From Candidatus Aminicenantota bacterium (GTDB taxonomy: Bacteria; Acidobacteriota; Aminicenantia; Aminicenantales; Saccharicenantaceae): a DNA stretch of 64,000 bases. The notes below the pieces were generated by a model. The model had not been told where the DNA came from, made no database searches, and worked only from the letters and a program-made list of their open reading frames with translations. This document shows, piece after piece, positions 1 through 64,000 of this stretch. A program made the translations under genes and the position numbers. The stretch spans positions 62,001 to 126,000 of the forward strand of contig JAPKZD010000025.1 of the NCBI GenBank assembly GCA_026393975.1. The letters are read 5' to 3'. Within the stretch, counting starts at the first letter, position 1. Every line of letters starts with the position of its first letter.

Positions 1-1
1 T

Positions 2-406
2 GCCGACGCCGCCGAATGCCATGATATCGGCACCGCCCGCCATTTGAACGAGGCGGGGATGCAGTTCGCCGATTCCGTTGCGCGGCTCATCGCCGAGGAA
101 ACAGACAGGCTCCTAAAAAAGCCACGACGAAAAACGTCCGGATTAGCGGCCGATTTCGGCGGTTGCAGCTGTAGCTCCGGCCTTCCCTCGGGAACGGTGC
201 GCATCCTCGGTCGGGCGACGCGAATCGCCGGGCTTCCTCTCATTCTCGCGCAATTCAGGGACCAGGAGAGAGGGCCGGACCAAAAAACGGCCGCGGCTCT
301 TCTGGAGGCCGCGAAGATTTATAACGAGGTTCCGGATAGTCAGCAGCAAGCCTGGAAGGAAGCGCTGTTCCTGGAATACGCCCAGTTTCTCAAGGAGAAA
401 GACTGA
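2..406 (+). CDS. Hypothetical protein, C-terminal part (5' end outside window)
   Basis: The frame is open from base 2, so the gene begins before the window; an internal TTG at 44 could also start it but has no convincing ribosome site. The visible part has a cysteine-containing stretch (FGGCSCSSGLPSG) followed by a helical tail rich in Leu, Ala and Glu ending in KEKD. The stop overlaps the ATG of the following OsmC gene by one base, so the two are probably co-transcribed. The small cysteine motif and the neighbours (CPKC thioredoxin, permeases) suggest a metal or thiol-redox role. I do not recognise the family, and no function is claimed. Confidence 0.55.
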   Translation, partial: ADAAECHDIGTARHLNEAGMQFADSVARLIAEETDRLLKKPRRKTSGLAADFGGCSCSSGLPSGTVRILGRATRIAGLPLILAQFRDQERGPDQKTAAALLEAAKIYNEVPDSQQQAWKEALFLEYAQFLKEKD

Positions 407-873
407 TGGCACGAACGGAGATCTATACAGCCTCAGTCGCCTGGACAGGTGGCCACCGGGGACACCTGAAGCTCGGCAACGGGCCCGAGATGGACTTTTC
501 CGCGCCGCCGTCTTCGCATGGCGAAGCGGGCGTCCTGACTCCTGAAGATGCGTTCGTCGGCGCCGTCAACACGTGCGTCATGCTGATGTTCATATGGGCG
601 GCCGAGCGCTTCCGGCTGGACCTTGTCTCTTATGAGTGCCGGGCGGAGGGAACGAAGCTTATCGAGCTCGATAGAACCGAGATCTTCACCCGGGTTGTCC
701 TGAAACCTCGGATCACCGTGCGCGTTGGCAACGAGCTCCCCGAGGCCGTTGAGAAGCGGGTTCGCCGCTCGCTCGTATCTGCGCAAAAGTTCAGTCTTGT
801 CGCCAACTCCGTCAAGAGCGAGGTTGCTATCGAACCGGAGATCTTTTTAGAAACCCACCCTGGCGTGAAATGA
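406..873 (+). CDS. OsmC-like protein lacking the second conserved cysteine
   Basis: A 155-residue protein with the OsmC/Ohr fold pattern: an N-terminal beta region, then the central helix NTCVMLMFIWAA carrying the first conserved Cys, then a beta strand pair and a second helix. In peroxide-reducing OsmC/Ohr proteins two cysteines form the active site. Here the second helix reads QKFSLVANSV, with Ser where the second Cys normally sits, so classical peroxidase chemistry is doubtful. Such proteins occur beside thiol-redox and metal-resistance genes. The start overlaps the preceding stop by one base, and a 12-base gap precedes the CPKC thioredoxin. A cytoplasmic binding or one-Cys thiol role is inferred. 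Confidence 0.8.
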   Translation: MARTEIYTASVAWTGGHRGHLKLGNGPEMDFSAPPSSHGEAGVLTPEDAFVGAVNTCVMLMFIWAAERFRLDLVSYECRAEGTKLIELDRTEIFTRVVLKPRITVRVGNELPEAVEKRVRRSLVSAQKFSLVANSVKSEVAIEPEIFLETHPGVK

Positions 874-885
874 TGAGGTCATAAG

Positions 886-1128
886 ATGGAAATCAAGGTC
901 CTGGGCCCGGGCTGCCCGAAGTGTGGAGAGGTCGAAAAACGCGTGAAGTTCGCGCTCGCCGAACTTAAAGTCGCCGCCGATGTCGAGAAGGTTACCGACA
1001 TCAAGACGATGATGTCCTACGGCATCCTGGCGACTCCCGGCTTGGTCATCAACGGCAAAATCAAATGCGCAGGCCGTATCCCGCGTCCCGAGGAGATCAA
1101 TGCCTGGATCCAGGAGGCCGCCGCCTGA
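886..1128 (+). CDS. Small thioredoxin-like protein (CPKC redox-active disulfide protein)
   Basis: An 80-residue single-domain thioredoxin fold starting MEIKVLGPGCPKC. The active-site pair is Cys10 and Cys13. The cis-proline signature ATPGLVING follows in the second half, as expected for the small redox-active disulfide protein 2 family. It has no signal peptide, so it acts in the cytoplasm. Members of this family are commonly encoded beside DUF318-type permeases, which is the arrangement here, with the first half-permease 34 bases downstream. The probable role is passing electrons or thiols to the permease/arsenic system; the partner is inferred from position only. Confidence 0.85.
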   Translation: MEIKVLGPGCPKCGEVEKRVKFALAELKVAADVEKVTDIKTMMSYGILATPGLVINGKIKCAGRIPRPEEINAWIQEAAA

Positions 1129-1162
1129 TGAGCGCGGTCCAAACCCAAAGGTGAAGTAGCGA

Positions 1163-1645
1163 ATGGCTTTTGCTGCGGTGATCTGGGGCGTTGCGGGTGT
1201 AAGCCTTATTCTATCCTGGGCAAAAAGCCGGGAAAAGACGCGGGAAGCCCTCCGCTTTTTCTGGCGGGCATTTCTGTCCCTGGCTCCGTCCATCGTCGCA
1301 ATTATCTGGACGATCGGTTTTATCCTAACATTCCTGCCCTCAGGGTTCGTATTGAATACAATCGGCCGGAACGCGGGAATCATGGGAGTCGTCATAGCCG
1401 CCGCATTCGGCTCTATCTTCCTCATCCCGGCCTTCATCGCCTTCCCCCTGGCCGCGTCCTTTCTCAGGCAGGGGGCGGATGTCCGGGCCATCGCCGCGTT
1501 CGTCACTACTCTGGTCATGGTCGGCGTGCTCACGGCTCCCCTCGAAGTGAAGTTCTTCGGCAAGAGATTCACCCTCTGGAGGAACACCCTCAGCTTCGTC
1601 ATGGCCTTGGTCATCGCCTTCGTCATGGGGGAGGTCCTGAGATGA
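1163..1645 (+). CDS. Permease, half-size DUF318/ArsP-like (first half)
   Basis: A 160-residue membrane protein with about four hydrophobic segments (residues about 1-20, 35-60, 70-95 and 110-155). The sequence pattern, including AFPLAASFL and the repeated APLEVKFFGKRF element, matches half of a UPF0718/DUF318 permease, a family that includes the organoarsenical exporter ArsP. The following gene encodes a second half with an equivalent IMILFEVKFLGAEF-type element, and the two overlap by 4 bases (ATGA), so a two-subunit permease is likely. Full-length family members are roughly 300-350 residues in one chain. The substrate is unknown; the Acr3 gene downstream makes an arsenic-related substrate plausible. 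Confidence 0.7.
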   Translation: MAFAAVIWGVAGVSLILSWAKSREKTREALRFFWRAFLSLAPSIVAIIWTIGFILTFLPSGFVLNTIGRNAGIMGVVIAAAFGSIFLIPAFIAFPLAASFLRQGADVRAIAAFVTTLVMVGVLTAPLEVKFFGKRFTLWRNTLSFVMALVIAFVMGEVLR

Positions 1646-2157
1646 AGATCAAAGCCGTGCCGGCGATTCTAGCGGTTCTGGCGACTGCCACGGTGCTCGT
1701 CTGGGCGATGCGGCCCGATAAGGCGATCGCCGTCCTGTTCGTTTCCAAGGATTACCTCTTGGAGATGATCTCCATTCTCCCGCCGGTCCTCATCCTCTGC
1801 GGATTGTTCGACGCCTGGGTCCCGAGACGGACAATTGAACAGCTCATGGGCGATGCTTCGGGAATCAAAGGGACATCCATCGCCTTCCTGTTGGGCACGG
1901 TAGCTATGGGTCCCTTGTACGCCGCTTTCCCCATCGGAAAGTCTCTCCTCGATAAGGGCGCGAGCCTCTATAACGTCGCCGTCTTCCTCTGCGTCTGGGC
2001 TTCGATCAAGATCCCGATGATCTTATTTGAGGTCAAATTTCTGGGAGCGGAGTTCGCCCTCTTGCGGTTGGCCCTGACCATCCCTGCCATCCTGGTCATA
2101 AGCGCGTTGTTAAGAATATTCCGAATGAACACCCCGAGAATTCAATGCTATCGGTGA
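1642..2157 (+). CDS. Permease, half-size DUF318/ArsP-like (second half)
   Basis: A 171-residue protein with an N-terminal hydrophobic helix, then an amphipathic connector and three further membrane segments. The motif GPLYAAFPIGKSLLDKGAS parallels the first half (IPAFIAFPLAASFLRQGAD) and the KFLGAEF element repeats the KFFGKRF of its partner, so the two genes look like paralogous halves of one permease. Its ATG lies inside the stop of the first half (overlap 1642-1645), indicating translational coupling. The C-terminus is short and charged. It is probably an inner-membrane subunit; the substrate is inferred only from the arsenic context. Confidence 0.7.
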   Translation: MKIKAVPAILAVLATATVLVWAMRPDKAIAVLFVSKDYLLEMISILPPVLILCGLFDAWVPRRTIEQLMGDASGIKGTSIAFLLGTVAMGPLYAAFPIGKSLLDKGASLYNVAVFLCVWASIKIPMILFEVKFLGAEFALLRLALTIPAILVISALLRIFRMNTPRIQCYR

Positions 2158-2170
2158 AGGAGGAAATCCA

Positions 2171-2479
2171 ATGGCTTGGCTAACAGGCTATCCAAGGGAA
2201 AAGATCGACTGGTCCCCCCGGATCGACCGGAGCAAGTGTGTGAAGTGCGGGATCTGCATGAATTGCGGCCGTAATGTTTTCGCCTGGACAAAAGACGGGG
2301 CGGAGGTCGTCCGGCCCAAAGAATGCGTCGTTGGCTGTTCGACTTGCTCCAATCTCTGCCTCGGTGAGGCCATCACGTTTCCGGATTTGAAGACGGTACG
2401 AGAAATTTATAAAAAGAACGGATTATGGGCCAAGATAAAAAAACAGCTGAAAACTGAAGGGAGATTAAACATTGTCTAA
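2171..2479 (+). CDS. Two-cluster ferredoxin-like protein
   Basis: A 102-residue protein with eight cysteines in two groups: C23, C26, C29, C32 and C52, C56, C59, C63. The second group (CVVGCSTCSNLC) is typical of 2[4Fe-4S] ferredoxins. The first is CX2CX2CX2C, one residue shorter before the fourth Cys than the usual CX2CX2CX3CP and lacking the proline. The C-terminal 35 residues form a basic helical tail (KIKKQLK). It would transfer electrons in the cytoplasm. It is placed between the split permease and the secreted thioredoxin gene, whose TTG start overlaps its end by 8 bases. A role in supplying electrons to the thiol-redox system is inferred. Confidence 0.8.
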   Translation: MAWLTGYPREKIDWSPRIDRSKCVKCGICMNCGRNVFAWTKDGAEVVRPKECVVGCSTCSNLCLGEAITFPDLKTVREIYKKNGLWAKIKKQLKTEGRLNIV

Positions 2480-2915
2480 ACCCGCAAAAACGCATTTAGT
2501 CCTGGCCTTCGCCCTGCTTACGGTTGTCGGTTCCATCGGCCTTGCCGCGAATTCCCCGGCTGACCAGTCCAAGCCTCCCATCTATGCCGTCAAGGGCGAG
2601 GTCCTGGTCACAAACCGTCTGGATATCGACTTTTCCAAGTACCAGGTGACGTTCATGGAGCTCGGTGCCGACAGGTGCATCCCCTGCAAGAAGATGCAGC
2701 CGATCATGAAGGAGATCGCCGCGGCCTTCCCGGACAGGGTCCAGGTCGTCTTCTACGATGTCTGGAAGGATTCCGCCCCGGCCGAGAAATACGGCATCCA
2801 GCTCATCCCCACCCAAGTCTTCGTGGATCAAAAGGGAAAGGAGATCGCCCGCCACGTCGGGCTCTTTCCCAAGGAGGAGATCCTCGAGCTCTTGAAGAAA
2901 CACGGCATCCAGTAA
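2472..2915 (+). CDS. Exported thioredoxin-fold protein (CIPC)
   Basis: A 147-residue protein starting at TTG within the end of the ferredoxin gene; no ATG is available before the signal sequence. Residues 1-26 form a signal peptide (basic start, hydrophobic LVLAFALLTVVGSIGLA, cleavage near AANS). The mature part is a thioredoxin domain with active-site Cys69 and Cys72 (CIPC), the DVWKD strand and a cis-Pro (LIPTQVF). It should act outside the cytoplasmic membrane. The next gene is CcdA, the membrane carrier that feeds electrons to such proteins, so the pair forms a periplasmic disulfide-reducing path. Confidence 0.87.
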   Translation: MSKPAKTHLVLAFALLTVVGSIGLAANSPADQSKPPIYAVKGEVLVTNRLDIDFSKYQVTFMELGADRCIPCKKMQPIMKEIAAAFPDRVQVVFYDVWKDSAPAEKYGIQLIPTQVFVDQKGKEIARHVGLFPKEEILELLKKHGIQ

Positions 2916-2926
2916 GTCGAGGAGAG

Positions 2927-3616
2927 ATGGAAAGCCTCTTCGGCGACATTTCGGCGCTCCTCCAGCAGAGCCCGTGGCTGGCCATCGTCGCTGTCTTTTT
3001 GGGAGGCGTGACGACGGCCCTGAACCCCTGCGTTCTGGCCATGATCCCGCTCCTGATGAGCGTTGTCGCTGGCAACAAGGAAACCACGACCGTAAGACGC
3101 TCGCTTGTCTTTTCGCTCTTTTTTGTTCTGGGCCTGGCCATCACCTTCACGGTGCTCGGGCTCATCTCCGCTCTTATGGGACGGATGTTCGGGAATATCG
3201 GCCACTTCTGGAAATATTTGGTAGCGGGCGTCTGCTTCTTAATGGGACTGCAGCTGCTCGGCATCCTCAAATGGAATATCCCTGTTCCGACCGGGATCCG
3301 GGTGAAAAAGCAGGGCTATATCGGCGCCTTCCTGTTGGGACTGCTGTTCGGTGTGGTTTCGACGCCGTGCGCCGTCCCCATCCTGGCCGTGCTCCTGGCC
3401 TTCGTGGCGGAGAAGGGGAACGTCCTTTATGGCGGATTCCTTCTCTTCGTCTACGCGCTGGGGCACTCGACACTCGTCCTTATTGCGGGGACATCCGTCG
3501 GCGCGGCCAAAGGGCTTCTTGAATCGAAAGGTCTGCGCAAGGCACACGGCGTACTCCAGAAAGTCGCCGGCGTCCTGATCATCGGCATCGGATTTTACTT
3601 TTTGTTCTGGACCTGA
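2927..3616 (+). CDS. ccdA: Cytochrome c biogenesis/thiol-electron carrier CcdA family
   Basis: A 229-residue membrane protein with six predicted helices. The two diagnostic cysteine motifs are present, ALNPCVLAM near residue 35 and STPCAVP in the second half, which pair across the membrane to pass electrons from cytoplasmic thioredoxin to exported thiol proteins. I chose the ATG at 2927 with GGAG just before it; the frame stays open further upstream but that part overlaps the previous gene and has no family similarity. It lies 11 bases after the exported thioredoxin gene, its likely electron acceptor. No cytochrome c maturation gene is nearby, so a thiol-reduction role linked to arsenic or metal stress is more likely. 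Confidence 0.87.
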   Translation: MESLFGDISALLQQSPWLAIVAVFLGGVTTALNPCVLAMIPLLMSVVAGNKETTTVRRSLVFSLFFVLGLAITFTVLGLISALMGRMFGNIGHFWKYLVAGVCFLMGLQLLGILKWNIPVPTGIRVKKQGYIGAFLLGLLFGVVSTPCAVPILAVLLAFVAEKGNVLYGGFLLFVYALGHSTLVLIAGTSVGAAKGLLESKGLRKAHGVLQKVAGVLIIGIGFYFLFWT

Positions 3617-3638
3617 ATAACGTGAGAGGAGACCGTGT

Positions 3639-4688
3639 ATGACACCCGGAAACCCCAGACTCAAGTTCTTCGACAGATACCTGACTCTCTGGATCTTCCT
3701 GGCCATGGCCGTCGGTGTCGGGTTGGGCTACCTCGTCCCGGCTGTCGTCGGTTTCATCAACCAGTTCCAATCGGGGACGACCAACATCCCTATCGCCATC
3801 GGCCTCATCCTGATGATGTATCCGCCCCTGGCCAAGGTGAAGTACGAGGAACTCGGCGACGTCTTCAAGAACGTCAAGGTCCTGACGCTATCCCTCGTCC
3901 AGAACTGGGTCATCGGGCCGCTCCTGATGTTCGCCCTGGCCGTCCTTTTCCTGCGCGACAAGCCCGAATACATGTACGGCCTGATCTTGATCGGCCTGGC
4001 CCGCTGCATCGCCATGGTCATCGTCTGGAACGACCTGGCCCAGGGGGACAGGGAATACGCGGCCGGCCTCGTCGCCTTCAACTCGATCTTCCAGGTCCTG
4101 TTTTTCTCCGTTTACGCCTATATCTTCATCACCGTCTTCCCGACTTGGCTCGGCCTCAAGGGGACGGCGGTCAATATCACCATGCGCCAGATCGCCCAGA
4201 GCGTCTTCATTTATCTCGGCATCCCGTTCCTCGCCGGGCTCATCACGCGCTTCAGCCTGCTCAAGCTCAAGGGTCGGACGTGGTACGAAACGAAGTTCAT
4301 TCCGCGCATCAGCCCTATCACCCTCATCGCCCTGCTCTTCACCATCGTCGTCATGTTCTCGCTCAAGGGCGAGTTCATCGTCAAGATCCCGCTCGACGTC
4401 CTGCGCATCGCCGCCCCGCTCCTCATTTATTTCGTCGTCATGTTCCTGGTCTCGTTCTTCCTCAGCCGCAAAGCGGGCGCGGATTACCCCAAGGCGACCA
4501 CGCTGTCCTTCACGGCGGCCAGCAACAACTTCGAGCTGGCGATCGCCGTGGCCGTGGCCGTGTTCGGTATCAATTCGGGTGAGGCCTTCGCGGCGGTCAT
4601 CGGCCCGCTCGTCGAGGTCCCGGTCATGATCGGCCTGGTCAACGTGGCGCTTTATTTCAAGCGAAGGTATTTCGCGCGACCGGCCTGA
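3639..4688 (+). CDS. acr3: Arsenite efflux permease, Acr3 family
   Basis: A 349-residue integral membrane protein with about ten helices, the length typical of bacterial Acr3. The two residues known to be needed for As(III) transport in the family can be seen: the Cys of [16 protein letters not shown] (Cys123) and the Glu of [11 protein letters not shown]. It expels arsenite from the cytoplasm using the proton motive force. An AGGAG precedes the ATG by about 10 bases. It is the last gene of the redox/permease cluster. No ArsR repressor or ArsC reductase is visible within the window; either may lie upstream of base 1. Confidence 0.92.
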
Positions 4689-4815
4689 AATTCAGTTGGC
4701 CATTTTGATGGCGGCCAGGGCCTGGTCGTCAGGGAGCCGGGTCTTGTCGTCGAGACTCGTGGGCCTATTATAAACCTTGAAATCCCCGCTGCAAATATCG
4801 AATAATGGCCTGAGC

Positions 4816-6378
4816 ATGGAAGACATCGCCAAGGGCGTCCGCTCTTTCACCGCCGGCACGGCGGTGAGCCGGGTCATGGGCCTCTTGCGGGAGATGGTCT
4901 TCGCCCACCTGTTCGGCGCCAGCCAGGGCGCCGCCGCCGACGCGTTCAACGTCGCCTTCCGCATCCCGAACATGCTCCGGGACCTCTTCGCCGAAACGGC
5001 GCTTTCGGCCGCCTTCATTCCGGTCCTGACGAGCGAGCGGGCCAAGGGCAAGGAATTCCAAAACCGCCTGGCCTCGAACATCTTCAACGTCCTGATCATC
5101 GTGACGGGCATCGTCTCCGTCGCCGGCCTCCTGGCCTCGCCTCATCTCGCCAAGTGGATCGCCTTCGGATTCGGCAAGGTGCCGGGCAAGATCGGCCTGA
5201 CCGCCCAGTTGACGGGCGTCCTCTTTCCCTTTTTGATCGTCGTCAGCCTCGGCGCCTGGGCCATGAGTTATTTGAACACGGAAAAGTCGTTCTTCGTGCC
5301 GTCGGTCGCCCCGGCCCTCTTCAACGCTTTTTCGATCCTCGTCCCGGTCTTGACCTACGGCTGGTACGTGTCGCGCGGCAAGGAGCCGATCTTCGGCATG
5401 GCCATCGGCGTCCTCGTCGGGGGTTTGATGCAGTTCCTGATCCAGATGCCGCTCGTCTTCAAAAAGGGCTTCCGCTACAGCTTTGTCATCAACTTCCGCG
5501 ACCCTGAGTTTCGCCGGGTTCTGACCCTCTTTGTTCCCGTGGCCATCGGGCTGGCTGGACCGCGGATCAACGTCCTGATCAACACGATCCTGGTGACGCC
5601 CCTGAAGCAGGGGAGCGTCAGCTGGTTGAACTACGCCTACCGGATCATGCAGCTTCCTCTGGGCCTGTTCGGGGTCGCCGTCGGGACGGTCACCCTCCAG
5701 TCGCTATCCAGGATCGTCCTGGACAAGGATGTCGTTGCCGTCCGCTCGAGGCTGACGGATTCGCTGAAGATGGCCCTTTTCCTGACGGTCCCGACGTCCG
5801 TCCTGATCGCGTTCCTCTCCCGCCCGGTGACGCGCGTCATTTACCAGAGAGGGCACTTCCGGCCCGAAGACACGCTGCCCACGGCCGTGGCCCTCGTCCT
5901 CTACACGCTGGGCATCCCCTTCATCGCCGGCCTGCGGAACGTCGCCGCGGTTTACTACGCGTACAAGGACGCGAGGCTGCCGATGTACGCCAGCCTCGTC
6001 TCCGTCGCCCTGACGATCGCCCTCAACGTTTCGCTCATCGGGGTCCTGGGGTTCATGATCTTTCCGTTATCGACGAGCCTGGCCGCGGCCCTCAATTTCT
6101 GGCTCCTCGTCGGCTTCCTTCCGAAGAAGATCGGCAAGTTCGAGATGCGACCGCTTGGCCGCTACTTCGCCTCCCTGACCGCCGCGGCCGTCATCGGCGG
6201 CGCGGCGGCCTGGTCCGGTAATCAGATTTTCGTCAAGGGACTGGGGGCCGGGTTCCTTCCCGCCCTCGCCAGCGTCATCCTCTGCGGCCTCCTCGGGCTG
6301 GTCGTTTTTTATGGCGCGTCGCGTCTCCTCGGGATGACCGAAACCCGCGACTACCTCCGCCGCTTCCTCCGGCGTTGA
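4816..6378 (+). CDS. murJ: Lipid II flippase MurJ
   Basis: A 520-residue polytopic membrane protein of the MVF/MOP superfamily with about 14 hydrophobic segments. The N-terminus (SFTAGTAVSRVMGLLREMVFAHLFGAS) is characteristic of MurJ/MviN, including the conserved Arg in the first loop and the DAFNVAFRIPNMLRDLFAE segment. It moves lipid II across the inner membrane for peptidoglycan synthesis. I preferred the ATG at 4816 to the in-frame TTG at 4777, because the TTG sits directly on a TATAAA-like sequence (4769-4774) and adds 13 residues unlike the family. No clear Shine-Dalgarno precedes 4816. It is transcribed alone, with 127 bases separating it from acr3. Confidence 0.92.
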   Translation: MEDIAKGVRSFTAGTAVSRVMGLLREMVFAHLFGASQGAAADAFNVAFRIPNMLRDLFAETALSAAFIPVLTSERAKGKEFQNRLASNIFNVLIIVTGIVSVAGLLASPHLAKWIAFGFGKVPGKIGLTAQLTGVLFPFLIVVSLGAWAMSYLNTEKSFFVPSVAPALFNAFSILVPVLTYGWYVSRGKEPIFGMAIGVLVGGLMQFLIQMPLVFKKGFRYSFVINFRDPEFRRVLTLFVPVAIGLAGPRINVLINTILVTPLKQGSVSWLNYAYRIMQLPLGLFGVAVGTVTLQSLSRIVLDKDVVAVRSRLTDSLKMALFLTVPTSVLIAFLSRPVTRVIYQRGHFRPEDTLPTAVALVLYTLGIPFIAGLRNVAAVYYAYKDARLPMYASLVSVALTIALNVSLIGVLGFMIFPLSTSLAAALNFWLLVGFLPKKIGKFEMRPLGRYFASLTAAAVIGGAAAWSGNQIFVKGLGAGFLPALASVILCGLLGLVVFYGASRLLGMTETRDYLRRFLRR

Positions 6379-6508
6379 GGCTATTTGCCTCGAGCTTGCT
6401 TCTTTATAATGACCCGCGCCTCGAGGACATGTCCTCCTTTCCAGGGCGCGGTGAATCACGCTTGCCAAATTCCCGGCCGAGCGGGTAGAATGAGTTGACG
6501 GCAGCCGG

Positions 6509-6530
6509 ACCCCCGGGCTTGCCCGGGGGT
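6509..6530. repeat. Perfect 10-bp inverted repeat (GC-rich hairpin)
   Basis: Ten bases at 6509-6518 are exactly complementary to 6521-6530, with a 2-base centre, in the 251-base gap after murJ. No T-run follows on either strand, so a factor-independent terminator is not supported. The rest of the gap (6379-6629) holds a second GC-rich region near 6570-6590 (GCGAGCC/GGCTCGT) and no open frame I could support. Confidence 0.45.
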
Positions 6531-6629
6531 TCACTTCCGCCGTACTCGCTCGTGGATATAAGCTACGGGCGAGTGGCGAGCCGAAGGCTCGTCCCTTGAC
6601 TCCCCGCCGGGAGCGCGAAAGGAGCGACC

Positions 6630-7841
6630 ATGAGCCTATCCCGCAAAGGATTCCTTAAAATGCTCGGCCTGGGGGCCCTGGCCGCCGGCTCGAAAGCCTA
6701 CGGTCTGCCTTCGAAGGCGCTCGAGGACGCCCGTGCTGCCGCGAAGAAGCTCAAGATCACGGATGTCGAGATCTTCCTCTTCGACATCCCGCTCACATCC
6801 CCGTTCCGCATCGCCATCGGCGAGATGAAGGCGGCCAACGACCTCCTCATCCGCATCCGGACGGACCAAGGCGTCGTCGGCCTCGGCGAGGCCTGCCCGT
6901 TCCCGCCCATCACCGGCGAGACCCAGGCGACCAACGCCGCCGCCGCCAGGAGCATCCGGGACATGCTCATCGGCAAGGACCCGCTGGCGATCGACGCTCT
7001 CCTTCGCGAGATCGGGCCCCTCGTCCACTCCAACCCGAGCGCCGTCGCCGCCTTCGACATGGCCCTCCACGATATCCTGGGCAAGGTCGCCGGCCTGCCG
7101 CTCTTCAGGCTCCTCGGCGGGACGAAGAACACCTTCGAAACCGACATCACGACGAGCCTCGACACTCTGGAGAACATGACGGCCGAGTCCAAGAAGTACG
7201 CCGACATGGGCTACAAGACGCTCAAGGTCAAGGTCGGGCTCGACCCGGACGAGGACTTCGCCCGGCTTTCGGCCATCCGCGCCGCCATCGGCCACGGCGT
7301 GGCCATCCGCATCGACGCCAACCAGGGCTGGACCGTGCCCCAGGCCGTCTACGCCCTGCGCAAGATGGAGCCGCTGGCGATCCAGTTCTGCGAACAGCCT
7401 GTCCTCGCCTCGGACACGGCCGGCCTCAAGGCCGTCCGCTCCCAGAGCCCCATCGCCATCATGGCCGACGAAGCCTTGTTCGGGCCGGCCGACGCGATCA
7501 AGCTCATCCGGGCCGAGGCCTGCGACACGTTCAACATCAAGGTCATGAAGGCCGGCGGCCTCCTCAATTCCATCCGCATCGCCCACATCGCAGACGCCGC
7601 CAACATGCGCTGCATGGTCGGCTGCATGCTCGAGTCGAAGCTGGCCCTGACGGCGGCGGCCCACGTCGTCGCCTCGCAGGCCAACATCGTCTACGCCGAC
7701 CTCGACGGGAATTCCGACCATGTGACCGACCCCATCATCGATGGGATAACGGTCAAGGCGGGCGTGCTCACGCTCCCCGAGAAACCGGGCCTCGGCTGCG
7801 ACGTCGACCCGGCTTACGTGAAGAAGCTGCAGAAGATCTGA
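6630..7841 (+). CDS. L-Ala-D/L-Glu-type dipeptide epimerase (enolase superfamily), exported
   Basis: A 403-residue member of the muconate-lactonizing/mandelate racemase group. The first 30 residues (SRKGFLKMLGLGALAAG) look like a Tat-type signal with Arg-Lys rather than Arg-Arg. The catalytic barrel shows the KVKV lysine motif, the three metal ligands in DANQGW, CEQP and DEAL, and the opposite-face lysine in KVMKAGG, which together define the dipeptide-epimerase subgroup. The reaction is epimerisation of one residue of a dipeptide, often from peptidoglycan turnover. The strong SD (GAAAGGAG) precedes the ATG. It runs tail-to-tail with the minus-strand oxidoreductase, with no gap. The exact dipeptide is not predictable. 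Confidence 0.85.
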   Translation: MSLSRKGFLKMLGLGALAAGSKAYGLPSKALEDARAAAKKLKITDVEIFLFDIPLTSPFRIAIGEMKAANDLLIRIRTDQGVVGLGEACPFPPITGETQATNAAAARSIRDMLIGKDPLAIDALLREIGPLVHSNPSAVAAFDMALHDILGKVAGLPLFRLLGGTKNTFETDITTSLDTLENMTAESKKYADMGYKTLKVKVGLDPDEDFARLSAIRAAIGHGVAIRIDANQGWTVPQAVYALRKMEPLAIQFCEQPVLASDTAGLKAVRSQSPIAIMADEALFGPADAIKLIRAEACDTFNIKVMKAGGLLNSIRIAHIADAANMRCMVGCMLESKLALTAAAHVVASQANIVYADLDGNSDHVTDPIIDGITVKAGVLTLPEKPGLGCDVDPAYVKKLQKI

Positions 7842-9059
7842 TCAGGGCTCGACGCCGAAGGCCGGCTTTTTCGTCCGCCACTTGCCGCGGGTGAAGTCCG
7901 GGCACTCGACCGGGACGCCCTCCGCGGCGATGGATTTTTCCGAGAGGAGGATGATCGAACTCATCAGGACGGAATCGTAGACGTCGATGGGCGTCTGCGT
8001 CTTCTTCCTGACGGCGTCGACGAAGAGGGCGAGCTCGAGGTAATCCGTGCCGCTGTGGCCGGCCGCCGCGGCCTCCGCGCCCATCCCTCTCCACCAGGCG
8101 TGGTCGTGCTTTTCCATGTAGGGCGGGAACGGCTCCCACTGATGGTACTCGGGGCTGCGGTCGACGAGATAAAGGGAGTTCCGTTGTTCGTTGTAGATGC
8201 CCCGCGTCCCCTGGAGTTCCCACTGGTTGTCGTAGGGCCGCGGCAGCTGCATGTCGACCTTGACGAAGATCGTGTTCCCTTTTTTTGTTTTGATGAGGGT
8301 CGAGACGATATCGCCCTGGGCGAACCCGGCCTCGGCGTAGGGATGGTCAGGGCCGAACTTGCGCCGGAAATAGTCGTTGATGCCGAGCGGACGGCCGGCC
8401 ATGGACACGGCCGTGTCGAAATAATCGCCGCTGCCGAGGTCCATCCAGGGCCAGACCGGGCCGAGGGCGTGAGTCGGGTACTGGGCTCGGTTCTTGTCGA
8501 CGAGGGACCGGCCCCCCCAGCGCATCGTCCCTTCGGGGCTGAAGAACCAGTGGTCCAGGCAATCGTGGGCGTGGGCGCACTGGACGTGGACGACCTCGCC
8601 GAAGAGGCCTCGCCGGACCATGTTGAGGAGGGCCAGGTTGTCCCGGCGGAAGCTCCAGTTCTCGAGCATCATGCAGGGGACGCCGGTCTCCTCGTGGGCG
8701 TTGACGACGTCCCAGCATTCATCAAACGTCAGCGCGGCCGGGACCTCGACGGCGACATACTTCCCGTGGCGCATGGCCCGTACGGCCATGGGCGCGTGCG
8801 ATTCCCACGGCGTGGCGATCACGACGGCGTCGATGTCTTCGCGCCCGAGGAGACGCTGGTAGTCCTCCGGGCCTCCGGGATAACCGTCGGGCTCGGTGTG
8901 TCCGGACTTGACCACCATGTCCCGGGCTTCGGCCAGGCCGTCGCGGTCGACGTCGCAGAGGGCGGGGATTTCGACACCTGGCAGGAGGAGGAGATTCGCC
9001 AGGAGCGAGCGGCCGTGGCTTCCGGTGCCGATGAGGCCGATGCGGACGGGCTCGTTCAT
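7842..9059 (-). CDS. Gfo/Idh/MocA family protein, GH109-like glycosidase
   Basis: A 405-residue NAD-binding protein starting VRIGLIGTGSHGRSLLANLL (Rossmann GxGxxG). The central region LENWSFRRDNLALLNMVRRG and THALGPVWPWMDLGSGDYFD resembles GH109 enzymes, which use bound NAD to hydrolyse alpha-N-acetylgalactosamine linkages, rather than the simple sugar dehydrogenases. The usual EKP of the oxidoreductases is replaced by VEVPAA, which also fits GH109. There is no signal peptide. It is divergently transcribed from another Gfo/Idh/MocA gene, and the 129-base gap contains a palindromic region. A role in glycan or mucin-like sugar use is inferred; the precise substrate is not established. Confidence 0.8.
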   Translation of the reverse strand: MNEPVRIGLIGTGSHGRSLLANLLLLPGVEIPALCDVDRDGLAEARDMVVKSGHTEPDGYPGGPEDYQRLLGREDIDAVVIATPWESHAPMAVRAMRHGKYVAVEVPAALTFDECWDVVNAHEETGVPCMMLENWSFRRDNLALLNMVRRGLFGEVVHVQCAHAHDCLDHWFFSPEGTMRWGGRSLVDKNRAQYPTHALGPVWPWMDLGSGDYFDTAVSMAGRPLGINDYFRRKFGPDHPYAEAGFAQGDIVSTLIKTKKGNTIFVKVDMQLPRPYDNQWELQGTRGIYNEQRNSLYLVDRSPEYHQWEPFPPYMEKHDHAWWRGMGAEAAAAGHSGTDYLELALFVDAVRKKTQTPIDVYDSVLMSSIILLSEKSIAAEGVPVECPDFTRGKWRTKKPAFGVEP

Positions 9060-9101
9060 GGTCCCTCCTTCGTGGAGCCTTGGGGCGTAGTATGGCCTAG
9101 A

Positions 9102-9142
9102 GCTAACGGCGAATGCAAGTTAACCGCTCCCATTGCGTTAGC
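9102..9142. promoter_or_regulatory. Nested palindrome in divergent intergenic region (possible operator)
   Basis: GCTAACG at 9102-9108 and its complement CGTTAGC at 9136-9142 flank a central GTTAAC palindrome at 9119-9124, almost exactly midway (centres 9105, 9121.5 and 9139). The site lies between two divergently transcribed Gfo/Idh/MocA genes. The spacing is compatible with a repressor binding several half-sites, but no regulator gene is next to it. Confidence 0.4.
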
Positions 9143-9188
9143 GCCGGAATTGTCATAAGAATAAGAACGGGAGAGACGGAGGACGATC

Positions 9189-10214
9189 ATGGATCGGAAG
9201 GTCAACTGGGGCATCCTGGGGTGCGCTGGGATCGCCGAGAAGGCGTTCATCCCGGCCGTCCGCGAATCGCGGAACGGCGTCCTGGCCGGCATCGCGGCCA
9301 GGGACGTGAGCCGGGCCAGGGATTGGGCGGCCCGGTTCGGATTCCTGAAGTCCCACCGGACCTATCAGGAGCTCGTCGAGGACCCGGCCATCGACGCGAT
9401 CTACAACCCTCTCCCGAACGACCTCCACGCCGAGTGGTCCATCCGGGCGATGCGGGCCGGGAAACACGTCCTCTGCGAGAAGCCCATGGCCATGAACGCC
9501 CTCGAGGTGCGGGCGATGATCGGGGCGGCGGAGTCGGGCGGCGTCCTGCTGATGGAAGGATTCATGTACAAGTTCCATCCCCAGATGGAGAAGACTCTCG
9601 CGCTCATTAGGGAAGGGAACATCGGCGAAGTCCGGGCCGTCCACTCTTCGTTCACTTTCCATTTCGAACGGGACGGCGCGAACTACCGCTGGTTCCCGGC
9701 CATGGGCGGCGGAGCCCTTTATGACGTGGGCTGTTATCCGATCAGCCTCGCGCGCCTGATATTCGGCGCCGCGCCCGCTTCCGTTTTCGCCCGGGCCCGA
9801 ATCGATCCCGCGACGGGCGTGGACATGACCACGGCCGTGGTCCTCGAGTTTCCCGGGGGTCGTTTCGCCCAGTGCGACGCGAGCTTCGAATCGCAATTCC
9901 AGAGCCGGCTTCTCGCCGTCGGGACCGAAGGGACGCTCGCCCTCGACCGCGCCTTTTCAGCCAAGGATTTCGATACCGCGATCGAGGTCGTCAAGGGCGA
10001 CAGGACGGAAGCCGTGCGTATCCCGCGGGCCAACATGTTCACCCTGATGGCCGAACACTTCGGCGACGCCGTGCTCGAAAAAACGCCGCTCCGCTATCCC
10101 GCCGGCGACGCCCTCGATAACATGCATGTCATCGACGCCTGCTTCGAGTCCATCCGGACCGGGCGGGCCGTCGAGATCCCGAACAATATCCATCAAGGAG
10201 GAGTCGTGTCATGA
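9189..10214 (+). CDS. Gfo/Idh/MocA family oxidoreductase
   Basis: A 341-residue NAD(P)-dependent sugar dehydrogenase-like protein. The N-terminal Rossmann motif is WGILGCAGIAEKAF, followed by the conserved CEKPMA with the catalytic-type lysine and a C-terminal alpha/beta domain containing GGALYDVGCYPISLARLIFG. These features match the D-xylose 1-dehydrogenase/dihydrodiol dehydrogenase/glucose-fructose oxidoreductase branch. It is cytoplasmic. It lies divergent to the GH109-like gene and overlaps the following lipoprotein gene by 4 bases (ATGA at 10211). The substrate is unknown; a sugar or sugar alcohol is the best guess. Confidence 0.83.
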   Translation: MDRKVNWGILGCAGIAEKAFIPAVRESRNGVLAGIAARDVSRARDWAARFGFLKSHRTYQELVEDPAIDAIYNPLPNDLHAEWSIRAMRAGKHVLCEKPMAMNALEVRAMIGAAESGGVLLMEGFMYKFHPQMEKTLALIREGNIGEVRAVHSSFTFHFERDGANYRWFPAMGGGALYDVGCYPISLARLIFGAAPASVFARARIDPATGVDMTTAVVLEFPGGRFAQCDASFESQFQSRLLAVGTEGTLALDRAFSAKDFDTAIEVVKGDRTEAVRIPRANMFTLMAEHFGDAVLEKTPLRYPAGDALDNMHVIDACFESIRTGRAVEIPNNIHQGGVVS

Positions 10215-10636
10215 AGTCGGCAAAAACCCCAGCTTTAGTGATCGGCCTTCTTTTTCTCGCCGCCTGCTCGACCTACAAGGCTAAGCCCCAGTTGCACTTC
10301 TACCACGGCAAGAACGTCCCCGAGGGATACATCACAATCCTCCGGGCGTCGGTGGGGGAGATCGAATTCCAGATCCAGGTCGAGTTCACCGAAAGGCAGC
10401 TCTACCACCTCGTGCTCGAGGGCGACAGCCCGGTGGCCGAAGGCTGGTTTCCCACTCGCCGGGCCGGCACGCAATTCTATAGCGTGACCATGAAGCCCAG
10501 CAAGGGGCTGGCCTTCGAGCCCGGCAAGACCTACCGCCTCTGCGTCGGACTGCAGAACCCGCAGGAGGTCCAGATGACCTCGAGCAACTACCAGTGCATC
10601 ATCGATTACACCTTCGTTTTCCAGGAGAAATCCTGA
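10211..10636 (+). CDS. Hypothetical lipoprotein
   Basis: A 141-residue protein with a lipoprotein signal: basic start, hydrophobic LVIGLLFLAAC with Cys19 as the predicted lipidated residue. The mature part is predicted beta-rich (alternating hydrophobic residues, for example YRLCVGL) with Cys at the CVGL and YQCII positions that could form a disulfide. I do not recognise the family. Translation is coupled to the upstream oxidoreductase through the ATGA overlap. Its stop codon coincides with the boundary of the foreign-looking block that follows, so its extreme 3' end may have been set by that junction. Confidence 0.7.
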   Translation: MKSAKTPALVIGLLFLAACSTYKAKPQLHFYHGKNVPEGYITILRASVGEIEFQIQVEFTERQLYHLVLEGDSPVAEGWFPTRRAGTQFYSVTMKPSKGLAFEPGKTYRLCVGLQNPQEVQMTSSNYQCIIDYTFVFQEKS

Positions 10637-10719
10637 CGGGCCGCCGCTATGTAAAACTGAACCTGACGGCCGATGGCAACGCCATGATGGATGCCATCTT
10701 TGGCGACATCCACCAGTAG
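10637..10719 (+). pseudogene. Remnant of a MarR-family regulator (last ~28 codons)
   Basis: Directly after the lipoprotein stop, in another frame, the DNA reads as TGRRYVKLNLTADGNAMMD followed by AIFGDIHQ and TAG at 10717-10719. This is the pattern of a MarR C-terminal wing and helix (DRR-x-VxLTxxGxxLMDxIF). There is no start codon and no upstream DNA-binding helix. The first ABC exporter ATG is 3 bases later. MarR-ABC-ABC is a common operon order for multidrug exporters, so this looks like the tail of a regulator cut off at the insertion or recombination junction. An assembly join at this point is the alternative. Confidence 0.6.
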
Positions 10720-10722
10720 ACG

Positions 10723-12468
10723 ATGAAACAAGTTTTCAAGCTACTCCGGTTCGTTAAACCTTATTGGAAGAAAAGCCTTTTATCGCTGGCATTGCTGGTT
10801 GTCGTTGTCCTTATGGATCTGGCCATCCCCCGCCTGGTACAGCGCATCATTGACCAGGGTGTCACCCCGCATAATATGAAAGTGGTAACAAATACGTTCC
10901 TGCTGATGCTGGGCATTTCCATTCTGGATACCTTATTTGCCATCGGGAACAACAATACCTCGGTCCAGGTGGGCGAAAGCGTGGCGCGCGACCTGCGTGA
11001 AGCGCTCTTCCTCAAGATTCAATCTTTCTCTTTCGGCAACCTCGACCGCATGAAGACCGGCCAGTTGATGGTGCGTCTCTCCAGCGATTCGAGCGTCATG
11101 CAACGCGTGGTACAGATCTCCCTGCGGATCGGCACGCGCGACCCGTTGATCATGATCGGTAGTATCATTTTGATGTTCAAAACCGACAAGCACCTGGCGC
11201 TGACCATGTTCCCGCTGCTGCTGGTCACATCGGCCATCATTGTGTTCTTCGCCCTCAAGATGGGACCACTCTTCCTGACCATACAGCAGAAACTGGACAG
11301 GCTCAACACCGTCTTGCAGGAAAACATCGCCGGAGTACGGGTGGTCAAGGCATTTGTACGCGCCCGCCACGAAGCCGGGCGCTTCGAGGCGGTCAACGAG
11401 GACTTCACCGAACGCAATATCAAAGTCATGCAATTCATGTCCACCATGGGACCGGCGTTGAGCGTCTGCGTGAACATCGGGATCGTGATCGTCATCTGGG
11501 CGGGCGGTTTGCAGGCCATCCATGGCGGCGTAACCACCGGGCAAATCGTGGCCTTCATCAACTACCTGCAGACCGCGTTGGGGCCGTTGATGATTATGGT
11601 TAACCTGGCAAACGTCTGGGCGGCGGGGATGGCCTCGGCGGAGCGCGTCAACGAGGTGCTGGAGGAAGTGCCCGAGGTCCAGGATGCGCCGGACGCCTCC
11701 GCCCTGCCGGCTTCCACCAGGCCGCGCTTCGTCTTCGAAAACGTGGGCTTCCACTACACCGGCTCCACGGGTACGGCCGTGCTCGAAGGGATCAATCTAA
11801 CCGTCGAGCCGGGGCAGACGGTCGCCATCCTGGGCGCAACCGGGGCAGGCAAGTCCACGCTCATCAACCTGATCCCGCGCTTTTACGACGTATCGGAGGG
11901 GCGCGTCCTGATTGACGGGGTTGACATCCGCCAGGTTCGGCAGGATTCGCTGCTGGCCCAGGTCGGGATTGTCCCGCAGGAAACGGTGCTCTTCTCCGGC
12001 ACGGTGCGGGATAACATCCGCTATGGACGCCCGGAAGCCGGTGATGAGGAGGTTGTCGCGGCGGCCAAAGCCGCCCAGGCGCACGAATTCATCCTGGACC
12101 TGGAAGCCGGTTACGACACCCACGTGGAGGAGCGTGGTGTCAATCTTTCCGGCGGACAGAAACAGCGCATTGCCATTGCGCGCGCATTGCTGATCCGACC
12201 CTCCATTTTGATATTGGATGACAGCACCAGTTCGGTGGACGTGGAGACGGAGACGAAAATCCAAGAGGCGTTGGACGAGTTGATGACAGGGCGCACGTGT
12301 TTCGTGGTGGCCCAGCGCATCAGCACCGTACTGAAGGCCGATAAGATCATCGTCATTGAGAAAGGCCGGATTGCAGCGGAAGGGACGCACCGCCAGTTGC
12401 TCAAGTCCAGCCCGATTTATCAGGAAATCTACGCCTCCCAACTGGGGAACGGCGTCAACGAAGTTTAG
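10723..12468 (+). CDS. ABC exporter subunit with degenerate ATP site (heterodimeric multidrug/lipid type)
   Basis: A 581-residue half-transporter: six membrane helices in residues 15-300, then an ATPase domain. Walker A is GATGAGKST and the signature is LSGGQKQR. Walker B is ILILDDSTSSVD, so the catalytic Glu is Asp, and the switch histidine is Gln (VAQRIST). These are the classic signs of the non-catalytic-site subunit of heterodimeric exporters such as LmrC/BmrC. The canonical partner follows 4 bases later. Codons such as TTG and GTG are more frequent than in the surrounding genes, supporting transfer from another lineage. It would export drugs or lipids across the inner membrane. Confidence 0.9.
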   Translation: MKQVFKLLRFVKPYWKKSLLSLALLVVVVLMDLAIPRLVQRIIDQGVTPHNMKVVTNTFLLMLGISILDTLFAIGNNNTSVQVGESVARDLREALFLKIQSFSFGNLDRMKTGQLMVRLSSDSSVMQRVVQISLRIGTRDPLIMIGSIILMFKTDKHLALTMFPLLLVTSAIIVFFALKMGPLFLTIQQKLDRLNTVLQENIAGVRVVKAFVRARHEAGRFEAVNEDFTERNIKVMQFMSTMGPALSVCVNIGIVIVIWAGGLQAIHGGVTTGQIVAFINYLQTALGPLMIMVNLANVWAAGMASAERVNEVLEEVPEVQDAPDASALPASTRPRFVFENVGFHYTGSTGTAVLEGINLTVEPGQTVAILGATGAGKSTLINLIPRFYDVSEGRVLIDGVDIRQVRQDSLLAQVGIVPQETVLFSGTVRDNIRYGRPEAGDEEVVAAAKAAQAHEFILDLEAGYDTHVEERGVNLSGGQKQRIAIARALLIRPSILILDDSTSSVDVETETKIQEALDELMTGRTCFVVAQRISTVLKADKIIVIEKGRIAAEGTHRQLLKSSPIYQEIYASQLGNGVNEV

Positions 12469-12472
12469 CGCT

Positions 12473-14308
12473 ATGGCAAACCAAACATCTGAGCGGCCCA
12501 GCGGCAGCGATTTCCGCACCCGAATGGTGGGCAGAGGCCCGGCCCGGCCCGGGAAGATCGAAAAAGCTCGCGACCCGCGCCGGGCGCTGAGGCGGTTGCT
12601 GCCCTATCTTGGCCCCTACAAAACCGCCATGATCGTAGTCCTGGGTATCGTGCTCGTTTCAACCGTGCTCGGGCTGATCGGCCCCTACCTGATGGGCAAG
12701 GCCATTGATGGATTCATCGCCAATAAAGACGCGGCCTGGCTGGCGGTCATCTCTGTCTGGATGCTGGTCATTTTCCTGCTCGGCAACCTGGCCGACGCTG
12801 TCTCAGGCTGGATGATGGCCGGAATATCGCAGAAAGCGCTCAAGGGTGTGCGGCGCGACCTGTTCGGACATCTCCAAACCCTCACCCTGCGCTTCTTTGA
12901 CAACCACACCACGGGCGAGTTGATGAGCCGCCTGACCAATGACATTGACGCTATTAACCAGGCCGTTTCACAGAACGTGGTAGCCCTGCTCGCCAGTGTG
13001 CTTTCGCTGGTCGGCATCTTGATCGCCATGTTCGTGCTGAACTTCTGGCTGGCACTGGCTGCGGTGGTTGTGGTGCCCATTATGTTCTGGTTCACGGATT
13101 ATGTCGCCCGTTACACGCGTAAGGGATTCCGGGATCTGCAGAAATCCCTGGGGAACTTGAACGGCGTCATGGAGGAAGCCATCAGCGGCCAGAGGGTGAT
13201 CAAGGCCTTCCGCCGCAATGATTCGGTGATCGAGAATTTCCGTTTGCACAACCGGGAGGTGTACCGCTCGGCTGTTTATGCCAACTCCTATGCCCTGCTG
13301 CTGATGCCGCTGACCAACCAACTGGGCAACCTGTTTGTCATCGCCATCGCCGGGCTTGGCGGCTGGCTCGCATTGAAGGGCCTGGTAACGGTGGGGACCA
13401 TCGTCACGTTCATCAGTTACGGACGCAGTTTCATCAACCCCCTGCGCCAGTTGGCAAATATGTACAATTCCATCCAAGCCGCGCTGGCCGGGTCGGAACG
13501 CGTCTTCGAGATCATCGACACGCCGTCAGAAATCGACGATGCTCCCGAAGCTGCATCCTTGGATGACGTGCGGGGACGCGTGACCTTCGAGAACGTCCAG
13601 TTCAGTTACACCCCCGAAAAGCCGATCATCAAGAACATGACCCTGGAAGCGAAGCCGGGCGAGACCGTGGCTCTGGTCGGCCCGACCGGAGCGGGGAAGA
13701 CCACCCTCGTCAACTTACTCACCCGTTTCTACGAAATTGACGGTGGTCAGATCAGCATTGATGGCACGGACATTCGACAGATCCACAAGGATGACTTGCG
13801 CCGCAAGTTGGGGCTGGTTTTGCAAGACACCTTCCTATTTGCCGCCTCGGTGATGGAAAATATCCGTTACGGGCGGCTGGACGCCACAGACGAGGAAGTC
13901 ATCGAGGCCGCCAGAATGGCGGATGCCGACCATTTCATCCGGAAATTGCCGCAAGGCTACCAGACCATACTTTCGGAACGGGCCAGCAACCTGAGCCAGG
14001 GCCAGCGGCAGATGTTATCCATCGCGCGCGCTATCTTGGCCGACCCATCAATCCTCATATTGGATGAAGCCACTAGCAGCGTGGACACGCGTACCGAAGT
14101 CCGCATCCAGAATGCGCTCCTGCGCTTGATGCAAGGCCGCACCAGTTTTGTCATCGCCCACCGCCTGAGCACCATCCGGGATGCCGACCAGTTGCTGGTC
14201 ATCAAGGATGGCGAGATCGTTGAGAAAGGCACGCACCAGCAACTGCTTGACCAGCACGGCTTCTATCATCACCTGTATCTGAGCCAGTTCAAAGGCGAGG
14301 TGATTTAG
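12473..14308 (+). CDS. ABC exporter subunit with canonical ATP site (partner)
   Basis: A 611-residue half-transporter with a roughly 40-residue charged N-terminal extension, six membrane helices (residues about 45-330) and an ATPase domain with Walker A GPTGAGKTT, signature LSQGQRQM, Walker B ILILDEATSSVD and switch His in IAHRLST, all canonical. It should pair with the preceding subunit, which has the degenerate site. I chose the ATG at 12473; the frame is open further upstream but there it overlaps the previous gene. It shares the atypical codon use of its neighbour, and both end at the return to host-like sequence near 14.31 kb. Confidence 0.9.
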   Translation: MANQTSERPSGSDFRTRMVGRGPARPGKIEKARDPRRALRRLLPYLGPYKTAMIVVLGIVLVSTVLGLIGPYLMGKAIDGFIANKDAAWLAVISVWMLVIFLLGNLADAVSGWMMAGISQKALKGVRRDLFGHLQTLTLRFFDNHTTGELMSRLTNDIDAINQAVSQNVVALLASVLSLVGILIAMFVLNFWLALAAVVVVPIMFWFTDYVARYTRKGFRDLQKSLGNLNGVMEEAISGQRVIKAFRRNDSVIENFRLHNREVYRSAVYANSYALLLMPLTNQLGNLFVIAIAGLGGWLALKGLVTVGTIVTFISYGRSFINPLRQLANMYNSIQAALAGSERVFEIIDTPSEIDDAPEAASLDDVRGRVTFENVQFSYTPEKPIIKNMTLEAKPGETVALVGPTGAGKTTLVNLLTRFYEIDGGQISIDGTDIRQIHKDDLRRKLGLVLQDTFLFAASVMENIRYGRLDATDEEVIEAARMADADHFIRKLPQGYQTILSERASNLSQGQRQMLSIARAILADPSILILDEATSSVDTRTEVRIQNALLRLMQGRTSFVIAHRLSTIRDADQLLVIKDGEIVEKGTHQQLLDQHGFYHHLYLSQFKGEVI

Positions 14309-14385
14309 ACACATGTATTTTGTCGGTGTGGACCATCAGCTCAACCGTCTGCTCTTCGAATTGAAGAGGCTGGCCTGAAAAATAG

Positions 14386-14398
14386 TATAATACTTTTG
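14386..14398 (+). promoter_or_regulatory. Consensus -10 box immediately upstream of a GTG start (leaderless?)
   Basis: TATAAT at 14386-14391 lies 6 bases before the GTG at 14398. An in-frame TAG at 14383 excludes any earlier start. Transcription would begin at or next to the start codon, and no Shine-Dalgarno is present, as expected for a leaderless mRNA. A weak TTGAAG (14361-14366) lies 19 bases upstream of the -10. Confidence 0.5.
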
Positions 14399-15144
14399 TG
14401 TCCGACCTGATCTATCGTAAAGAGTACACTGTCCATACATACGAAACGGACGCCCGGGGCCTGGCCCGGCCCGTCGCCCTCCTCAACTTCCTCCAGGACT
14501 CCGCCGGGGACCACGCCGGCCGTCTCGGCCTGTCCGTCGTCGACCTTTTCAAACGCAACATGACCTGGGTCCTGTCGCGTTACCATGTCCTCATCCATCG
14601 CTATCCCGCCATGGGCGCCCGTCTCGAGGTTATGACCTGGCCGTCCGGGAAGCACGGCTATTTCGCCATCCGCGATTTCGAGGTTTCCGACGGAAGCGGC
14701 GGTCCCATCCTCTCGGCGACGAGCTCCTGGATGGTCATCGGCCTCGAGAAGAAGCAGGCGGTCAAGGTCGACGACGTCGTCGGCCCCGGCTACGCCGTCG
14801 AGAAGCGGGCCCTCGACGACCCGTTCGCCTCTCTTCCCGTCCTCTCCGCCCGCGAGTCCGAAGTGCGCTTCCGCGTCGAGACGGCCCACCTCGATTGGAA
14901 CCGTCACGTCAACAACGCGGTTTATATCCAATGGGCGCTCGAGGGCGTCCCGCCGGACATCCTGATGAGCCGCCGGCCGATGGAACTCGAGGTCTCCTAC
15001 CGAGCTGAAGCCCTCTACGGCGACGAGGTCCTGTCCGCGGCCCAGCGAGTCCCGGAGGGAGAGTCCGGTCCTCTGTTTCTCCATCAGATCCTCAACGCGG
15101 CCACGGGCGTGGAGCTCGCCCGGTTGAGGACACGCTGGGAATGA
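14398..15144 (+). CDS. Acyl-ACP thioesterase
   Basis: A 248-residue double-hotdog protein of the FatA/FatB-like bacterial family. The N-terminal hotdog contains the helix LLNFLQDSAGDHAGRLGLS, and the second hotdog has the catalytic region LDWNRHVNNAVYIQWALE with the Asn-His pair conserved in the family. It releases fatty acids from ACP in the cytoplasm. The GTG start is the only possible one after the in-frame stop at 14383. It is the first host-like gene after the foreign ABC block and is followed after 22 bases by the GWxTD gene. A link with the lipid cluster at 48-64 kb is possible but not indicated by position. Confidence 0.87.
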   Translation: MSDLIYRKEYTVHTYETDARGLARPVALLNFLQDSAGDHAGRLGLSVVDLFKRNMTWVLSRYHVLIHRYPAMGARLEVMTWPSGKHGYFAIRDFEVSDGSGGPILSATSSWMVIGLEKKQAVKVDDVVGPGYAVEKRALDDPFASLPVLSARESEVRFRVETAHLDWNRHVNNAVYIQWALEGVPPDILMSRRPMELEVSYRAEALYGDEVLSAAQRVPEGESGPLFLHQILNAATGVELARLRTRWE

Positions 15145-15166
15145 ACGAGAGAATCCGGGAAAGGCC

Positions 15167-17251
15167 ATGACAACGAAACGCGCCGCGACCGTTCTTTTCA
15201 TCCTGCTCTTCGGCGCTCTCCTCGCCGCGCCGGCCGCCTCCGCCGGCGAGAAGGGCCAGAAGCCGAAACTCCCTGAGAACTACAAAAAATGGCTCGATGA
15301 GGAGGTCGTCTACATCATCGCGCCCCTGGAAAGAGACGTCTTCCTCAAGCTCCAGACCGACCGGGAGCGCGACCTCTTCATCGAAGCCTTCTGGAAACAG
15401 CGCGACCCGACTCCCGGGGACGCGGAGAACGAATTCAAGACCGAGCACTACCGCCGTATCGACCACGCCAACCGGTATCTCGGCCGGGACGCGCCGCGCC
15501 CGGGATGGAAGACGGACCGGGGCCGCATCTACATCATCCTGGGAGAAGCGCGGGACATCCAGAGATTCGAGGGGAAATCCTCGACCTACGACGCCGAGGT
15601 CTGGTTCTACCAGGGGAAAACGGACATGGGGCTGCCGGCGGGCTTCAACCTCGTCTTTTTCAAGGACGGCGGACACGGCGAGTACAAGCTTTACAGCCCG
15701 GTCGGCGACGGGCCCCAAGCCCTGCTGGCGGGCTATTTCGGCGGCCCCGATTATGCGCAAGCCTACGAGAAGCTGCGGGAGGTCGAGCCCGGCCTAGCCG
15801 CCGTCTCGCTCTCGCTCGTCCCCGGCGAAACCGGGGCCGTCTACGGCCAGCCGTCGATGTCGTCCGACCTCCTTATCCAGCGGATCGAATCGGCCCCGGC
15901 CCGCGGCGTCGAGGCCAAGTACGCCCAGAAATTCCTCCAGTATAAGGACCTCGTCGAGGTCGAGTACACCGCGAACTACCTCGACAGCGACAGCCTCTTC
16001 AAGGTCTTCCGCGACCCTTCGGGCCTCACCTTCGTCCATTATGCCGTCGAGCCCCGGCGGCTGTCCGTGAACCAGTACGAGAACAAGTACTATACGACCC
16101 TCAAAGTCAACGGCCGGGTCACGACCGCCGACGGCCGCCTCGTCCACCAGTTCGACAAAACCGTTTCCTTGGACATGACCGCCGAGCAGATGAAGGAGGC
16201 GAGCGGGGCGCCCTTCGATTTCCAAGACCTCTTCCCCCTCCTCGGCGGCGACTACAGCTTGTCCGTCCTGATCAAGAACGAGGCCTCGAAGGAGTTCACC
16301 GCTGTCGAGCAGGCCCTGCGCATCCCCCAGGGCGGAGCGGCCGTTCAACTGACCCAGCCGCTCCTCGGCTACAAAGTCGTTCGCCTGGAGCCGGCCGAGC
16401 GCCGGATGAAGGCCTTCCGCGTCGGCCCTTTCCAGATCTACTGCCAGCCGAACCGGGTTTTCGCGAGGAAGGAAACGCTGGCCGTCCTCTTCCAGATCAA
16501 CAACTTGGCCGACGAGGTCGCAGCCCGTGGCGAGGTCAGGGTCGAATTCCTCAAGGACGGCCAGCCGTTCCGGGATATCCGCCGGAAGCCCTCGGATTAC
16601 CCCGAATTGCCGACCGTCCTCGAGGAGGTTTCCCTCGCCGACTTCCCTCCCGCCCACTACATGGTGCGCGTCTCGATCGTGAACGCCGGCGCCGAGATCG
16701 TTTCGTCCACCGAGGAGTTCGACCTGTCTTTCGCCGAGTCCATCCCTCGGCCCTGGTTCTCTTCCCGCATCCTGCCCGAAGCGGGGGACCCGGTCTACCC
16801 AGAGATCATGGGCGCCCAACTCTTCAACGTCGGCCGCTACCAGGAGTCGCGTGTGTTCCTAGAGCGGGCCTTTCAGAAGAAGCCGGATTCGGAGGACACG
16901 GCGACAAACCTGGCTCGCGTGTATCTCGCGCTTGCCGACGCCGCGTCCGCCGCGAGGACACTCGCCCCCTTCATCGGTCCCCAAAAAACGGCGAAGTACG
17001 ATACGTCCCTCCTCGCCGCCGAGGCCCTGAAGAGGACGGGCGAGTTCGGCCGGGCCGTCGAGCTTCTCGACCGAGCCATCGTGCACTTCGGCGTCAACGC
17101 CGTCCTCCTGAACTCGGCCGGGGAGTGCTACGCGGGCTTGGGAAAGATCAAAGAGGCATTGGCGGCCTTCGAAAAATCGCTCGAGCTCAGCCCCGACCAG
17201 CCCGAAGTCAGGAAAAGGGTCGAAGAGCTGAGGAAGAAAGTTCCGCTCTAG
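15167..17251 (+). CDS. GWxTD-domain exported protein with C-terminal TPR repeats
   Basis: A 694-residue protein with a signal peptide (residues 1-27, cleavage after ASA). The GWxTD domain spans about residues 35-190, with the naming motif at PGWKTDRGRIYIILG and a DPTPGDAENEF segment before it. A long beta-rich middle region follows, then two or three TPR-like helical repeats (about residues 545-690: VGRYQESRVFLERAF, AVELLDRAIVHFG, EALAAFEKSLELSPDQ). GWxTD proteins are frequent in Acidobacteriota and Aminicenantota; their function is unknown. The gene converges on the kinase, and the two stop codons share a CTAG at 17248-17251. Confidence 0.85.
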   Translation: MTTKRAATVLFILLFGALLAAPAASAGEKGQKPKLPENYKKWLDEEVVYIIAPLERDVFLKLQTDRERDLFIEAFWKQRDPTPGDAENEFKTEHYRRIDHANRYLGRDAPRPGWKTDRGRIYIILGEARDIQRFEGKSSTYDAEVWFYQGKTDMGLPAGFNLVFFKDGGHGEYKLYSPVGDGPQALLAGYFGGPDYAQAYEKLREVEPGLAAVSLSLVPGETGAVYGQPSMSSDLLIQRIESAPARGVEAKYAQKFLQYKDLVEVEYTANYLDSDSLFKVFRDPSGLTFVHYAVEPRRLSVNQYENKYYTTLKVNGRVTTADGRLVHQFDKTVSLDMTAEQMKEASGAPFDFQDLFPLLGGDYSLSVLIKNEASKEFTAVEQALRIPQGGAAVQLTQPLLGYKVVRLEPAERRMKAFRVGPFQIYCQPNRVFARKETLAVLFQINNLADEVAARGEVRVEFLKDGQPFRDIRRKPSDYPELPTVLEEVSLADFPPAHYMVRVSIVNAGAEIVSSTEEFDLSFAESIPRPWFSSRILPEAGDPVYPEIMGAQLFNVGRYQESRVFLERAFQKKPDSEDTATNLARVYLALADAASAARTLAPFIGPQKTAKYDTSLLAAEALKRTGEFGRAVELLDRAIVHFGVNAVLLNSAGECYAGLGKIKEALAAFEKSLELSPDQPEVRKRVEELRKKVPL

Positions 17252-18645
17252 CCCTTGCCGGCCTTCGGCAAAGAAGCGGGGAGCGCCTCCTCGCGCGCGT
17301 AGACGACACCCACCTGCCGGAGCATCGTCTGGGCCTCGGCCTCCGGGATCTCCGATTTGACTTCGGCCGTGACGTCGCGGCCGACATAAAGCCGCTGGTT
17401 GAGCTCCTCGATGAGCGCGGTGATGCGGATGTAGACCTTGGCCGGGGCCTTGTCCAGGACGATGGTCACGTGGTTTTCGCGGATGACGACGAGCCGGACC
17501 TCCGGGAACTTAGCGATCTTCTTCGTGAACGCGGCCAGGCGCCGCTTTTTCCGGTTGCGGATGTACCGGTAAAAGAAGAGGGCTATGAAGGCCGGGCCGA
17601 TGAGACCGCCCCAGTTGAAATTCGCGGCCACCAGAACGGCGGCCAGGGCAACGGCCCCGGCCAGGATGGCCAGCCCCTTGTAGCCGCCCGGGAACGACGT
17701 CTTCAGCCAATCAGCCCAGTTGCGCAGGCGGGTGCCGGCGGGGAGTCTCGGGCTCGTCCCCGTCTCGAGGTCGTGTTTCAAATGCCGGAGGTCCGCCGCC
17801 AGGGCGTGGGCGTCGGGATAGCGGTCGTCCGGGTTCTTCCGGAGGCAACGGAAGACGATGCGGTGGAGCTCGGGTGTGAGGTTGCGGCGGACGATGGTCA
17901 CCGGCCTGGCCTCTTCATAGGCGATGGCGTGCATCGTGTCGAGGGGGGTCTCGCCCTTGAACGGCAGTTCGGACGTGACCATCTCGTAGAGGACGGTGCC
18001 GAGGGAGAAGATGTCGCTGCGGCGGTCGAGCTCTTTCCCCCGGGCCTGCTCGGGGCTCATGTAGCTGAGCGTGCCCATGACCGCCCCGGCCATGGTGTGG
18101 ACCCGCCCGCGGGTCAGGGTTCGGTCGAGATCGGCGGACGCCGCCGGCTCCAGGGCTCCGGATTCGACGAGCTTGGCTAGGCCGAAGTCGAGGAGCTTGG
18201 CGTGGCCGTCCCGGGTGACCATGATATTGTCGGACTTGATGTCGCGGTGGAGGATTCCGGCGTCGTGGGCCTTGGCCAGGCCCTCGGCGATCTGGAGGGC
18301 GATCTCGATCGCCCCGAGGAGGTCGAGCTCGCCGTCGGCGATGAGCCGGCTGACGGTCCGGCCGTCGACGTATTCCATGGCGATGAACAGGTTCCCGTCG
18401 ACTTCGTCGATGTCGTAGACCTGGGCGATGGCCGGGTGGGAGATGGCCGCCGCGGACCGGGCCTCGAGGAGAAAACGGCTCCGTCTCTCGGGATTGGCGA
18501 CGAGGCCGGGTGTGATCGTCTTGAGGGCCACCAGGCGGTCGAGGCGGGTGTCCCGGGCCCGGTAGACGACCCCCATGCCGCCCTTGCCGAGCTGGGCTTC
18601 GACCCGGTAATGCTTGAGAGTTTTTCCGACCATGCCTTTTATCAC
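17248..18645 (-). CDS. Membrane-anchored Ser/Thr protein kinase (PknB-like)
   Basis: A 465-residue protein. Residues 10-290 form a Hanks-type kinase with the glycine loop LGKGGMGVVYRA, the ATP lysine in VALKT, catalytic HRDIKSDN, metal-binding DFGLA and SPEQARG in the activation segment, so it should be active. Two hydrophobic stretches (about 323-345 and 348-365) anchor it. The C-terminal ~95 residues form an alpha/beta domain I do not recognise. The start could be Met1 or Met5 (MVGKTLKHYRV), which fits the family better. Its 3' end overlaps the GWxTD gene by 4 bases, tail to tail. Substrates are unknown. Confidence 0.9.
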   Translation of the reverse strand: MIKGMVGKTLKHYRVEAQLGKGGMGVVYRARDTRLDRLVALKTITPGLVANPERRSRFLLEARSAAAISHPAIAQVYDIDEVDGNLFIAMEYVDGRTVSRLIADGELDLLGAIEIALQIAEGLAKAHDAGILHRDIKSDNIMVTRDGHAKLLDFGLAKLVESGALEPAASADLDRTLTRGRVHTMAGAVMGTLSYMSPEQARGKELDRRSDIFSLGTVLYEMVTSELPFKGETPLDTMHAIAYEEARPVTIVRRNLTPELHRIVFRCLRKNPDDRYPDAHALAADLRHLKHDLETGTSPRLPAGTRLRNWADWLKTSFPGGYKGLAILAGAVALAAVLVAANFNWGGLIGPAFIALFFYRYIRNRKKRRLAAFTKKIAKFPEVRLVVIRENHVTIVLDKAPAKVYIRITALIEELNQRLYVGRDVTAEVKSEIPEAEAQTMLRQVGVVYAREEALPASLPKAGKG

Positions 18646-18753
18646 TAAATATCATACGCGGGGATGGGGGGTCAATCGTTCCGTGGGGCGCAAGATTGAA
18701 ATGGGAGCGTTTTTGGGATAAAAGAGAGAGATCTGCTTCTTGTGGAGGCGATC

Positions 18754-19926
18754 ATGAGAACATCCGTACGGAATACGACTCTCGCCGTCCTCGTCCTCGC
18801 CCTGGCGTTCGGCACCTTCGCCTGCAGGAAGGATGCCGGCGGGCCGGCGGGGACCGCGGCGGGCAAAGGAGACCGGATGATGGAAGTCAAGAGAGAGCTT
18901 TTCGGACGTCTCGCCGACGGCACGGCCGTCGATATCTACATCCTGACCAATAAATCCGGGATCGAAGCCCGGGTCATGACCTACGGGGCGATCCTGGTTT
19001 CCCTCCGCCTGCCGGACCGGAACGGCGCTTTCGCCGACGTCAACCTCGGCTTCGACAACCTCGAGGGATACCTCGGGACGCATCCGTATTTCGGGGTCAT
19101 CGTCGGCCGGTACGCCAACCGGATCGCCAAGGGCCGGTTCACCCTCGACGGGGTCGAATACACGCTGGCCCAAAACAATAACGGCAACAGCCTGCACGGC
19201 GGGCTCAAGGGCTTCGACAAGGTCGTCTGGAAACCCGAGCCGGTCCAAACCGCCGATGGCGTGGGTGTCAAGCTGACCTACCTGAGCAAAGACATGGAGG
19301 AGGGCTATCCCGGCAATCTCTCAGTCACGGTCGTCTACATGCTGACGAACGCCGACGAGCTCAAGATCAGCTACGAAGCCGAGACCGACAAGAAGACCCC
19401 CGTCAACCTGACCAACCACGCCTACTGGAATCTCAAGGGGGAGGGGAACGGCGACGTCCTCGGCCACGTGCTCCGGCTCGAGGCCGACTCGTACACGGCG
19501 GTCGATTCGGCGGCCAACCTCATCCCGACCGGCGAGATCTTGAGCGTGGCCGGGACGCCGTTCGATTTCACGTCCCCCCACGCGATCGGCGAACGGATCG
19601 CTCAAGTCGAGGGCGGTTACGATCACAACTTTGTCCTCCGCGGCGGCGGCGGGGAGCTGGCCCTGGCCGCGCGGGTCGAGGAGCCGGGAAGCGGGCGGGC
19701 GATGGAGATCTATACCGACCAGCCGGCCATCCAGCTCTACACGGGCAATTTCCTGGACGGCACGGTCGTCGGCAAGGGCGGCAAGGCCTACCAGAAGCAC
19801 TACGCCTTCTGCCTCGAGACCCAGCATTTCCCTGATTCGCCGAACCACCCGAACTTCCCCTCGACTATCCTGGAGCCGGGGCAGAAATACCGCACCGTCA
19901 CGGTCCACAAGTTTTACGTGAAATAA
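18754..19926 (+). CDS. galM: Aldose 1-epimerase (galactose mutarotase), lipoprotein
   Basis: A 390-residue protein with a lipoprotein signal (LVLALAFGTFAC) followed by an aldose 1-epimerase domain. Family motifs include NRIAKGRFTLDGVEY, NSLHGGLKGFDKVVW with an active-site His, TNHAYWNL with the second His and ETQHFPDSPNHPNFPS with the general-base Glu. It interconverts the alpha and beta anomers of sugars such as galactose, xylose or arabinose. I chose the ATG at 18754, which has GGAGG 5 bases before it; a GTG at 18742 would consume that ribosome site. Export as a lipoprotein suits a role next to secreted glycosidases. Confidence 0.9.
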   Translation: MRTSVRNTTLAVLVLALAFGTFACRKDAGGPAGTAAGKGDRMMEVKRELFGRLADGTAVDIYILTNKSGIEARVMTYGAILVSLRLPDRNGAFADVNLGFDNLEGYLGTHPYFGVIVGRYANRIAKGRFTLDGVEYTLAQNNNGNSLHGGLKGFDKVVWKPEPVQTADGVGVKLTYLSKDMEEGYPGNLSVTVVYMLTNADELKISYEAETDKKTPVNLTNHAYWNLKGEGNGDVLGHVLRLEADSYTAVDSAANLIPTGEILSVAGTPFDFTSPHAIGERIAQVEGGYDHNFVLRGGGGELALAARVEEPGSGRAMEIYTDQPAIQLYTGNFLDGTVVGKGGKAYQKHYAFCLETQHFPDSPNHPNFPSTILEPGQKYRTVTVHKFYVK

Positions 19927-19934
19927 AACGAAAT

Positions 19935-20306
19935 TCAGCGCTTCTCCGGGATGACCTCGAGCCAGTAGCCGTCGGGATCCTCGATGAAATAGATCCCCAT
20001 CGCGGGGTTCTCGTAGCAGACGATGCCCATCTCTTTGTGTTTGGCGTATGCGGCGGCATAGTCGTCGACCGTGAAAGCCAGATGGATCTCGTTGTCGCCG
20101 AGGTTATAGGGTTCCTTCCGGTCGCGGAGCCAGGTCAGCTCGAGTCGATGGGACGTCCGGCCGTCGCCGAGATAGACGAGGACAAAGCTCCCGTCCTTGG
20201 CTTCGTGACGGCGGACCTCTTCGAGGCCGAGCGCGGACTTATAGAACACCAGGCTTTCTTCGAGATCCAGGACGTTGATGTTGTTGTGGGCGAAAGTGAA
20301 TTTCAT
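19935..20306 (-). CDS. Glyoxalase I-like VOC family protein
   Basis: A 123-residue protein with the two beta-alpha-beta-beta-beta modules of the vicinal oxygen chelate fold. The metal-ligand positions of glyoxalase I can be seen: His in FAHNNINV, Glu in RLELTW, His in EIHLAFTVDD and Glu in YWLEVIP. This suggests lactoylglutathione lyase-type chemistry, detoxifying methylglyoxal, though the thiol cofactor in this organism is unknown. It converges on galM with an 8-base gap. Cytoplasmic. Assignment to glyoxalase I rather than another VOC enzyme is probable because all four ligands are present. Confidence 0.82.
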   Translation of the reverse strand: MKFTFAHNNINVLDLEESLVFYKSALGLEEVRRHEAKDGSFVLVYLGDGRTSHRLELTWLRDRKEPYNLGDNEIHLAFTVDDYAAAYAKHKEMGIVCYENPAMGIYFIEDPDGYWLEVIPEKR

Positions 20307-20379
20307 GGAGCCTCCCGGGAAAAGGATAGTCGAAATGCCGGGTCCCTGTCGAGGCTTAGCGGAAGAGTGGGGCAGCGAA

Positions 20380-20410
20380 GGGGGACATCACCCCTTGGCA
20401 GGTGTCCCCC
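20380..20410. repeat. REP-like hairpin beginning GGGGGACA
   Basis: GGGGGACA at 20380-20387 is complementary to TGTCCCCC at 20403-20410, with a 15-base partly self-paired centre. It sits in the 126-base gap between two minus-strand genes. It shares the GGGACA/TGTCCC stem core with the larger hairpin at 34139-34206, which suggests a dispersed palindromic repeat family. Confidence 0.5.
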
Positions 20411-20432
20411 GAGCAGCACCGAGCCGATCCAG

Positions 20433-21143
20433 TTAGCGGAGGCTCGGGGTGATGAAGCCCTCGATGAATGCGGCCACGAGCAGGAGCGGCAGGACGACGA
20501 GGAGAAACGAACGGAAGACGTTCCTGGCCAGGCTCTCCGTCGGATCGACGGCCGCGGGCGGCTGCGGCTGTTGTCCGTTCCTTCTTTGATGCCACGCGGC
20601 GACGGCCTTCTTCCCCATACCGGCCGAAAGATAGAGGCCGAGACTCGTCGTGTAGAGGACGGCGGTGAGCTCGAAAACACCGTGGGGGAGGATCTTGGTC
20701 AGGACGAGCCGGGGGACGTCGAGGCCCTGGTGTTTCGTGACGGAGACGAGAAGACCCAGGACGCCGCCGTTGAGGAGCGGGTCGAGGATGGGCAGGAAGA
20801 GGAAAGGGACCACGCCCGCCGCTATAGCGACGACGGAGGCGCGGGCGTTGTGGTAGAAGAGAGTCAATGCCAGGACGAGCGGCGAGCCCTGGAGCTTGAT
20901 GTCCTTGAGCGCTCGGATCACGAAGTCCAGGGCCTTCTTTTCCTGTCCTGGACTAAGCATGAAAAAGACGAAGCCGACGACGAAGCCCGCGCCGAGGGCC
21001 CGCGCGGCGTACTTGAAATACTTCCTGTAGTGCTTGCGCCAGGCGTCCCGTTCTTCCCGGTAGAGACGCCTGATGAGGCCCGGCGGCCGCCCGGGGACGG
21101 GCGGCTTCCCGTTCGGGCCCTGCGCGAGATCCGGATCGCTCAT
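20433..21143 (-). CDS. SpoIIM-family membrane protein (stage II sporulation protein M-like)
   Basis: A 236-residue protein with a proline-rich cytoplasmic N-terminus (residues 1-45) and about five membrane segments. The family signature is clear: FYHNARASVVAIAAGVVP, then ILPHGVFELTAVLYTTSLGLYL with the conserved His-Gly-x-x-Glu, and the C-terminal AAFIEGFITP. Members occur widely in non-sporulating bacteria, often beside RDD-family or MoxR genes, and their general function is unclear. No such neighbour is seen here; it is 15 bases downstream of the sugar porter on the same strand and may share its transcript. Confidence 0.85.
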   Translation of the reverse strand: MSDPDLAQGPNGKPPVPGRPPGLIRRLYREERDAWRKHYRKYFKYAARALGAGFVVGFVFFMLSPGQEKKALDFVIRALKDIKLQGSPLVLALTLFYHNARASVVAIAAGVVPFLFLPILDPLLNGGVLGLLVSVTKHQGLDVPRLVLTKILPHGVFELTAVLYTTSLGLYLSAGMGKKAVAAWHQRRNGQQPQPPAAVDPTESLARNVFRSFLLVVLPLLLVAAFIEGFITPSLR

Positions 21144-21158
21144 CGATTTTTCCAGGGG

Positions 21159-22556
21159 CTAGCGGCCGACGAACTCCCGCTCGATCTGTTCCAATGTTTT
21201 TCCCTTGGTCTCCCGGACGCGGGACCTGATGAAGATGAAACCGAGGACGCTCGTCCCGGCGTAGATCCAGAACGTCCCGGCCGGGCCGAGGCCCTTGTTG
21301 AGGAGCGGGAAGGTGTAGGTTAGCACGAAACAGGCTGACCAGAGGGAAACCGTCGAAACGGACATGGCCGCGCCCCGAATACGGTTGGGGAAGATCTCCG
21401 AGAGGAGGACCCATGTCACCGGGGCGAGGGACAGGGCGTAGAGGGCCATGGCGACGACAACGAGGGCCAGGAGATGAACGCCCTTGCTGTGGAAGGCGTA
21501 GCTCGCGCCGATGAGGCCGAAGACGACGGCCAGACCCGCGGAGCCGGCCATCATCAGGGGCTTCCGGCCCAGCCTGTCGACGAGGCGGATGGCGATGAGG
21601 GTGAAGATCAGGTTGACCGTGCCGGTGATGACGATATTGAAAAGGACGTCGCTCACGCCGTAGCCCGCGGCGGTGAAGATCTCCTCGGCGTAATAGAAGA
21701 TAACGTTGATGCCGCACCATTGTTGGTAGATCGCCAGGACGACGCCGACGACAAGGACCTTGGTCAGGCCCGGCCCGAGGAGAGAGCGGAAGTGGACCTT
21801 CCGGATCTCGCCGGTCGCCAGGGTGTCGCGGATCTCACCCAGGGCCTGCCCGGCGAAGCCGGTCCCGCCGACCCTGGCCAGGATCTTTTCGGCTTCCGCA
21901 TCGCGCCCGTTCTTGACCAGCCAGCGCGGGCTTTCCGGGATGAGGAACATCAGCAGGAAGAAGAGAAAAGCGGGGACGGCCTCGGCGCCGAACATCCAGC
22001 GCCAGCCGGTCTGTCCGTTCCAGGAAGCGAGGATGTCGGCGGCCGTGGCCCCGGCCGGGACGGGCTTGGCGATGAGCCAGTTGACGAGCTGGGCGGCCAG
22101 GATGCCGATGACGATGGTCAGCTGGTTGACGGAGACGAACTTGCCCCGCATCGCGGCCGGCGAGATCTCGGCGATGTACATGGGCGAGAGGTTCGAGGCC
22201 AGGCCGATGGCGACGCCGCCGAGGATGCGGTTCCCGATGAAGAACGAGAAGCTCGGGGCCAAGGCGGTCAGGATGCCCGTCCCGGTGAAGAGGAACCCGG
22301 CCAGGATGAGGAGCCGTTTCCGGCCGAAACGGTCGCTCAGCCCGCCGGAGACGAGCGACCCGATGAGACAGCCGACGAGGGCGCTCGACATGGCCCAGCC
22401 GATCTGGGACGGTGTCGTCAGTCCGAAGAATTTCTCGTAGAAGGGCTTGGCCCCGCCGATGACGACCCAATCGTAGCCGAAGAGAAGCCCGCCCATGGCC
22501 GAGACGAGTGCCGTTGTCCAGATAAAGCGCATGTTGAAAGCGGGGCGTTCGCTCAT
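21159..22556 (-). CDS. Sugar porter, MFS family (XylE/GLUT-like)
   Basis: A 465-residue protein with 12 membrane helices. Sugar-porter signatures: GYDWVVIGG in helix 1, GGLSDRFGRKRLL between helices 2 and 3, PESPRWLV in the central loop, the second-half RLVDRLGRKPLM and PVTWVLLSEIFPNRIRG. This proton-sugar symporter group imports xylose, arabinose, galactose or glucose. It is the only obvious sugar importer in the window and could supply the araB/araD pathway. It is divergent from the glycyl-radical activase gene. The ATG at the stated 5' end has AGGAG a few bases before it. Confidence 0.9.
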   Translation of the reverse strand: MSERPAFNMRFIWTTALVSAMGGLLFGYDWVVIGGAKPFYEKFFGLTTPSQIGWAMSSALVGCLIGSLVSGGLSDRFGRKRLLILAGFLFTGTGILTALAPSFSFFIGNRILGGVAIGLASNLSPMYIAEISPAAMRGKFVSVNQLTIVIGILAAQLVNWLIAKPVPAGATAADILASWNGQTGWRWMFGAEAVPAFLFFLLMFLIPESPRWLVKNGRDAEAEKILARVGGTGFAGQALGEIRDTLATGEIRKVHFRSLLGPGLTKVLVVGVVLAIYQQWCGINVIFYYAEEIFTAAGYGVSDVLFNIVITGTVNLIFTLIAIRLVDRLGRKPLMMAGSAGLAVVFGLIGASYAFHSKGVHLLALVVVAMALYALSLAPVTWVLLSEIFPNRIRGAAMSVSTVSLWSACFVLTYTFPLLNKGLGPAGTFWIYAGTSVLGFIFIRSRVRETKGKTLEQIEREFVGR

Positions 22557-22670
22557 GGCTTCTCCTAACGGTCCGGCGCCGGACTCCTGTCGGGGCCGCC
22601 GGATGACCCCGGAAAGGGATTTTTATACCAAATCAGGGGAAAAGTGTAGAAGTTTCGTCTAAAATAATGC

Positions 22671-22699
22671 TTGATTTGTGGTCTGATATCTGATATATT
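22671..22699 (+). promoter_or_regulatory. Promoter of the glycyl-radical enzyme operon
   Basis: TTGATT (22671-22676) and TATATT (22694-22699) are separated by exactly 17 bases, upstream of the activase GTG at 22756. A tandem heptamer TCTGATA-TCTGATA (22682-22695) fills the spacer and touches the -10, a possible activator or repressor site. The rest of the 199-base divergent gap holds nothing else I could identify. Confidence 0.5.
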
Positions 22700-22755
22700 A
22701 CGACTAAATAGAGGGCAGAGAGGCCGAAATCGACGGAAACCGCAGAGGATTCAAC

Positions 22756-23661
22756 GTGATTGGCAGGATTTTCGACATCAAACGCTACTCGATCCACGAC
22801 GGGCCGGGCATCCGGACGACCGTCTTCCTCAAAGGCTGTTCCGTGCGCTGTCTCTGGTGCCACAACCCCGAAAGCGTCGACCCCGGACCCGAGCTCATGC
22901 ACTGGCCGGGACGGTGCTCCCGTTGTTACGCTTGTATCGAGGCCTGTCCGAAGGGCGCCATCGCCAAGGACGCCGCGGGCGCCGTCGTCATCGACAGGAA
23001 GGTCTGCGACCTCTGCGGCAAGTGCGCCGAAGCCTGCCTCTACGACGCCATGCAAATGGTCGGCCGCGAGATGAGCGTCGAGGACGTCCTGGCCGAGGTC
23101 GAGAAGGACCGGATTTTTTACGAACAATCGGGTGGGGGCCTGACGCTCTCCGGCGGTGATCCATTCGTCCAGTCCGGGTTCGCCGAAGCGCTCCTCGACG
23201 GTTGCCGCTCCCGCGGCATCCGCACGGCCGTGGACACCGCCGGCTTCTCCAGGAACAGTGTCCTCGACCGCATGGCCTCGAAGACCGACCTCATCCTCTA
23301 CGACCTGAAGTGCATGGACGACGCGCGGCACAAAGAGCTCACCGGCGTTTCGAACGTCCCCATCATCGACAACCTGAAGCGCTTGGCCGTCGGCCGGACC
23401 GAAGTCTGGGTCCGCATCCCGCTTGTTGCCGGCGTCAACGACGACGACGACAATATCCGGCGGACGATCGCCTTTCTCTCGTCCTTGAAAACGATACGGC
23501 GGGTCGGCATTCTGCCCTACCATTCCGGCGGCCTGGAAAAGGCCCGCAGGATCGGGAAAGAATCGCATTTCCGGAAATTCGAGACCCCTTCCGAAGAGCG
23601 CATCGCCGCCGTCGAGGCCGCTTTCCGGGAGGCGGGTTTCGAGGTCCGGCGCGGAGGATGA
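22756..23661 (+). CDS. Glycyl-radical enzyme activating enzyme (radical SAM)
   Basis: A 301-residue protein from a GTG start. The radical SAM motif is CSVRCLWC near residue 29, followed by two ferredoxin-type four-cysteine groups (CSRCYACIEACP and CDLCGKCAEAC), then the SAM-binding SGGDPFVQ. This insertion of two extra clusters is typical of activases for dehydratase-type glycyl-radical enzymes. It uses S-adenosylmethionine to place the glycyl radical on its partner, encoded 2 bases downstream. It acts in the cytoplasm under anoxic conditions and implies an anaerobic host. The presence of HypD next door makes it the HypD activase. Confidence 0.92.
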   Translation: MIGRIFDIKRYSIHDGPGIRTTVFLKGCSVRCLWCHNPESVDPGPELMHWPGRCSRCYACIEACPKGAIAKDAAGAVVIDRKVCDLCGKCAEACLYDAMQMVGREMSVEDVLAEVEKDRIFYEQSGGGLTLSGGDPFVQSGFAEALLDGCRSRGIRTAVDTAGFSRNSVLDRMASKTDLILYDLKCMDDARHKELTGVSNVPIIDNLKRLAVGRTEVWVRIPLVAGVNDDDDNIRRTIAFLSSLKTIRRVGILPYHSGGLEKARRIGKESHFRKFETPSEERIAAVEAAFREAGFEVRRGG

Positions 23662-23663
23662 CC

Positions 23664-26027
23664 ATGAACGAACGCATCAAGAAGCTCAGGGCGCAGACGC
23701 TCGAAGCCAAGCCGACGATCAGCGCCGAGCGGGCCAAGCTCGTCACCGAGTTCTACAAAAGACCCGAGACGCGCGGCCTGTCGAGCCCGATGCTGCACGC
23801 CCTGGCCTTCAAGCACATCATGGAGAATAAGAGCGTCGTCTTTAACGAGGACGAGCTCATCGTCGGGGAACGCGGCCCCGCGCCCAAAGCGACGCCGACC
23901 TACCCCGAGGTCTGCATCCACTCTCTCCAGGACCTTCAATACCTCAACGATCGGAAAAAGACCGCCTTCGCCTCCGACGAGGAGACGCGCCGGCTCTACG
24001 CCGAAGAGATCATCCCCTTCTGGAAGGGCCGCTCGCAGAGAGACCGGATCTTCGCCGAGATGACCCGGGAATGGATCGACGCCTACGAGGCCGGCGTCTT
24101 CACCGAGTTCATGGAACAGCGCGCCCCTGGCCACACCGTCCTCGACGGCAAGATCTACAGAAAGGGCATGCTCGACTTCAAGAAGGACATCGAAGCGGCC
24201 CTGGCCGGCCTCGACTTCATGAACGACCCGGTGGCCTACGACAAGCAGGAAGAGCTCAAGGCTATGGCTGTGAGCGTGGACGCCATCGTCGCCTTCGCCC
24301 GGAGGCACGCCGAGAAAGCAAGCGGGCTGGCGACGAGCGAGAAAGACGCCGTCCGGAAAAAGGAGCTTGAGAGGATCGCCGAAGTCTGCGACTGGGTGCC
24401 GGCTAACGCGCCGCGCGACTTCTGGGAGGCCCTCCAGGCCTACTGGTTCGTCCACCTCGGCGTCATCACCGAATACAACACTTGGGATTCCTTCAACCCG
24501 GGCCGTCTCGACCAGCACCTCGGACCGTTCTACCAGAAAGGGCTGGCCGACGGCACCATGACGAAGGAGAGCGCCCGGGAGCTCCTCCAGGCGTTTTGGG
24601 TCAAGTTCAACAACCAGCCCGCTCCGCCCAAGGTCGGGGTCACGGCCGAAGAGAGCGGCACGTATACGGATTTTGCCCTGATCAACGTCGGCGGCTTGAA
24701 AGAGGACGGGACGGACGGCGTCAACGAGCTGTCCTTCCTCATCCTCGACGTCATCGAGGAGATGCGCATCCTCCAGCCGAGTTCGATGGTCCAGATCAGC
24801 GCCAAGGGACCGGACTCGTTTCTCTTACGCGCGCTCAAGATCGTCAAGACCGGCTTCGGCCAGCCCTCGATCTTCAATACCGACGCCATCGTCCAGGAGC
24901 TCGTCCGGCAGGGCAAGTCCGTCGTCGACGCCCGGAACGGCGGTGCCAGCGGCTGCGTCGAGTCCGGGGCCTTTGGCAAAGAGGCCTACATCCTGACCGG
25001 CTATTTCAACCTGCCAAAGATCTTTGAGATCACCCTCGGAAACGGCGTCGACCCGAGGACGGGGAAGAAAATAGGGCTCGAAACGGGCGACCCGACGGCG
25101 TTCGCGGCCTTCGACGAGCTCTTCGAGGCCTTCCGCAAACAGATCCGGCACTTCGTTGACATCAAGGTCCGCGGCAGCAACGTCATCGAAAGGCTCTACG
25201 CCACGTATTTGCCCGCACCGTTCTTGTCCGTGCTCGTCGACGACTGCGTCAAGAACGGCAAGGACTACCATGCCGGAGGCGCCCGCTACAACACGAACTA
25301 CATCCAGGGCGTCGGCGTGGGCACGATCACCGACATCCTCAGCGCCGTCCGTTACAACGTCTACGACAACGGCCATTTCACGATGAAGGAGCTCCTGGCC
25401 GCGCTCGAAAGCAATTTCGTTGGCTACGAGGCGCTCCGCCAGCGCGTCCTCAACCGGACGCCGAAGTTCGGAAACGACGACGACTACGCCGACAGCCTGA
25501 TGAAGCGGGTCTTCGAGGCTTACTTCGAGGCGGTCGACGGCCGGCCGACGCCGCGCGGCGGCGCGTACCGGATCAACCTCCTGCCGACGACGGCCCACAT
25601 TTACTTCGGGAAGATGACCGGGGCCACGGCGGACGGGAGACTGGCGGGGGATGCCGTTTCGGAAGGCGTTTCACCGGTCCAGGGCGCCGACCGCAAGGGC
25701 CCGACGGCGGTTATCAAGTCGCTCGGCAAGATGGACCACGTCCGGACGGGCGGGACGCTCCTCAACCAGAAGTTCACGCCCCAGCTTCTGGCCGACGACG
25801 CCGGCCTCGCCGCGGTCAAGGACCTGGTGCGGTCCTACTTCAGGATGATGGGCCACCACATCCAGTTCAACGTCGTCACGGCTGACCTCCTCCGCGAGGC
25901 CCAGGCCCAGCCCGAGAAGTATCGCGACCTCATCGTCCGCGTCGCCGGCTACAGCGACTACTTCGTCGACTGCAGCACCGAGCTCCAGGACGAGATCATC
26001 CACCGCACCGAGCACCAGGAGCTCTAG
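23664..26027 (+). CDS. hypD: Glycyl-radical enzyme, probable trans-4-hydroxy-L-proline dehydratase
   Basis: A 787-residue glycyl-radical enzyme. The radical Gly is Gly762 in RVAGYSDYF and the thiyl Cys is Cys431 in GGASGCVESG, followed by Glu433 of the dehydratase CxE pattern. From memory, Clostridioides difficile HypD (789 residues) uses Asp278, Ser334, Phe340, Cys434, Glu436, Thr645 and Gly765. Here Asp275, Ser331, Phe337, Cys431, Glu433, Thr642 and Gly762 match at a constant offset of three, which strongly supports hydroxyproline dehydratase. The product would be pyrroline-5-carboxylate; no proC reductase gene is next to it. I chose the ATG at 23664, six bases after GGAGG, rather than the ATG at 23658. 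Confidence 0.87.
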   Translation: MNERIKKLRAQTLEAKPTISAERAKLVTEFYKRPETRGLSSPMLHALAFKHIMENKSVVFNEDELIVGERGPAPKATPTYPEVCIHSLQDLQYLNDRKKTAFASDEETRRLYAEEIIPFWKGRSQRDRIFAEMTREWIDAYEAGVFTEFMEQRAPGHTVLDGKIYRKGMLDFKKDIEAALAGLDFMNDPVAYDKQEELKAMAVSVDAIVAFARRHAEKASGLATSEKDAVRKKELERIAEVCDWVPANAPRDFWEALQAYWFVHLGVITEYNTWDSFNPGRLDQHLGPFYQKGLADGTMTKESARELLQAFWVKFNNQPAPPKVGVTAEESGTYTDFALINVGGLKEDGTDGVNELSFLILDVIEEMRILQPSSMVQISAKGPDSFLLRALKIVKTGFGQPSIFNTDAIVQELVRQGKSVVDARNGGASGCVESGAFGKEAYILTGYFNLPKIFEITLGNGVDPRTGKKIGLETGDPTAFAAFDELFEAFRKQIRHFVDIKVRGSNVIERLYATYLPAPFLSVLVDDCVKNGKDYHAGGARYNTNYIQGVGVGTITDILSAVRYNVYDNGHFTMKELLAALESNFVGYEALRQRVLNRTPKFGNDDDYADSLMKRVFEAYFEAVDGRPTPRGGAYRINLLPTTAHIYFGKMTGATADGRLAGDAVSEGVSPVQGADRKGPTAVIKSLGKMDHVRTGGTLLNQKFTPQLLADDAGLAAVKDLVRSYFRMMGHHIQFNVVTADLLREAQAQPEKYRDLIVRVAGYSDYFVDCSTELQDEIIHRTEHQEL

Positions 26028-26036
26028 GCTCCGGCC

Positions 26037-26059
26037 GGGCCGCCCTGCGGCCCTTTATT
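26037..26059 (+). terminator. Probable terminator after hypD
   Basis: A 7-bp GC-rich stem (26037-26043 with 26047-26053) and a 3-base loop is followed by TTTATT, 10 bases after the hypD stop codon. Confidence 0.5.
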
Positions 26060-26129
26060 GACGGACCGCCGCGACCTGTTGAATACTATTCCTGGCAGAC
26101 GGCGTGATTGCGGCTGAAAGGAGCCCCCG

Positions 26130-26558
26130 ATGGCGAAAGAAGTCCGAACTGAGGTCATGTTCAAGGGCGGGATGCGTTTCGACGGCAAGTCGGGCCGGGC
26201 CGGAAAGCCCGTGGCCATCGATTTCACTCCGGAAGGGGAGGCGATCGACGGCTATTCGCCCCTCGAGCTGCTCCTCACGAGCCTGGCCGGCTGCAGCAGC
26301 CAGGTTGTCGTCGGGCTCTTGAAGCGGATGGGCCAGGAGGTCCAAGACCTCACCGTTCGGGCCCGCGGCGAGAAGAAGGAGATCCACCCGACCGTCTTCA
26401 CTTCGATCGAACTCGAGTTCGAGTTCCGCGGCGGCCGTATTACAGGCTCATCGGTCGAAAAAGCATTCGCGCTATCGGAAGAACGCTTCTGTCCCGTTTG
26501 GGTCATGCTCAAGACGAGCGTCCCCATCACGGCCAAGTACCGGCTCATGGCCGGCTGA
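26130..26558 (+). CDS. OsmC family peroxiredoxin-like protein (both cysteines present)
   Basis: A 142-residue OsmC/YhfA-type protein. The first active-site Cys lies in SLAGCSSQVVVGLLKRMG and the second in EERFCPVWVML, so unlike the OsmC-like protein at 406-873 this one has both redox cysteines. The GYSPLELLLTSLAGC segment is typical of the YhfA-like subgroup. It probably reduces organic hydroperoxides in the cytoplasm. The ATG has AAAGGAG before it. It stands alone between hypD and the toxin-antitoxin pair. Confidence 0.88.
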   Translation: MAKEVRTEVMFKGGMRFDGKSGRAGKPVAIDFTPEGEAIDGYSPLELLLTSLAGCSSQVVVGLLKRMGQEVQDLTVRARGEKKEIHPTVFTSIELEFEFRGGRITGSSVEKAFALSEERFCPVWVMLKTSVPITAKYRLMAG

Positions 26559-26642
26559 AAACTTAGTTTTCCCCTTCGAATTTGAGAAAATCAGGACGGG
26601 CCGGTGTCCCTTCTATATGAGGGCAGAACATAAAATGAAGCA

Positions 26643-26671
26643 TTGACATATCTCGGATATGTATTTATAAT
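26643..26671 (+). promoter_or_regulatory. Perfect consensus sigma-70 promoter of vapBC with overlapping palindrome
   Basis: TTGACA (26643-26648), a 17-base spacer, then TATAAT (26666-26671): a full match to the housekeeping consensus. A perfect inverted repeat ACATAT-N5-ATATGT (26646-26662) covers the end of the -35 and most of the spacer, the place expected for autorepression by a VapB/VapBC complex. A related ATATGTAT element lies just downstream around 26670-26677. Confidence 0.75.
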
Positions 26672-26688
26672 ATGTATTGGAGATATGC

Positions 26689-26889
26689 ATGAGGACGACA
26701 TTGATTATCCCTGACGACCTGATGAACGACCTGATGGAGGAAACGGGCGAGAAGAGCAAAACCCTTCTTGTCCGCCGTTCCCTCGAAGAGATGCTCCAAC
26801 GGGTCCGCCGCGAGAACTTGAAGCGCTTGCGGGGGACCATCCCCTTGGATATCGACCTGGAAACCCTGCGGACGAAAGACCTCACGTGA
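26689..26889 (+). CDS. vapB: VapB-type antitoxin
   Basis: A 66-residue protein starting MRTTLIIPDDLMNDLMEETG, a ribbon-helix-helix DNA-binding pattern, followed by a helix (KSKTLLVRRSLEEMLQRVRR) and a short acidic tail that should bind and block the toxin. I chose the ATG at 26689, with GGAG 6 bases before it; an upstream TTG at 26677 would use that same ribosome site. The stop overlaps the GTG of the toxin by 4 bases (26886-26889), giving the translational coupling usual for such pairs. It probably represses its own promoter through the palindrome at 26646-26662. Confidence 0.85.
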   Translation: MRTTLIIPDDLMNDLMEETGEKSKTLLVRRSLEEMLQRVRRENLKRLRGTIPLDIDLETLRTKDLT

Positions 26890-27302
26890 AGCCGGAATAT
26901 TTCATCGATACGAGTGTCTGGATCCCCTATTTTCGGGAAAGCGGATCAGAACATGGAGATTTCATCGATGAGCTCATCGACGAAAGTCGCGTTCATATCA
27001 ATGGTATCGTCCTGGCCGAGCTCCTGACTGGAGCGAGGAGTTCGGCCGAGCTCGACCGGCTGGCCTCGGCGCTGGCCGGACTGAAGCTCCTTCCGAGCGA
27101 CCGGGCCTCCTCCGAGTCCGCCGGTCGCAGCGGGTTCGCGTTGAAGAAAAAAGGCATATCCGTTCCGTTGAGCGATATCATCATCGCCACGGACTGCATT
27201 GACCACGACCTCGTCCTCATCGAATCGGATAGGCATTACGCGGCGATCGCCGCCCATCTCCCTCTCAAGCGGTACGCCCAACAAGTGCCTATTCCGGGAT
27301 GA
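26886..27302 (+). CDS. vapC: VapC-type PIN-domain ribonuclease toxin
   Basis: A 138-residue PIN domain. The metal-binding acids are visible in FIDTSVWIPYF (first Asp), VLAELLTG (Glu), SDIIIATDC (Asp) and LIESDRHY (Asp), so the nuclease should be active. VapC toxins cut tRNA or rRNA when their antitoxin is degraded. It begins with GTG and overlaps vapB by 4 bases. There are no transposon or phage genes beside it, so whether it serves maintenance or stress control is unknown. Confidence 0.88.
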   Translation: MKPEYFIDTSVWIPYFRESGSEHGDFIDELIDESRVHINGIVLAELLTGARSSAELDRLASALAGLKLLPSDRASSESAGRSGFALKKKGISVPLSDIIIATDCIDHDLVLIESDRHYAAIAAHLPLKRYAQQVPIPG

Positions 27303-27317
27303 TCTATCAAGATCGTC

Positions 27318-27425
27318 ATGATCAAGACGACGCTCGTCGTCCCCTGCACATCGGTCTTCCTGGAACTCGACTGCGGCTATTGGGGCCCCGAGGCCGAGGC
27401 CAAGATGCGCGAGAAGATGAAGTGA
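27318..27425 (+). CDS. Possible 35-residue ORF or gene fragment
   Basis: A short frame from ATG 27318 to TGA 27425 with strongly host-like codons (mostly G/C in third position), encoding a hydrophobic start (TTLVVPCTSVFLEL), two Cys and a charged end (EAEAKMREKMK). It lies between vapC and the convergent alcohol dehydrogenase. I do not recognise it; it could be a small protein, the tail of a lost gene, or chance. Confidence 0.25.
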   Translation: MIKTTLVVPCTSVFLELDCGYWGPEAEAKMREKMK

Positions 27426-27429
27426 GCCT

Positions 27430-28464
27430 TTAGGGTGTGACGATGACCTTGAGGACGCCGTCGCGGCGCGCCGCGGCGGTCTCGTAGGCCGCGCCGGCTT
27501 TATCGAGCTTGAAGAAGTGGGTGGCCAGAAAGCCCGGCTTAACCCGGCCCGCGTGGATCATGCCGACGGCTTTCTCCAGGCACTTGTTCTGGCGCCGGAC
27601 GTTCTGGACGCGGATCTCCCGGCGACGCACTTTGGAGCTGTCGAAGGATACGCGCGGCTCGAGGGGGATGCCGACGACGACGAGCGTCCCGCCGGGCTTG
27701 AGCAGGGCGACGGCCTGGTCCAGGGCCGCCTGGTCGCCGCAGCACTCGAAGACGATGTCGAGACCGAGGGATTCGCAGCCGAGGATCTTGGCGACGACGT
27801 CCTCGCGGTCGGGATTGCCGGCCCAATCGGCCCCAGCCATTTTGGCAGCCTTGACCCGGGCTTCGACCTTGTCCGTCATGAAGAGGGCCCCGGCGTCCTC
27901 CGCCTTGAGAACCATGGCCGCGCACAATCCGATCGGCCCGGCCCCGAGGATCCCGGCTGTTTTCCCGCGGACCGACCCGGCTAGCCCGGCTGCATAGAGG
28001 GCGATCGAAAGAGGCTCGGCCAGCGCTCCCTGGACGACGCTCATTTTCGCCGGCAGGGGGACGCAATTCCTCTCCGGGGCCAGGGCGAACTCGGCCATGC
28101 CGCCGGTGAGCTCGCCGTAGTGGCCGAGGAAAAGGAGTTTCCGGCAGGTGTGCGGCCGGCCCGTCTGGCACTGGTCGCACGTCCCGCAGGAGACGGCCGG
28201 CTCGACGACGACCGCGTCGCCCGGCTTGACCCGGGTGACGCCCCGGCCTACGTCCTCGACGACCCCGGCGCACTCGTGCCCGGGGATGAAGGGGTAGGAC
28301 ACCCGGTCGCCGCCGACGGAGCCGGAGAGGAAGTAGTGGAGATCGCTGCCGCAAACGCCGACGGCTTGGCATCGGACGAGGACGTCGTCGTCCCGGACGA
28401 CGCACGGCGCAGGCACCTCGCGGATCTCGATCGTCCGGACACCGGTCAGGAAGGCGGCTTTCAT
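27430..28464 (-). CDS. Zinc-dependent alcohol dehydrogenase (sorbitol/threonine dehydrogenase type)
   Basis: A 344-residue medium-chain dehydrogenase. Catalytic zinc ligands: Cys in GVCGSDLHY, His-Glu in PGHECAG. Structural zinc: the four Cys of CGTCDQCQTGRPHTC. The NAD-binding motif is ILGAGPIGLC and the following acidic region favours NAD. The subgroup covers polyol, L-arabinitol, xylitol and threonine dehydrogenases; an arabinose/polyol role is suggested by the neighbouring arabinose genes. I chose the ATG at 28464 (MKAAFLTG); further upstream the frame is open but has no family similarity and would run through the promoter. Confidence 0.88.
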   Translation of the reverse strand: MKAAFLTGVRTIEIREVPAPCVVRDDDVLVRCQAVGVCGSDLHYFLSGSVGGDRVSYPFIPGHECAGVVEDVGRGVTRVKPGDAVVVEPAVSCGTCDQCQTGRPHTCRKLLFLGHYGELTGGMAEFALAPERNCVPLPAKMSVVQGALAEPLSIALYAAGLAGSVRGKTAGILGAGPIGLCAAMVLKAEDAGALFMTDKVEARVKAAKMAGADWAGNPDREDVVAKILGCESLGLDIVFECCGDQAALDQAVALLKPGGTLVVVGIPLEPRVSFDSSKVRRREIRVQNVRRQNKCLEKAVGMIHAGRVKPGFLATHFFKLDKAGAAYETAAARRDGVLKVIVTP

Positions 28465-28473
28465 GGCTGCCCT

Positions 28474-28479
28474 ATTATA
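28474..28479 (-). promoter_or_regulatory. -10 box of the alcohol dehydrogenase gene (short or no leader)
   Basis: TATAAT on the minus strand (28479 to 28474) is 9 bases from the ATG at 28464, so the transcript would start within a few bases of the start codon. No Shine-Dalgarno fits between them. Confidence 0.45.
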
Positions 28480-28514
28480 ATGCAGAACGGCCCGATTCCG
28501 GAAGACTCGGCCCT

Positions 28515-28543
28515 TTGACACCGGCCCGGCAGGTTGATATAGT
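28515..28543 (+). promoter_or_regulatory. Sigma-70 promoter of the M28 peptidase gene
   Basis: TTGACA (28515-28520), a 17-base spacer and TATAGT (28538-28543), 24 bases before the ATG at 28568, which also has a good GAGGAGG ribosome site. Confidence 0.7.
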
Positions 28544-28567
28544 TCCGGCGTCTTCGAGGAGGCACGC

Positions 28568-30145
28568 ATGAAAAAGCAATTCTCGGGGCGTTTGTTCGCC
28601 ATCGTCATCCTGCTCGTCCTTTTTTCCGTCCAGATCGGCGCCCAGGAAAAGCTCGACCTCCAGATGGTCCAGCGCATCCGCAAGGAGGGGCTCGAGAATT
28701 CCAAGATCACGGATCTCCTGATCTATCTCTGCGACGTCTACGGCCCACGGCTCCCAGCCTCGCCGCAGTACCTCAAGGCCGGGGAATGGGTCGTCGGCAA
28801 GGCCAAGGAGCTCGGCCTGGAGAACGCGCAGATGGAGACCTACGGCACGTTCGGCCGCAGTTGGGAACTCCAGAAGTTCTACGCCGCGATGACCGCTCCC
28901 CAGTACATGCCGCTCATCGCCTTCCCGAAGGCCTGGACGCCCGGGACGAACGGTGTCCTCAAGGGCAACGCGGTCCTGCTCAACGTCAAGAAACCCGCCG
29001 ACTTGGACAAGTACAAGGGCAAGCTCAAGGACGCCATCGTCCTGACTCAGGCGGCGCAAGATATCCCGATCTCCTTCGACCCGGTCGCTTCCCGGCTTTC
29101 GGACGAAGACCTCAAAAAACTTGTCCTGGCCGCCGAGCCCGGCGCGCGCTCGCCGTATACCGCCCGGATGGAGGAGATGATGGCCCAGCAGCAGCTCCAG
29201 CAGGCGGTGACCAAGTTCCTCCAGGCCGAAGGGGCCGGAGTCGTCCTCGAGCCCAGCCGGGGCGGGAAGGACGGGACGGTCTTCGTCGCGAGCGGCGGGT
29301 CCCGCACAAAGGGCGCCCCGATGCCGCTGCCGACCGTCGTCGTTGCCCTCGAACACTACAACCGGATCGCCCGCATCCTGCAGAAGGATATCCCCGTCGC
29401 GATGGAGGTCGAGGTCCAGGCCCGGTTCACGGACGACGACCAGCCGGGCTACAACGTCGTCGCCGAACTCCCGGGCGTGGATAAGAAGCTCAAAGCCGAG
29501 GTCGTCATGCTGGGCGGCCACTTCGACACTTGGCACTCGGGCACGGGGGCCACGGACGACAGCGCCGGATGCGCCGTCGCCTTCGAGGCGGTCAGGATCC
29601 TGAAGGCGTTGGGCGTCCAGCCCCGCCGCACGATCCGCCTGGCCATGTGGGACGGCGAGGAACAGGGCTTCGTTGGCTCGCGCGGCTACGTCACGAACCA
29701 TTTCTTCGACAGGGGGAAGAAGGAAAAGAAGCCGGACTACGACAAGCTCGCGGCCTACTTCAACTTCGACAACGGCAGCGGCAAGATCCGCGGCATCTAC
29801 GCCCAGGGCAACAGCGCCGTGGCCCCGATCTTCGAGGAGTGGCTCAAGCCCATCCACGACCTCGGCGCCACGACCGTGACCCTCCGCAACACGGGCGGCA
29901 CCGACCACCTGTCCTTCGACGCCGTCGGCCTGCCCGGTTTCCAGTTCATCCAGGACGACCTCGAGTACGACACCCTCACCCACCACTCGAACATGGACGT
30001 CTACGACCACCTGTCGCGGGGAGACCTGATGCAGGCGGCGACGGTCATGGCCTGGTTCGTCTACAACGCGGCCATGCGCGAGGAGAAACTGCCGAGGAAA
30101 TACTTCGACCCGAACGCGCCTGCGCCGACGCGCAGCCGGAACTGA
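28568..30145 (+). CDS. Secreted M28-family zinc aminopeptidase
   Basis: A 525-residue exported enzyme: signal peptide to about residue 26 (cleavage after IGA), then a PA-like inserted domain (about 130-260) and the M28 catalytic domain. Two-zinc site motifs: GGHFDTWHSGTGATDDSAG, WDGEEQGFVGSRGY with the general-base Glu-Glu, and the final HHSNMDVYDHL. It would remove N-terminal residues from peptides outside the cell. The start has GAGGAGG and a near-consensus promoter. It is divergent from the alcohol dehydrogenase. Confidence 0.92.
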   Translation: MKKQFSGRLFAIVILLVLFSVQIGAQEKLDLQMVQRIRKEGLENSKITDLLIYLCDVYGPRLPASPQYLKAGEWVVGKAKELGLENAQMETYGTFGRSWELQKFYAAMTAPQYMPLIAFPKAWTPGTNGVLKGNAVLLNVKKPADLDKYKGKLKDAIVLTQAAQDIPISFDPVASRLSDEDLKKLVLAAEPGARSPYTARMEEMMAQQQLQQAVTKFLQAEGAGVVLEPSRGGKDGTVFVASGGSRTKGAPMPLPTVVVALEHYNRIARILQKDIPVAMEVEVQARFTDDDQPGYNVVAELPGVDKKLKAEVVMLGGHFDTWHSGTGATDDSAGCAVAFEAVRILKALGVQPRRTIRLAMWDGEEQGFVGSRGYVTNHFFDRGKKEKKPDYDKLAAYFNFDNGSGKIRGIYAQGNSAVAPIFEEWLKPIHDLGATTVTLRNTGGTDHLSFDAVGLPGFQFIQDDLEYDTLTHHSNMDVYDHLSRGDLMQAATVMAWFVYNAAMREEKLPRKYFDPNAPAPTRSRN

Positions 30146-30178
30146 GCCCGCGGCGGCAGACGACCAGGGGGTCCGGAC

Positions 30179-31657
30179 CTAGAACGGATTCTCGGTCCGG
30201 TAGAGCATCCCGGCCGGCCGGTTGAAGGAGATGTCCTCGACGCCGAGCATGCGCATGGCTGCCCAAAGCGCTTTCCCGGCGTGGTCGAAGGCAATGGCCG
30301 CGTGGTGGGGGAAGCGCTTCTCGATGAGGACATGCCGGTAGAACCGCCCCATCTCCTTGATGCCGATGACGCCGATGCCGCCGAACGACTTGGGATCGAT
30401 ATCGAGGACCTCGCCTTCGGCCATGTAGGACCGCAGGACCGTGTCGGACGTCGACTGGAGCCGGAAGATCGTCATCCTGCCCGTCTTGATCCGGCCCTCG
30501 AGCGTCCCCCGGGTGATGTTCGGGTCTTTACCGGGTTCCATGAGCCGGTGCATGATGAGCTGGTAGCGCATCTCCGGGTCGAGCATGCACGGCGCCGGGG
30601 TGTTGCCGCAGTGGAAACCCATGAACAGGTCGGTGGGCTTGTAGCCTTTCATCGCCTTCTTGGCCCCGGCGATCATATCGTAGGGGACGGTGTTGTTGAT
30701 GTCGAGGAGGGTCGCCGGCAGCTCCGTCGCGCACGTGCAGATGTACTCGCTGAGGGCGCCGTAGATGTCGACTTCGCAGGCGACCGGGATGCCCCGCGCG
30801 GCCAGCCGCGAGTTCACGTAGCAGGGAACGAACCCGAAAAAGCTCTCGAACGCCGGCCAACACTTGTCGGCGAAGACGCCGTATTCCGATGCCCCAAGGT
30901 TGGCCGCCCTGAACTTGAGCAGGGCGACCTCGAACTGGGCCAGCTTGACCAGAATGTCGGGATATCGGTTCCCGGCGCCGAGCTCGCGGGCCATGTCCGC
31001 TGCTATGGCTTTTATCTTGGGGTCGCCCTCGGCCTGGCGGAAGATGTCGACGAGGTCGAGCTCGCTGTTCTCCATGACCTCGACGCCGAGGTCGTAGAGG
31101 GGCTTGATGGGCGCGTTGCAGGCCAGGAAATCCTGGGGTCTCGGTCCGAAGGAGAATATCTTCAACTTGGCCAAACCGAGGATGATCCGGGCGACGGGCA
31201 CGAAACCGGCGACCATCGCGGCCACCTCTTCCGGCGTGCCGACCGGATACTCGGGGACGTGGGGCCGGAGCTTCCTCAGGCCCGTGTTGTAGGAGGTGTT
31301 GAGCAGGCCGCAGTAGGCGTCGCCCCGTCCACCGACCAGGTCTTTCCCCGATTCCTCGGCGGCCGCGGCGTACATCACCGGCCCGCCGAACTTCTGGGCC
31401 AGGATCGTCGTCGGGCCCTCGGGTCCGAAGTTGCCGAGGTAGAGGACCAGAGCGTTGACGTTCTTCGCCCGGACTTCTTCGAGCGCTTGAAGCGCGTCTT
31501 TCTCGTTCTCGACGATGGTCGGGATCCGGACGACGGCCAGGCCGGCCTTGCGGCACTCTGCGGCGACGCGGAGCTGGCGTTTTCGGGAGAGTTCGATCGG
31601 GAAGCAGTCGCGGCTGACGGTGACGAGGCCGAGGCGCACCTTGGGCATGTTAATCAT
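30179..31657 (-). CDS. L-fucose/L-arabinose isomerase-family sugar isomerase
   Basis: A 492-residue protein of the FucI/AraA fold: an N-terminal Rossmann-like part (RLGLVTVSRDCFPIELSRKRQ), a middle domain with GPRPQDFLACNAPIKPLYDLGVE, and a C-terminal part with likely metal ligands (FHCGNTP and HHAAIAFDH). It is much more like fucose-isomerase relatives than classical AraA. Because araB and araD precede it on the same transcript, it most likely isomerises L-arabinose to L-ribulose. I chose the ATG at 31657, with AAGGAG 7 bases before it; it overlaps araD by 8 bases. Confidence 0.85.
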   Translation of the reverse strand: MINMPKVRLGLVTVSRDCFPIELSRKRQLRVAAECRKAGLAVVRIPTIVENEKDALQALEEVRAKNVNALVLYLGNFGPEGPTTILAQKFGGPVMYAAAAEESGKDLVGGRGDAYCGLLNTSYNTGLRKLRPHVPEYPVGTPEEVAAMVAGFVPVARIILGLAKLKIFSFGPRPQDFLACNAPIKPLYDLGVEVMENSELDLVDIFRQAEGDPKIKAIAADMARELGAGNRYPDILVKLAQFEVALLKFRAANLGASEYGVFADKCWPAFESFFGFVPCYVNSRLAARGIPVACEVDIYGALSEYICTCATELPATLLDINNTVPYDMIAGAKKAMKGYKPTDLFMGFHCGNTPAPCMLDPEMRYQLIMHRLMEPGKDPNITRGTLEGRIKTGRMTIFRLQSTSDTVLRSYMAEGEVLDIDPKSFGGIGVIGIKEMGRFYRHVLIEKRFPHHAAIAFDHAGKALWAAMRMLGVEDISFNRPAGMLYRTENPF

Positions 31658-32357
31658 GATCGGTCTCCTTCTTCTGTCCGTAGTAAGCCTGGGGTCCGTG
31701 CTTTCTGAGGTAGTGCTTTTCCTGGATATAATGGTCGAGGGGCGCGAGGTCGCGGTCGAGGGCTATCGTGCCGTAGGCCATCTTGGCCACGCGCTCCAGG
31801 ACGAGGGCGGTCTCGACGGATTCCGCGGACGTCCGGCCCCAGGCGAAAGGCCCGTGCCCGGCGACGAGGACCGCGGGGAGTTCCAGGGGGTCGACTCCGG
31901 CGAACCGTTCGACGATGATCTTCCCCGTGTTCCGCTCGTAATCCTCGACGACCTCGGCTTCGACGAGAAGCCGGGTCAGCGGGACCGGCCCGTGGAACTG
32001 GTCGGCGTGCGTCGTTCCGAAACAGGGGATCTCCCGCCCCGCCTGGGCGAACATCGTCGCGTACTCGCTGTGGGCGTGGGCGATGCCGCCAACCTGGGGG
32101 AAGGCCTTGTAGAGCTCGACATGCGTCGGTGTGTCTGAGGACGGACTGAGCCAGCCCTCGACGACGCGGCCCTCGAGATCGACGAGGACGATGTCGTCCG
32201 CCTTGAGGCTCTCGTAGGGGACGCCGCTCGGTTTGATGGCCACGATGCCTCGCCGCCGGTCGATGCCGCTGACGTTGCCGAACGTCAGGATGACCAGCCC
32301 GGACTTCACCAGGTCCAGGTTGGATTTCCAGACGGCTTCCTTCAGTTCGCTGAGCAT
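31650..32357 (-). CDS. araD: L-ribulose-5-phosphate 4-epimerase
   Basis: A 235-residue class II aldolase-fold protein, close to the usual AraD length of about 231. Motifs: FGNVSGIDR near the N-terminus, KPSGVPYE phosphate-binding region, zinc histidines in HAHSEYATMFAQ and the third in AGHGPFAWG. It converts L-ribulose 5-phosphate to D-xylulose 5-phosphate, feeding the pentose phosphate or phosphoketolase routes. The gene follows araB after 4 bases and overlaps the isomerase gene by 8 bases, forming a three-gene arabinose operon. Confidence 0.93.
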   Translation of the reverse strand: MLSELKEAVWKSNLDLVKSGLVILTFGNVSGIDRRRGIVAIKPSGVPYESLKADDIVLVDLEGRVVEGWLSPSSDTPTHVELYKAFPQVGGIAHAHSEYATMFAQAGREIPCFGTTHADQFHGPVPLTRLLVEAEVVEDYERNTGKIIVERFAGVDPLELPAVLVAGHGPFAWGRTSAESVETALVLERVAKMAYGTIALDRDLAPLDHYIQEKHYLRKHGPQAYYGQKKETDHD

Positions 32358-32361
32358 TTTC

Positions 32362-34056
32362 TCATCTCCTCTGGCGGTCCTTGATGGTCAGGAGGCCTTT
32401 CATGACGTTGTAAAGACCGCCGCTCCACTCCTTCGTCCCGAACGCGTCGTGGAGCTCCCGGTAGAGGCCGTAAAGCTCGAGGTAGACCTTGTGGTTCGCG
32501 GCGTTCGGCCGGAAGCTCGTTCTCCTCAGCCCGCCCATCGCCGCCTGGGCCTCGGCGAAGGTCGCGTGCCCGCCGCCCTTCCGCCCCGCGACCACGGCCC
32601 CGGCCATGGCCGCACCCAGAGCGCATGTCTGGGCGGAGCGGGCGATTTTCATCTCGAGGCCGGTCACGTCGGCGTAGACTTGCATGGCCAGCGGGTTCTT
32701 CTCGGCGATGCCGCCGCAGTTGACGACGTCGCGGACCGTGACCCCGAACTCCTCGAAACGGCGGATGATGGTCAGGGCGCCGAAGGCCGTGGCCTCGATA
32801 AGGGCCCGGTAGATCTCCTCGGGCCGGGTGCGGAGCGTCAGCCCGACGAGAAGGCCGGTCAGGCGCTGGTCGACGAGGACGGTCCGGTTGCCGTTGTGCC
32901 AATCGAGGGCGAGGAGGCCCGATTCCCCGGGCTTGAGGGCGGCGGCCTTCCGGGTCAGGGCGGCATGGGAGCCTTTCTTCGGGCCGCCCGGCTCGATTTC
33001 GTTGACGAACCAGTTGAAGATGTCGCCGACCGCGGACTGTCCGGCTTCGAGTCCCAGGTACCCCGGCAGGACCGAGCCGTCGACGATGCCGCAAAGCCCG
33101 GGGACGTCGGGAAGCTTCTTCGACGTCGGCCAGACGCAGATGTCGCAGGTGCTCGTCCCGATGATCTTGACGAAACGGCCCGCCTCGACGCCCGAGCCGA
33201 CGGCGCCGAGGTGGGCGTCGAAAGCGCCGACGGCCACGGCGATCCCCGGCCGGAGGCCGAGCTTCTTGGCCCATTCTTTGGTCAGGCTGCCAGCGGCGAT
33301 GTCGGCGGTGTAGGTCTTCTGGTAGAGACGGTCGCGAAGCTCGCCCAGCCGAGGGTCGAACTTGGACAGGAAGGCCTTGGCCGGAAGTCCGCCCCAGCGG
33401 TCGTTGAACATCGCCTTGTGGCCGGCCGCGCACCGGCTCCTTTTCATCCTCAAGGGGTCGGCGACTCCGGTCAGCAGGCCCGGGATGTAGTCGGCGCACT
33501 CGACCCACGAATAAGCGGCCGCGGCGACCTTCGGGTCCGTCCTCAGACAGTGGAGGATCTTGCTCCAGAACCACTCGGAGGAATAGGTCCCGCCGCACTT
33601 GGCCAGGTACTCGGAGTGCTCGGCGGCGGCCAGCGCGGTGATCTCCGCGGCTTCGGCGTGGCCGGTGTGGTCTTTCCAGAGCCAGGCGTGGGCGTTGGGG
33701 TTTTTCTTGAATTCTTTATAAAGGGCGAGGGGCTTGCCGGCCCGGTCGACGGGCAGGGGAGTCGAGCCCGTCGTGTCGACGCCGATGCCGACGATATTTT
33801 CGGGCTTGAAGGGCCGGCTTTTCTTCTTCGCTTCGTCGATGGCCTCGGGCACGGCCGTTTCGATGCCCAAGATCCAGTCGGCCGGGTTCTGCCGGGCCAG
33901 GTTCGAGTCCTTTGGGTCGAGGAGGATTCCCGCCGCGCCGCTCGGATAGCTGAAAATGGCGGTCCCGACCTCGTTGCCGTTCGCGACGTCGACGATGAGG
34001 GCCCGGACGGAATTGGTGCCGAAATCGAGGCCGAGCGCGAATTTGGCGATTTTCAT
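32362..34056 (-). CDS. araB: Ribulokinase
   Basis: A 564-residue FGGY-family kinase, the length of AraB. The N-terminal phosphate-binding region is GLDFGTNSVRALIVD; VGIGVDTTGSTPLPVD and HAWLWKDHT are typical of ribulokinase, as is AKCGGTYSSEWFWSK. The C-terminal ATP-binding motif is NCGGIAEKNPLAMQ. It phosphorylates L-ribulose using ATP. It is the first gene of the minus-strand araB-araD-isomerase operon. No AraC- or GntR-type regulator is beside it; the upstream gap of 206 bases instead contains a large hairpin repeat and the divergent BNR gene. Confidence 0.93.
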   Translation of the reverse strand: MKIAKFALGLDFGTNSVRALIVDVANGNEVGTAIFSYPSGAAGILLDPKDSNLARQNPADWILGIETAVPEAIDEAKKKSRPFKPENIVGIGVDTTGSTPLPVDRAGKPLALYKEFKKNPNAHAWLWKDHTGHAEAAEITALAAAEHSEYLAKCGGTYSSEWFWSKILHCLRTDPKVAAAAYSWVECADYIPGLLTGVADPLRMKRSRCAAGHKAMFNDRWGGLPAKAFLSKFDPRLGELRDRLYQKTYTADIAAGSLTKEWAKKLGLRPGIAVAVGAFDAHLGAVGSGVEAGRFVKIIGTSTCDICVWPTSKKLPDVPGLCGIVDGSVLPGYLGLEAGQSAVGDIFNWFVNEIEPGGPKKGSHAALTRKAAALKPGESGLLALDWHNGNRTVLVDQRLTGLLVGLTLRTRPEEIYRALIEATAFGALTIIRRFEEFGVTVRDVVNCGGIAEKNPLAMQVYADVTGLEMKIARSAQTCALGAAMAGAVVAGRKGGGHATFAEAQAAMGGLRRTSFRPNAANHKVYLELYGLYRELHDAFGTKEWSGGLYNVMKGLLTIKDRQRR

Positions 34057-34138
34057 GTCCGTGAACCTCCGCTTGCGTACGATCGCCGGCTGCTGCCAGC
34101 CAATATTATACCCACCGGGGGGGCGGGGGCAACTCCCG

Positions 34139-34206
34139 AAAGAGGGACCGTCCTAAGAGGGACAGTCCCGCTCCGGGGACAGTCCCTCTTAGGGCTGTCC
34201 CTCTTT
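34139..34206. repeat. Long REP-like inverted repeat (31-bp arms)
   Basis: The arm at 34139-34169 and the arm at 34176-34206 are complementary at 28 of 31 positions around a 6-base loop. Each arm contains two copies of an AGAGGGAC-type unit, so it also reads as a tandem palindromic array. The core GGGACA resembles the hairpin at 20380-20410. It lies in the divergent gap between araB and the BNR gene and could act as a terminator or a dispersed palindromic element. Confidence 0.7.
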
Positions 34207-34218
34207 AATTATTTGAAA

Positions 34219-34224
34219 TATAAT
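34219..34224 (+). promoter_or_regulatory. -10 box upstream of the BNR-repeat gene
   Basis: TATAAT at 34219-34224, 38 bases before the ATG at 34263, in an AT-rich patch immediately after the hairpin. No good -35 is seen at 16-18 bases. Confidence 0.4.
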
Positions 34225-34262
34225 CTATCAGCGACATCATGTTTCCGGACAGGGGAGGACCC

Positions 34263-36998
34263 ATGAAAACCCGTCACCATGTGCCCGCCGCCGTCGCGGC
34301 CGCGCTCCTATTCATCCTCGCGGCCGGTTACGCCCAGCAGGCCCCAGCGCGGTTCAACGAAGACCTGTTGAAAGGCTTCACTTACCGGGCGCTCGGGCCC
34401 TACCGGGCCGGGTCCTGGGTGACGAGCTTCGCCGTGCCGAGCGTTCCGGTCCGCGAACATCTCTATACGCTCTACGTCGGGACGCGGAACGGCGGCGTCT
34501 GGAAAACTGTCAACAACGGGACGACCTTCGAACCCGTTTTTGACGGCCAGCCGAAGCTCTCGATCGGCGACGTGGCCGTGGCCCCGTCCGATTCGAACAT
34601 CGTCTGGGTCGGGACGGGCGAGGCCTATTGCGCCCGGAGCTCGAACTCGGGAGACGGCCTGTGGAAGTCCATCGACGCCGGGAAGACCTGGACGAACATG
34701 GGGCTCGCCGATTCGCACCACATCGTCCGGATCGTCATCCACCCGGCGAACCCCGACGTCGTCTACGTCGCGGTCATGGGCCATCTTTTCTCGCAAAACG
34801 CCGAGCGCGGCGTCTTCAAGACGACCGACGGCGGGAAGAACTGGCAAAAGGTCCTCTATGTCAACGATAAGATCGGCGCCGTCGAGCTGGCCATGGTCGA
34901 CTCGACGCCCGACGTCCTCTACGCCGCGATGTACGACAAGGTCCGCCTGCCCTGGCATTACGAGCTTGGCGGCCCGGAGAGCGCGGTCTATAAGACGACG
35001 GACGCGGGGAAGACGTGGGCCCGCCTCGGCGGCGGCCTGCCGACGGGCCGGATCGGTCGGATCGGCCTCGACGTCTATCAAAAGGACCCGAATATCCTCT
35101 ATGCTGTCGTCGAAAACGGCAACCGCCGGCCGCCGACGGTCCAGGAGGCCGAGCAAGACAAGAGGCGCGGCGTCGAGCCGGCGCCCCGGACGGCCGGAAA
35201 CGAGGTCTTCCGCACGGACGACGGCGGCAAGTCCTGGCGCAAGGTCAACGCCGGATATGAAGCAACCCTCAACAAAGCCCCTTATTCCTTCAATCAGCTC
35301 CGTCTCGACCAAAACGATACGGAGACGGTCTATATCACCGGGCAATCCCTGGCCTCGACGAACGACGGCGGCAAGACGTGGAAGGGACTCGACTGGCCCT
35401 CCGACGGGGTCATGCCCCGCGCTTTCGGCGACTGGCGTGCCATGTGGGTCGACCCGCTCGATTCGAACCGCCTCATCTTCGGCTCGGACGGCGGCGTCAA
35501 CATCTCCTACGATCGGGGCAAGACGAGCCACCACGCCTATAACCTCCCCTTGACCGAGTTCTACGCTGTCGGCGTGGACATGGAGGACCCCTACAACATC
35601 TACGGCGGCCTGCAGGACCATGATTCTTGGAAGGGCCCATCGAACGGCTGGGCCGGCGAGATCTCGCTCGCCGACTGGGTGACGGTCGGCGGCGGCGACG
35701 GCATGTACAACTGTGTCGACCCCTCGGATTCGCGCTGGCTCTATAACAACCGGGAGATGGGCACGATGTGGCGGCTCGACCAGAAAACCGGGGTCCAGAC
35801 CGGGATCACGCCCAGTCGGGAAAAGGGACAGAAGCCGTTGCGCTTCAACTGGACGCCGCCGATCGCCCTGTCGCCCCACAACCCGGCCATCGTCTACACC
35901 GGCGCCGAGGTCGTTTTCCGCTCCCTCGACCGCGGCGACCACTGGCAGGAGATCAGCTCCGACCTGACGACCAACGAGGACGCGAAACAGCACGGCGAGG
36001 GCTTCATTTCTTTTTGCACACTGACGACGCTGGCCGAGTCCCCGGTTGCGCCCGGGGTCATCTGGACGGGCTCGGACGACGGCAAGGTCCAGGTCACTCG
36101 GGACGGCGGAGCGACCTGGCTCGACCGGACGGCGAAACTCGCCGCGGCCGGCGGGCCGGCCAGCTTCTGGGTCAGCCGCGTTTTCCCGTCGGCCCACGCC
36201 GCGGGCACCGCGTTCGTGACCAAGACCGGCTGGCGCCTGGACGACTATCGGACGTCGATCCACAAAACGGCCGATTTCGGCGAGACGTGGACATCGATCG
36301 CCGGGAACCTGCCGGCCGGGAAACCCATCAACGTCGTCGTCCAGGACCGGAAGAACGCCGACCTCCTCTTCGTCGGGACCGAGTGGGGCGTCTACGTGAC
36401 GATCGACGGCGGGAAGGCGTGGCGTCCGTTCATGGCCAACATGCCATCGGTCAAGGTCACCGATATGACCATCCACCCGCGCGAGAACGACCTCGTCGTC
36501 GCGACCTACGGCCGGGGCGCTTACGTGACCGACATCACGCCGCTCCAGGAGCTGACGGCCGCCGTCCTGGAGGAGGACGTCCATCTCTTCGATGTCGAGC
36601 CGAAGACCCAACGCGTCACGGGCGGCATCGGCAATTACCAGCTCCTCGGCGACAGCCACCTGTTCACACCCAACGAGCCGAACGCCTTCGCTATCAACTA
36701 CTATCTCAAGGCCAAGGCCGCCGGCCCGGTCAAGGTCACCGTGACCGACCCGTACGGGACGGTCCTGGCCGAGCTCACGGGCAAGGGCGAGCCCGGCTTC
36801 AACACCGTGTCCTGGGGCATGCGCGCCCAGAGGCCCGGCCAGCAGCCGGGACGTTTCCAGGGCATGGGCGCCGGCCTCGTCGCGCCGGGAGAGTACGTCG
36901 TCACGCTCGATGTCGGCGGCAAAACGCTGACCAAGAAAACACGGATCCGTTATCGCCAGGGCTGGACTGTCGGTCCGGTGCCGGTGGTCATCTATTGA
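34263..36998 (+). CDS. Secreted BNR/VPS10-type beta-propeller protein
   Basis: A 911-residue protein with a signal peptide (residues 1-24, cleavage after GYA). It contains many Asp-box/BNR repeats, for example GNGGVWKTVNNGTTF, DAGKTWTNMG, TTDGGKNWQKV, TDDGGKSWRKV and NDGGKTWKGL, forming one or two propellers to about residue 750, followed by a beta-sandwich C-terminus. Such proteins are often named sortilin or glycosyl hydrolase, but the repeat alone does not prove an enzyme. They are abundant in Aminicenantota and Acidobacteriota. I chose the ATG at 34263, with GGGGAGG before it; an upstream ATG at 34239 would pass through that site. Confidence 0.85.
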   Translation: MKTRHHVPAAVAAALLFILAAGYAQQAPARFNEDLLKGFTYRALGPYRAGSWVTSFAVPSVPVREHLYTLYVGTRNGGVWKTVNNGTTFEPVFDGQPKLSIGDVAVAPSDSNIVWVGTGEAYCARSSNSGDGLWKSIDAGKTWTNMGLADSHHIVRIVIHPANPDVVYVAVMGHLFSQNAERGVFKTTDGGKNWQKVLYVNDKIGAVELAMVDSTPDVLYAAMYDKVRLPWHYELGGPESAVYKTTDAGKTWARLGGGLPTGRIGRIGLDVYQKDPNILYAVVENGNRRPPTVQEAEQDKRRGVEPAPRTAGNEVFRTDDGGKSWRKVNAGYEATLNKAPYSFNQLRLDQNDTETVYITGQSLASTNDGGKTWKGLDWPSDGVMPRAFGDWRAMWVDPLDSNRLIFGSDGGVNISYDRGKTSHHAYNLPLTEFYAVGVDMEDPYNIYGGLQDHDSWKGPSNGWAGEISLADWVTVGGGDGMYNCVDPSDSRWLYNNREMGTMWRLDQKTGVQTGITPSREKGQKPLRFNWTPPIALSPHNPAIVYTGAEVVFRSLDRGDHWQEISSDLTTNEDAKQHGEGFISFCTLTTLAESPVAPGVIWTGSDDGKVQVTRDGGATWLDRTAKLAAAGGPASFWVSRVFPSAHAAGTAFVTKTGWRLDDYRTSIHKTADFGETWTSIAGNLPAGKPINVVVQDRKNADLLFVGTEWGVYVTIDGGKAWRPFMANMPSVKVTDMTIHPRENDLVVATYGRGAYVTDITPLQELTAAVLEEDVHLFDVEPKTQRVTGGIGNYQLLGDSHLFTPNEPNAFAINYYLKAKAAGPVKVTVTDPYGTVLAELTGKGEPGFNTVSWGMRAQRPGQQPGRFQGMGAGLVAPGEYVVTLDVGGKTLTKKTRIRYRQGWTVGPVPVVIY

Positions 36999-37070
36999 AA
37001 CTCGAGTGATGAGGGAGCTTTTCCGCCCGGAAGGCCGAGCCCCGGGCGGCGGAGATCTCGGGAGATTCCG

Positions 37071-39170
37071 CTGATCAAGACCGACACGCTGCGAGGCCTT
37101 GCGGCAGTCCTCCTTTCGGCCGTTTTCGTTTCTTCGACCGCGGCGGCCGGGAAGAAGGACTACCCGATCACCCCGGTCCCGTTCACCGCCGTGAAACTCA
37201 CGGATGGTTTTTGGGCGCCGCGGATCGAGACGAACCGCGCCGTCACCATCCCGGCCATCTTCAAGAAGTGCGAGGAAACCGGGCGTATCGACAATTTCGC
37301 CATCGCCGGCGGGCTGCTCAAAGGCGAATACAGGGGCGAGCGCTACAACGACACGGATGTCTACAAAACGATCGAGGGTGCGTCGTACTCCCTCATGGTC
37401 CATCCCGACCCGGAGCTCGACCGTTACCTCGACGGCGTTATCGCCAAGATCGCGGCGGCCCAGGAACCTGACGGCTACCTCTACACGCCGCGGACGGCCA
37501 GCCCCGGGAAGCTCCAGCCCGGCATCGGCGCCGAGCGCTGGGCGGAGCTGGCCGTGAGCCACGAGCTCTACAATGCCGGACATCTCTATGAGGCGGCCGC
37601 GGCTCACTTTCTGGCCACGGGGAAGCGCTCTCTCCTCGACGTCGCCCTCAAGAACGCCGACTTGGTCGCGCGGACCTTCGGCTCGGGACCGGCGAAGAAG
37701 CAGGGATTTCCCGGCCACCAGGAGATCGAGCTGGCCCTGGTCAAGCTTTATCGCTTGACGGGAAAAGCGGCCTATCTCGACCTGGCCAAGTACTTCCTCG
37801 ACCAGCGGGGCCGGGGCCTCAAGCTCATCCAGTACCCGCCCGGGAACCGTTTCGCCATCTACAACGACCCGACCCAGATCCAGGCCCACAAGCCTGTCCT
37901 CGAGCAGGACGAGGCGGTCGGGCACGCCGTGCGCCTGACTTACATGGCCTCGGGCATGGCCGACGTCGCCGCCCTGACAGGGGACCGCGCTTATTTCGAC
38001 GCCGTCAAGAAGCTCTGGGAGAACGTCGCGGGGAAAAAGATGTACCTGACGGGCGGCATCGGGTCGCGTCACGACGGGGAGCGGTTCGGCGATAATTACG
38101 AGCTGCCCAACCTCACCGGCTATCTCGAAACGTGCGCCTCGATCGGGATGGCCTTCTGGAACCAGCGCATGTTCCTGCTGACCGGCGACGCCGCCTATCT
38201 CGACGTCATGGAGCGGGTGATGTACAACGGCGTCTTATCGGGCGTGTCGCTCGACGGGACGCTCTTCTTCTATCCCAACCCGCTCGAGTCGGACGGAAAA
38301 TACAAGTTCAACAAAGGCCGGGCCGGCCGCGCGCCCTGGTTCGGCGTCGCCTGCTGTCCCGGCAATGTCAGCCGGTTCCTGCCCTCGGTGCCGGGCTATG
38401 TCTACGCCACGCGCGGCGATATCCTCTACGTCAACCTGTTCATTGCCGGCGAGGCGAAAATCGATTTGGCCGGACGGGTCGTAAGCATCAGACAGGAAAC
38501 GCGCTATCCGTGGGACGGAAAAGTCGGGATCGTTGTCGACCCGGAACGCGAGGGGGAGTTCGCCCTACATGTCCGCGTTCCCGGCTGGGCCCGGACGAGC
38601 CCCGTGCCGACCGATCTCTATAGGTTCGACGAGCGCGGTGACGCCAAGGTCGCGGTCCGCGTCAACGGCAAGGCCGTCGACATGAACCTCGAGAACGGCT
38701 TCGCCCGCATCCGCCGCGTCTGGAAAAAAGGGGACAGGGTCGAGGTCGTTTTCCCGATGGACGCGCGCCGGGTCATCGCTCATCCGTCGGTCAAGGACGA
38801 CGCGGGTTTCGTGGCCGTCGAGCGTGGGCCGCTCGTCTACTGTGCCGAGGCGCCCGACAACGGCGGCCGGGCGCTCAACATCGTCCTGCCCGATAAAACG
38901 GCGCTGCGGCCGGAGGAGCGGGCCAGTCTTCTCGGCGGCATCGTCGTCCTCGCGGGAGAGGCGCTCGCGGCTGACCCAGCGGCCGTCTCGAGGGTCGGCG
39001 AGGCCGTTGGAAAGGACGCCGCCGCCGATGACGAGGAAGAGACTCCGCCTTCTTCCCGACGCGTGCTCGCTCCGGGAGCCGAGCTCAAGCCGCATCGCCT
39101 CGTCCTCATCCCTTACTATGCCTGGGCGCACCGCGGCGAAGGCGAAATGGCTGTCTGGCTATTTAAATAA
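37071..39170 (+). CDS. Secreted beta-L-arabinofuranosidase, GH127 (CTG start proposed)
   Basis: A 699-residue GH127 (formerly DUF1680) enzyme. The first ATG-type codon inside the domain would be a GTG at 37191, but that removes the conserved start of the family. The frame is open upstream and encodes a signal peptide, IKTDTLRGLAAVLLSAVF then VSSTAAAG, beginning at CTG 37071 with GGAG 6 bases before it, so I propose a CTG start (ATT 37065 is the alternative). Zinc and nucleophile motifs of GH127 are present: YLETCASIG (Glu and Cys) and ACCPGN (Cys-Cys). It removes beta-L-arabinofuranose, as found on hydroxyproline-rich glycoproteins. Confidence 0.85.
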   Translation: MIKTDTLRGLAAVLLSAVFVSSTAAAGKKDYPITPVPFTAVKLTDGFWAPRIETNRAVTIPAIFKKCEETGRIDNFAIAGGLLKGEYRGERYNDTDVYKTIEGASYSLMVHPDPELDRYLDGVIAKIAAAQEPDGYLYTPRTASPGKLQPGIGAERWAELAVSHELYNAGHLYEAAAAHFLATGKRSLLDVALKNADLVARTFGSGPAKKQGFPGHQEIELALVKLYRLTGKAAYLDLAKYFLDQRGRGLKLIQYPPGNRFAIYNDPTQIQAHKPVLEQDEAVGHAVRLTYMASGMADVAALTGDRAYFDAVKKLWENVAGKKMYLTGGIGSRHDGERFGDNYELPNLTGYLETCASIGMAFWNQRMFLLTGDAAYLDVMERVMYNGVLSGVSLDGTLFFYPNPLESDGKYKFNKGRAGRAPWFGVACCPGNVSRFLPSVPGYVYATRGDILYVNLFIAGEAKIDLAGRVVSIRQETRYPWDGKVGIVVDPEREGEFALHVRVPGWARTSPVPTDLYRFDERGDAKVAVRVNGKAVDMNLENGFARIRRVWKKGDRVEVVFPMDARRVIAHPSVKDDAGFVAVERGPLVYCAEAPDNGGRALNIVLPDKTALRPEERASLLGGIVVLAGEALAADPAAVSRVGEAVGKDAAADDEEETPPSSRRVLAPGAELKPHRLVLIPYYAWAHRGEGEMAVWLFK

Positions 39171-39181
39171 GGAAGGTCCCC

Positions 39182-41626
39182 ATGAACAAAACGAGCACGG
39201 CGAAAGGTCTGATCCTGACGCTTCTCCCGACTCTTTTGGTGACCTGTACTCAGGCGCCCAAGGCCGATTACCCGGCCAAGCCCGTGCCCTTCACCGATGT
39301 CCACCTGACCGACGCGTTCTGGGCGCCCCGATTGGAGACAAACCGGACCGTGACCATCCCCCACAATTTCAAGCAGGGTGAGGATACCCAGCGGGTCAAG
39401 AACTTCGAGCTGGCCGCGGCCGCGCAGGCCGGAGCCAAGGACCTCAAGTTCTGCACCGTTTACCCCTTCGACGATTCCGACGTCTACAAGGTCATCGAAG
39501 CCGCCGCATACTCCCTGGCGACCCACGCCGACCCGGAGATGGAAAAGTACATCGACGGGCTCGTCGCCAAGATCGCCGCGGCCCAGGAGCCCGACGGTTA
39601 CCTCTACACATCGCGGACGATCGGCGGTCCTCCGCCCCAGAGCTGGCTGGGCAAGGAGCGCTGGTCGAACCTCTACATGAGCCACGAGCTCTACAACCTC
39701 GGCCACCTCTACGAAGCGGCCGCCGCCCACTTCCAGGCCACGGGGAAAAAGAACCTCCTGGCGATTGCCACGAAGAGCGCCGACCTCGTCGCCAAGGAAT
39801 TTGGTCCCGGCAAGCGGACCAATCCCCCAGGCCACGAAGAGATCGAGATCGGTCTGGTCAAGCTCTACCGGGCTACGGGAAAAACGAAATACCTCGATCT
39901 GGCCAAGTTCTTCATCGACGCCCGGGGCAAAACCGAAGGCCGCATCCCCTACGGCCGCGAGGGCCGTCAACAGCTGCTCTACGGCGAATACGCCCAGGAT
40001 GACAAGCCCTTCGTCGAACAGACAACGGCCGTCGGGCATGCCGTCCGGGCCGGCTACCTCTACGCCGGCGCGGCCGACGTCGCCGCTCTGACCGGGAACC
40101 AGGCTTACGTCGCGGCCCTCGACAAGATCTGGGCCGACGTCGTCGGGACGAAACTCTACATCACCGGCGGCATCGGCGCGGCCGGCGCCTGGGAAGGCTA
40201 CGGCCCGGCCTACCGCCTGCCGAACGCCAGCGCCTACGCCGAAACCTGCGCCAACATCGCCGCGTTCCTGTGGAACTCGCGCATGCTTCGCCTGGAACTT
40301 GACGCGAAGTACGCCGATGTCATGGAGCGCATCCTCTATAACGGCGTCCTGTCCGGCATTTCGCTCTCCGGGGACAAGTTCTTCTATCCCAATCCGCTCA
40401 CGTCCTATGGCCAACACGAGCGCACGCGCTGGTTCACCTGCGCCTGCTGTCCGCCAAACGTCGCCCGCATCCTGGCCTCCGTGCCGGGATACTTCTACGC
40501 CGCCTCTGGCGACAGGGTTTACGTCAACCTCTTCGCCCAGGGGACGGGCAAGCTTCGGGCGGGCGGAACGAACATTGAGATCGTCCAGACGACCGACTAC
40601 CCCTGGAAGGGCGACGTCCGTATCGAGGTCAAGCCTGGAAAAGCGGCCGACTTCACTCTCGCCGTCCGCATTCCGGGATGGGCCGTGAACCGGCCCGTGC
40701 CGTCCGACCTCTACACCTATCCGGAAGCGGCGGAAGGCGCGCCGGCGCTCAAGGTCAACGGCGAGGCCGTGGAGATCCTGGTCGAGAAGGGCTATGCCCT
40801 CATCAGCCGGAAGTGGCAGGCCGGCGACGTCGTCGAGCTCAGCCTGCCCATGCCCGTGCGCCGGGTCGCGGCCAACGACGCCGTCGAGGAGGATCGCGGC
40901 CGGGTCGCCGTCGAGCGCGGCCCGCTCGTCTACTGCGCCGAATGGCCGGACAACGACGGCCGGGTTTCGAATATCGTTCTTCCGGACGGCGCCCCCCTGG
41001 CCGCGGAAGTGCGGCCCGACTTCCTCAACGGCGTCGTTGTCATCAAGGGCGAGGCCGAGGCCTTGAGCGAGAAAGGCGGGAAAGTCGTCGCCGAGAAGAA
41101 ACCGCTGACCCTCATCCCGTATTACGCCTGGGCCAACCGGGGCAAGGGCGAGATGACCGTCTGGCTGGCCCGTAATCCTGCGAAAGCGCGGATTGCCCGG
41201 GAGCCCGGTCTCTCGGCCAAGGCCAAGGTCACGGCGTCCGAGAAGGCCGTCAACCCGCGGCGCGTGAACGATCAATTCGAGCCTGAAGGGTCTGACGACG
41301 TTGCGAGCTACATGCACTGGTGGCCGAAAAAGGGGACGCTCGAGTGGCTCGAGTACGCGTTCGGGCCGCCCGTCCGCGTGTCCGAATCCTCCGTCTACTG
41401 GTTCGACGACACGGGCGGCGGTGAGTGTCGTGTGCCGGCCTCATGGCGGCTGCTCTACAAGTCCGGCGAGAACTGGCTTCCGGTCAAGGCCGCCGGCGGA
41501 TACGGTGTGGCCAAGGACGCCTGGAACACGGTGAAATTCGCGCCGATGCGGACGACGGCCCTGCGCCTCGAAGTCCAGATGCAGAAGGACTGGTCGGCCG
41601 GCGTCCACGAGTGGAAGGTCAAGTAG
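39182..41626 (+). CDS. GH127 beta-L-arabinofuranosidase lipoprotein with extra C-terminal domain
   Basis: An 814-residue paralogue of the preceding enzyme, 11 bases downstream. The N-terminus has a lipobox-like LLPTLLVTC, so it is probably anchored to a membrane. The GH127 core carries YAETCANIA (zinc Glu and Cys) and TCACCPPN (zinc Cys plus nucleophile Cys). The last ~130 residues (after ARNPAKARIA) are absent from the first copy and form a beta-sandwich, F5/8- or discoidin-like carbohydrate-binding module (WLEYAFGPPVRVSESSVYWF). Its distinct ends suggest the two paralogues attack different arabinofuranosides or locations. Confidence 0.87.
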   Translation: MNKTSTAKGLILTLLPTLLVTCTQAPKADYPAKPVPFTDVHLTDAFWAPRLETNRTVTIPHNFKQGEDTQRVKNFELAAAAQAGAKDLKFCTVYPFDDSDVYKVIEAAAYSLATHADPEMEKYIDGLVAKIAAAQEPDGYLYTSRTIGGPPPQSWLGKERWSNLYMSHELYNLGHLYEAAAAHFQATGKKNLLAIATKSADLVAKEFGPGKRTNPPGHEEIEIGLVKLYRATGKTKYLDLAKFFIDARGKTEGRIPYGREGRQQLLYGEYAQDDKPFVEQTTAVGHAVRAGYLYAGAADVAALTGNQAYVAALDKIWADVVGTKLYITGGIGAAGAWEGYGPAYRLPNASAYAETCANIAAFLWNSRMLRLELDAKYADVMERILYNGVLSGISLSGDKFFYPNPLTSYGQHERTRWFTCACCPPNVARILASVPGYFYAASGDRVYVNLFAQGTGKLRAGGTNIEIVQTTDYPWKGDVRIEVKPGKAADFTLAVRIPGWAVNRPVPSDLYTYPEAAEGAPALKVNGEAVEILVEKGYALISRKWQAGDVVELSLPMPVRRVAANDAVEEDRGRVAVERGPLVYCAEWPDNDGRVSNIVLPDGAPLAAEVRPDFLNGVVVIKGEAEALSEKGGKVVAEKKPLTLIPYYAWANRGKGEMTVWLARNPAKARIAREPGLSAKAKVTASEKAVNPRRVNDQFEPEGSDDVASYMHWWPKKGTLEWLEYAFGPPVRVSESSVYWFDDTGGGECRVPASWRLLYKSGENWLPVKAAGGYGVAKDAWNTVKFAPMRTTALRLEVQMQKDWSAGVHEWKVK

Positions 41627-41638
41627 ACGGTCCGGGGA

Positions 41639-42250
41639 TCACTCCCTGGAAACCTGATAGTGCCCGGCTTGAAGGAGCTTGAAGAACGAGCGGGCGCAGG
41701 CCTCGAGATCGCTCGAGGCGTCGTGTGCGCCTTGATAGGAGTGGCCGAACACATAGATGTGCAACTCCTCGAGGGTCGGCCACTTGAGACCGAACCCGCC
41801 CGGTCTTGGCAACCGGCATAGGTCGGTCGTTGACTTCATCGTGCAGATCCCGGGGATCTCCAGGAACCGAAGGGGTTTGTTCTGCCGGACGAGCTCGCCC
41901 CCGAGCACCCCGCAATCATAATCGAGGTTATGGGCGACGAGTGTCGACCCCGGCCGTTCGGACGCCTCCAGGAATTCGTCCAGGACCTCCGCCAACTCCC
42001 TCCCCACCTGGAGGGCGTGCGCTTGGGTAATGCCATGGATCCTTGTCGCGTCAACCGGGATTTCGAATCCTTCCGGCCTGACAATATGGCATCTGGCGTC
42101 TTCGGGATTTCCTTGCAGGTCGTAGCGGGCCCAGGCGATTTGAACAAGACGGGGCCAACCGTCGACATCGTCGGGCGAAAAATAACGGCTACGGGGTAAC
42201 CCCGTTGTCTCGCAATCGAAGAACAAGAACTTACGATCTTGCGTGAGCAT
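41639..42250 (-). CDS. DEDDh 3'-5' exonuclease (DnaQ-like)
   Basis: A 203-residue exonuclease domain. Active-site residues: FFDCETTGLP (Asp-x-Glu), VAHNLDYDCG (Asp) and GAHDASSDLEA (His and final Asp), the full DEDDh set. It resembles the proofreading subunit of DNA polymerase III or RNase T-like enzymes. I chose the ATG at 42250 (MLTQDRKFLFF); the frame is open 81 codons further upstream, but that part has no family similarity. It is a housekeeping-type gene in the middle of a carbohydrate locus, with 11 bases to GH127 on the opposite strand. Its biological partner is unknown. Confidence 0.85.
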   Translation of the reverse strand: MLTQDRKFLFFDCETTGLPRSRYFSPDDVDGWPRLVQIAWARYDLQGNPEDARCHIVRPEGFEIPVDATRIHGITQAHALQVGRELAEVLDEFLEASERPGSTLVAHNLDYDCGVLGGELVRQNKPLRFLEIPGICTMKSTTDLCRLPRPGGFGLKWPTLEELHIYVFGHSYQGAHDASSDLEACARSFFKLLQAGHYQVSRE

Positions 42251-42465
42251 AGCTTCCGCGGTCCAGGCATAAGAGTTACTCGGACCCGGGCTCGGTGTCA
42301 AGACGAAAAGAGGAAAGCTGGCGATATCCGTCGCGAGCTTTCGATCGCCGGCCACGAAATCGGGAGAAGAACCAAAGAAAAGGGCGGAAGGAATCGGGGT
42401 GCGTTGACAGGTAGCCGGCGCCGAGGTACATTCTCCCTCGTCGTCCGGACCGGGAAGGAGGACCC

Positions 42466-44877
42466 ATGAACACACCCCGCGAATATTCGGCATCCCTGCT
42501 GACCTGCCTCATGGCCTGCGGACTCTTGCTTTGGAGCGTTTCCTGCCGGCCCGCCGGGCCCCAGGCCGGGGATGAGCTGGCCGGCGTCACCCAGTTCGTG
42601 GCCAACGGCTCGTTCGAAGAAATGGACGGCGGCAATCCCAAAGGCTGGAGTCCACGGAGCTGGCAGAGGGACGGGGCGGTGTTCGCCGTCGAGCCGTCTG
42701 GGAGAAGCGGCGGCCGAAGCGTCATGATCTCCTCCGAACAGGGCGCCGATGCTTCGTGGGTGACGACCGCCGTTATCAAGCCCTACTCGCGCTATATACT
42801 GAGCGGCTGGGTCAAGACTCAGGAACTCGTGCCCGGAACGAGCCGCGGGGCCCAGATCAACATCGACGGTGAGGAAGAATGGCGCACGCCTCCGGTCAAG
42901 GGGACGCAGGATTGGACCAAGGTCGAAGTCGAGTTCGACGCCGGCGCCAACGACGCCCTCGAGGTGTCGTGCCTGTTCGGCGGCTGGGGGAAAGCGACGG
43001 GGAAGGCCTGGTTCGACGACATCGAGCTCACCCGCCTCTCCGGCAAGGAGCTGGGTCAGTCCAAGGTCACGATCGACATCGATAAGACCGGGAAACCCAT
43101 ATCCAAGTATATCTACGGCCAGTTCATCGAACACCTGGGCCGGTGCATCTATCAGGGGATCTGGGCCGAGATGCTCGAGGACCGGAAGTTCTTCTATGCC
43201 GTGGGAGAGGGCGAATCCCCTTGGAAGGCAGTCGGCGACGCTAGCCTCGTCAAGATGGACAAGGACAAGCCCTTCACGGGCGCCCATACGCCGCGGGTGA
43301 TGCTCGCCGGGAAAGGCCCGGGCGGGATCGTCCAGGAGGCGCTGGCCCTCGTCGAAGGGAAGGAATACGTTGGCTGGATCGTCTTGGCCGGCGACCAGAG
43401 CGCAGCGCCGGTCAACGTCAGTCTCATCTGGGGCGAAGGGTCCGAGGCCCGGCAGACGCTCGCGGCCAAAGAGATCGGGCACGAATACAAGACGTTCCCC
43501 TTTACCTTCAGAGCCGGCGCATCGACCGAGAACGCCCGGCTCGAGATCGTCTCGACGGGCCGGGGCTCGTTCAAAGTCGGGACGGCCTCGATCATGCCGG
43601 CCGACAACGTCGACGGCTTCCGGCCGGAAGTTCTGGCCCTGCTCAAGGAGCTGGATTCCCCCGTCTACCGTTGGCCGGGCGGCAACTTCGTCAGCGGCTA
43701 CGACTGGCGCGATGGCATCGGAGACCGCGACAAACGCCCGCCGCACAAGAACCCGGCCTGGAAGGGCGTCGAGCACAACGACGTCGGCGTCCATGAATAC
43801 CTCGACTTGATGCGGCTCATCGGCTCCGAGCCGTACATCACGGTCAACAGCGGTCTCGGCGACGTCGTCATGGCCCTTGAAGAACTCGGATACGTCAATG
43901 GCGCTCCCGATTCTAAGATGGGCAAGCTCCGCGCGGCCAACGGCCATCCCGAGCCGTGGGGCGTAAAGTTCTGGGCCATCGGCAACGAGATGTACGGCGA
44001 CTGGCAGCTCGGCCACATCCCTCTCTCCGACTACGTCAAGAAGCACACTCAGTACGCCGTGGCGATGAAGGCCATGGACCCCTCCGTGAAGGTTGTCGCT
44101 GTGGGCGCCGTCGGCCGCTGGAGCGAAACCATGCTGGCCGAGGCCTCGAACCACATGGATCTCATCAGCGAGCATTTCTACGTCGGGCACAAGACCGGAC
44201 TCCTCGGCCACGTCAACCAGATGCCGACGGAGATCCGCCGGATCGCCGAGGCCCACCGGAAATACCGGCAGACGATCCCGACGCTCAAGGCGAAGGAAGT
44301 CCCCGTCGCCCTCGACGAGTGGAACTACTGGTACGGGCCGCACATCTACGGCGAGCTCGGAACGCAATATTTCCTGGAAGACGCGCTCGGCGTCGCCGCC
44401 GGGCTCAACGAGTACGCCCGCCAGAGCGACATCTATTTCATGGCCAATTACGCCCAGACCGTCAACGCCCTCGGGGCCATCAAGACCTCGAAGACGGCGG
44501 CCGTGCTCGACACGACGGGCGTCATTCTTGCGCTCTACCGGAAGCAATTCGGGACGATCCCGGTCGCGGTCGGCGGGGCGCCCGAGCCGCTCGACGTCAT
44601 GGCCTGCTGGAAGGACGAGACGAAAGGCGTTATGACCCTGTCGATCGTCAACCCGACCAAGGTGGCACAGACCCTCAGTCTCGATTTCGGGAAGCTGAAG
44701 CTCCCGAAGACGGCCAAACTCTATCTCGTTGCCGGCGACGACCCGAGGGCCTGCAACGTGCCCGGGAAACCTCCGGCCGTCGTGGCCAAAGAGGTCGACG
44801 CCGCTCCGTTCGGCAGGAAGATCACGGTACCCCCGATCAGCGTCTCGCTTTATCATATCGGGGTCGGACCACAGTAA
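42466..44877 (+). CDS. Alpha-L-arabinofuranosidase, GH51, with N-terminal carbohydrate-binding module
   Basis: An 803-residue lipoprotein (lipobox ending SVSC). Residues about 45-190 form a CBM4/9-like module (VANGSFEEMDGGNPKGW is its usual start), then the GH51 barrel begins near ISKYIYGQFIEHLG. Catalytic residues are the Glu of FWAIGNEMYGDW (acid/base) and the Glu of VALDEWNYWYGP (nucleophile), and a C-terminal beta-sandwich follows. It removes alpha-L-arabinofuranosyl groups from arabinan, arabinoxylan or glycoproteins. An AAGGAGG ribosome site precedes the ATG. It is followed after 18 bases by the M14 peptidase. Confidence 0.93.
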   Translation: MNTPREYSASLLTCLMACGLLLWSVSCRPAGPQAGDELAGVTQFVANGSFEEMDGGNPKGWSPRSWQRDGAVFAVEPSGRSGGRSVMISSEQGADASWVTTAVIKPYSRYILSGWVKTQELVPGTSRGAQINIDGEEEWRTPPVKGTQDWTKVEVEFDAGANDALEVSCLFGGWGKATGKAWFDDIELTRLSGKELGQSKVTIDIDKTGKPISKYIYGQFIEHLGRCIYQGIWAEMLEDRKFFYAVGEGESPWKAVGDASLVKMDKDKPFTGAHTPRVMLAGKGPGGIVQEALALVEGKEYVGWIVLAGDQSAAPVNVSLIWGEGSEARQTLAAKEIGHEYKTFPFTFRAGASTENARLEIVSTGRGSFKVGTASIMPADNVDGFRPEVLALLKELDSPVYRWPGGNFVSGYDWRDGIGDRDKRPPHKNPAWKGVEHNDVGVHEYLDLMRLIGSEPYITVNSGLGDVVMALEELGYVNGAPDSKMGKLRAANGHPEPWGVKFWAIGNEMYGDWQLGHIPLSDYVKKHTQYAVAMKAMDPSVKVVAVGAVGRWSETMLAEASNHMDLISEHFYVGHKTGLLGHVNQMPTEIRRIAEAHRKYRQTIPTLKAKEVPVALDEWNYWYGPHIYGELGTQYFLEDALGVAAGLNEYARQSDIYFMANYAQTVNALGAIKTSKTAAVLDTTGVILALYRKQFGTIPVAVGGAPEPLDVMACWKDETKGVMTLSIVNPTKVAQTLSLDFGKLKLPKTAKLYLVAGDDPRACNVPGKPPAVVAKEVDAAPFGRKITVPPISVSLYHIGVGPQ

Positions 44878-44895
44878 CGTTGAAGGAGGATGATC

Positions 44896-47808
44896 ATGAG
44901 CCGCGAATCCCGGAGAAATAGGTCTGTTTGGATCTTTGCTTTAGTCCTCGCCCTGGGCCTGGCTGTCGTGCCTGCCCTGGCCCAACAGAAGATCCACGAG
45001 GAGTACACCAAGAAGATCCTCGAGTTCACGACCGATCCTTGCTTCACCACGAAGTACGTCAACTACATGCCGTTCGCCGAGGGCATCCCGACCCCGCTCG
45101 AGGTCCTCGGACACATCGCCGGGGCCAAGGACATCCTGACTTACTCAGCCGACGTCTACAAGTACATGCGGGCCCTGGCCGCCGCCACCCCCCGCGTCAA
45201 GGTCTTCGACATCGGCAAGACCGAGGAGGGCCGCGACTGGATCCTCGTCGCCGTCGCCGATGAGGAAACGATCAAGAACCTCGACAAGTACAAGGCCATC
45301 AACGCCCGGCTGGCCGACCCCCGCGGCCTCACCGAGACCGATGCGCAAAGCCTGATGAAGCAGGCCAAACCGATCTACTGGGCGACCGGCGGCATGCACT
45401 CCAGCGAGACCGGCTCGGTCGAGATGCTCATGGAGCTCGCTTACCGTGTCGCCGTCGACGAGTCCCCCTTTATCAAGACCATCCGCGACAACGCCATTAT
45501 CCTCATCACGCCCATCCTCGAGGTCGACGGCCGCGACAAGCAGGTCGACGTCTCGATGGCCAAGCGCAAGGACCCCAAAGCCAACGTCCCCAACCGGCTC
45601 CTCTATTGGGGCAAATACGTCTCCCACGATAACAACCGCGATAACCTCGGCCTGGCCCTGGCCCTCAGCCGGAACATCATGAAGGTTTTCCTGGATTACC
45701 ATCCGATCGTCATGCACGATCTCCACGAGTCCGCCTCCCACCTCTACATCTCGACGGGCTCCGGCCCCTACAACGCCTGGCTCGACCCGATCGTCATCGA
45801 CGAGTGGCACCTCCTGGCTTACCACGAGGTCGACGAGATGACGAAGGAGGGCGTGCCGGGCGTCTGGACTCACGCCTTCTACGACGGCTGGGCCCCGAAC
45901 TACGCTTTCTACGCGGCCAACGGCCACAACGCCATCGGCCGGTTCTACGAGACCCAGGGCGCGGGCGACGGCTCGACCCGCGTCATCGCCGCGGCTGGCG
46001 ACAGGGCCTGGTATAGGCCCAACCCGCCGCTCCGCTCGACGCTCTGGTCGATCCGCAACAACGTCAACCTCCAGCAGAGCGCCCTCCTCATCGGCATGAA
46101 CCACGTCGCCTCGCTCAAGGACAAGTTCCTGGAGAATTTCCTCCTCAAGAGCAAGCGCTCCGTGGCCAAGGCCCGGAACGAAGGCCCCGCGGCCTACGTC
46201 TTCCCCGGCGACGACCCGCGCCCCGGGCAGGCGGCTCGGCTCCTGCGTCAGCTCCAGGCCCAGGGCGTCGAGGTCCACCGGGCGGACAAGGCCTTCAAGG
46301 TCAAGGAAGCCGAAGTCCCGGCCGGAAGCTACGTCGTCCGCATGGACCAGCCCTATTCGCGCATGGCCGACATGATGCTCGACAAGCAGTATTTCAACGT
46401 CAAGGACCCCCAGCCTTACGACGACGTCGGCTGGACGCTCGGGCCGCTCTACAACGTCAAGACCGTCCGCGTCGACGACGTCGCCGTCCTCGACGCGCCG
46501 ATGACGCTCGTCAAGGGCGAGGTCGCGGCCTCCGGCGGGCTCTCACGCCTGGGAAAAGGCGCTGTCCAGGCCTATCTCATCAACCACAACGCCGATAACG
46601 TCCTGGCCACGTTCCGTTTCGCGCACCAAGACCTGAAGATCCAGGCGGCCGAGAAGGAGTTCGAAGCTCAGGGCAGGAAGTTCCGGGCCGGGACGTTCAT
46701 CCTCAAGCCGGCCGATAACGGCGGGAACCTCGAAGCGACACTCGACGCGGCGGGAAAAACATACGGATTCGCGATTTTCGCCGCCGCGGCCGTCCCCGCC
46801 GTTTCGATGCACGAGGTCGGTGCCCCGCGCGTCGCGGTCATGCACACCTGGCAGAACACGCAGACCGAAGGCTGGCTGAGGGTGGCTCTTGACGAGAGCG
46901 GCATCCCCTATGAATACATCTCCGTCCACGCCGTCCGCGACAACCCTAAGCTCCGCGACAAATACGACGTCATCATCTTCGGGCCGTCGTCTCCCGACGC
47001 GCTCGGCATCGTCAACGGTGTCACCGGCGACAAACCCATGCCGTGGAAAAAGACCGAGCTCACCCCGAACATCGGCGTCGAGGACTCGACCGACGATATG
47101 CGCGGCGGCATCGAGCTCGACGGCGTCCTGCACCTGCGCGATTTCATCAAGGAAGGCGGCGTCTTCATCACCTTGAGCAGCAGCTCGGCGCTTCCCATCC
47201 ACTTCGGGCTGGCTCAGGGCCTTTCGATCCGCGACACGCCGAACCTCTGGGCCCGGGGCGGAGTCTACAAAGCCGACGTCGGCGACAAGTCAAGCCCCCT
47301 CGTCTACGGCTACGATGACACGCTCGGCATCTACTTCAGCCAATCCCCCGTCTTCGCCATGGGCGGGATGGGCGGTCGGTCCATGGGCATGATGCCCGGG
47401 ATGACCCCACCGCCGGGACGGGTGTCGGGGAGAGGAACCGAGAATGACCCGGACATCCCGCAGGGGAGGGCCAGGGACCTCGGCCTGCGGACCATGGAAG
47501 AGTTCCGCAAGGCCCAAAAAGACGCGCCGCAACAGCCGGCCGAAGAAGGCCCGCGCCCGGCCCCGGCCGTCCGGCCGAGGATCGTCCTGAGCTTCGCCCG
47601 GAACGCGGCCGACCTGCTCATAAGCGGCGGCCTCGCGAGCGGCGAGGAGCTGGCCGGCTCTCCGGCCCTGGCCGACGTCACGCTCGGCAAGGGCCACGTC
47701 GTCCTCTTCAGTTTCAACCCGACGTGGCGCAGCCAGACCCACGGCTCCTACTTCCTCGTCTTCAACGCCCTGCTGAACTGGAAGAACCTGGACGCCAAGC
47801 CGAAATAG
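44896..47808 (+). CDS. Secreted M14-family zinc carboxypeptidase
   Basis: A 970-residue exported protein with a signal peptide (about residues 1-33, cleavage after ALA). The M14 catalytic domain comprises about residues 50-370 and has zinc ligands in GGMHSSETGS (HxxE) and the downstream His in MHDLHES, with the substrate-arginine region HDNNRD. A long C-terminal half follows, of beta-rich and glutamine amidotransferase-like character (RVAVMHTWQNTQTEGW), with low-complexity glycine/methionine and proline/alanine linkers near residues 820-900. I preferred the ATG at 44896, six bases after AGGAGG, to the one at 44890. It probably trims peptides outside the cell. Confidence 0.88.
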   Translation: MSRESRRNRSVWIFALVLALGLAVVPALAQQKIHEEYTKKILEFTTDPCFTTKYVNYMPFAEGIPTPLEVLGHIAGAKDILTYSADVYKYMRALAAATPRVKVFDIGKTEEGRDWILVAVADEETIKNLDKYKAINARLADPRGLTETDAQSLMKQAKPIYWATGGMHSSETGSVEMLMELAYRVAVDESPFIKTIRDNAIILITPILEVDGRDKQVDVSMAKRKDPKANVPNRLLYWGKYVSHDNNRDNLGLALALSRNIMKVFLDYHPIVMHDLHESASHLYISTGSGPYNAWLDPIVIDEWHLLAYHEVDEMTKEGVPGVWTHAFYDGWAPNYAFYAANGHNAIGRFYETQGAGDGSTRVIAAAGDRAWYRPNPPLRSTLWSIRNNVNLQQSALLIGMNHVASLKDKFLENFLLKSKRSVAKARNEGPAAYVFPGDDPRPGQAARLLRQLQAQGVEVHRADKAFKVKEAEVPAGSYVVRMDQPYSRMADMMLDKQYFNVKDPQPYDDVGWTLGPLYNVKTVRVDDVAVLDAPMTLVKGEVAASGGLSRLGKGAVQAYLINHNADNVLATFRFAHQDLKIQAAEKEFEAQGRKFRAGTFILKPADNGGNLEATLDAAGKTYGFAIFAAAAVPAVSMHEVGAPRVAVMHTWQNTQTEGWLRVALDESGIPYEYISVHAVRDNPKLRDKYDVIIFGPSSPDALGIVNGVTGDKPMPWKKTELTPNIGVEDSTDDMRGGIELDGVLHLRDFIKEGGVFITLSSSSALPIHFGLAQGLSIRDTPNLWARGGVYKADVGDKSSPLVYGYDDTLGIYFSQSPVFAMGGMGGRSMGMMPGMTPPPGRVSGRGTENDPDIPQGRARDLGLRTMEEFRKAQKDAPQQPAEEGPRPAPAVRPRIVLSFARNAADLLISGGLASGEELAGSPALADVTLGKGHVVLFSFNPTWRSQTHGSYFLVFNALLNWKNLDAKPK

Positions 47809-47856
47809 GGAACGCTGGGAACGGCCTCGAGGAACAAAGCCGGACCGGTAAACGTA

Positions 47857-47862
47857 TATAAT
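47857..47862 (+). promoter_or_regulatory. -10 box upstream of the small secreted protein gene
   Basis: TATAAT at 47857-47862, 31 bases before the ATG at 47894, in an AT-rich patch. No convincing -35 was found at the usual distance. Confidence 0.4.
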
Positions 47863-47893
47863 ATGAAAACCCAATGACGAATTGGAGGCTTTT

Positions 47894-48283
47894 ATGAAGA
47901 AAACCATTCGCACAACGGCGACGGCTCTCCTGGCCCTGGCCTGTCTGGCGGCTTTGGCCGTCACGGCGGTCGCCCAGGACAAGCCCGTTGACATGAAAAA
48001 GGTCATCGCTGAAATCGTCGGCGACTACGATTTCTCCTTCCAAGGGCAGTCGATGATCGTCCAGTTCACCGAGAATGACGGTAAGCTTTTCGGCGCCCCC
48101 GTCGGAGAGACGCCCGAGGAGGTAAAGCCCGTCGAGGGGAAGCCCCTCTTTTTCGACGTCACCGTGGCGGCGAACGGCCAGTATTACGAGATGCAGTTCG
48201 TCCGCAACGAGAAGGGCGTCATCGACAAGTGCGTCTTGAGCGTGATGGGAACGATGGTCGAGGGGATGAAGATCATCAAGTAG
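47894..48283 (+). CDS. Small secreted hypothetical protein
   Basis: A 129-residue protein: signal peptide to about residue 27 (cleavage after AVA), then a beta-rich domain beginning VIAEIVGDYDFSFQGQSM, which resembles the lipocalin-like or DUF3471-type modules found at the ends of serine hydrolases. There are no catalytic motifs. The ATG at 47894 has GGAGG 5 bases before it; the in-frame TTG at 47882 would use up that site. It stands alone between the M14 gene and the lipid cluster promoter. Function is unknown. Confidence 0.75.
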   Translation: MKKTIRTTATALLALACLAALAVTAVAQDKPVDMKKVIAEIVGDYDFSFQGQSMIVQFTENDGKLFGAPVGETPEEVKPVEGKPLFFDVTVAANGQYYEMQFVRNEKGVIDKCVLSVMGTMVEGMKIIK

Positions 48284-48354
48284 GCGTTCCCCCCTCCTCC
48301 TAGACCTTTTCGGCTCGGTCTTCGGTAAGATTTTAGACGGCGCGATTCGTCCTA

Positions 48355-48384
48355 TTGACAACGCCAAAGTCAGCAAGCAATAAT
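48355..48384 (+). promoter_or_regulatory. Promoter at the head of the lipid biosynthetic cluster
   Basis: TTGACA (48355-48360), an 18-base spacer, AATAAT (48379-48384). Transcription would start near 48391, only about 7 bases before the FabG ATG at 48398, and no Shine-Dalgarno is present. This appears to be the only strong promoter for the co-directional genes from 48.4 kb to the end of the window. Confidence 0.6.
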
Positions 48385-48397
48385 GTCGCCTTAAGCT

Positions 48398-49144
48398 ATG
48401 GCTGATAACCAAGAAGATAGTTGCCGAAAGATAGCGCTGGTTACGGGGGGAAGTCGGGGAATCGGTGCTGCCATCGCCGTCCGGTTGGCCGCCGATGGAT
48501 ATGACATCTGGTTGAACTTCCGGCGGAACAGGGAAAGGGCCATGGCCGTGGCCGAGAAGGTTCGCTCACTGGGCCGCGAATGCCAGTTCCTGGAGTTCGA
48601 TGTCGCCGACGCAGCCCATACGGCGCAGGTCCTTCATCCACTCCTTGAGGAGCGGTGTCCGGACATATTGGTCAACAACGCCGGCGTTTCCCGGGACGCG
48701 ATCTTCGGATTGATGTCGGATAGAGACTGGGAGGAGGTCATCGACACCTCTCTGCGGGGGTTCTTCAACGTGACCCGGCCCGTGGTCCAAAAGATGATCC
48801 ACCGTCGCCAGGGCCGGATCGTGACCATCTCTTCGACCTCGGGCTTGAGCGGCGTACCCGGCCAAGTGAATTATTCGGCGGCCAAGGCCGGTCTGATCGG
48901 GGCGACCAAGGCCCTGGCCCTGGAAGTAGCCCGCCGGCGTATTCTGGTCAACGCCGTCGCCCCGGGATTCATTGAAACGGAAATGATCGAGCATATGCCG
49001 CTGGACCAGATCCTGCCGCGCATCCCCCTGGGACGCCTGGGCCGCCCGGAAGAGGTCGCCGCCCTAGTCAGTTTTCTCTGTTCGGAAGAGGCTGGCTATA
49101 TCACCGGCCAAGTTTTTTCGATCAACGGCGGGATCTACTCTTGA
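48398..49144 (+). CDS. 3-oxoacyl-ACP reductase (FabG-type) of the lipid cluster
   Basis: A 248-residue short-chain dehydrogenase. NADPH motif TGGSRGIGAA, NNAG, the catalytic Ser in TISSTSG, and Tyr159/Lys163 in YSAAK are present. The fourth tetrad position, usually Asn in a VNL motif, reads DTSLRG, so Ser118 replaces Asn. It reduces the 3-oxo group during chain elongation on ACP. It is the first gene of the cluster and ends 97 bases before the FAD oxidoreductase, with no other frame in between that I could support. FabG homologues head or sit within aryl-polyene clusters as well. Confidence 0.9.
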   Translation: MADNQEDSCRKIALVTGGSRGIGAAIAVRLAADGYDIWLNFRRNRERAMAVAEKVRSLGRECQFLEFDVADAAHTAQVLHPLLEERCPDILVNNAGVSRDAIFGLMSDRDWEEVIDTSLRGFFNVTRPVVQKMIHRRQGRIVTISSTSGLSGVPGQVNYSAAKAGLIGATKALALEVARRRILVNAVAPGFIETEMIEHMPLDQILPRIPLGRLGRPEEVAALVSFLCSEEAGYITGQVFSINGGIYS

Positions 49145-49241
49145 AGCGAGTACCCTCAGCCGAAAAAGGGAACATGACCATCGGCTGGGCGAGGATCGCG
49201 GCGACGAAGCTCGCCGGGATGTCGCTCCAAGAAGGGTCCTC

Positions 49242-50750
49242 ATGGGAAAGGCCGAAACCTTGAGAAACGTCATCGTGATCGGATCCGGCTTCAGCGGGCT
49301 CGTCTCTTCCCTGTTGCTGTCCCGGGCCGGGATGAACGTCACTGTCGTCGAAAAGAACGTAAAGGTTGCTCCGCTCCTGCGCAACTATGACTACCAAGGT
49401 TTCGAGTTCAACAACGGATTCCACTATCTTGGGGGATATGCCGCCGGGGGGGCCCTCCACCGCATGTTCGGCGAGTTGGGACTGCGCGATCGACTGAATC
49501 CCGTCCCCATCAACCCGGACGCATTCGACGTGTTCCAGGGGATTTGCGACGATCCGATCGCCGTTCCCGTAGGGGCGGCCCGGGTTCGGGCTGTCCTGGG
49601 CAAGGCCTTCCCCGGGAACGAAGCGGTTCTCGCGGACTATTGCGAGGAGTTGGAAAAGGCCTTCCGTGATTTTGATTTTCTGAATCTCGGGGAATATTTC
49701 ATCCGGGTCGATCCGGCGCTGATCGACCGGTCCCTGGCCGATTTCCTGGCCGATCGAGGGGCCAGCCCCGCCCTGGTCGAATTTCTGAGTGTCTATACGG
49801 ATATGCTCCTCGGTGTCAGCGCCCGGGAAGTTTCGTTCCTGACGCACCTGCTCGGCGTCGGCGCGTATTTCCTCTCCGCGCATACGTTCGAGGGCGGAGG
49901 CGGAGCTCTGGCCGATGCTCTCGAAGCCCAGGCCAGGGAAAACGGCGTCCTTCTGCGGACAGGCTGGGAGGCGACAAGGATCGAGAGCGACTCCGGCCGC
50001 CGTTTCGTCGGCCTTCGCCTGCGGGCCGGGGACGGACGGGAGGAATTTGTTCCGGCCAACGCGTGTATCTGCACGATCCATCCGAAGCGCCTCCTCGCCC
50101 TGCTTCAGGACGGCGCGTCGTTCGATCTCTTCGCCCATCGCATATCGGGGTTACAGGACACGAGGGCCGTCTGTCTCTTCCATCTGGCCGTCCGCCGCGA
50201 CGCGGCTCAACGGATCGTAAGCAATTATCATCTTTTTCATCGCAATGAATTCGGCGGGTTACAGCATCGGTTCACCCTTCTTCCCGATTTCACCCGTCCT
50301 CCGGGCCCGGCCGCTTCCGAGACACGAATGACCGCCTTGGTTACCGCCTGGGACAACGACAGGGGCGACTCCTGCCCCGGGGGGAAAGGCCCTTCTTGCC
50401 AAGAACACGCCCCGGCTGGACCCGCGGGGGGCGAGAACAAGGAACCTGCTTATTTGGCAGGGTTCCGGAACAGGTTTGTCGCCCGTCTGGAGGAAGGGTT
50501 CCCCGATTTTCGAGAGGCGTACCAGATTATTGGAATAACGGCTCCGTGCGACTTGGACCGGATAAGCGCCACCTGGAACGGATCCCTCTATGGATTGAAG
50601 TGCAACTCCAGTCGAATGCGATTGACGCCCAGGGGACCGATGAAGGGATTATATCTGGCGGGGCAGAGCATCATCGCTCCCGGCATCTTCGGGACGCTCG
50701 TCTCCGCCTGCATGGCCAGCCGGCACGTCCTCCGAAGGAGGACGGCGTGA
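49242..50750 (+). CDS. CrtI-like FAD-dependent oxidoreductase
   Basis: A 502-residue protein of the phytoene-desaturase/retinol-saturase group. Dinucleotide motif VIGSGFSGLVSSLLLSRAG at residues 12-30, and the matching C-terminal FAD motif GLYLAGQSIIAPGIFGTLVSA. The family oxidises, reduces or isomerises conjugated C=C bonds, which suits a polyene or cyclised acyl chain. CrtI-like genes also occur in candidate ladderane-lipid clusters. The ATG at 49242 has GAAGGG before it. Its end overlaps the GTG of the first ketosynthase by 4 bases. Confidence 0.85.
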   Translation: MGKAETLRNVIVIGSGFSGLVSSLLLSRAGMNVTVVEKNVKVAPLLRNYDYQGFEFNNGFHYLGGYAAGGALHRMFGELGLRDRLNPVPINPDAFDVFQGICDDPIAVPVGAARVRAVLGKAFPGNEAVLADYCEELEKAFRDFDFLNLGEYFIRVDPALIDRSLADFLADRGASPALVEFLSVYTDMLLGVSAREVSFLTHLLGVGAYFLSAHTFEGGGGALADALEAQARENGVLLRTGWEATRIESDSGRRFVGLRLRAGDGREEFVPANACICTIHPKRLLALLQDGASFDLFAHRISGLQDTRAVCLFHLAVRRDAAQRIVSNYHLFHRNEFGGLQHRFTLLPDFTRPPGPAASETRMTALVTAWDNDRGDSCPGGKGPSCQEHAPAGPAGGENKEPAYLAGFRNRFVARLEEGFPDFREAYQIIGITAPCDLDRISATWNGSLYGLKCNSSRMRLTPRGPMKGLYLAGQSIIAPGIFGTLVSACMASRHVLRRRTA

Positions 50751-59855: not shown

Positions 59856-61280
59856 ATGAGTGGGATCACCCTCGTTCAACCCTGCGGCATGAACTGGGAG
59901 CCGCAACGAAGGGATATGTCCCGGATCGCCAATATCATGCCGCCGATCGGCCTTTGTTCTCTGGCGGCATGGGTCGAACGGCACGGGCACCGGGCCCGGA
60001 TCCAGGATTTCTATGCCTATCCCGGGGAGGAATCCCGATTCCTCGAGAGCCTCCCGTCGGAAAGGCCGGATTTCGTCGGCTTCTCGGTCACGACGTCGAG
60101 CTTCCCGGACGCTGTCCGCCTGGCGCGGATGGTTAAGGCGGTTCCGGGGATCCGGACGATTTTCGGCGGCGTGCACGTATCTTCGTTGGCCGAGCGGCTG
60201 ATGCAGGATTATCCCGAGATCGACCTGGCCGTGGCCGGGGAGGGAGAGGAGGCCCTGCGGGAGATCCTGGACAAGGACGGGCGGCCGCCGTTCGGGACCG
60301 GAGGGATCTTTTATCGGGCGGACGGGAAGATCTCGTCCAGCGGAACGGCCGGGCGCATTCGCGATCTCGATTGCCTGCCGTTCCCTGACTACGGCAAGCT
60401 CGCGGGGTTTCCAGGACATTACAAGATGCCGCTTTTCAGCTATCCCCATGCTCCGGCGACGATCGCGGTGACCAGCCGCGGCTGTACATACGCGTGCAGT
60501 TATTGCGACCGTTCCGTATTCGGACGTTCCTACAGGTATCACAGTTCCGAATACCTCATCGAGTGGTTCCGTTTCCTGCACAACCACTTCGGGATCCGGC
60601 ACCTGAACCTCTATGACGATAACCTGACCAACCACCGCCCGCGCGTCCTGGCCTTCTGCGAATCTCTGGCCCGGTCCGGCCTGCGCTTGAGTTTCAATTG
60701 CGCCTCGCGGGCCGAGCTCCTCGACCGCGAGCTCCTCCGGGCCCTCAAACGCGCGGGATGCTGGATGATCAGCCTGGGCATCGAAAGCGGCGACTGGGAG
60801 ATCCTGCGGAGACACCGCAATCAGCCGGCCGACCTGGAGACCATGCGGGAACGCATCGGCCTCATCCGGGAAGAAGGGATACGGGTCAAGGGATTGTTCA
60901 TGATCGGCCTCCCCGGCGAGACCGAGGCCAGCCTGGCGCGGACACGAGCGTATATCCTCAGCCTTCCTCTGGACGATTTCAACCTGACCAAGTTCACTCC
61001 TTTCCCGGGCGCGCCGTGCTACCCGGACCTCGAACAGGACGGCGAGTTTCGGGAGGACTGGGCGCTGGCCAACTGCCTGAATACCCTATTCGTCCCCCGC
61101 GGCTTGACGGCCGAACGCCTTGACGACATGTTTAAAGACATCTATAGGAGCTACTATCGGCGCTGGCGCGTTCTGGCCGGCTACATCCCCATGATCTGGC
61201 AATCGCCCGACAGCTGGCGGCGGTTCATTGGGAACCTCGGCTCGTTCCTGGAACTGTGCCGCGACTATCGGGGATCATGA
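59856..61280 (+). CDS. B12-fold radical SAM protein 3
   Basis: A 474-residue protein. The N-terminal Rossmann domain starts NIMPPIGLCSLAAWVERHGH, with IFGGVHVSSL and VAGEGEEALRE; the radical SAM motif is TSRGCTYACSYCDRS with Cys210, Cys214 and Cys217, followed by SLGIESGD and IGLPGETEAS. It is the most canonical of the three. It starts one base after the previous stop, so all three are made together. Three non-identical B12-type radical SAM enzymes imply several C-C bond-forming or methylation steps on the product. Confidence 0.87.
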   Translation: MSGITLVQPCGMNWEPQRRDMSRIANIMPPIGLCSLAAWVERHGHRARIQDFYAYPGEESRFLESLPSERPDFVGFSVTTSSFPDAVRLARMVKAVPGIRTIFGGVHVSSLAERLMQDYPEIDLAVAGEGEEALREILDKDGRPPFGTGGIFYRADGKISSSGTAGRIRDLDCLPFPDYGKLAGFPGHYKMPLFSYPHAPATIAVTSRGCTYACSYCDRSVFGRSYRYHSSEYLIEWFRFLHNHFGIRHLNLYDDNLTNHRPRVLAFCESLARSGLRLSFNCASRAELLDRELLRALKRAGCWMISLGIESGDWEILRRHRNQPADLETMRERIGLIREEGIRVKGLFMIGLPGETEASLARTRAYILSLPLDDFNLTKFTPFPGAPCYPDLEQDGEFREDWALANCLNTLFVPRGLTAERLDDMFKDIYRSYYRRWRVLAGYIPMIWQSPDSWRRFIGNLGSFLELCRDYRGS

Positions 61281-61290
61281 GGGAAACGGA

Positions 61291-62547
61291 ATGAACGGCG
61301 AAGAACCTCGGATCCTGGTCGTTGTCCCTTTCTACAACAACGGCCGGACCGTGGCGAGCGTGGTGTCGGAGATCACGGCTCTGGGTTGGCCGCTTCTTGT
61401 GATCAATGACGGGTCCACGGACGGAGGGCCCGATTCCCTGAAAGGCCTGCCGCTTGAACGCATCGACCTGACCCGCAACGGGGGAAAGGGCCGGGCTCTG
61501 CGCCTGGCCCTGCGGTGGGCCCGGACTCGGGGATACACGCATGTCGTTACTCTCGACGCCGACGGCCAGCATTCGCCACAGGATATCGCACGCTTTGTCG
61601 AGAAGATCCGCCGGGCCCCGGATTGCCTGATCGTCGGCCGCCGGAACTTCCGGAGCGACGTCCCCGGCAAGAGCCGCTTTGGCCGGGGCTGGTCCAACAT
61701 GTGGATACGCATCTCTTCGGGCGGTCGGACACCGGATTCCCAGAGCGGATTCAGGGCCTATCCGCTGGATCCCCTGGCCGACTTCAAGTACCTGGGTGCC
61801 CACTTCGAATTCGAAGTCGAGATCCTCGTCCGCGCGGTTTGGACCGGAGTTCCCTTGGACTGGGTGGACGTCTCCCTTCAATATTTCCCGCTGTCCGGCC
61901 GGGTCTCCCATTTCCGCCCGTTCATGGACAATTTCCGTATCACGGTCATGTATACCGGTCTCGTGATCAGGAATCTTCTGCCTTTCCCGTTTCGACGGCG
62001 GGGAGTCCGCCGGGACCTCCCACGCTCCGAGTCGCCCGAGAGAGCGGACAGACCAAGGAAGGATGGCCCGGGACGGGAAACCCGGTTAAGGTACCTGAAG
62101 AGGGCCCTGGCCGAGCCAACAAGAGACGGAGAATCCGGGTTCGAGAAGGCCTTGGCGGGCTGGTTGGGGGGCTTTTTTGGGGCCCTGCCGCTCGTCGGGA
62201 TCATGTCGCGGACGGTGCGCCTCTATGCAGCGCGTTTCGGACTCGACTCGAGGATCGCGCTGGCCGTCAACAAGCTGGGATCGCCTTGGGTGTGGCCGGC
62301 AATCGCCCCATTGGCCGTAGAATGGGGGCATTATGTCCGCGCCGGCCGTTTTCTCGGACCAGCCGATTTTCCCGATATCGAAGCGGCGTTCCGAATCCTA
62401 GGCAGGGAATTCCCTTGGCGACTCTTGGACTACATCGCCGGGGGTATCCGGATCGGCTTCCTGGTAGGAACCCTTGTTTTTCTCATCATACTGGCCGGTT
62501 CCAAACCTAAAAAAGGGGCCTTGGACGGAGATCATGAGCCCGCCTAA
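61291..62547 (+). CDS. Family 2 glycosyltransferase with C-terminal DUF2062 membrane domain
   Basis: A 418-residue protein. GT-A domain with VVVPFYNNGRTVASVV, INDGSTDGG, the DxD at residues 89-91 in TLDADGQHSP, and SQSGFRAYPL, like dolichyl-phosphate sugar transferases. The C-terminal part after a charged linker has the DUF2062 pattern (WLGGFFGALPLVGI and two or three membrane segments). GT2 plus LpxL-type acyltransferase is a hallmark of aryl-polyene clusters, where the two may be fused (ApeJ). Here they are separate and overlap by 14 bases. ATG 61291 was chosen because earlier codons overlap the radical SAM gene. Confidence 0.87.
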   Translation: MNGEEPRILVVVPFYNNGRTVASVVSEITALGWPLLVINDGSTDGGPDSLKGLPLERIDLTRNGGKGRALRLALRWARTRGYTHVVTLDADGQHSPQDIARFVEKIRRAPDCLIVGRRNFRSDVPGKSRFGRGWSNMWIRISSGGRTPDSQSGFRAYPLDPLADFKYLGAHFEFEVEILVRAVWTGVPLDWVDVSLQYFPLSGRVSHFRPFMDNFRITVMYTGLVIRNLLPFPFRRRGVRRDLPRSESPERADRPRKDGPGRETRLRYLKRALAEPTRDGESGFEKALAGWLGGFFGALPLVGIMSRTVRLYAARFGLDSRIALAVNKLGSPWVWPAIAPLAVEWGHYVRAGRFLGPADFPDIEAAFRILGREFPWRLLDYIAGGIRIGFLVGTLVFLIILAGSKPKKGALDGDHEPA

Positions 62548-63424
62548 ACGCGAGCCCCGATACGGAAATCGGCCGGGTCATCAGATATTCCGCTGGGTGA
62601 TTCGCCATCTTGGGATGGGGCCCGCATATAAGGTCTTGGTCCCGGTCATCGGCTATTATGTTCTCTTCCGGCCGAGCGCGGTCCGGGCGGCGGCTCCTTA
62701 CATCCGCCGGAGGTTCCCCAGGAAGGGGTGCTTCCAAAGATTGTGGCAGATCTACAGGCATTACTACCAGTTCGGGGCGTGCCTGGTCGATCAGGCCGCC
62801 GCCGGCATCCTGGGGCCGGAGAGCCTGCGGATCGAATTCCCCGACGCCGAGGACCTGAGTCGTATCGCCAGAGAGGGCCGCGGCCTGGTCTTCATCACCA
62901 GCCACGTCGGGATCTGGCAGCGCGCCATTTCCGTCCTGGGCTTTATGAAAAGGACCGTCTATCTCCATCTCCGCCAAGACCCGTCCTCCGAATCCATGGG
63001 CCTGGCCGAGTTCGGGGATGACGGGCCGCGGGTGATCTCTCCGGACGGCTTCTTGGGAGGGATTCCCGAATTGAGTTCCGCCCTGGCTCATGGTAATATT
63101 GTAGCGATCATGGGCGATCGTGGTTTCGGATCGGCGACGTGCGAAAAGGCCGCTTTTCTCGGGGAGGACGCCTCTTTCCCTCTCCTGCCTTACCACCTGG
63201 CGCTGAGCACGAAGAGTGATCTTGCCGTTCTCCTGACAAGCCGGACCGGCCCGATGCGCTTTCGCCTGCGGGCCGTGACGATCCGAATGACGGATGACTG
63301 GCTGGCCATGGACAAGGACGCGGCCCGATCGCTTCTCCTCCGTCGATACGTAGGGCTTTTAGAGGATCACATCGGGGAGCACCCCTACATGTGGTTTAAT
63401 TTCTTTGATTTCTGGGCCGATTGA
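62534..63424 (+). CDS. LpxL/HtrB-like lipid acyltransferase
   Basis: A 296-residue protein of the lysophospholipid/lipid A late acyltransferase family. The N-terminal membrane helix is at about 30-45. The catalytic block reads ITSHVGIWQRA, where the family HX4E motif has Gln129 in place of Glu, and the downstream IMGDRGFGS resembles the second block. Activity may be altered. ATG 62534, with CGGAG just before it, overlaps the glycosyltransferase gene by 14 bases. It would transfer the finished acyl chain to a glycolipid headgroup. Confidence 0.82.
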   Translation: MSPPKREPRYGNRPGHQIFRWVIRHLGMGPAYKVLVPVIGYYVLFRPSAVRAAAPYIRRRFPRKGCFQRLWQIYRHYYQFGACLVDQAAAGILGPESLRIEFPDAEDLSRIAREGRGLVFITSHVGIWQRAISVLGFMKRTVYLHLRQDPSSESMGLAEFGDDGPRVISPDGFLGGIPELSSALAHGNIVAIMGDRGFGSATCEKAAFLGEDASFPLLPYHLALSTKSDLAVLLTSRTGPMRFRLRAVTIRMTDDWLAMDKDAARSLLLRRYVGLLEDHIGEHPYMWFNFFDFWAD

Positions 63425-63487
63425 AGGGGGCGTTCTGCGGAGGAGAGTCGCGACGTTAGGGAGGAATAGGCATCGGAGTCCGAGGAG

Positions 63488-63757
63488 ATGAACGTGGAAC
63501 TGAAACAGCAGTTGAAAGAAATGATCATCGCTGAGCTCAAGCTGACGAACGTCGCGCCGGACGATATTTCCGACGACGGACCTTTGTTCGGAAGCGAGAG
63601 CGCGCTGGGCCTCGATTCATTGGACGCCGTCGAGCTCGTGGTCCTGCTAAAGAAGAAGTTCGGGGTCGAGATCGGCGACCAGAGCACGGCCATGGCCGCC
63701 TTCGCCTCCATCAACTCCCTGGCGGATTTCCTGTCCCGGAAAACCCCTTCGACATGA
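63488..63757 (+). CDS. Acyl carrier protein 2
   Basis: An 89-residue ACP with the phosphopantetheine site at Ser44 in LGLDSLDAVELVVLLK, acidic N-terminus and DISDDGPLFG loop. It is clearly different from ACP 1, so the two probably carry different intermediates or the starter unit. A GAGGAG lies before the ATG. It overlaps the next ketosynthase by 4 bases (ATGA at 63754). Confidence 0.93.
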   Translation: MNVELKQQLKEMIIAELKLTNVAPDDISDDGPLFGSESALGLDSLDAVELVVLLKKKFGVEIGDQSTAMAAFASINSLADFLSRKTPST

Positions 63758-64000
63758 TCTCCGATCGCCCTGTCGTCACGGGACTGGGATGTCTCTCGGC
63801 GGGAGGCGCCGGCCTGGAATCCGCCTGGGCCTCCATGATGGCCGGCGTCGTGTCGTGCGGTCCTCCGTCCCGTTTTCAGGCCGCTCCGGCACGCCAAAGC
63901 CCCATCTTCGAGGTATCGGCCGGCGCGTGGGCCCGTTCCCGGATCGTCCCGGAGGCTGAACTTCCCCGGACGCTCTGCGTCGAGTTCTTCCTATCCGCCC
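63754..64000 (+). CDS. Ketosynthase 3, N-terminal part (continues past the window)
   Basis: An open frame of 82 complete codons from ATG 63754 to the window end. It begins ISDRPVVTGLGCLSAGGAG, the typical start of a ketosynthase, followed by SAWASMMAG. The catalytic Cys and His motifs lie beyond the window, so activity cannot be judged. It overlaps ACP 2 by 4 bases and shows that the cluster extends further. Confidence 0.8.
   Translation, partial: MISDRPVVTGLGCLSAGGAGLESAWASMMAGVVSCGPPSRFQAAPARQSPIFEVSAGAWARSRIVPEAELPRTLCVEFFLSA

What the first reader, a model, noticed from the sequence alone, without database searches (positions are those of the whole stretch)
48398..64000. Unusual lipid cluster mixing aryl-polyene-type and radical SAM/CrtI-type parts
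At least 15 co-directional genes combine type II FAS/PKS parts (three KS, a half-size KS-like protein, two ACPs, FabG, two fused hotdog dehydratases, thioesterase) with PlsC, GT2-DUF2062 and LpxL-like genes. Three B12-fold radical SAM proteins and a CrtI-like FAD enzyme are also present. The first set is characteristic of aryl polyenes; the radical SAM plus CrtI-like set recalls candidate ladderane clusters. I know of no characterised pathway with exactly this composition. No ammonia-lyase or aryl starter ligase is seen in the window, so an aryl starter is not supported here. Product: unknown acyl chain mounted on a glyco- or glycerolipid (inference).
Basis: partly seen in the sequence, partly recalled or inferred. 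Interest (0 to 1): 0.92.

Follow-up and report, generated by a model that had tools for sequence, protein, structure and literature searches.

The report
Radical-enzyme variant of aryl-polyene operon
A bacterium related to Candidatus Aminicenantes carries an apparently complete, so far uncharacterised operon that looks built to make an unusual fatty chain and move it to the outer membrane; it shares its assembly machinery with the yellow aryl-polyene pigments and some enzymes with the ladderane clusters of anammox bacteria, but seems to have lost the parts that would start the chain from an aromatic ring.

Summary
The gene list is confirmed, and the operon continues 6 kb past the window (20 co-directional genes, 48398-70185 on the extended contig; an MMPL-methyltransferase fusion lies 10 kb further). 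It is not an ad hoc mixture but a member of an operon family found here in many bacterial phyla. Of 17 genes in E. coli's aryl-polyene (APE) cluster, 14 have counterparts, four of these weak or inconclusive; the ligase ApeH, ApeG and ApeB are missing. Added are a CrtI-like enzyme and three B12-fold radical SAM proteins. One belongs to the family NCBIfam names for ladderanes (TIGR04072, 474 bits, cut-off 360). The hallmark is rSAM1, an unnamed family 52-67% identical in other phyla; 14 anammox genomes tested have no ortholog. The flexirubin-type ligase found next to intact copies in 12 of 22 loci is also gone. Rattray et al. 2009 noted similar clusters, so this is a new variant of a known, uncharacterised kind. 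The product is unknown; ladderanes and an aryl start are both disfavoured.

The parts
48285..48291 (.). Left edge: DNA homology to congeners that lack the cluster at this place stops here
   Evidence: blastn: 93.4% identity to G004 ends at 48291, 78% to G009 ends at 48285; to G006 it ends earlier, at 47804
48355..48384 (+). sigma-70-like promoter match TTGACA-18-AATAAT just before the first gene (consensus match; only its position speaks for it)
   Evidence: the one such match in 48200-64000, fewer than the 2.6 expected by shuffling
48398..49144 (+). FabG-type ketoreductase (ApeQ counterpart)
   Evidence: 49% to ApeQ; NCBIfam FabG, FlxB 312 bits of 340
49242..50750 (+). CrtI-like FAD oxidoreductase (kuste3336 relative)
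   Evidence: Pfam Amino_oxidase; 26% over 292 aa to the Kuenenia-like K_3336
50747..51985 (+). KS1 (ApeR counterpart), Cys-His-His intact; start chosen by eye inside the longer ORF
   Evidence: 37% to ApeR; alignment
51982..52263 (+). ACP1 (ApeF counterpart), DSL motif
   Evidence: 42% to ApeF; alignment
52260..53084 (+). PlsC-type acyltransferase (ApeD counterpart)
   Evidence: PF01553
53110..54975 (+). Fusion: degenerate radical SAM/SPASM domain (CX3CX2C lost, seven of eight C-terminal cysteine columns kept) + two hotdog domains (ApeP-like, weak; ApeI-like)
54972..55457 (+). 4HBT thioesterase (ApeK counterpart)
55450..56592 (+). KS2, active-site residues intact (ApeO-like)
   Evidence: 39% to ApeO
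56589..57275 (+). CLF1, half-size chain-length-factor-like KS partner without the Cys
   Evidence: profile match to the kuste3345-position protein
57272..58495 (+). rSAM1: B12-fold radical SAM, hallmark family, most conserved protein of the operon
   Evidence: PF02310; CX3CX2C
58499..59854 (+). rSAM2: TIGR04072 rSAM_ladder_B12 (kuste3342 family)
   Evidence: 474 bits, cut-off 360; 30% to K_3342
59856..61280 (+). rSAM3: B12-fold radical SAM, nearest models BchE (168 of 481 bits) and chain AprD4
61291..62547 (+). GT2 glycosyltransferase with DUF2062-like tail (N-terminal half of ApeJ)
62534..63424 (+). LpxL-like acyltransferase (C-terminal half of ApeJ)
63488..63757 (+). ACP2 (ApeE counterpart)
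   Evidence: 39% to ApeE
63754..64000 (+). Start of KS3 (to 64953 on the extended contig), followed outside the window by CLF2 64950-65930, LolA 65934-66629, DUF3261 lipoprotein 66626-67288, LolA-like 966-aa protein to 70185, and, minus strand, MMPL+methyltransferase-like domain 80240-83341

Best explanation
An apparently complete single transcription unit of the aryl-polyene/flexirubin/'ladderane-type' superfamily, in a radical-SAM version whose carriers, by their names, are mostly anaerobes (inference). Proposed working: two KS/CLF pairs, KS1, FabG and two hotdog dehydratases build a reduced, polyunsaturated chain on two ACPs. rSAM1, rSAM2, rSAM3 and the CrtI-like flavoenzyme desaturate, deoxygenate, methylate or cyclise it without oxygen. 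PlsC, GT2 and LpxL mount it on a glycerol/sugar lipid, and MMPL, LolA, the DUF3261 lipoprotein and the 966-aa LolA-like protein carry it to the outer membrane. In this lineage the ligase is gone and the radical SAM/SPASM enzyme is dead; both are present side by side in many relatives and in the anammox cluster. So the chain is probably not primed through that route. Shown: gene content, homology, synteny, lost motifs. Inferred: co-transcription, the order of steps, the substrates, the destination. Unknown: the product.
For: Homology to the characterised E. coli APE cluster, 14 of 17 genes, four of them weak or inconclusive. TIGR04072 above cut-off. Recurring order, read as a composite of loci: CrtI-KS1-ACP1-PlsC-(ligase)-(rSAM/SPASM)-hotdog-TE-KS2-CLF1-rSAM1-rSAM2-(rSAM3)-GT2-LpxL-ACP2-KS3-CLF2. 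rSAM1 at >50% identity in 71 of 80 loci; 60 of 72 loci with at least 1.4 kb upstream have it directly before rSAM2. KS catalytic residues and ACP motifs intact, so the chain-building genes are not decayed.
Against: No product, expression or enzyme activity was found reported for a cluster of the rSAM1 type. CLF1 could not be shown by sequence profile to be ApeC's counterpart (hhalign probability 5%). In many relatives LolA and MMPL stand between the two hotdogs; here LolA is at the end and MMPL detached, so its membership is inferred. The 966-aa protein was found only in this lineage and its role is a guess. The ApeL, ApeP and ApeN matches are weak. The promoter match is no more than chance gives. 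CrtI-like anammox proteins kuste3336 and kuste3607 gave no lycopene in E. coli (PMC4790861, passages), so a desaturase role is unproven.
Confidence: 0.73

Rival explanations
1. A genuine ladderane operon: the radical enzymes zip a polyunsaturated acyl-ACP into fused cyclobutanes as proposed for anammox bacteria.
For: TIGR04072 member, CrtI-like enzyme, two KS/CLF pairs as in the Kuenenia-like cluster, MMPL and methyltransferase relatives.
Against: The kuste3343-type radical SAM/SPASM is dead here, the ligase kuste3344 is absent, no kuste3347-type methyltransferase was found from 47801 to the contig end. rSAM2 of the window lies far from the anammox branch; rSAM1 has no ortholog in 14 anammox genomes. 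Rattray et al. found no ladderanes in Desulfotalea (abstract).
Confidence: 0.05
2. A true aryl-polyene or flexirubin operon whose aryl starter is supplied by genes elsewhere in the genome.
For: 14 of 17 APE counterparts, four weak or inconclusive; two of the three nearest non-Aminicenantes relatives, L066 and L068, carry a FlxY-type ligase in the operon.
Against: No ligase in the operon and none found in the genome (95% complete, no positive control); the only aromatic-lyase-family gene is a histidine ammonia-lyase. The E. coli cluster has no radical SAM gene.
Confidence: 0.12
3. Anaerobic polyunsaturated fatty acid or hydrocarbon synthesis (Rattray's reading): the operon makes PUFA that may be turned into long polyenes such as C31:9.
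For: Desulfotalea, whose clusters resemble Kuenenia's, makes C31:8 and C31:9 hydrocarbons and was found to lack other known PUFA systems (PMC2649909, passages).
Against: The export genes (MMPL, LolA, DUF3261) and the PlsC/GT2/LpxL set point to an outer-membrane lipid rather than a free hydrocarbon (inference); OleABCD was not searched for here.
Confidence: 0.12
4. The neighbouring block of 2-hydroxyacyl-CoA dehydratase, its activase, acyl-CoA synthetase and PanE-like reductase (70247-75430 on the extended contig) is the new starter supply, making an enoyl- or aryl-acrylyl-CoA.
For: Same orientation and GC3; the dehydratase is also next to the 966-aa gene in one congener at 92%.
Against: Not beside the cluster in G046 (only a 24% dehydratase match about 13.5 kb away); of 78 loci outside this lineage, with flanks of at most 10 kb, none has the dehydratase and one has a BadF match.
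Confidence: 0.08

Closest known systems
Desulfotalea/Geobacter-type FASII clusters with radical SAM genes (Rattray et al. 2009)
   Same: Same kind by description: radical SAM genes, phytoene-desaturase-like genes, several KS, a ligase, GT. Relatives fetched here from Geobacteraceae, Desulfuromonadaceae, Desulfobacterales and Calditrichaceae share order and rSAM1. Surveys list 'ladderane' clusters in Desulfobacterota, Omnitrophota and others (PMC9902471, passages); that these are the same family was not tested.
   Different: FlxY-type ligase lost, radical SAM/SPASM dead and fused to both hotdogs, extra 966-aa LolA-like protein. Desulfotalea's own cluster was not fetched.
Aryl-polyene cluster, E. 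coli CFT073 (NC_004431, 1143727-1158294)
   Same: 14 of 17 genes have counterparts, 10 clear and 4 weak or inconclusive, with GT2 and LpxL as the two halves of ApeJ.
   Different: No ApeH ligase, ApeG or ApeB; adds three radical SAM, a CrtI-like enzyme and a second KS/CLF pair.
Candidate ladderane cluster of anammox (kuste3335-3352 order, seen here in the Kuenenia-like genome G472)
   Same: rSAM2, CrtI-like, two KS/CLF pairs, FabG, ACP, MMPL, methyltransferase and deacetylase relatives.
   Different: rSAM/SPASM intact and ligase present there; rSAM1 not (best 35% in 14 genomes); identities of shared genes only 20-45%.
Flexirubin clusters (NCBIfam Flx models)
   Same: FabG near FlxB (312 of 340 bits) and LolA related to LolA2_flexi (80 of 125); ligases of relatives resemble FlxY.
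   Different: No tyrosine ammonia-lyase, no FlxY here; no Flx model listed passes its cut-off.

Membership tests
Aryl-polyene (APE) cluster | ApeO-type KS, ApeR-type KS, KR, dehydratases, two ACPs, TE, acyltransferase, GT/LpxL, LolA, MMPL, DUF3261 | tested here: met
   14 of 17 E. coli genes with counterparts incl. ApeC; ApeP and ApeL weak, ApeN by Pfam family only
Aryl-polyene (APE) cluster | Half-size CLF homologous to ApeC | tested here: inconclusive
   CLF1 has the KS fold but no profile match to ApeC
Aryl-polyene (APE) cluster | Aryl starter ligase (ApeH) | tested here: not met
   no counterpart in the operon
Flexirubin cluster | Tyrosine ammonia-lyase FlxA | tested here: not met
   the only PF00221 gene of the genome is over the HutH cut-off; FlxA 352 of 700 bits
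Flexirubin cluster | Acyl-CoA ligase FlxY | tested here: not met
   FlxY-like ligases, all below the model cut-off, in relatives and Kuenenia-like G472; absent in the operon, none found in the genome
Anammox ladderane candidate cluster | TIGR04072 B12/radical SAM protein | tested here: met
   474 bits, cut-off 360
Anammox ladderane candidate cluster | Active kuste3343-type radical SAM/SPASM | tested here: not met
   CX3CX2C lost in the window and in L064
Anammox ladderane candidate cluster | Produces ladderane lipids | not testable with these tools
   needs lipid analysis
rSAM1-rSAM2 operon family described here | rSAM1 directly before rSAM2, flanked by KS2-CLF1 and GT2-LpxL-ACP2-KS3-CLF2 | tested here: met
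Rattray's Desulfotalea kind | Homology to the Desulfotalea psychrophila genes DP1853/DP1855 themselves | not tested
   that genome was not fetched; the link rests on the paper and on the Kuenenia-like orthologs

The most novel reading that the evidence does not exclude
The operon family makes a still undescribed class of outer-membrane lipids of anaerobes: polyene-derived chains edited by radical SAM enzymes, with the anammox ladderane pathway as one offshoot of the same assembly line. In the Aminicenantes branch a non-aromatic start has replaced the ligase route, and rSAM3 has taken the place of the radical SAM/SPASM enzyme, whose dead domain survives as a scaffold.
Probability: 0.27. Interest if true: 0.82.

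Novelty: new variant of a known kind. Interest (0 to 1): 0.6.

Why it matters
How ladderanes are made is an open question, and anammox bacteria have not been grown in pure culture (PMC9821293, passages). The comparison suggests that the anammox candidate cluster shares KS/CLF pairs, a FlxY-type ligase, MMPL and GT with aryl polyenes and flexirubins, and rSAM2 and the radical SAM/SPASM enzyme with an uncharacterised operon family spread over many other bacteria. Those enzymes could therefore be tested outside anammox bacteria, in any culturable carrier. The Aminicenantes variant, in which the ligase and the SPASM enzyme are both out of action, hints at which steps may go together.

Tried and rejected
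Fresh mixture of two cluster types: rejected, since the order recurs across phyla. Decayed cluster: rejected for the KS and ACP genes. Contaminating contig: unlikely, since a congener (G012) carries the 966-aa gene at 91% and a DUF3261 fragment at 95%; a misjoin at 48291 itself cannot be excluded without reads. Kuenenia-like rSAM1: a 29% relative lies about 2.5 kb upstream of the candidate genes there, not an ortholog.

rSAM3 against active rSAM/SPASM: among 48 rows with enough flanking DNA (of 90 rows examined), 0 of 17 with tandem rSAM3 have an intact rSAM/SPASM, against 20 of 31 without (Fisher p 6e-6). The 17 include the window and one contig counted twice (L073 = G378). Corrected for kinship it is not significant: the tree needs only 2 changes and yields 3 independent pairs. 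An active SPASM gene beyond the 10-kb flank would be missed. Against the replacement idea: L066 has neither enzyme, and L129 (Desulfamplus magnetovallimortis) has a SPASM relative without CX3CX2C but no tandem rSAM3, so loss of the motif also happens without rSAM3 and is not unique to this lineage. I found L129 only on the final recount and lowered the novel case from 0.30 to 0.27 and the main confidence from 0.74 to 0.73 for it and for the corrected APE count (four, not three, weak matches).

Ligase and active SPASM enzyme as a pair: 12 of 22 loci with an intact copy have the ligase directly upstream; of the other 10, four have one elsewhere in the locus, and some have little DNA upstream. 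A ligase is seen in 22 of 80 loci in all. So the joint loss here is suggestive only.

Foreign origin: GC3 right of 48291 is 0.77 (28 genes) against 0.85 (22 genes) to the left. A first version used a left set picked with GC3 in view and gave 0.87; it is replaced, whose left set includes Pfam-checked frames but is still my choice. The left side has exceptions at 0.63 and 0.76-0.77. Transfer is likely, loss in congeners not excluded.

The ligase search of the genome has no positive control. VIA-align and Foldseek listed no ApeC chain among the rows shown; this proves nothing. Rfam at gathering scores found nothing in 47500-64000. OleABCD and hydrazine synthase were not searched in the window's genome.
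Full report
What is there. The window is positions 62001-126000 of contig C24 (145,567 bases) of a 2.95-Mb, 95% complete genome. The contig runs 19.6 kb past the window, and I read it to its end. From 48398 to 70185 there are 20 co-directional genes: FabG, CrtI-like, KS1, ACP1, PlsC, SPASM-hotdog-hotdog, TE, KS2, CLF1, rSAM1, rSAM2, rSAM3, GT2, LpxL, ACP2, KS3, CLF2, LolA, DUF3261 lipoprotein and a 966-aa protein with a weak LolA-like match (20.6 bits of 30). Starts of KS1, ACP1, SPASM-hotdog, CLF1, rSAM1, GT2, LpxL and the 966-aa protein were set by eye inside longer ORFs. Beyond it lie a 2-hydroxyacyl-CoA dehydratase block, a sulfatase, a second acyltransferase, a polysaccharide deacetylase and, on the minus strand, an MMPL exporter fused to a methyltransferase-like domain.

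The chain-building parts look functional. KS1, KS2 and KS3 keep Cys-His-His; CLF1 and CLF2 lack the Cys; both ACPs have the DSL motif. CLF1 (228 aa), modelled from 27 sequences with pLDDT 86, has the ketosynthase fold. rSAM1, rSAM2 and rSAM3 each have CX3CX2C and a B12-binding-type N-terminal domain (PF02310); none has a DxHxxG motif. rSAM1's Pfam radical SAM score is below the cut-off (21.5 of 29.5), but its model (pLDDT 91) is closest to AprD4, a radical SAM diol dehydratase (TM 0.81/0.73, 18% identity). Fold likeness shows no function.

Test against the characterised aryl-polyene cluster. I fetched the E. coli CFT073 genes (the Ape letters are recalled, the record gives product names) and compared them. 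Clear: FabG-ApeQ 49%, KS1-ApeR 37%, ACP1-ApeF 42%, ACP2-ApeE 39%, KS2- and KS3-ApeO 39% and 33%, GT2 and LpxL matching the two halves of ApeJ, PlsC-ApeD, TE-ApeK, second hotdog-ApeI (E 4e-6), MMPL-ApeM: 10 Ape genes. Weak or inconclusive: first hotdog-ApeP (phmmer E 0.005), LolA-ApeL (6e-5), DUF3261-ApeN (shared Pfam family; direct E 0.08), CLF1-ApeC (E 0.05; hhalign probability 5%). ApeH (the ligase), ApeG and ApeB have none. That is 14 of 17 with everything counted.

Test against the anammox candidate ladderane cluster. In the class of a Brocadiaceae locus, 38 of 75 genomes have the HZS_alpha domain, which I took as an anammox marker (recalled; two genomes have 6 and 14 copies, so it is not strict). 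Of these 38, only 5 have TIGR04072 over cut-off; others have at best relatives below it, such as those near 300-340 bits. One of the five, G472 (contig C1 of 4.41 Mb), shows the functions of the published kuste3335-3352 table in the same order, except that the ACP kuste3350 was not picked up by my ORF list. Against it the window has rSAM2-K_3342 30%, SPASM domain-K_3343 33% (E 5e-52), CrtI 26%, FabG 41%, KS 27-40%, ACP2 45%, and MMPL and methyltransferase parts 20% and 29%. The 195-aa protein in the place of 'unknown' kuste3345 matches the CLF1 profile (hhalign 96%, E 5e-9), so both clusters have two KS/CLF pairs. The 'phenylacetyl-CoA ligase' kuste3344 and the ligases of five other clusters are best matched by the flexirubin ligase model FlxY, at 381-478 of 520 bits.

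What differs in the window. (1) The ligase is missing between PlsC and the hotdog protein, where L066 and L068, two of the three nearest rows outside this lineage, have it; the third, L069, shows little of the operon. In the 80 loci, 22 show a ligase; of 22 loci with an intact SPASM enzyme, 12 have it directly upstream. (2) The SPASM domain has lost all three CX3CX2C cysteines, while seven of eight C-terminal cysteine columns are kept, in the window and in L064 alike. Intact copies occur in 22 of 80 loci, alone or fused to the first hotdog. Retention of a dead domain in two genomes suggests a structural role (inference). L129 also has a copy without the motif, so this is not unique. (3) The genome's only aromatic-lyase-family gene is a histidine ammonia-lyase (558 bits, cut-off 539), and no FlxY-type ligase was found (no positive control). 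Together these argue against an aryl start by known routes. (4) The 966-aa protein was found by tblastn only in the window's genome, G012 and G046/L064 among the loci held (a weak blastp match in L131). (5) In many relatives LolA and MMPL stand between the two hotdogs; here LolA is at the end and MMPL detached.

An operon family in many phyla. One scan gave 196 relatives of rSAM2, of which the best 80 were returned. Record titles name Desulfobacterota groups, Nitrospirota, Omnitrophota, Calditrichaceae, Brocadiaceae, Phycisphaerae, Spartobacteria, Kiritimatiellales, Lentisphaerae, Hydrogenedentota, Elusimicrobia, Holophagaceae and others; all but four titles say MAG. rSAM1 is present at over 50% identity in 71 of 80. 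Of 72 loci with at least 1.4 kb upstream of rSAM2, 64 have it, 60 directly adjacent. Its median identity to the window outside this lineage is 61% (72 loci), higher than for any other gene (next: FabG 53% in 5 loci, ACP2 47% in 58). In 14 genomes with HZS_alpha the best match is only 31-35% identical. On the rSAM2 tree (90 rows, quick method) the window groups with L064 and L065 (support 100) and then with L066, L068 and L069 (94); the three anammox rows form a separate long branch.

Two layouts. Some loci carry an active rSAM/SPASM, others rSAM3 in tandem after rSAM2 (28 of 80); no covered row has both (0 of 17 against 20 of 31). With kinship taken into account this is two changes on the tree and not significant, and L129 and L066 do not fit a simple exchange. 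Replacement of one enzyme by the other is only a hypothesis; the window, with rSAM3 and a dead SPASM domain, is compatible with it.

History in this genus. In two congeners the DNA up to 48285-48291 is homologous (93% and 78%) and then stops; in a third it stops at 47804. None of 12 congeners has TIGR04072 over cut-off, and one of the 12, G012, has the dehydratase with fragments of the operon's end at 91-95% in a broken assembly. Over the cut-off are 3 of 60 near relatives and 7 of 396 genomes sampled in the phylum, own genome included in both. GC3 drops from 0.85 to 0.77 at the edge. Horizontal acquisition is likely, not proven.

Literature. Rattray et al. 2009 (PMC2649909; outline with abstract, passages and one section) described such clusters in Kuenenia, Desulfotalea, Geobacter and Pelobacter and proposed anaerobic PUFA synthesis; no ladderanes but C31:8 and C31:9 hydrocarbons were found in Desulfotalea. 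Javidpour et al. 2016 (PMC4790861; passages and one section) found no lycopene with kuste3336 or kuste3607. PMC9821293 (passages) states that ladder-forming enzymes are unknown. Surveys report 'ladderane' clusters outside anammox: PMC9902471, PMC7298704, PMC8692599, passages of each; PMC6562949 (passages) ascribes its one to anammox. PMC10132072 lists KS-CLF pairs from Candidatus Aminicenantes (passages). The other papers were seen in listings only. No paper on a product of an rSAM1-type operon, or on radical SAM genes in an Aminicenantes cluster, was recognised in the ten searches; the library lacks most subscription papers.

Verdict. The cluster is a new variant, ligase-less and with a dead SPASM domain, of a known but uncharacterised operon kind that bridges aryl polyenes and the anammox cluster. 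Its product is open; an export-destined, radical-edited polyene lipid is the likeliest.

Noticed in passing
L196 12419-13006 (Kuenenia-like G472): The protein in the position of kuste3345, called 'unknown' in the literature table, is a half-size chain-length-factor relative (hhalign 96%, E 5e-9), so the anammox cluster has two KS/CLF pairs.
   Followed up: yes
L196 13003-14310 and ligases of L066, L068, L075, L137, L204: The 'phenylacetyl-CoA ligase' kuste3344 type is best matched by the flexirubin ligase model FlxY, below its cut-off.
   Followed up: partly
L129 95-1675: Desulfamplus magnetovallimortis has a SPASM-hotdog relative without CX3CX2C and without tandem rSAM3; a second case of the dead domain.
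   Followed up: partly
L196 2214-3557: A B12-fold radical SAM gene, 29% to rSAM1, lies about 2.5 kb upstream of the kuste3352-kuste3335 genes and is not in the operon table seen in PMC4790861.
   Followed up: no
L002 7247-12430: 2-hydroxyacyl-CoA dehydratase D component, activase, ADP-forming acyl-CoA synthetase and PanE-like reductase directly after the operon; only one dehydratase subunit is seen.
   Followed up: partly
L002 4285-7185: 966-aa protein with a weak LolA-like domain, found only in this lineage; possibly an outer-membrane acceptor.
   Followed up: partly
window 55450-57275: KS2 and CLF1 also match the cispentacin models AmcF (227 of 325 bits) and, weakly, AmcG.
   Followed up: no
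window 34239-44877: Sortilin/BNR-repeat protein, GH127 arabinofuranosidase and another arabinofuranosidase, outside the finding.
   Followed up: no
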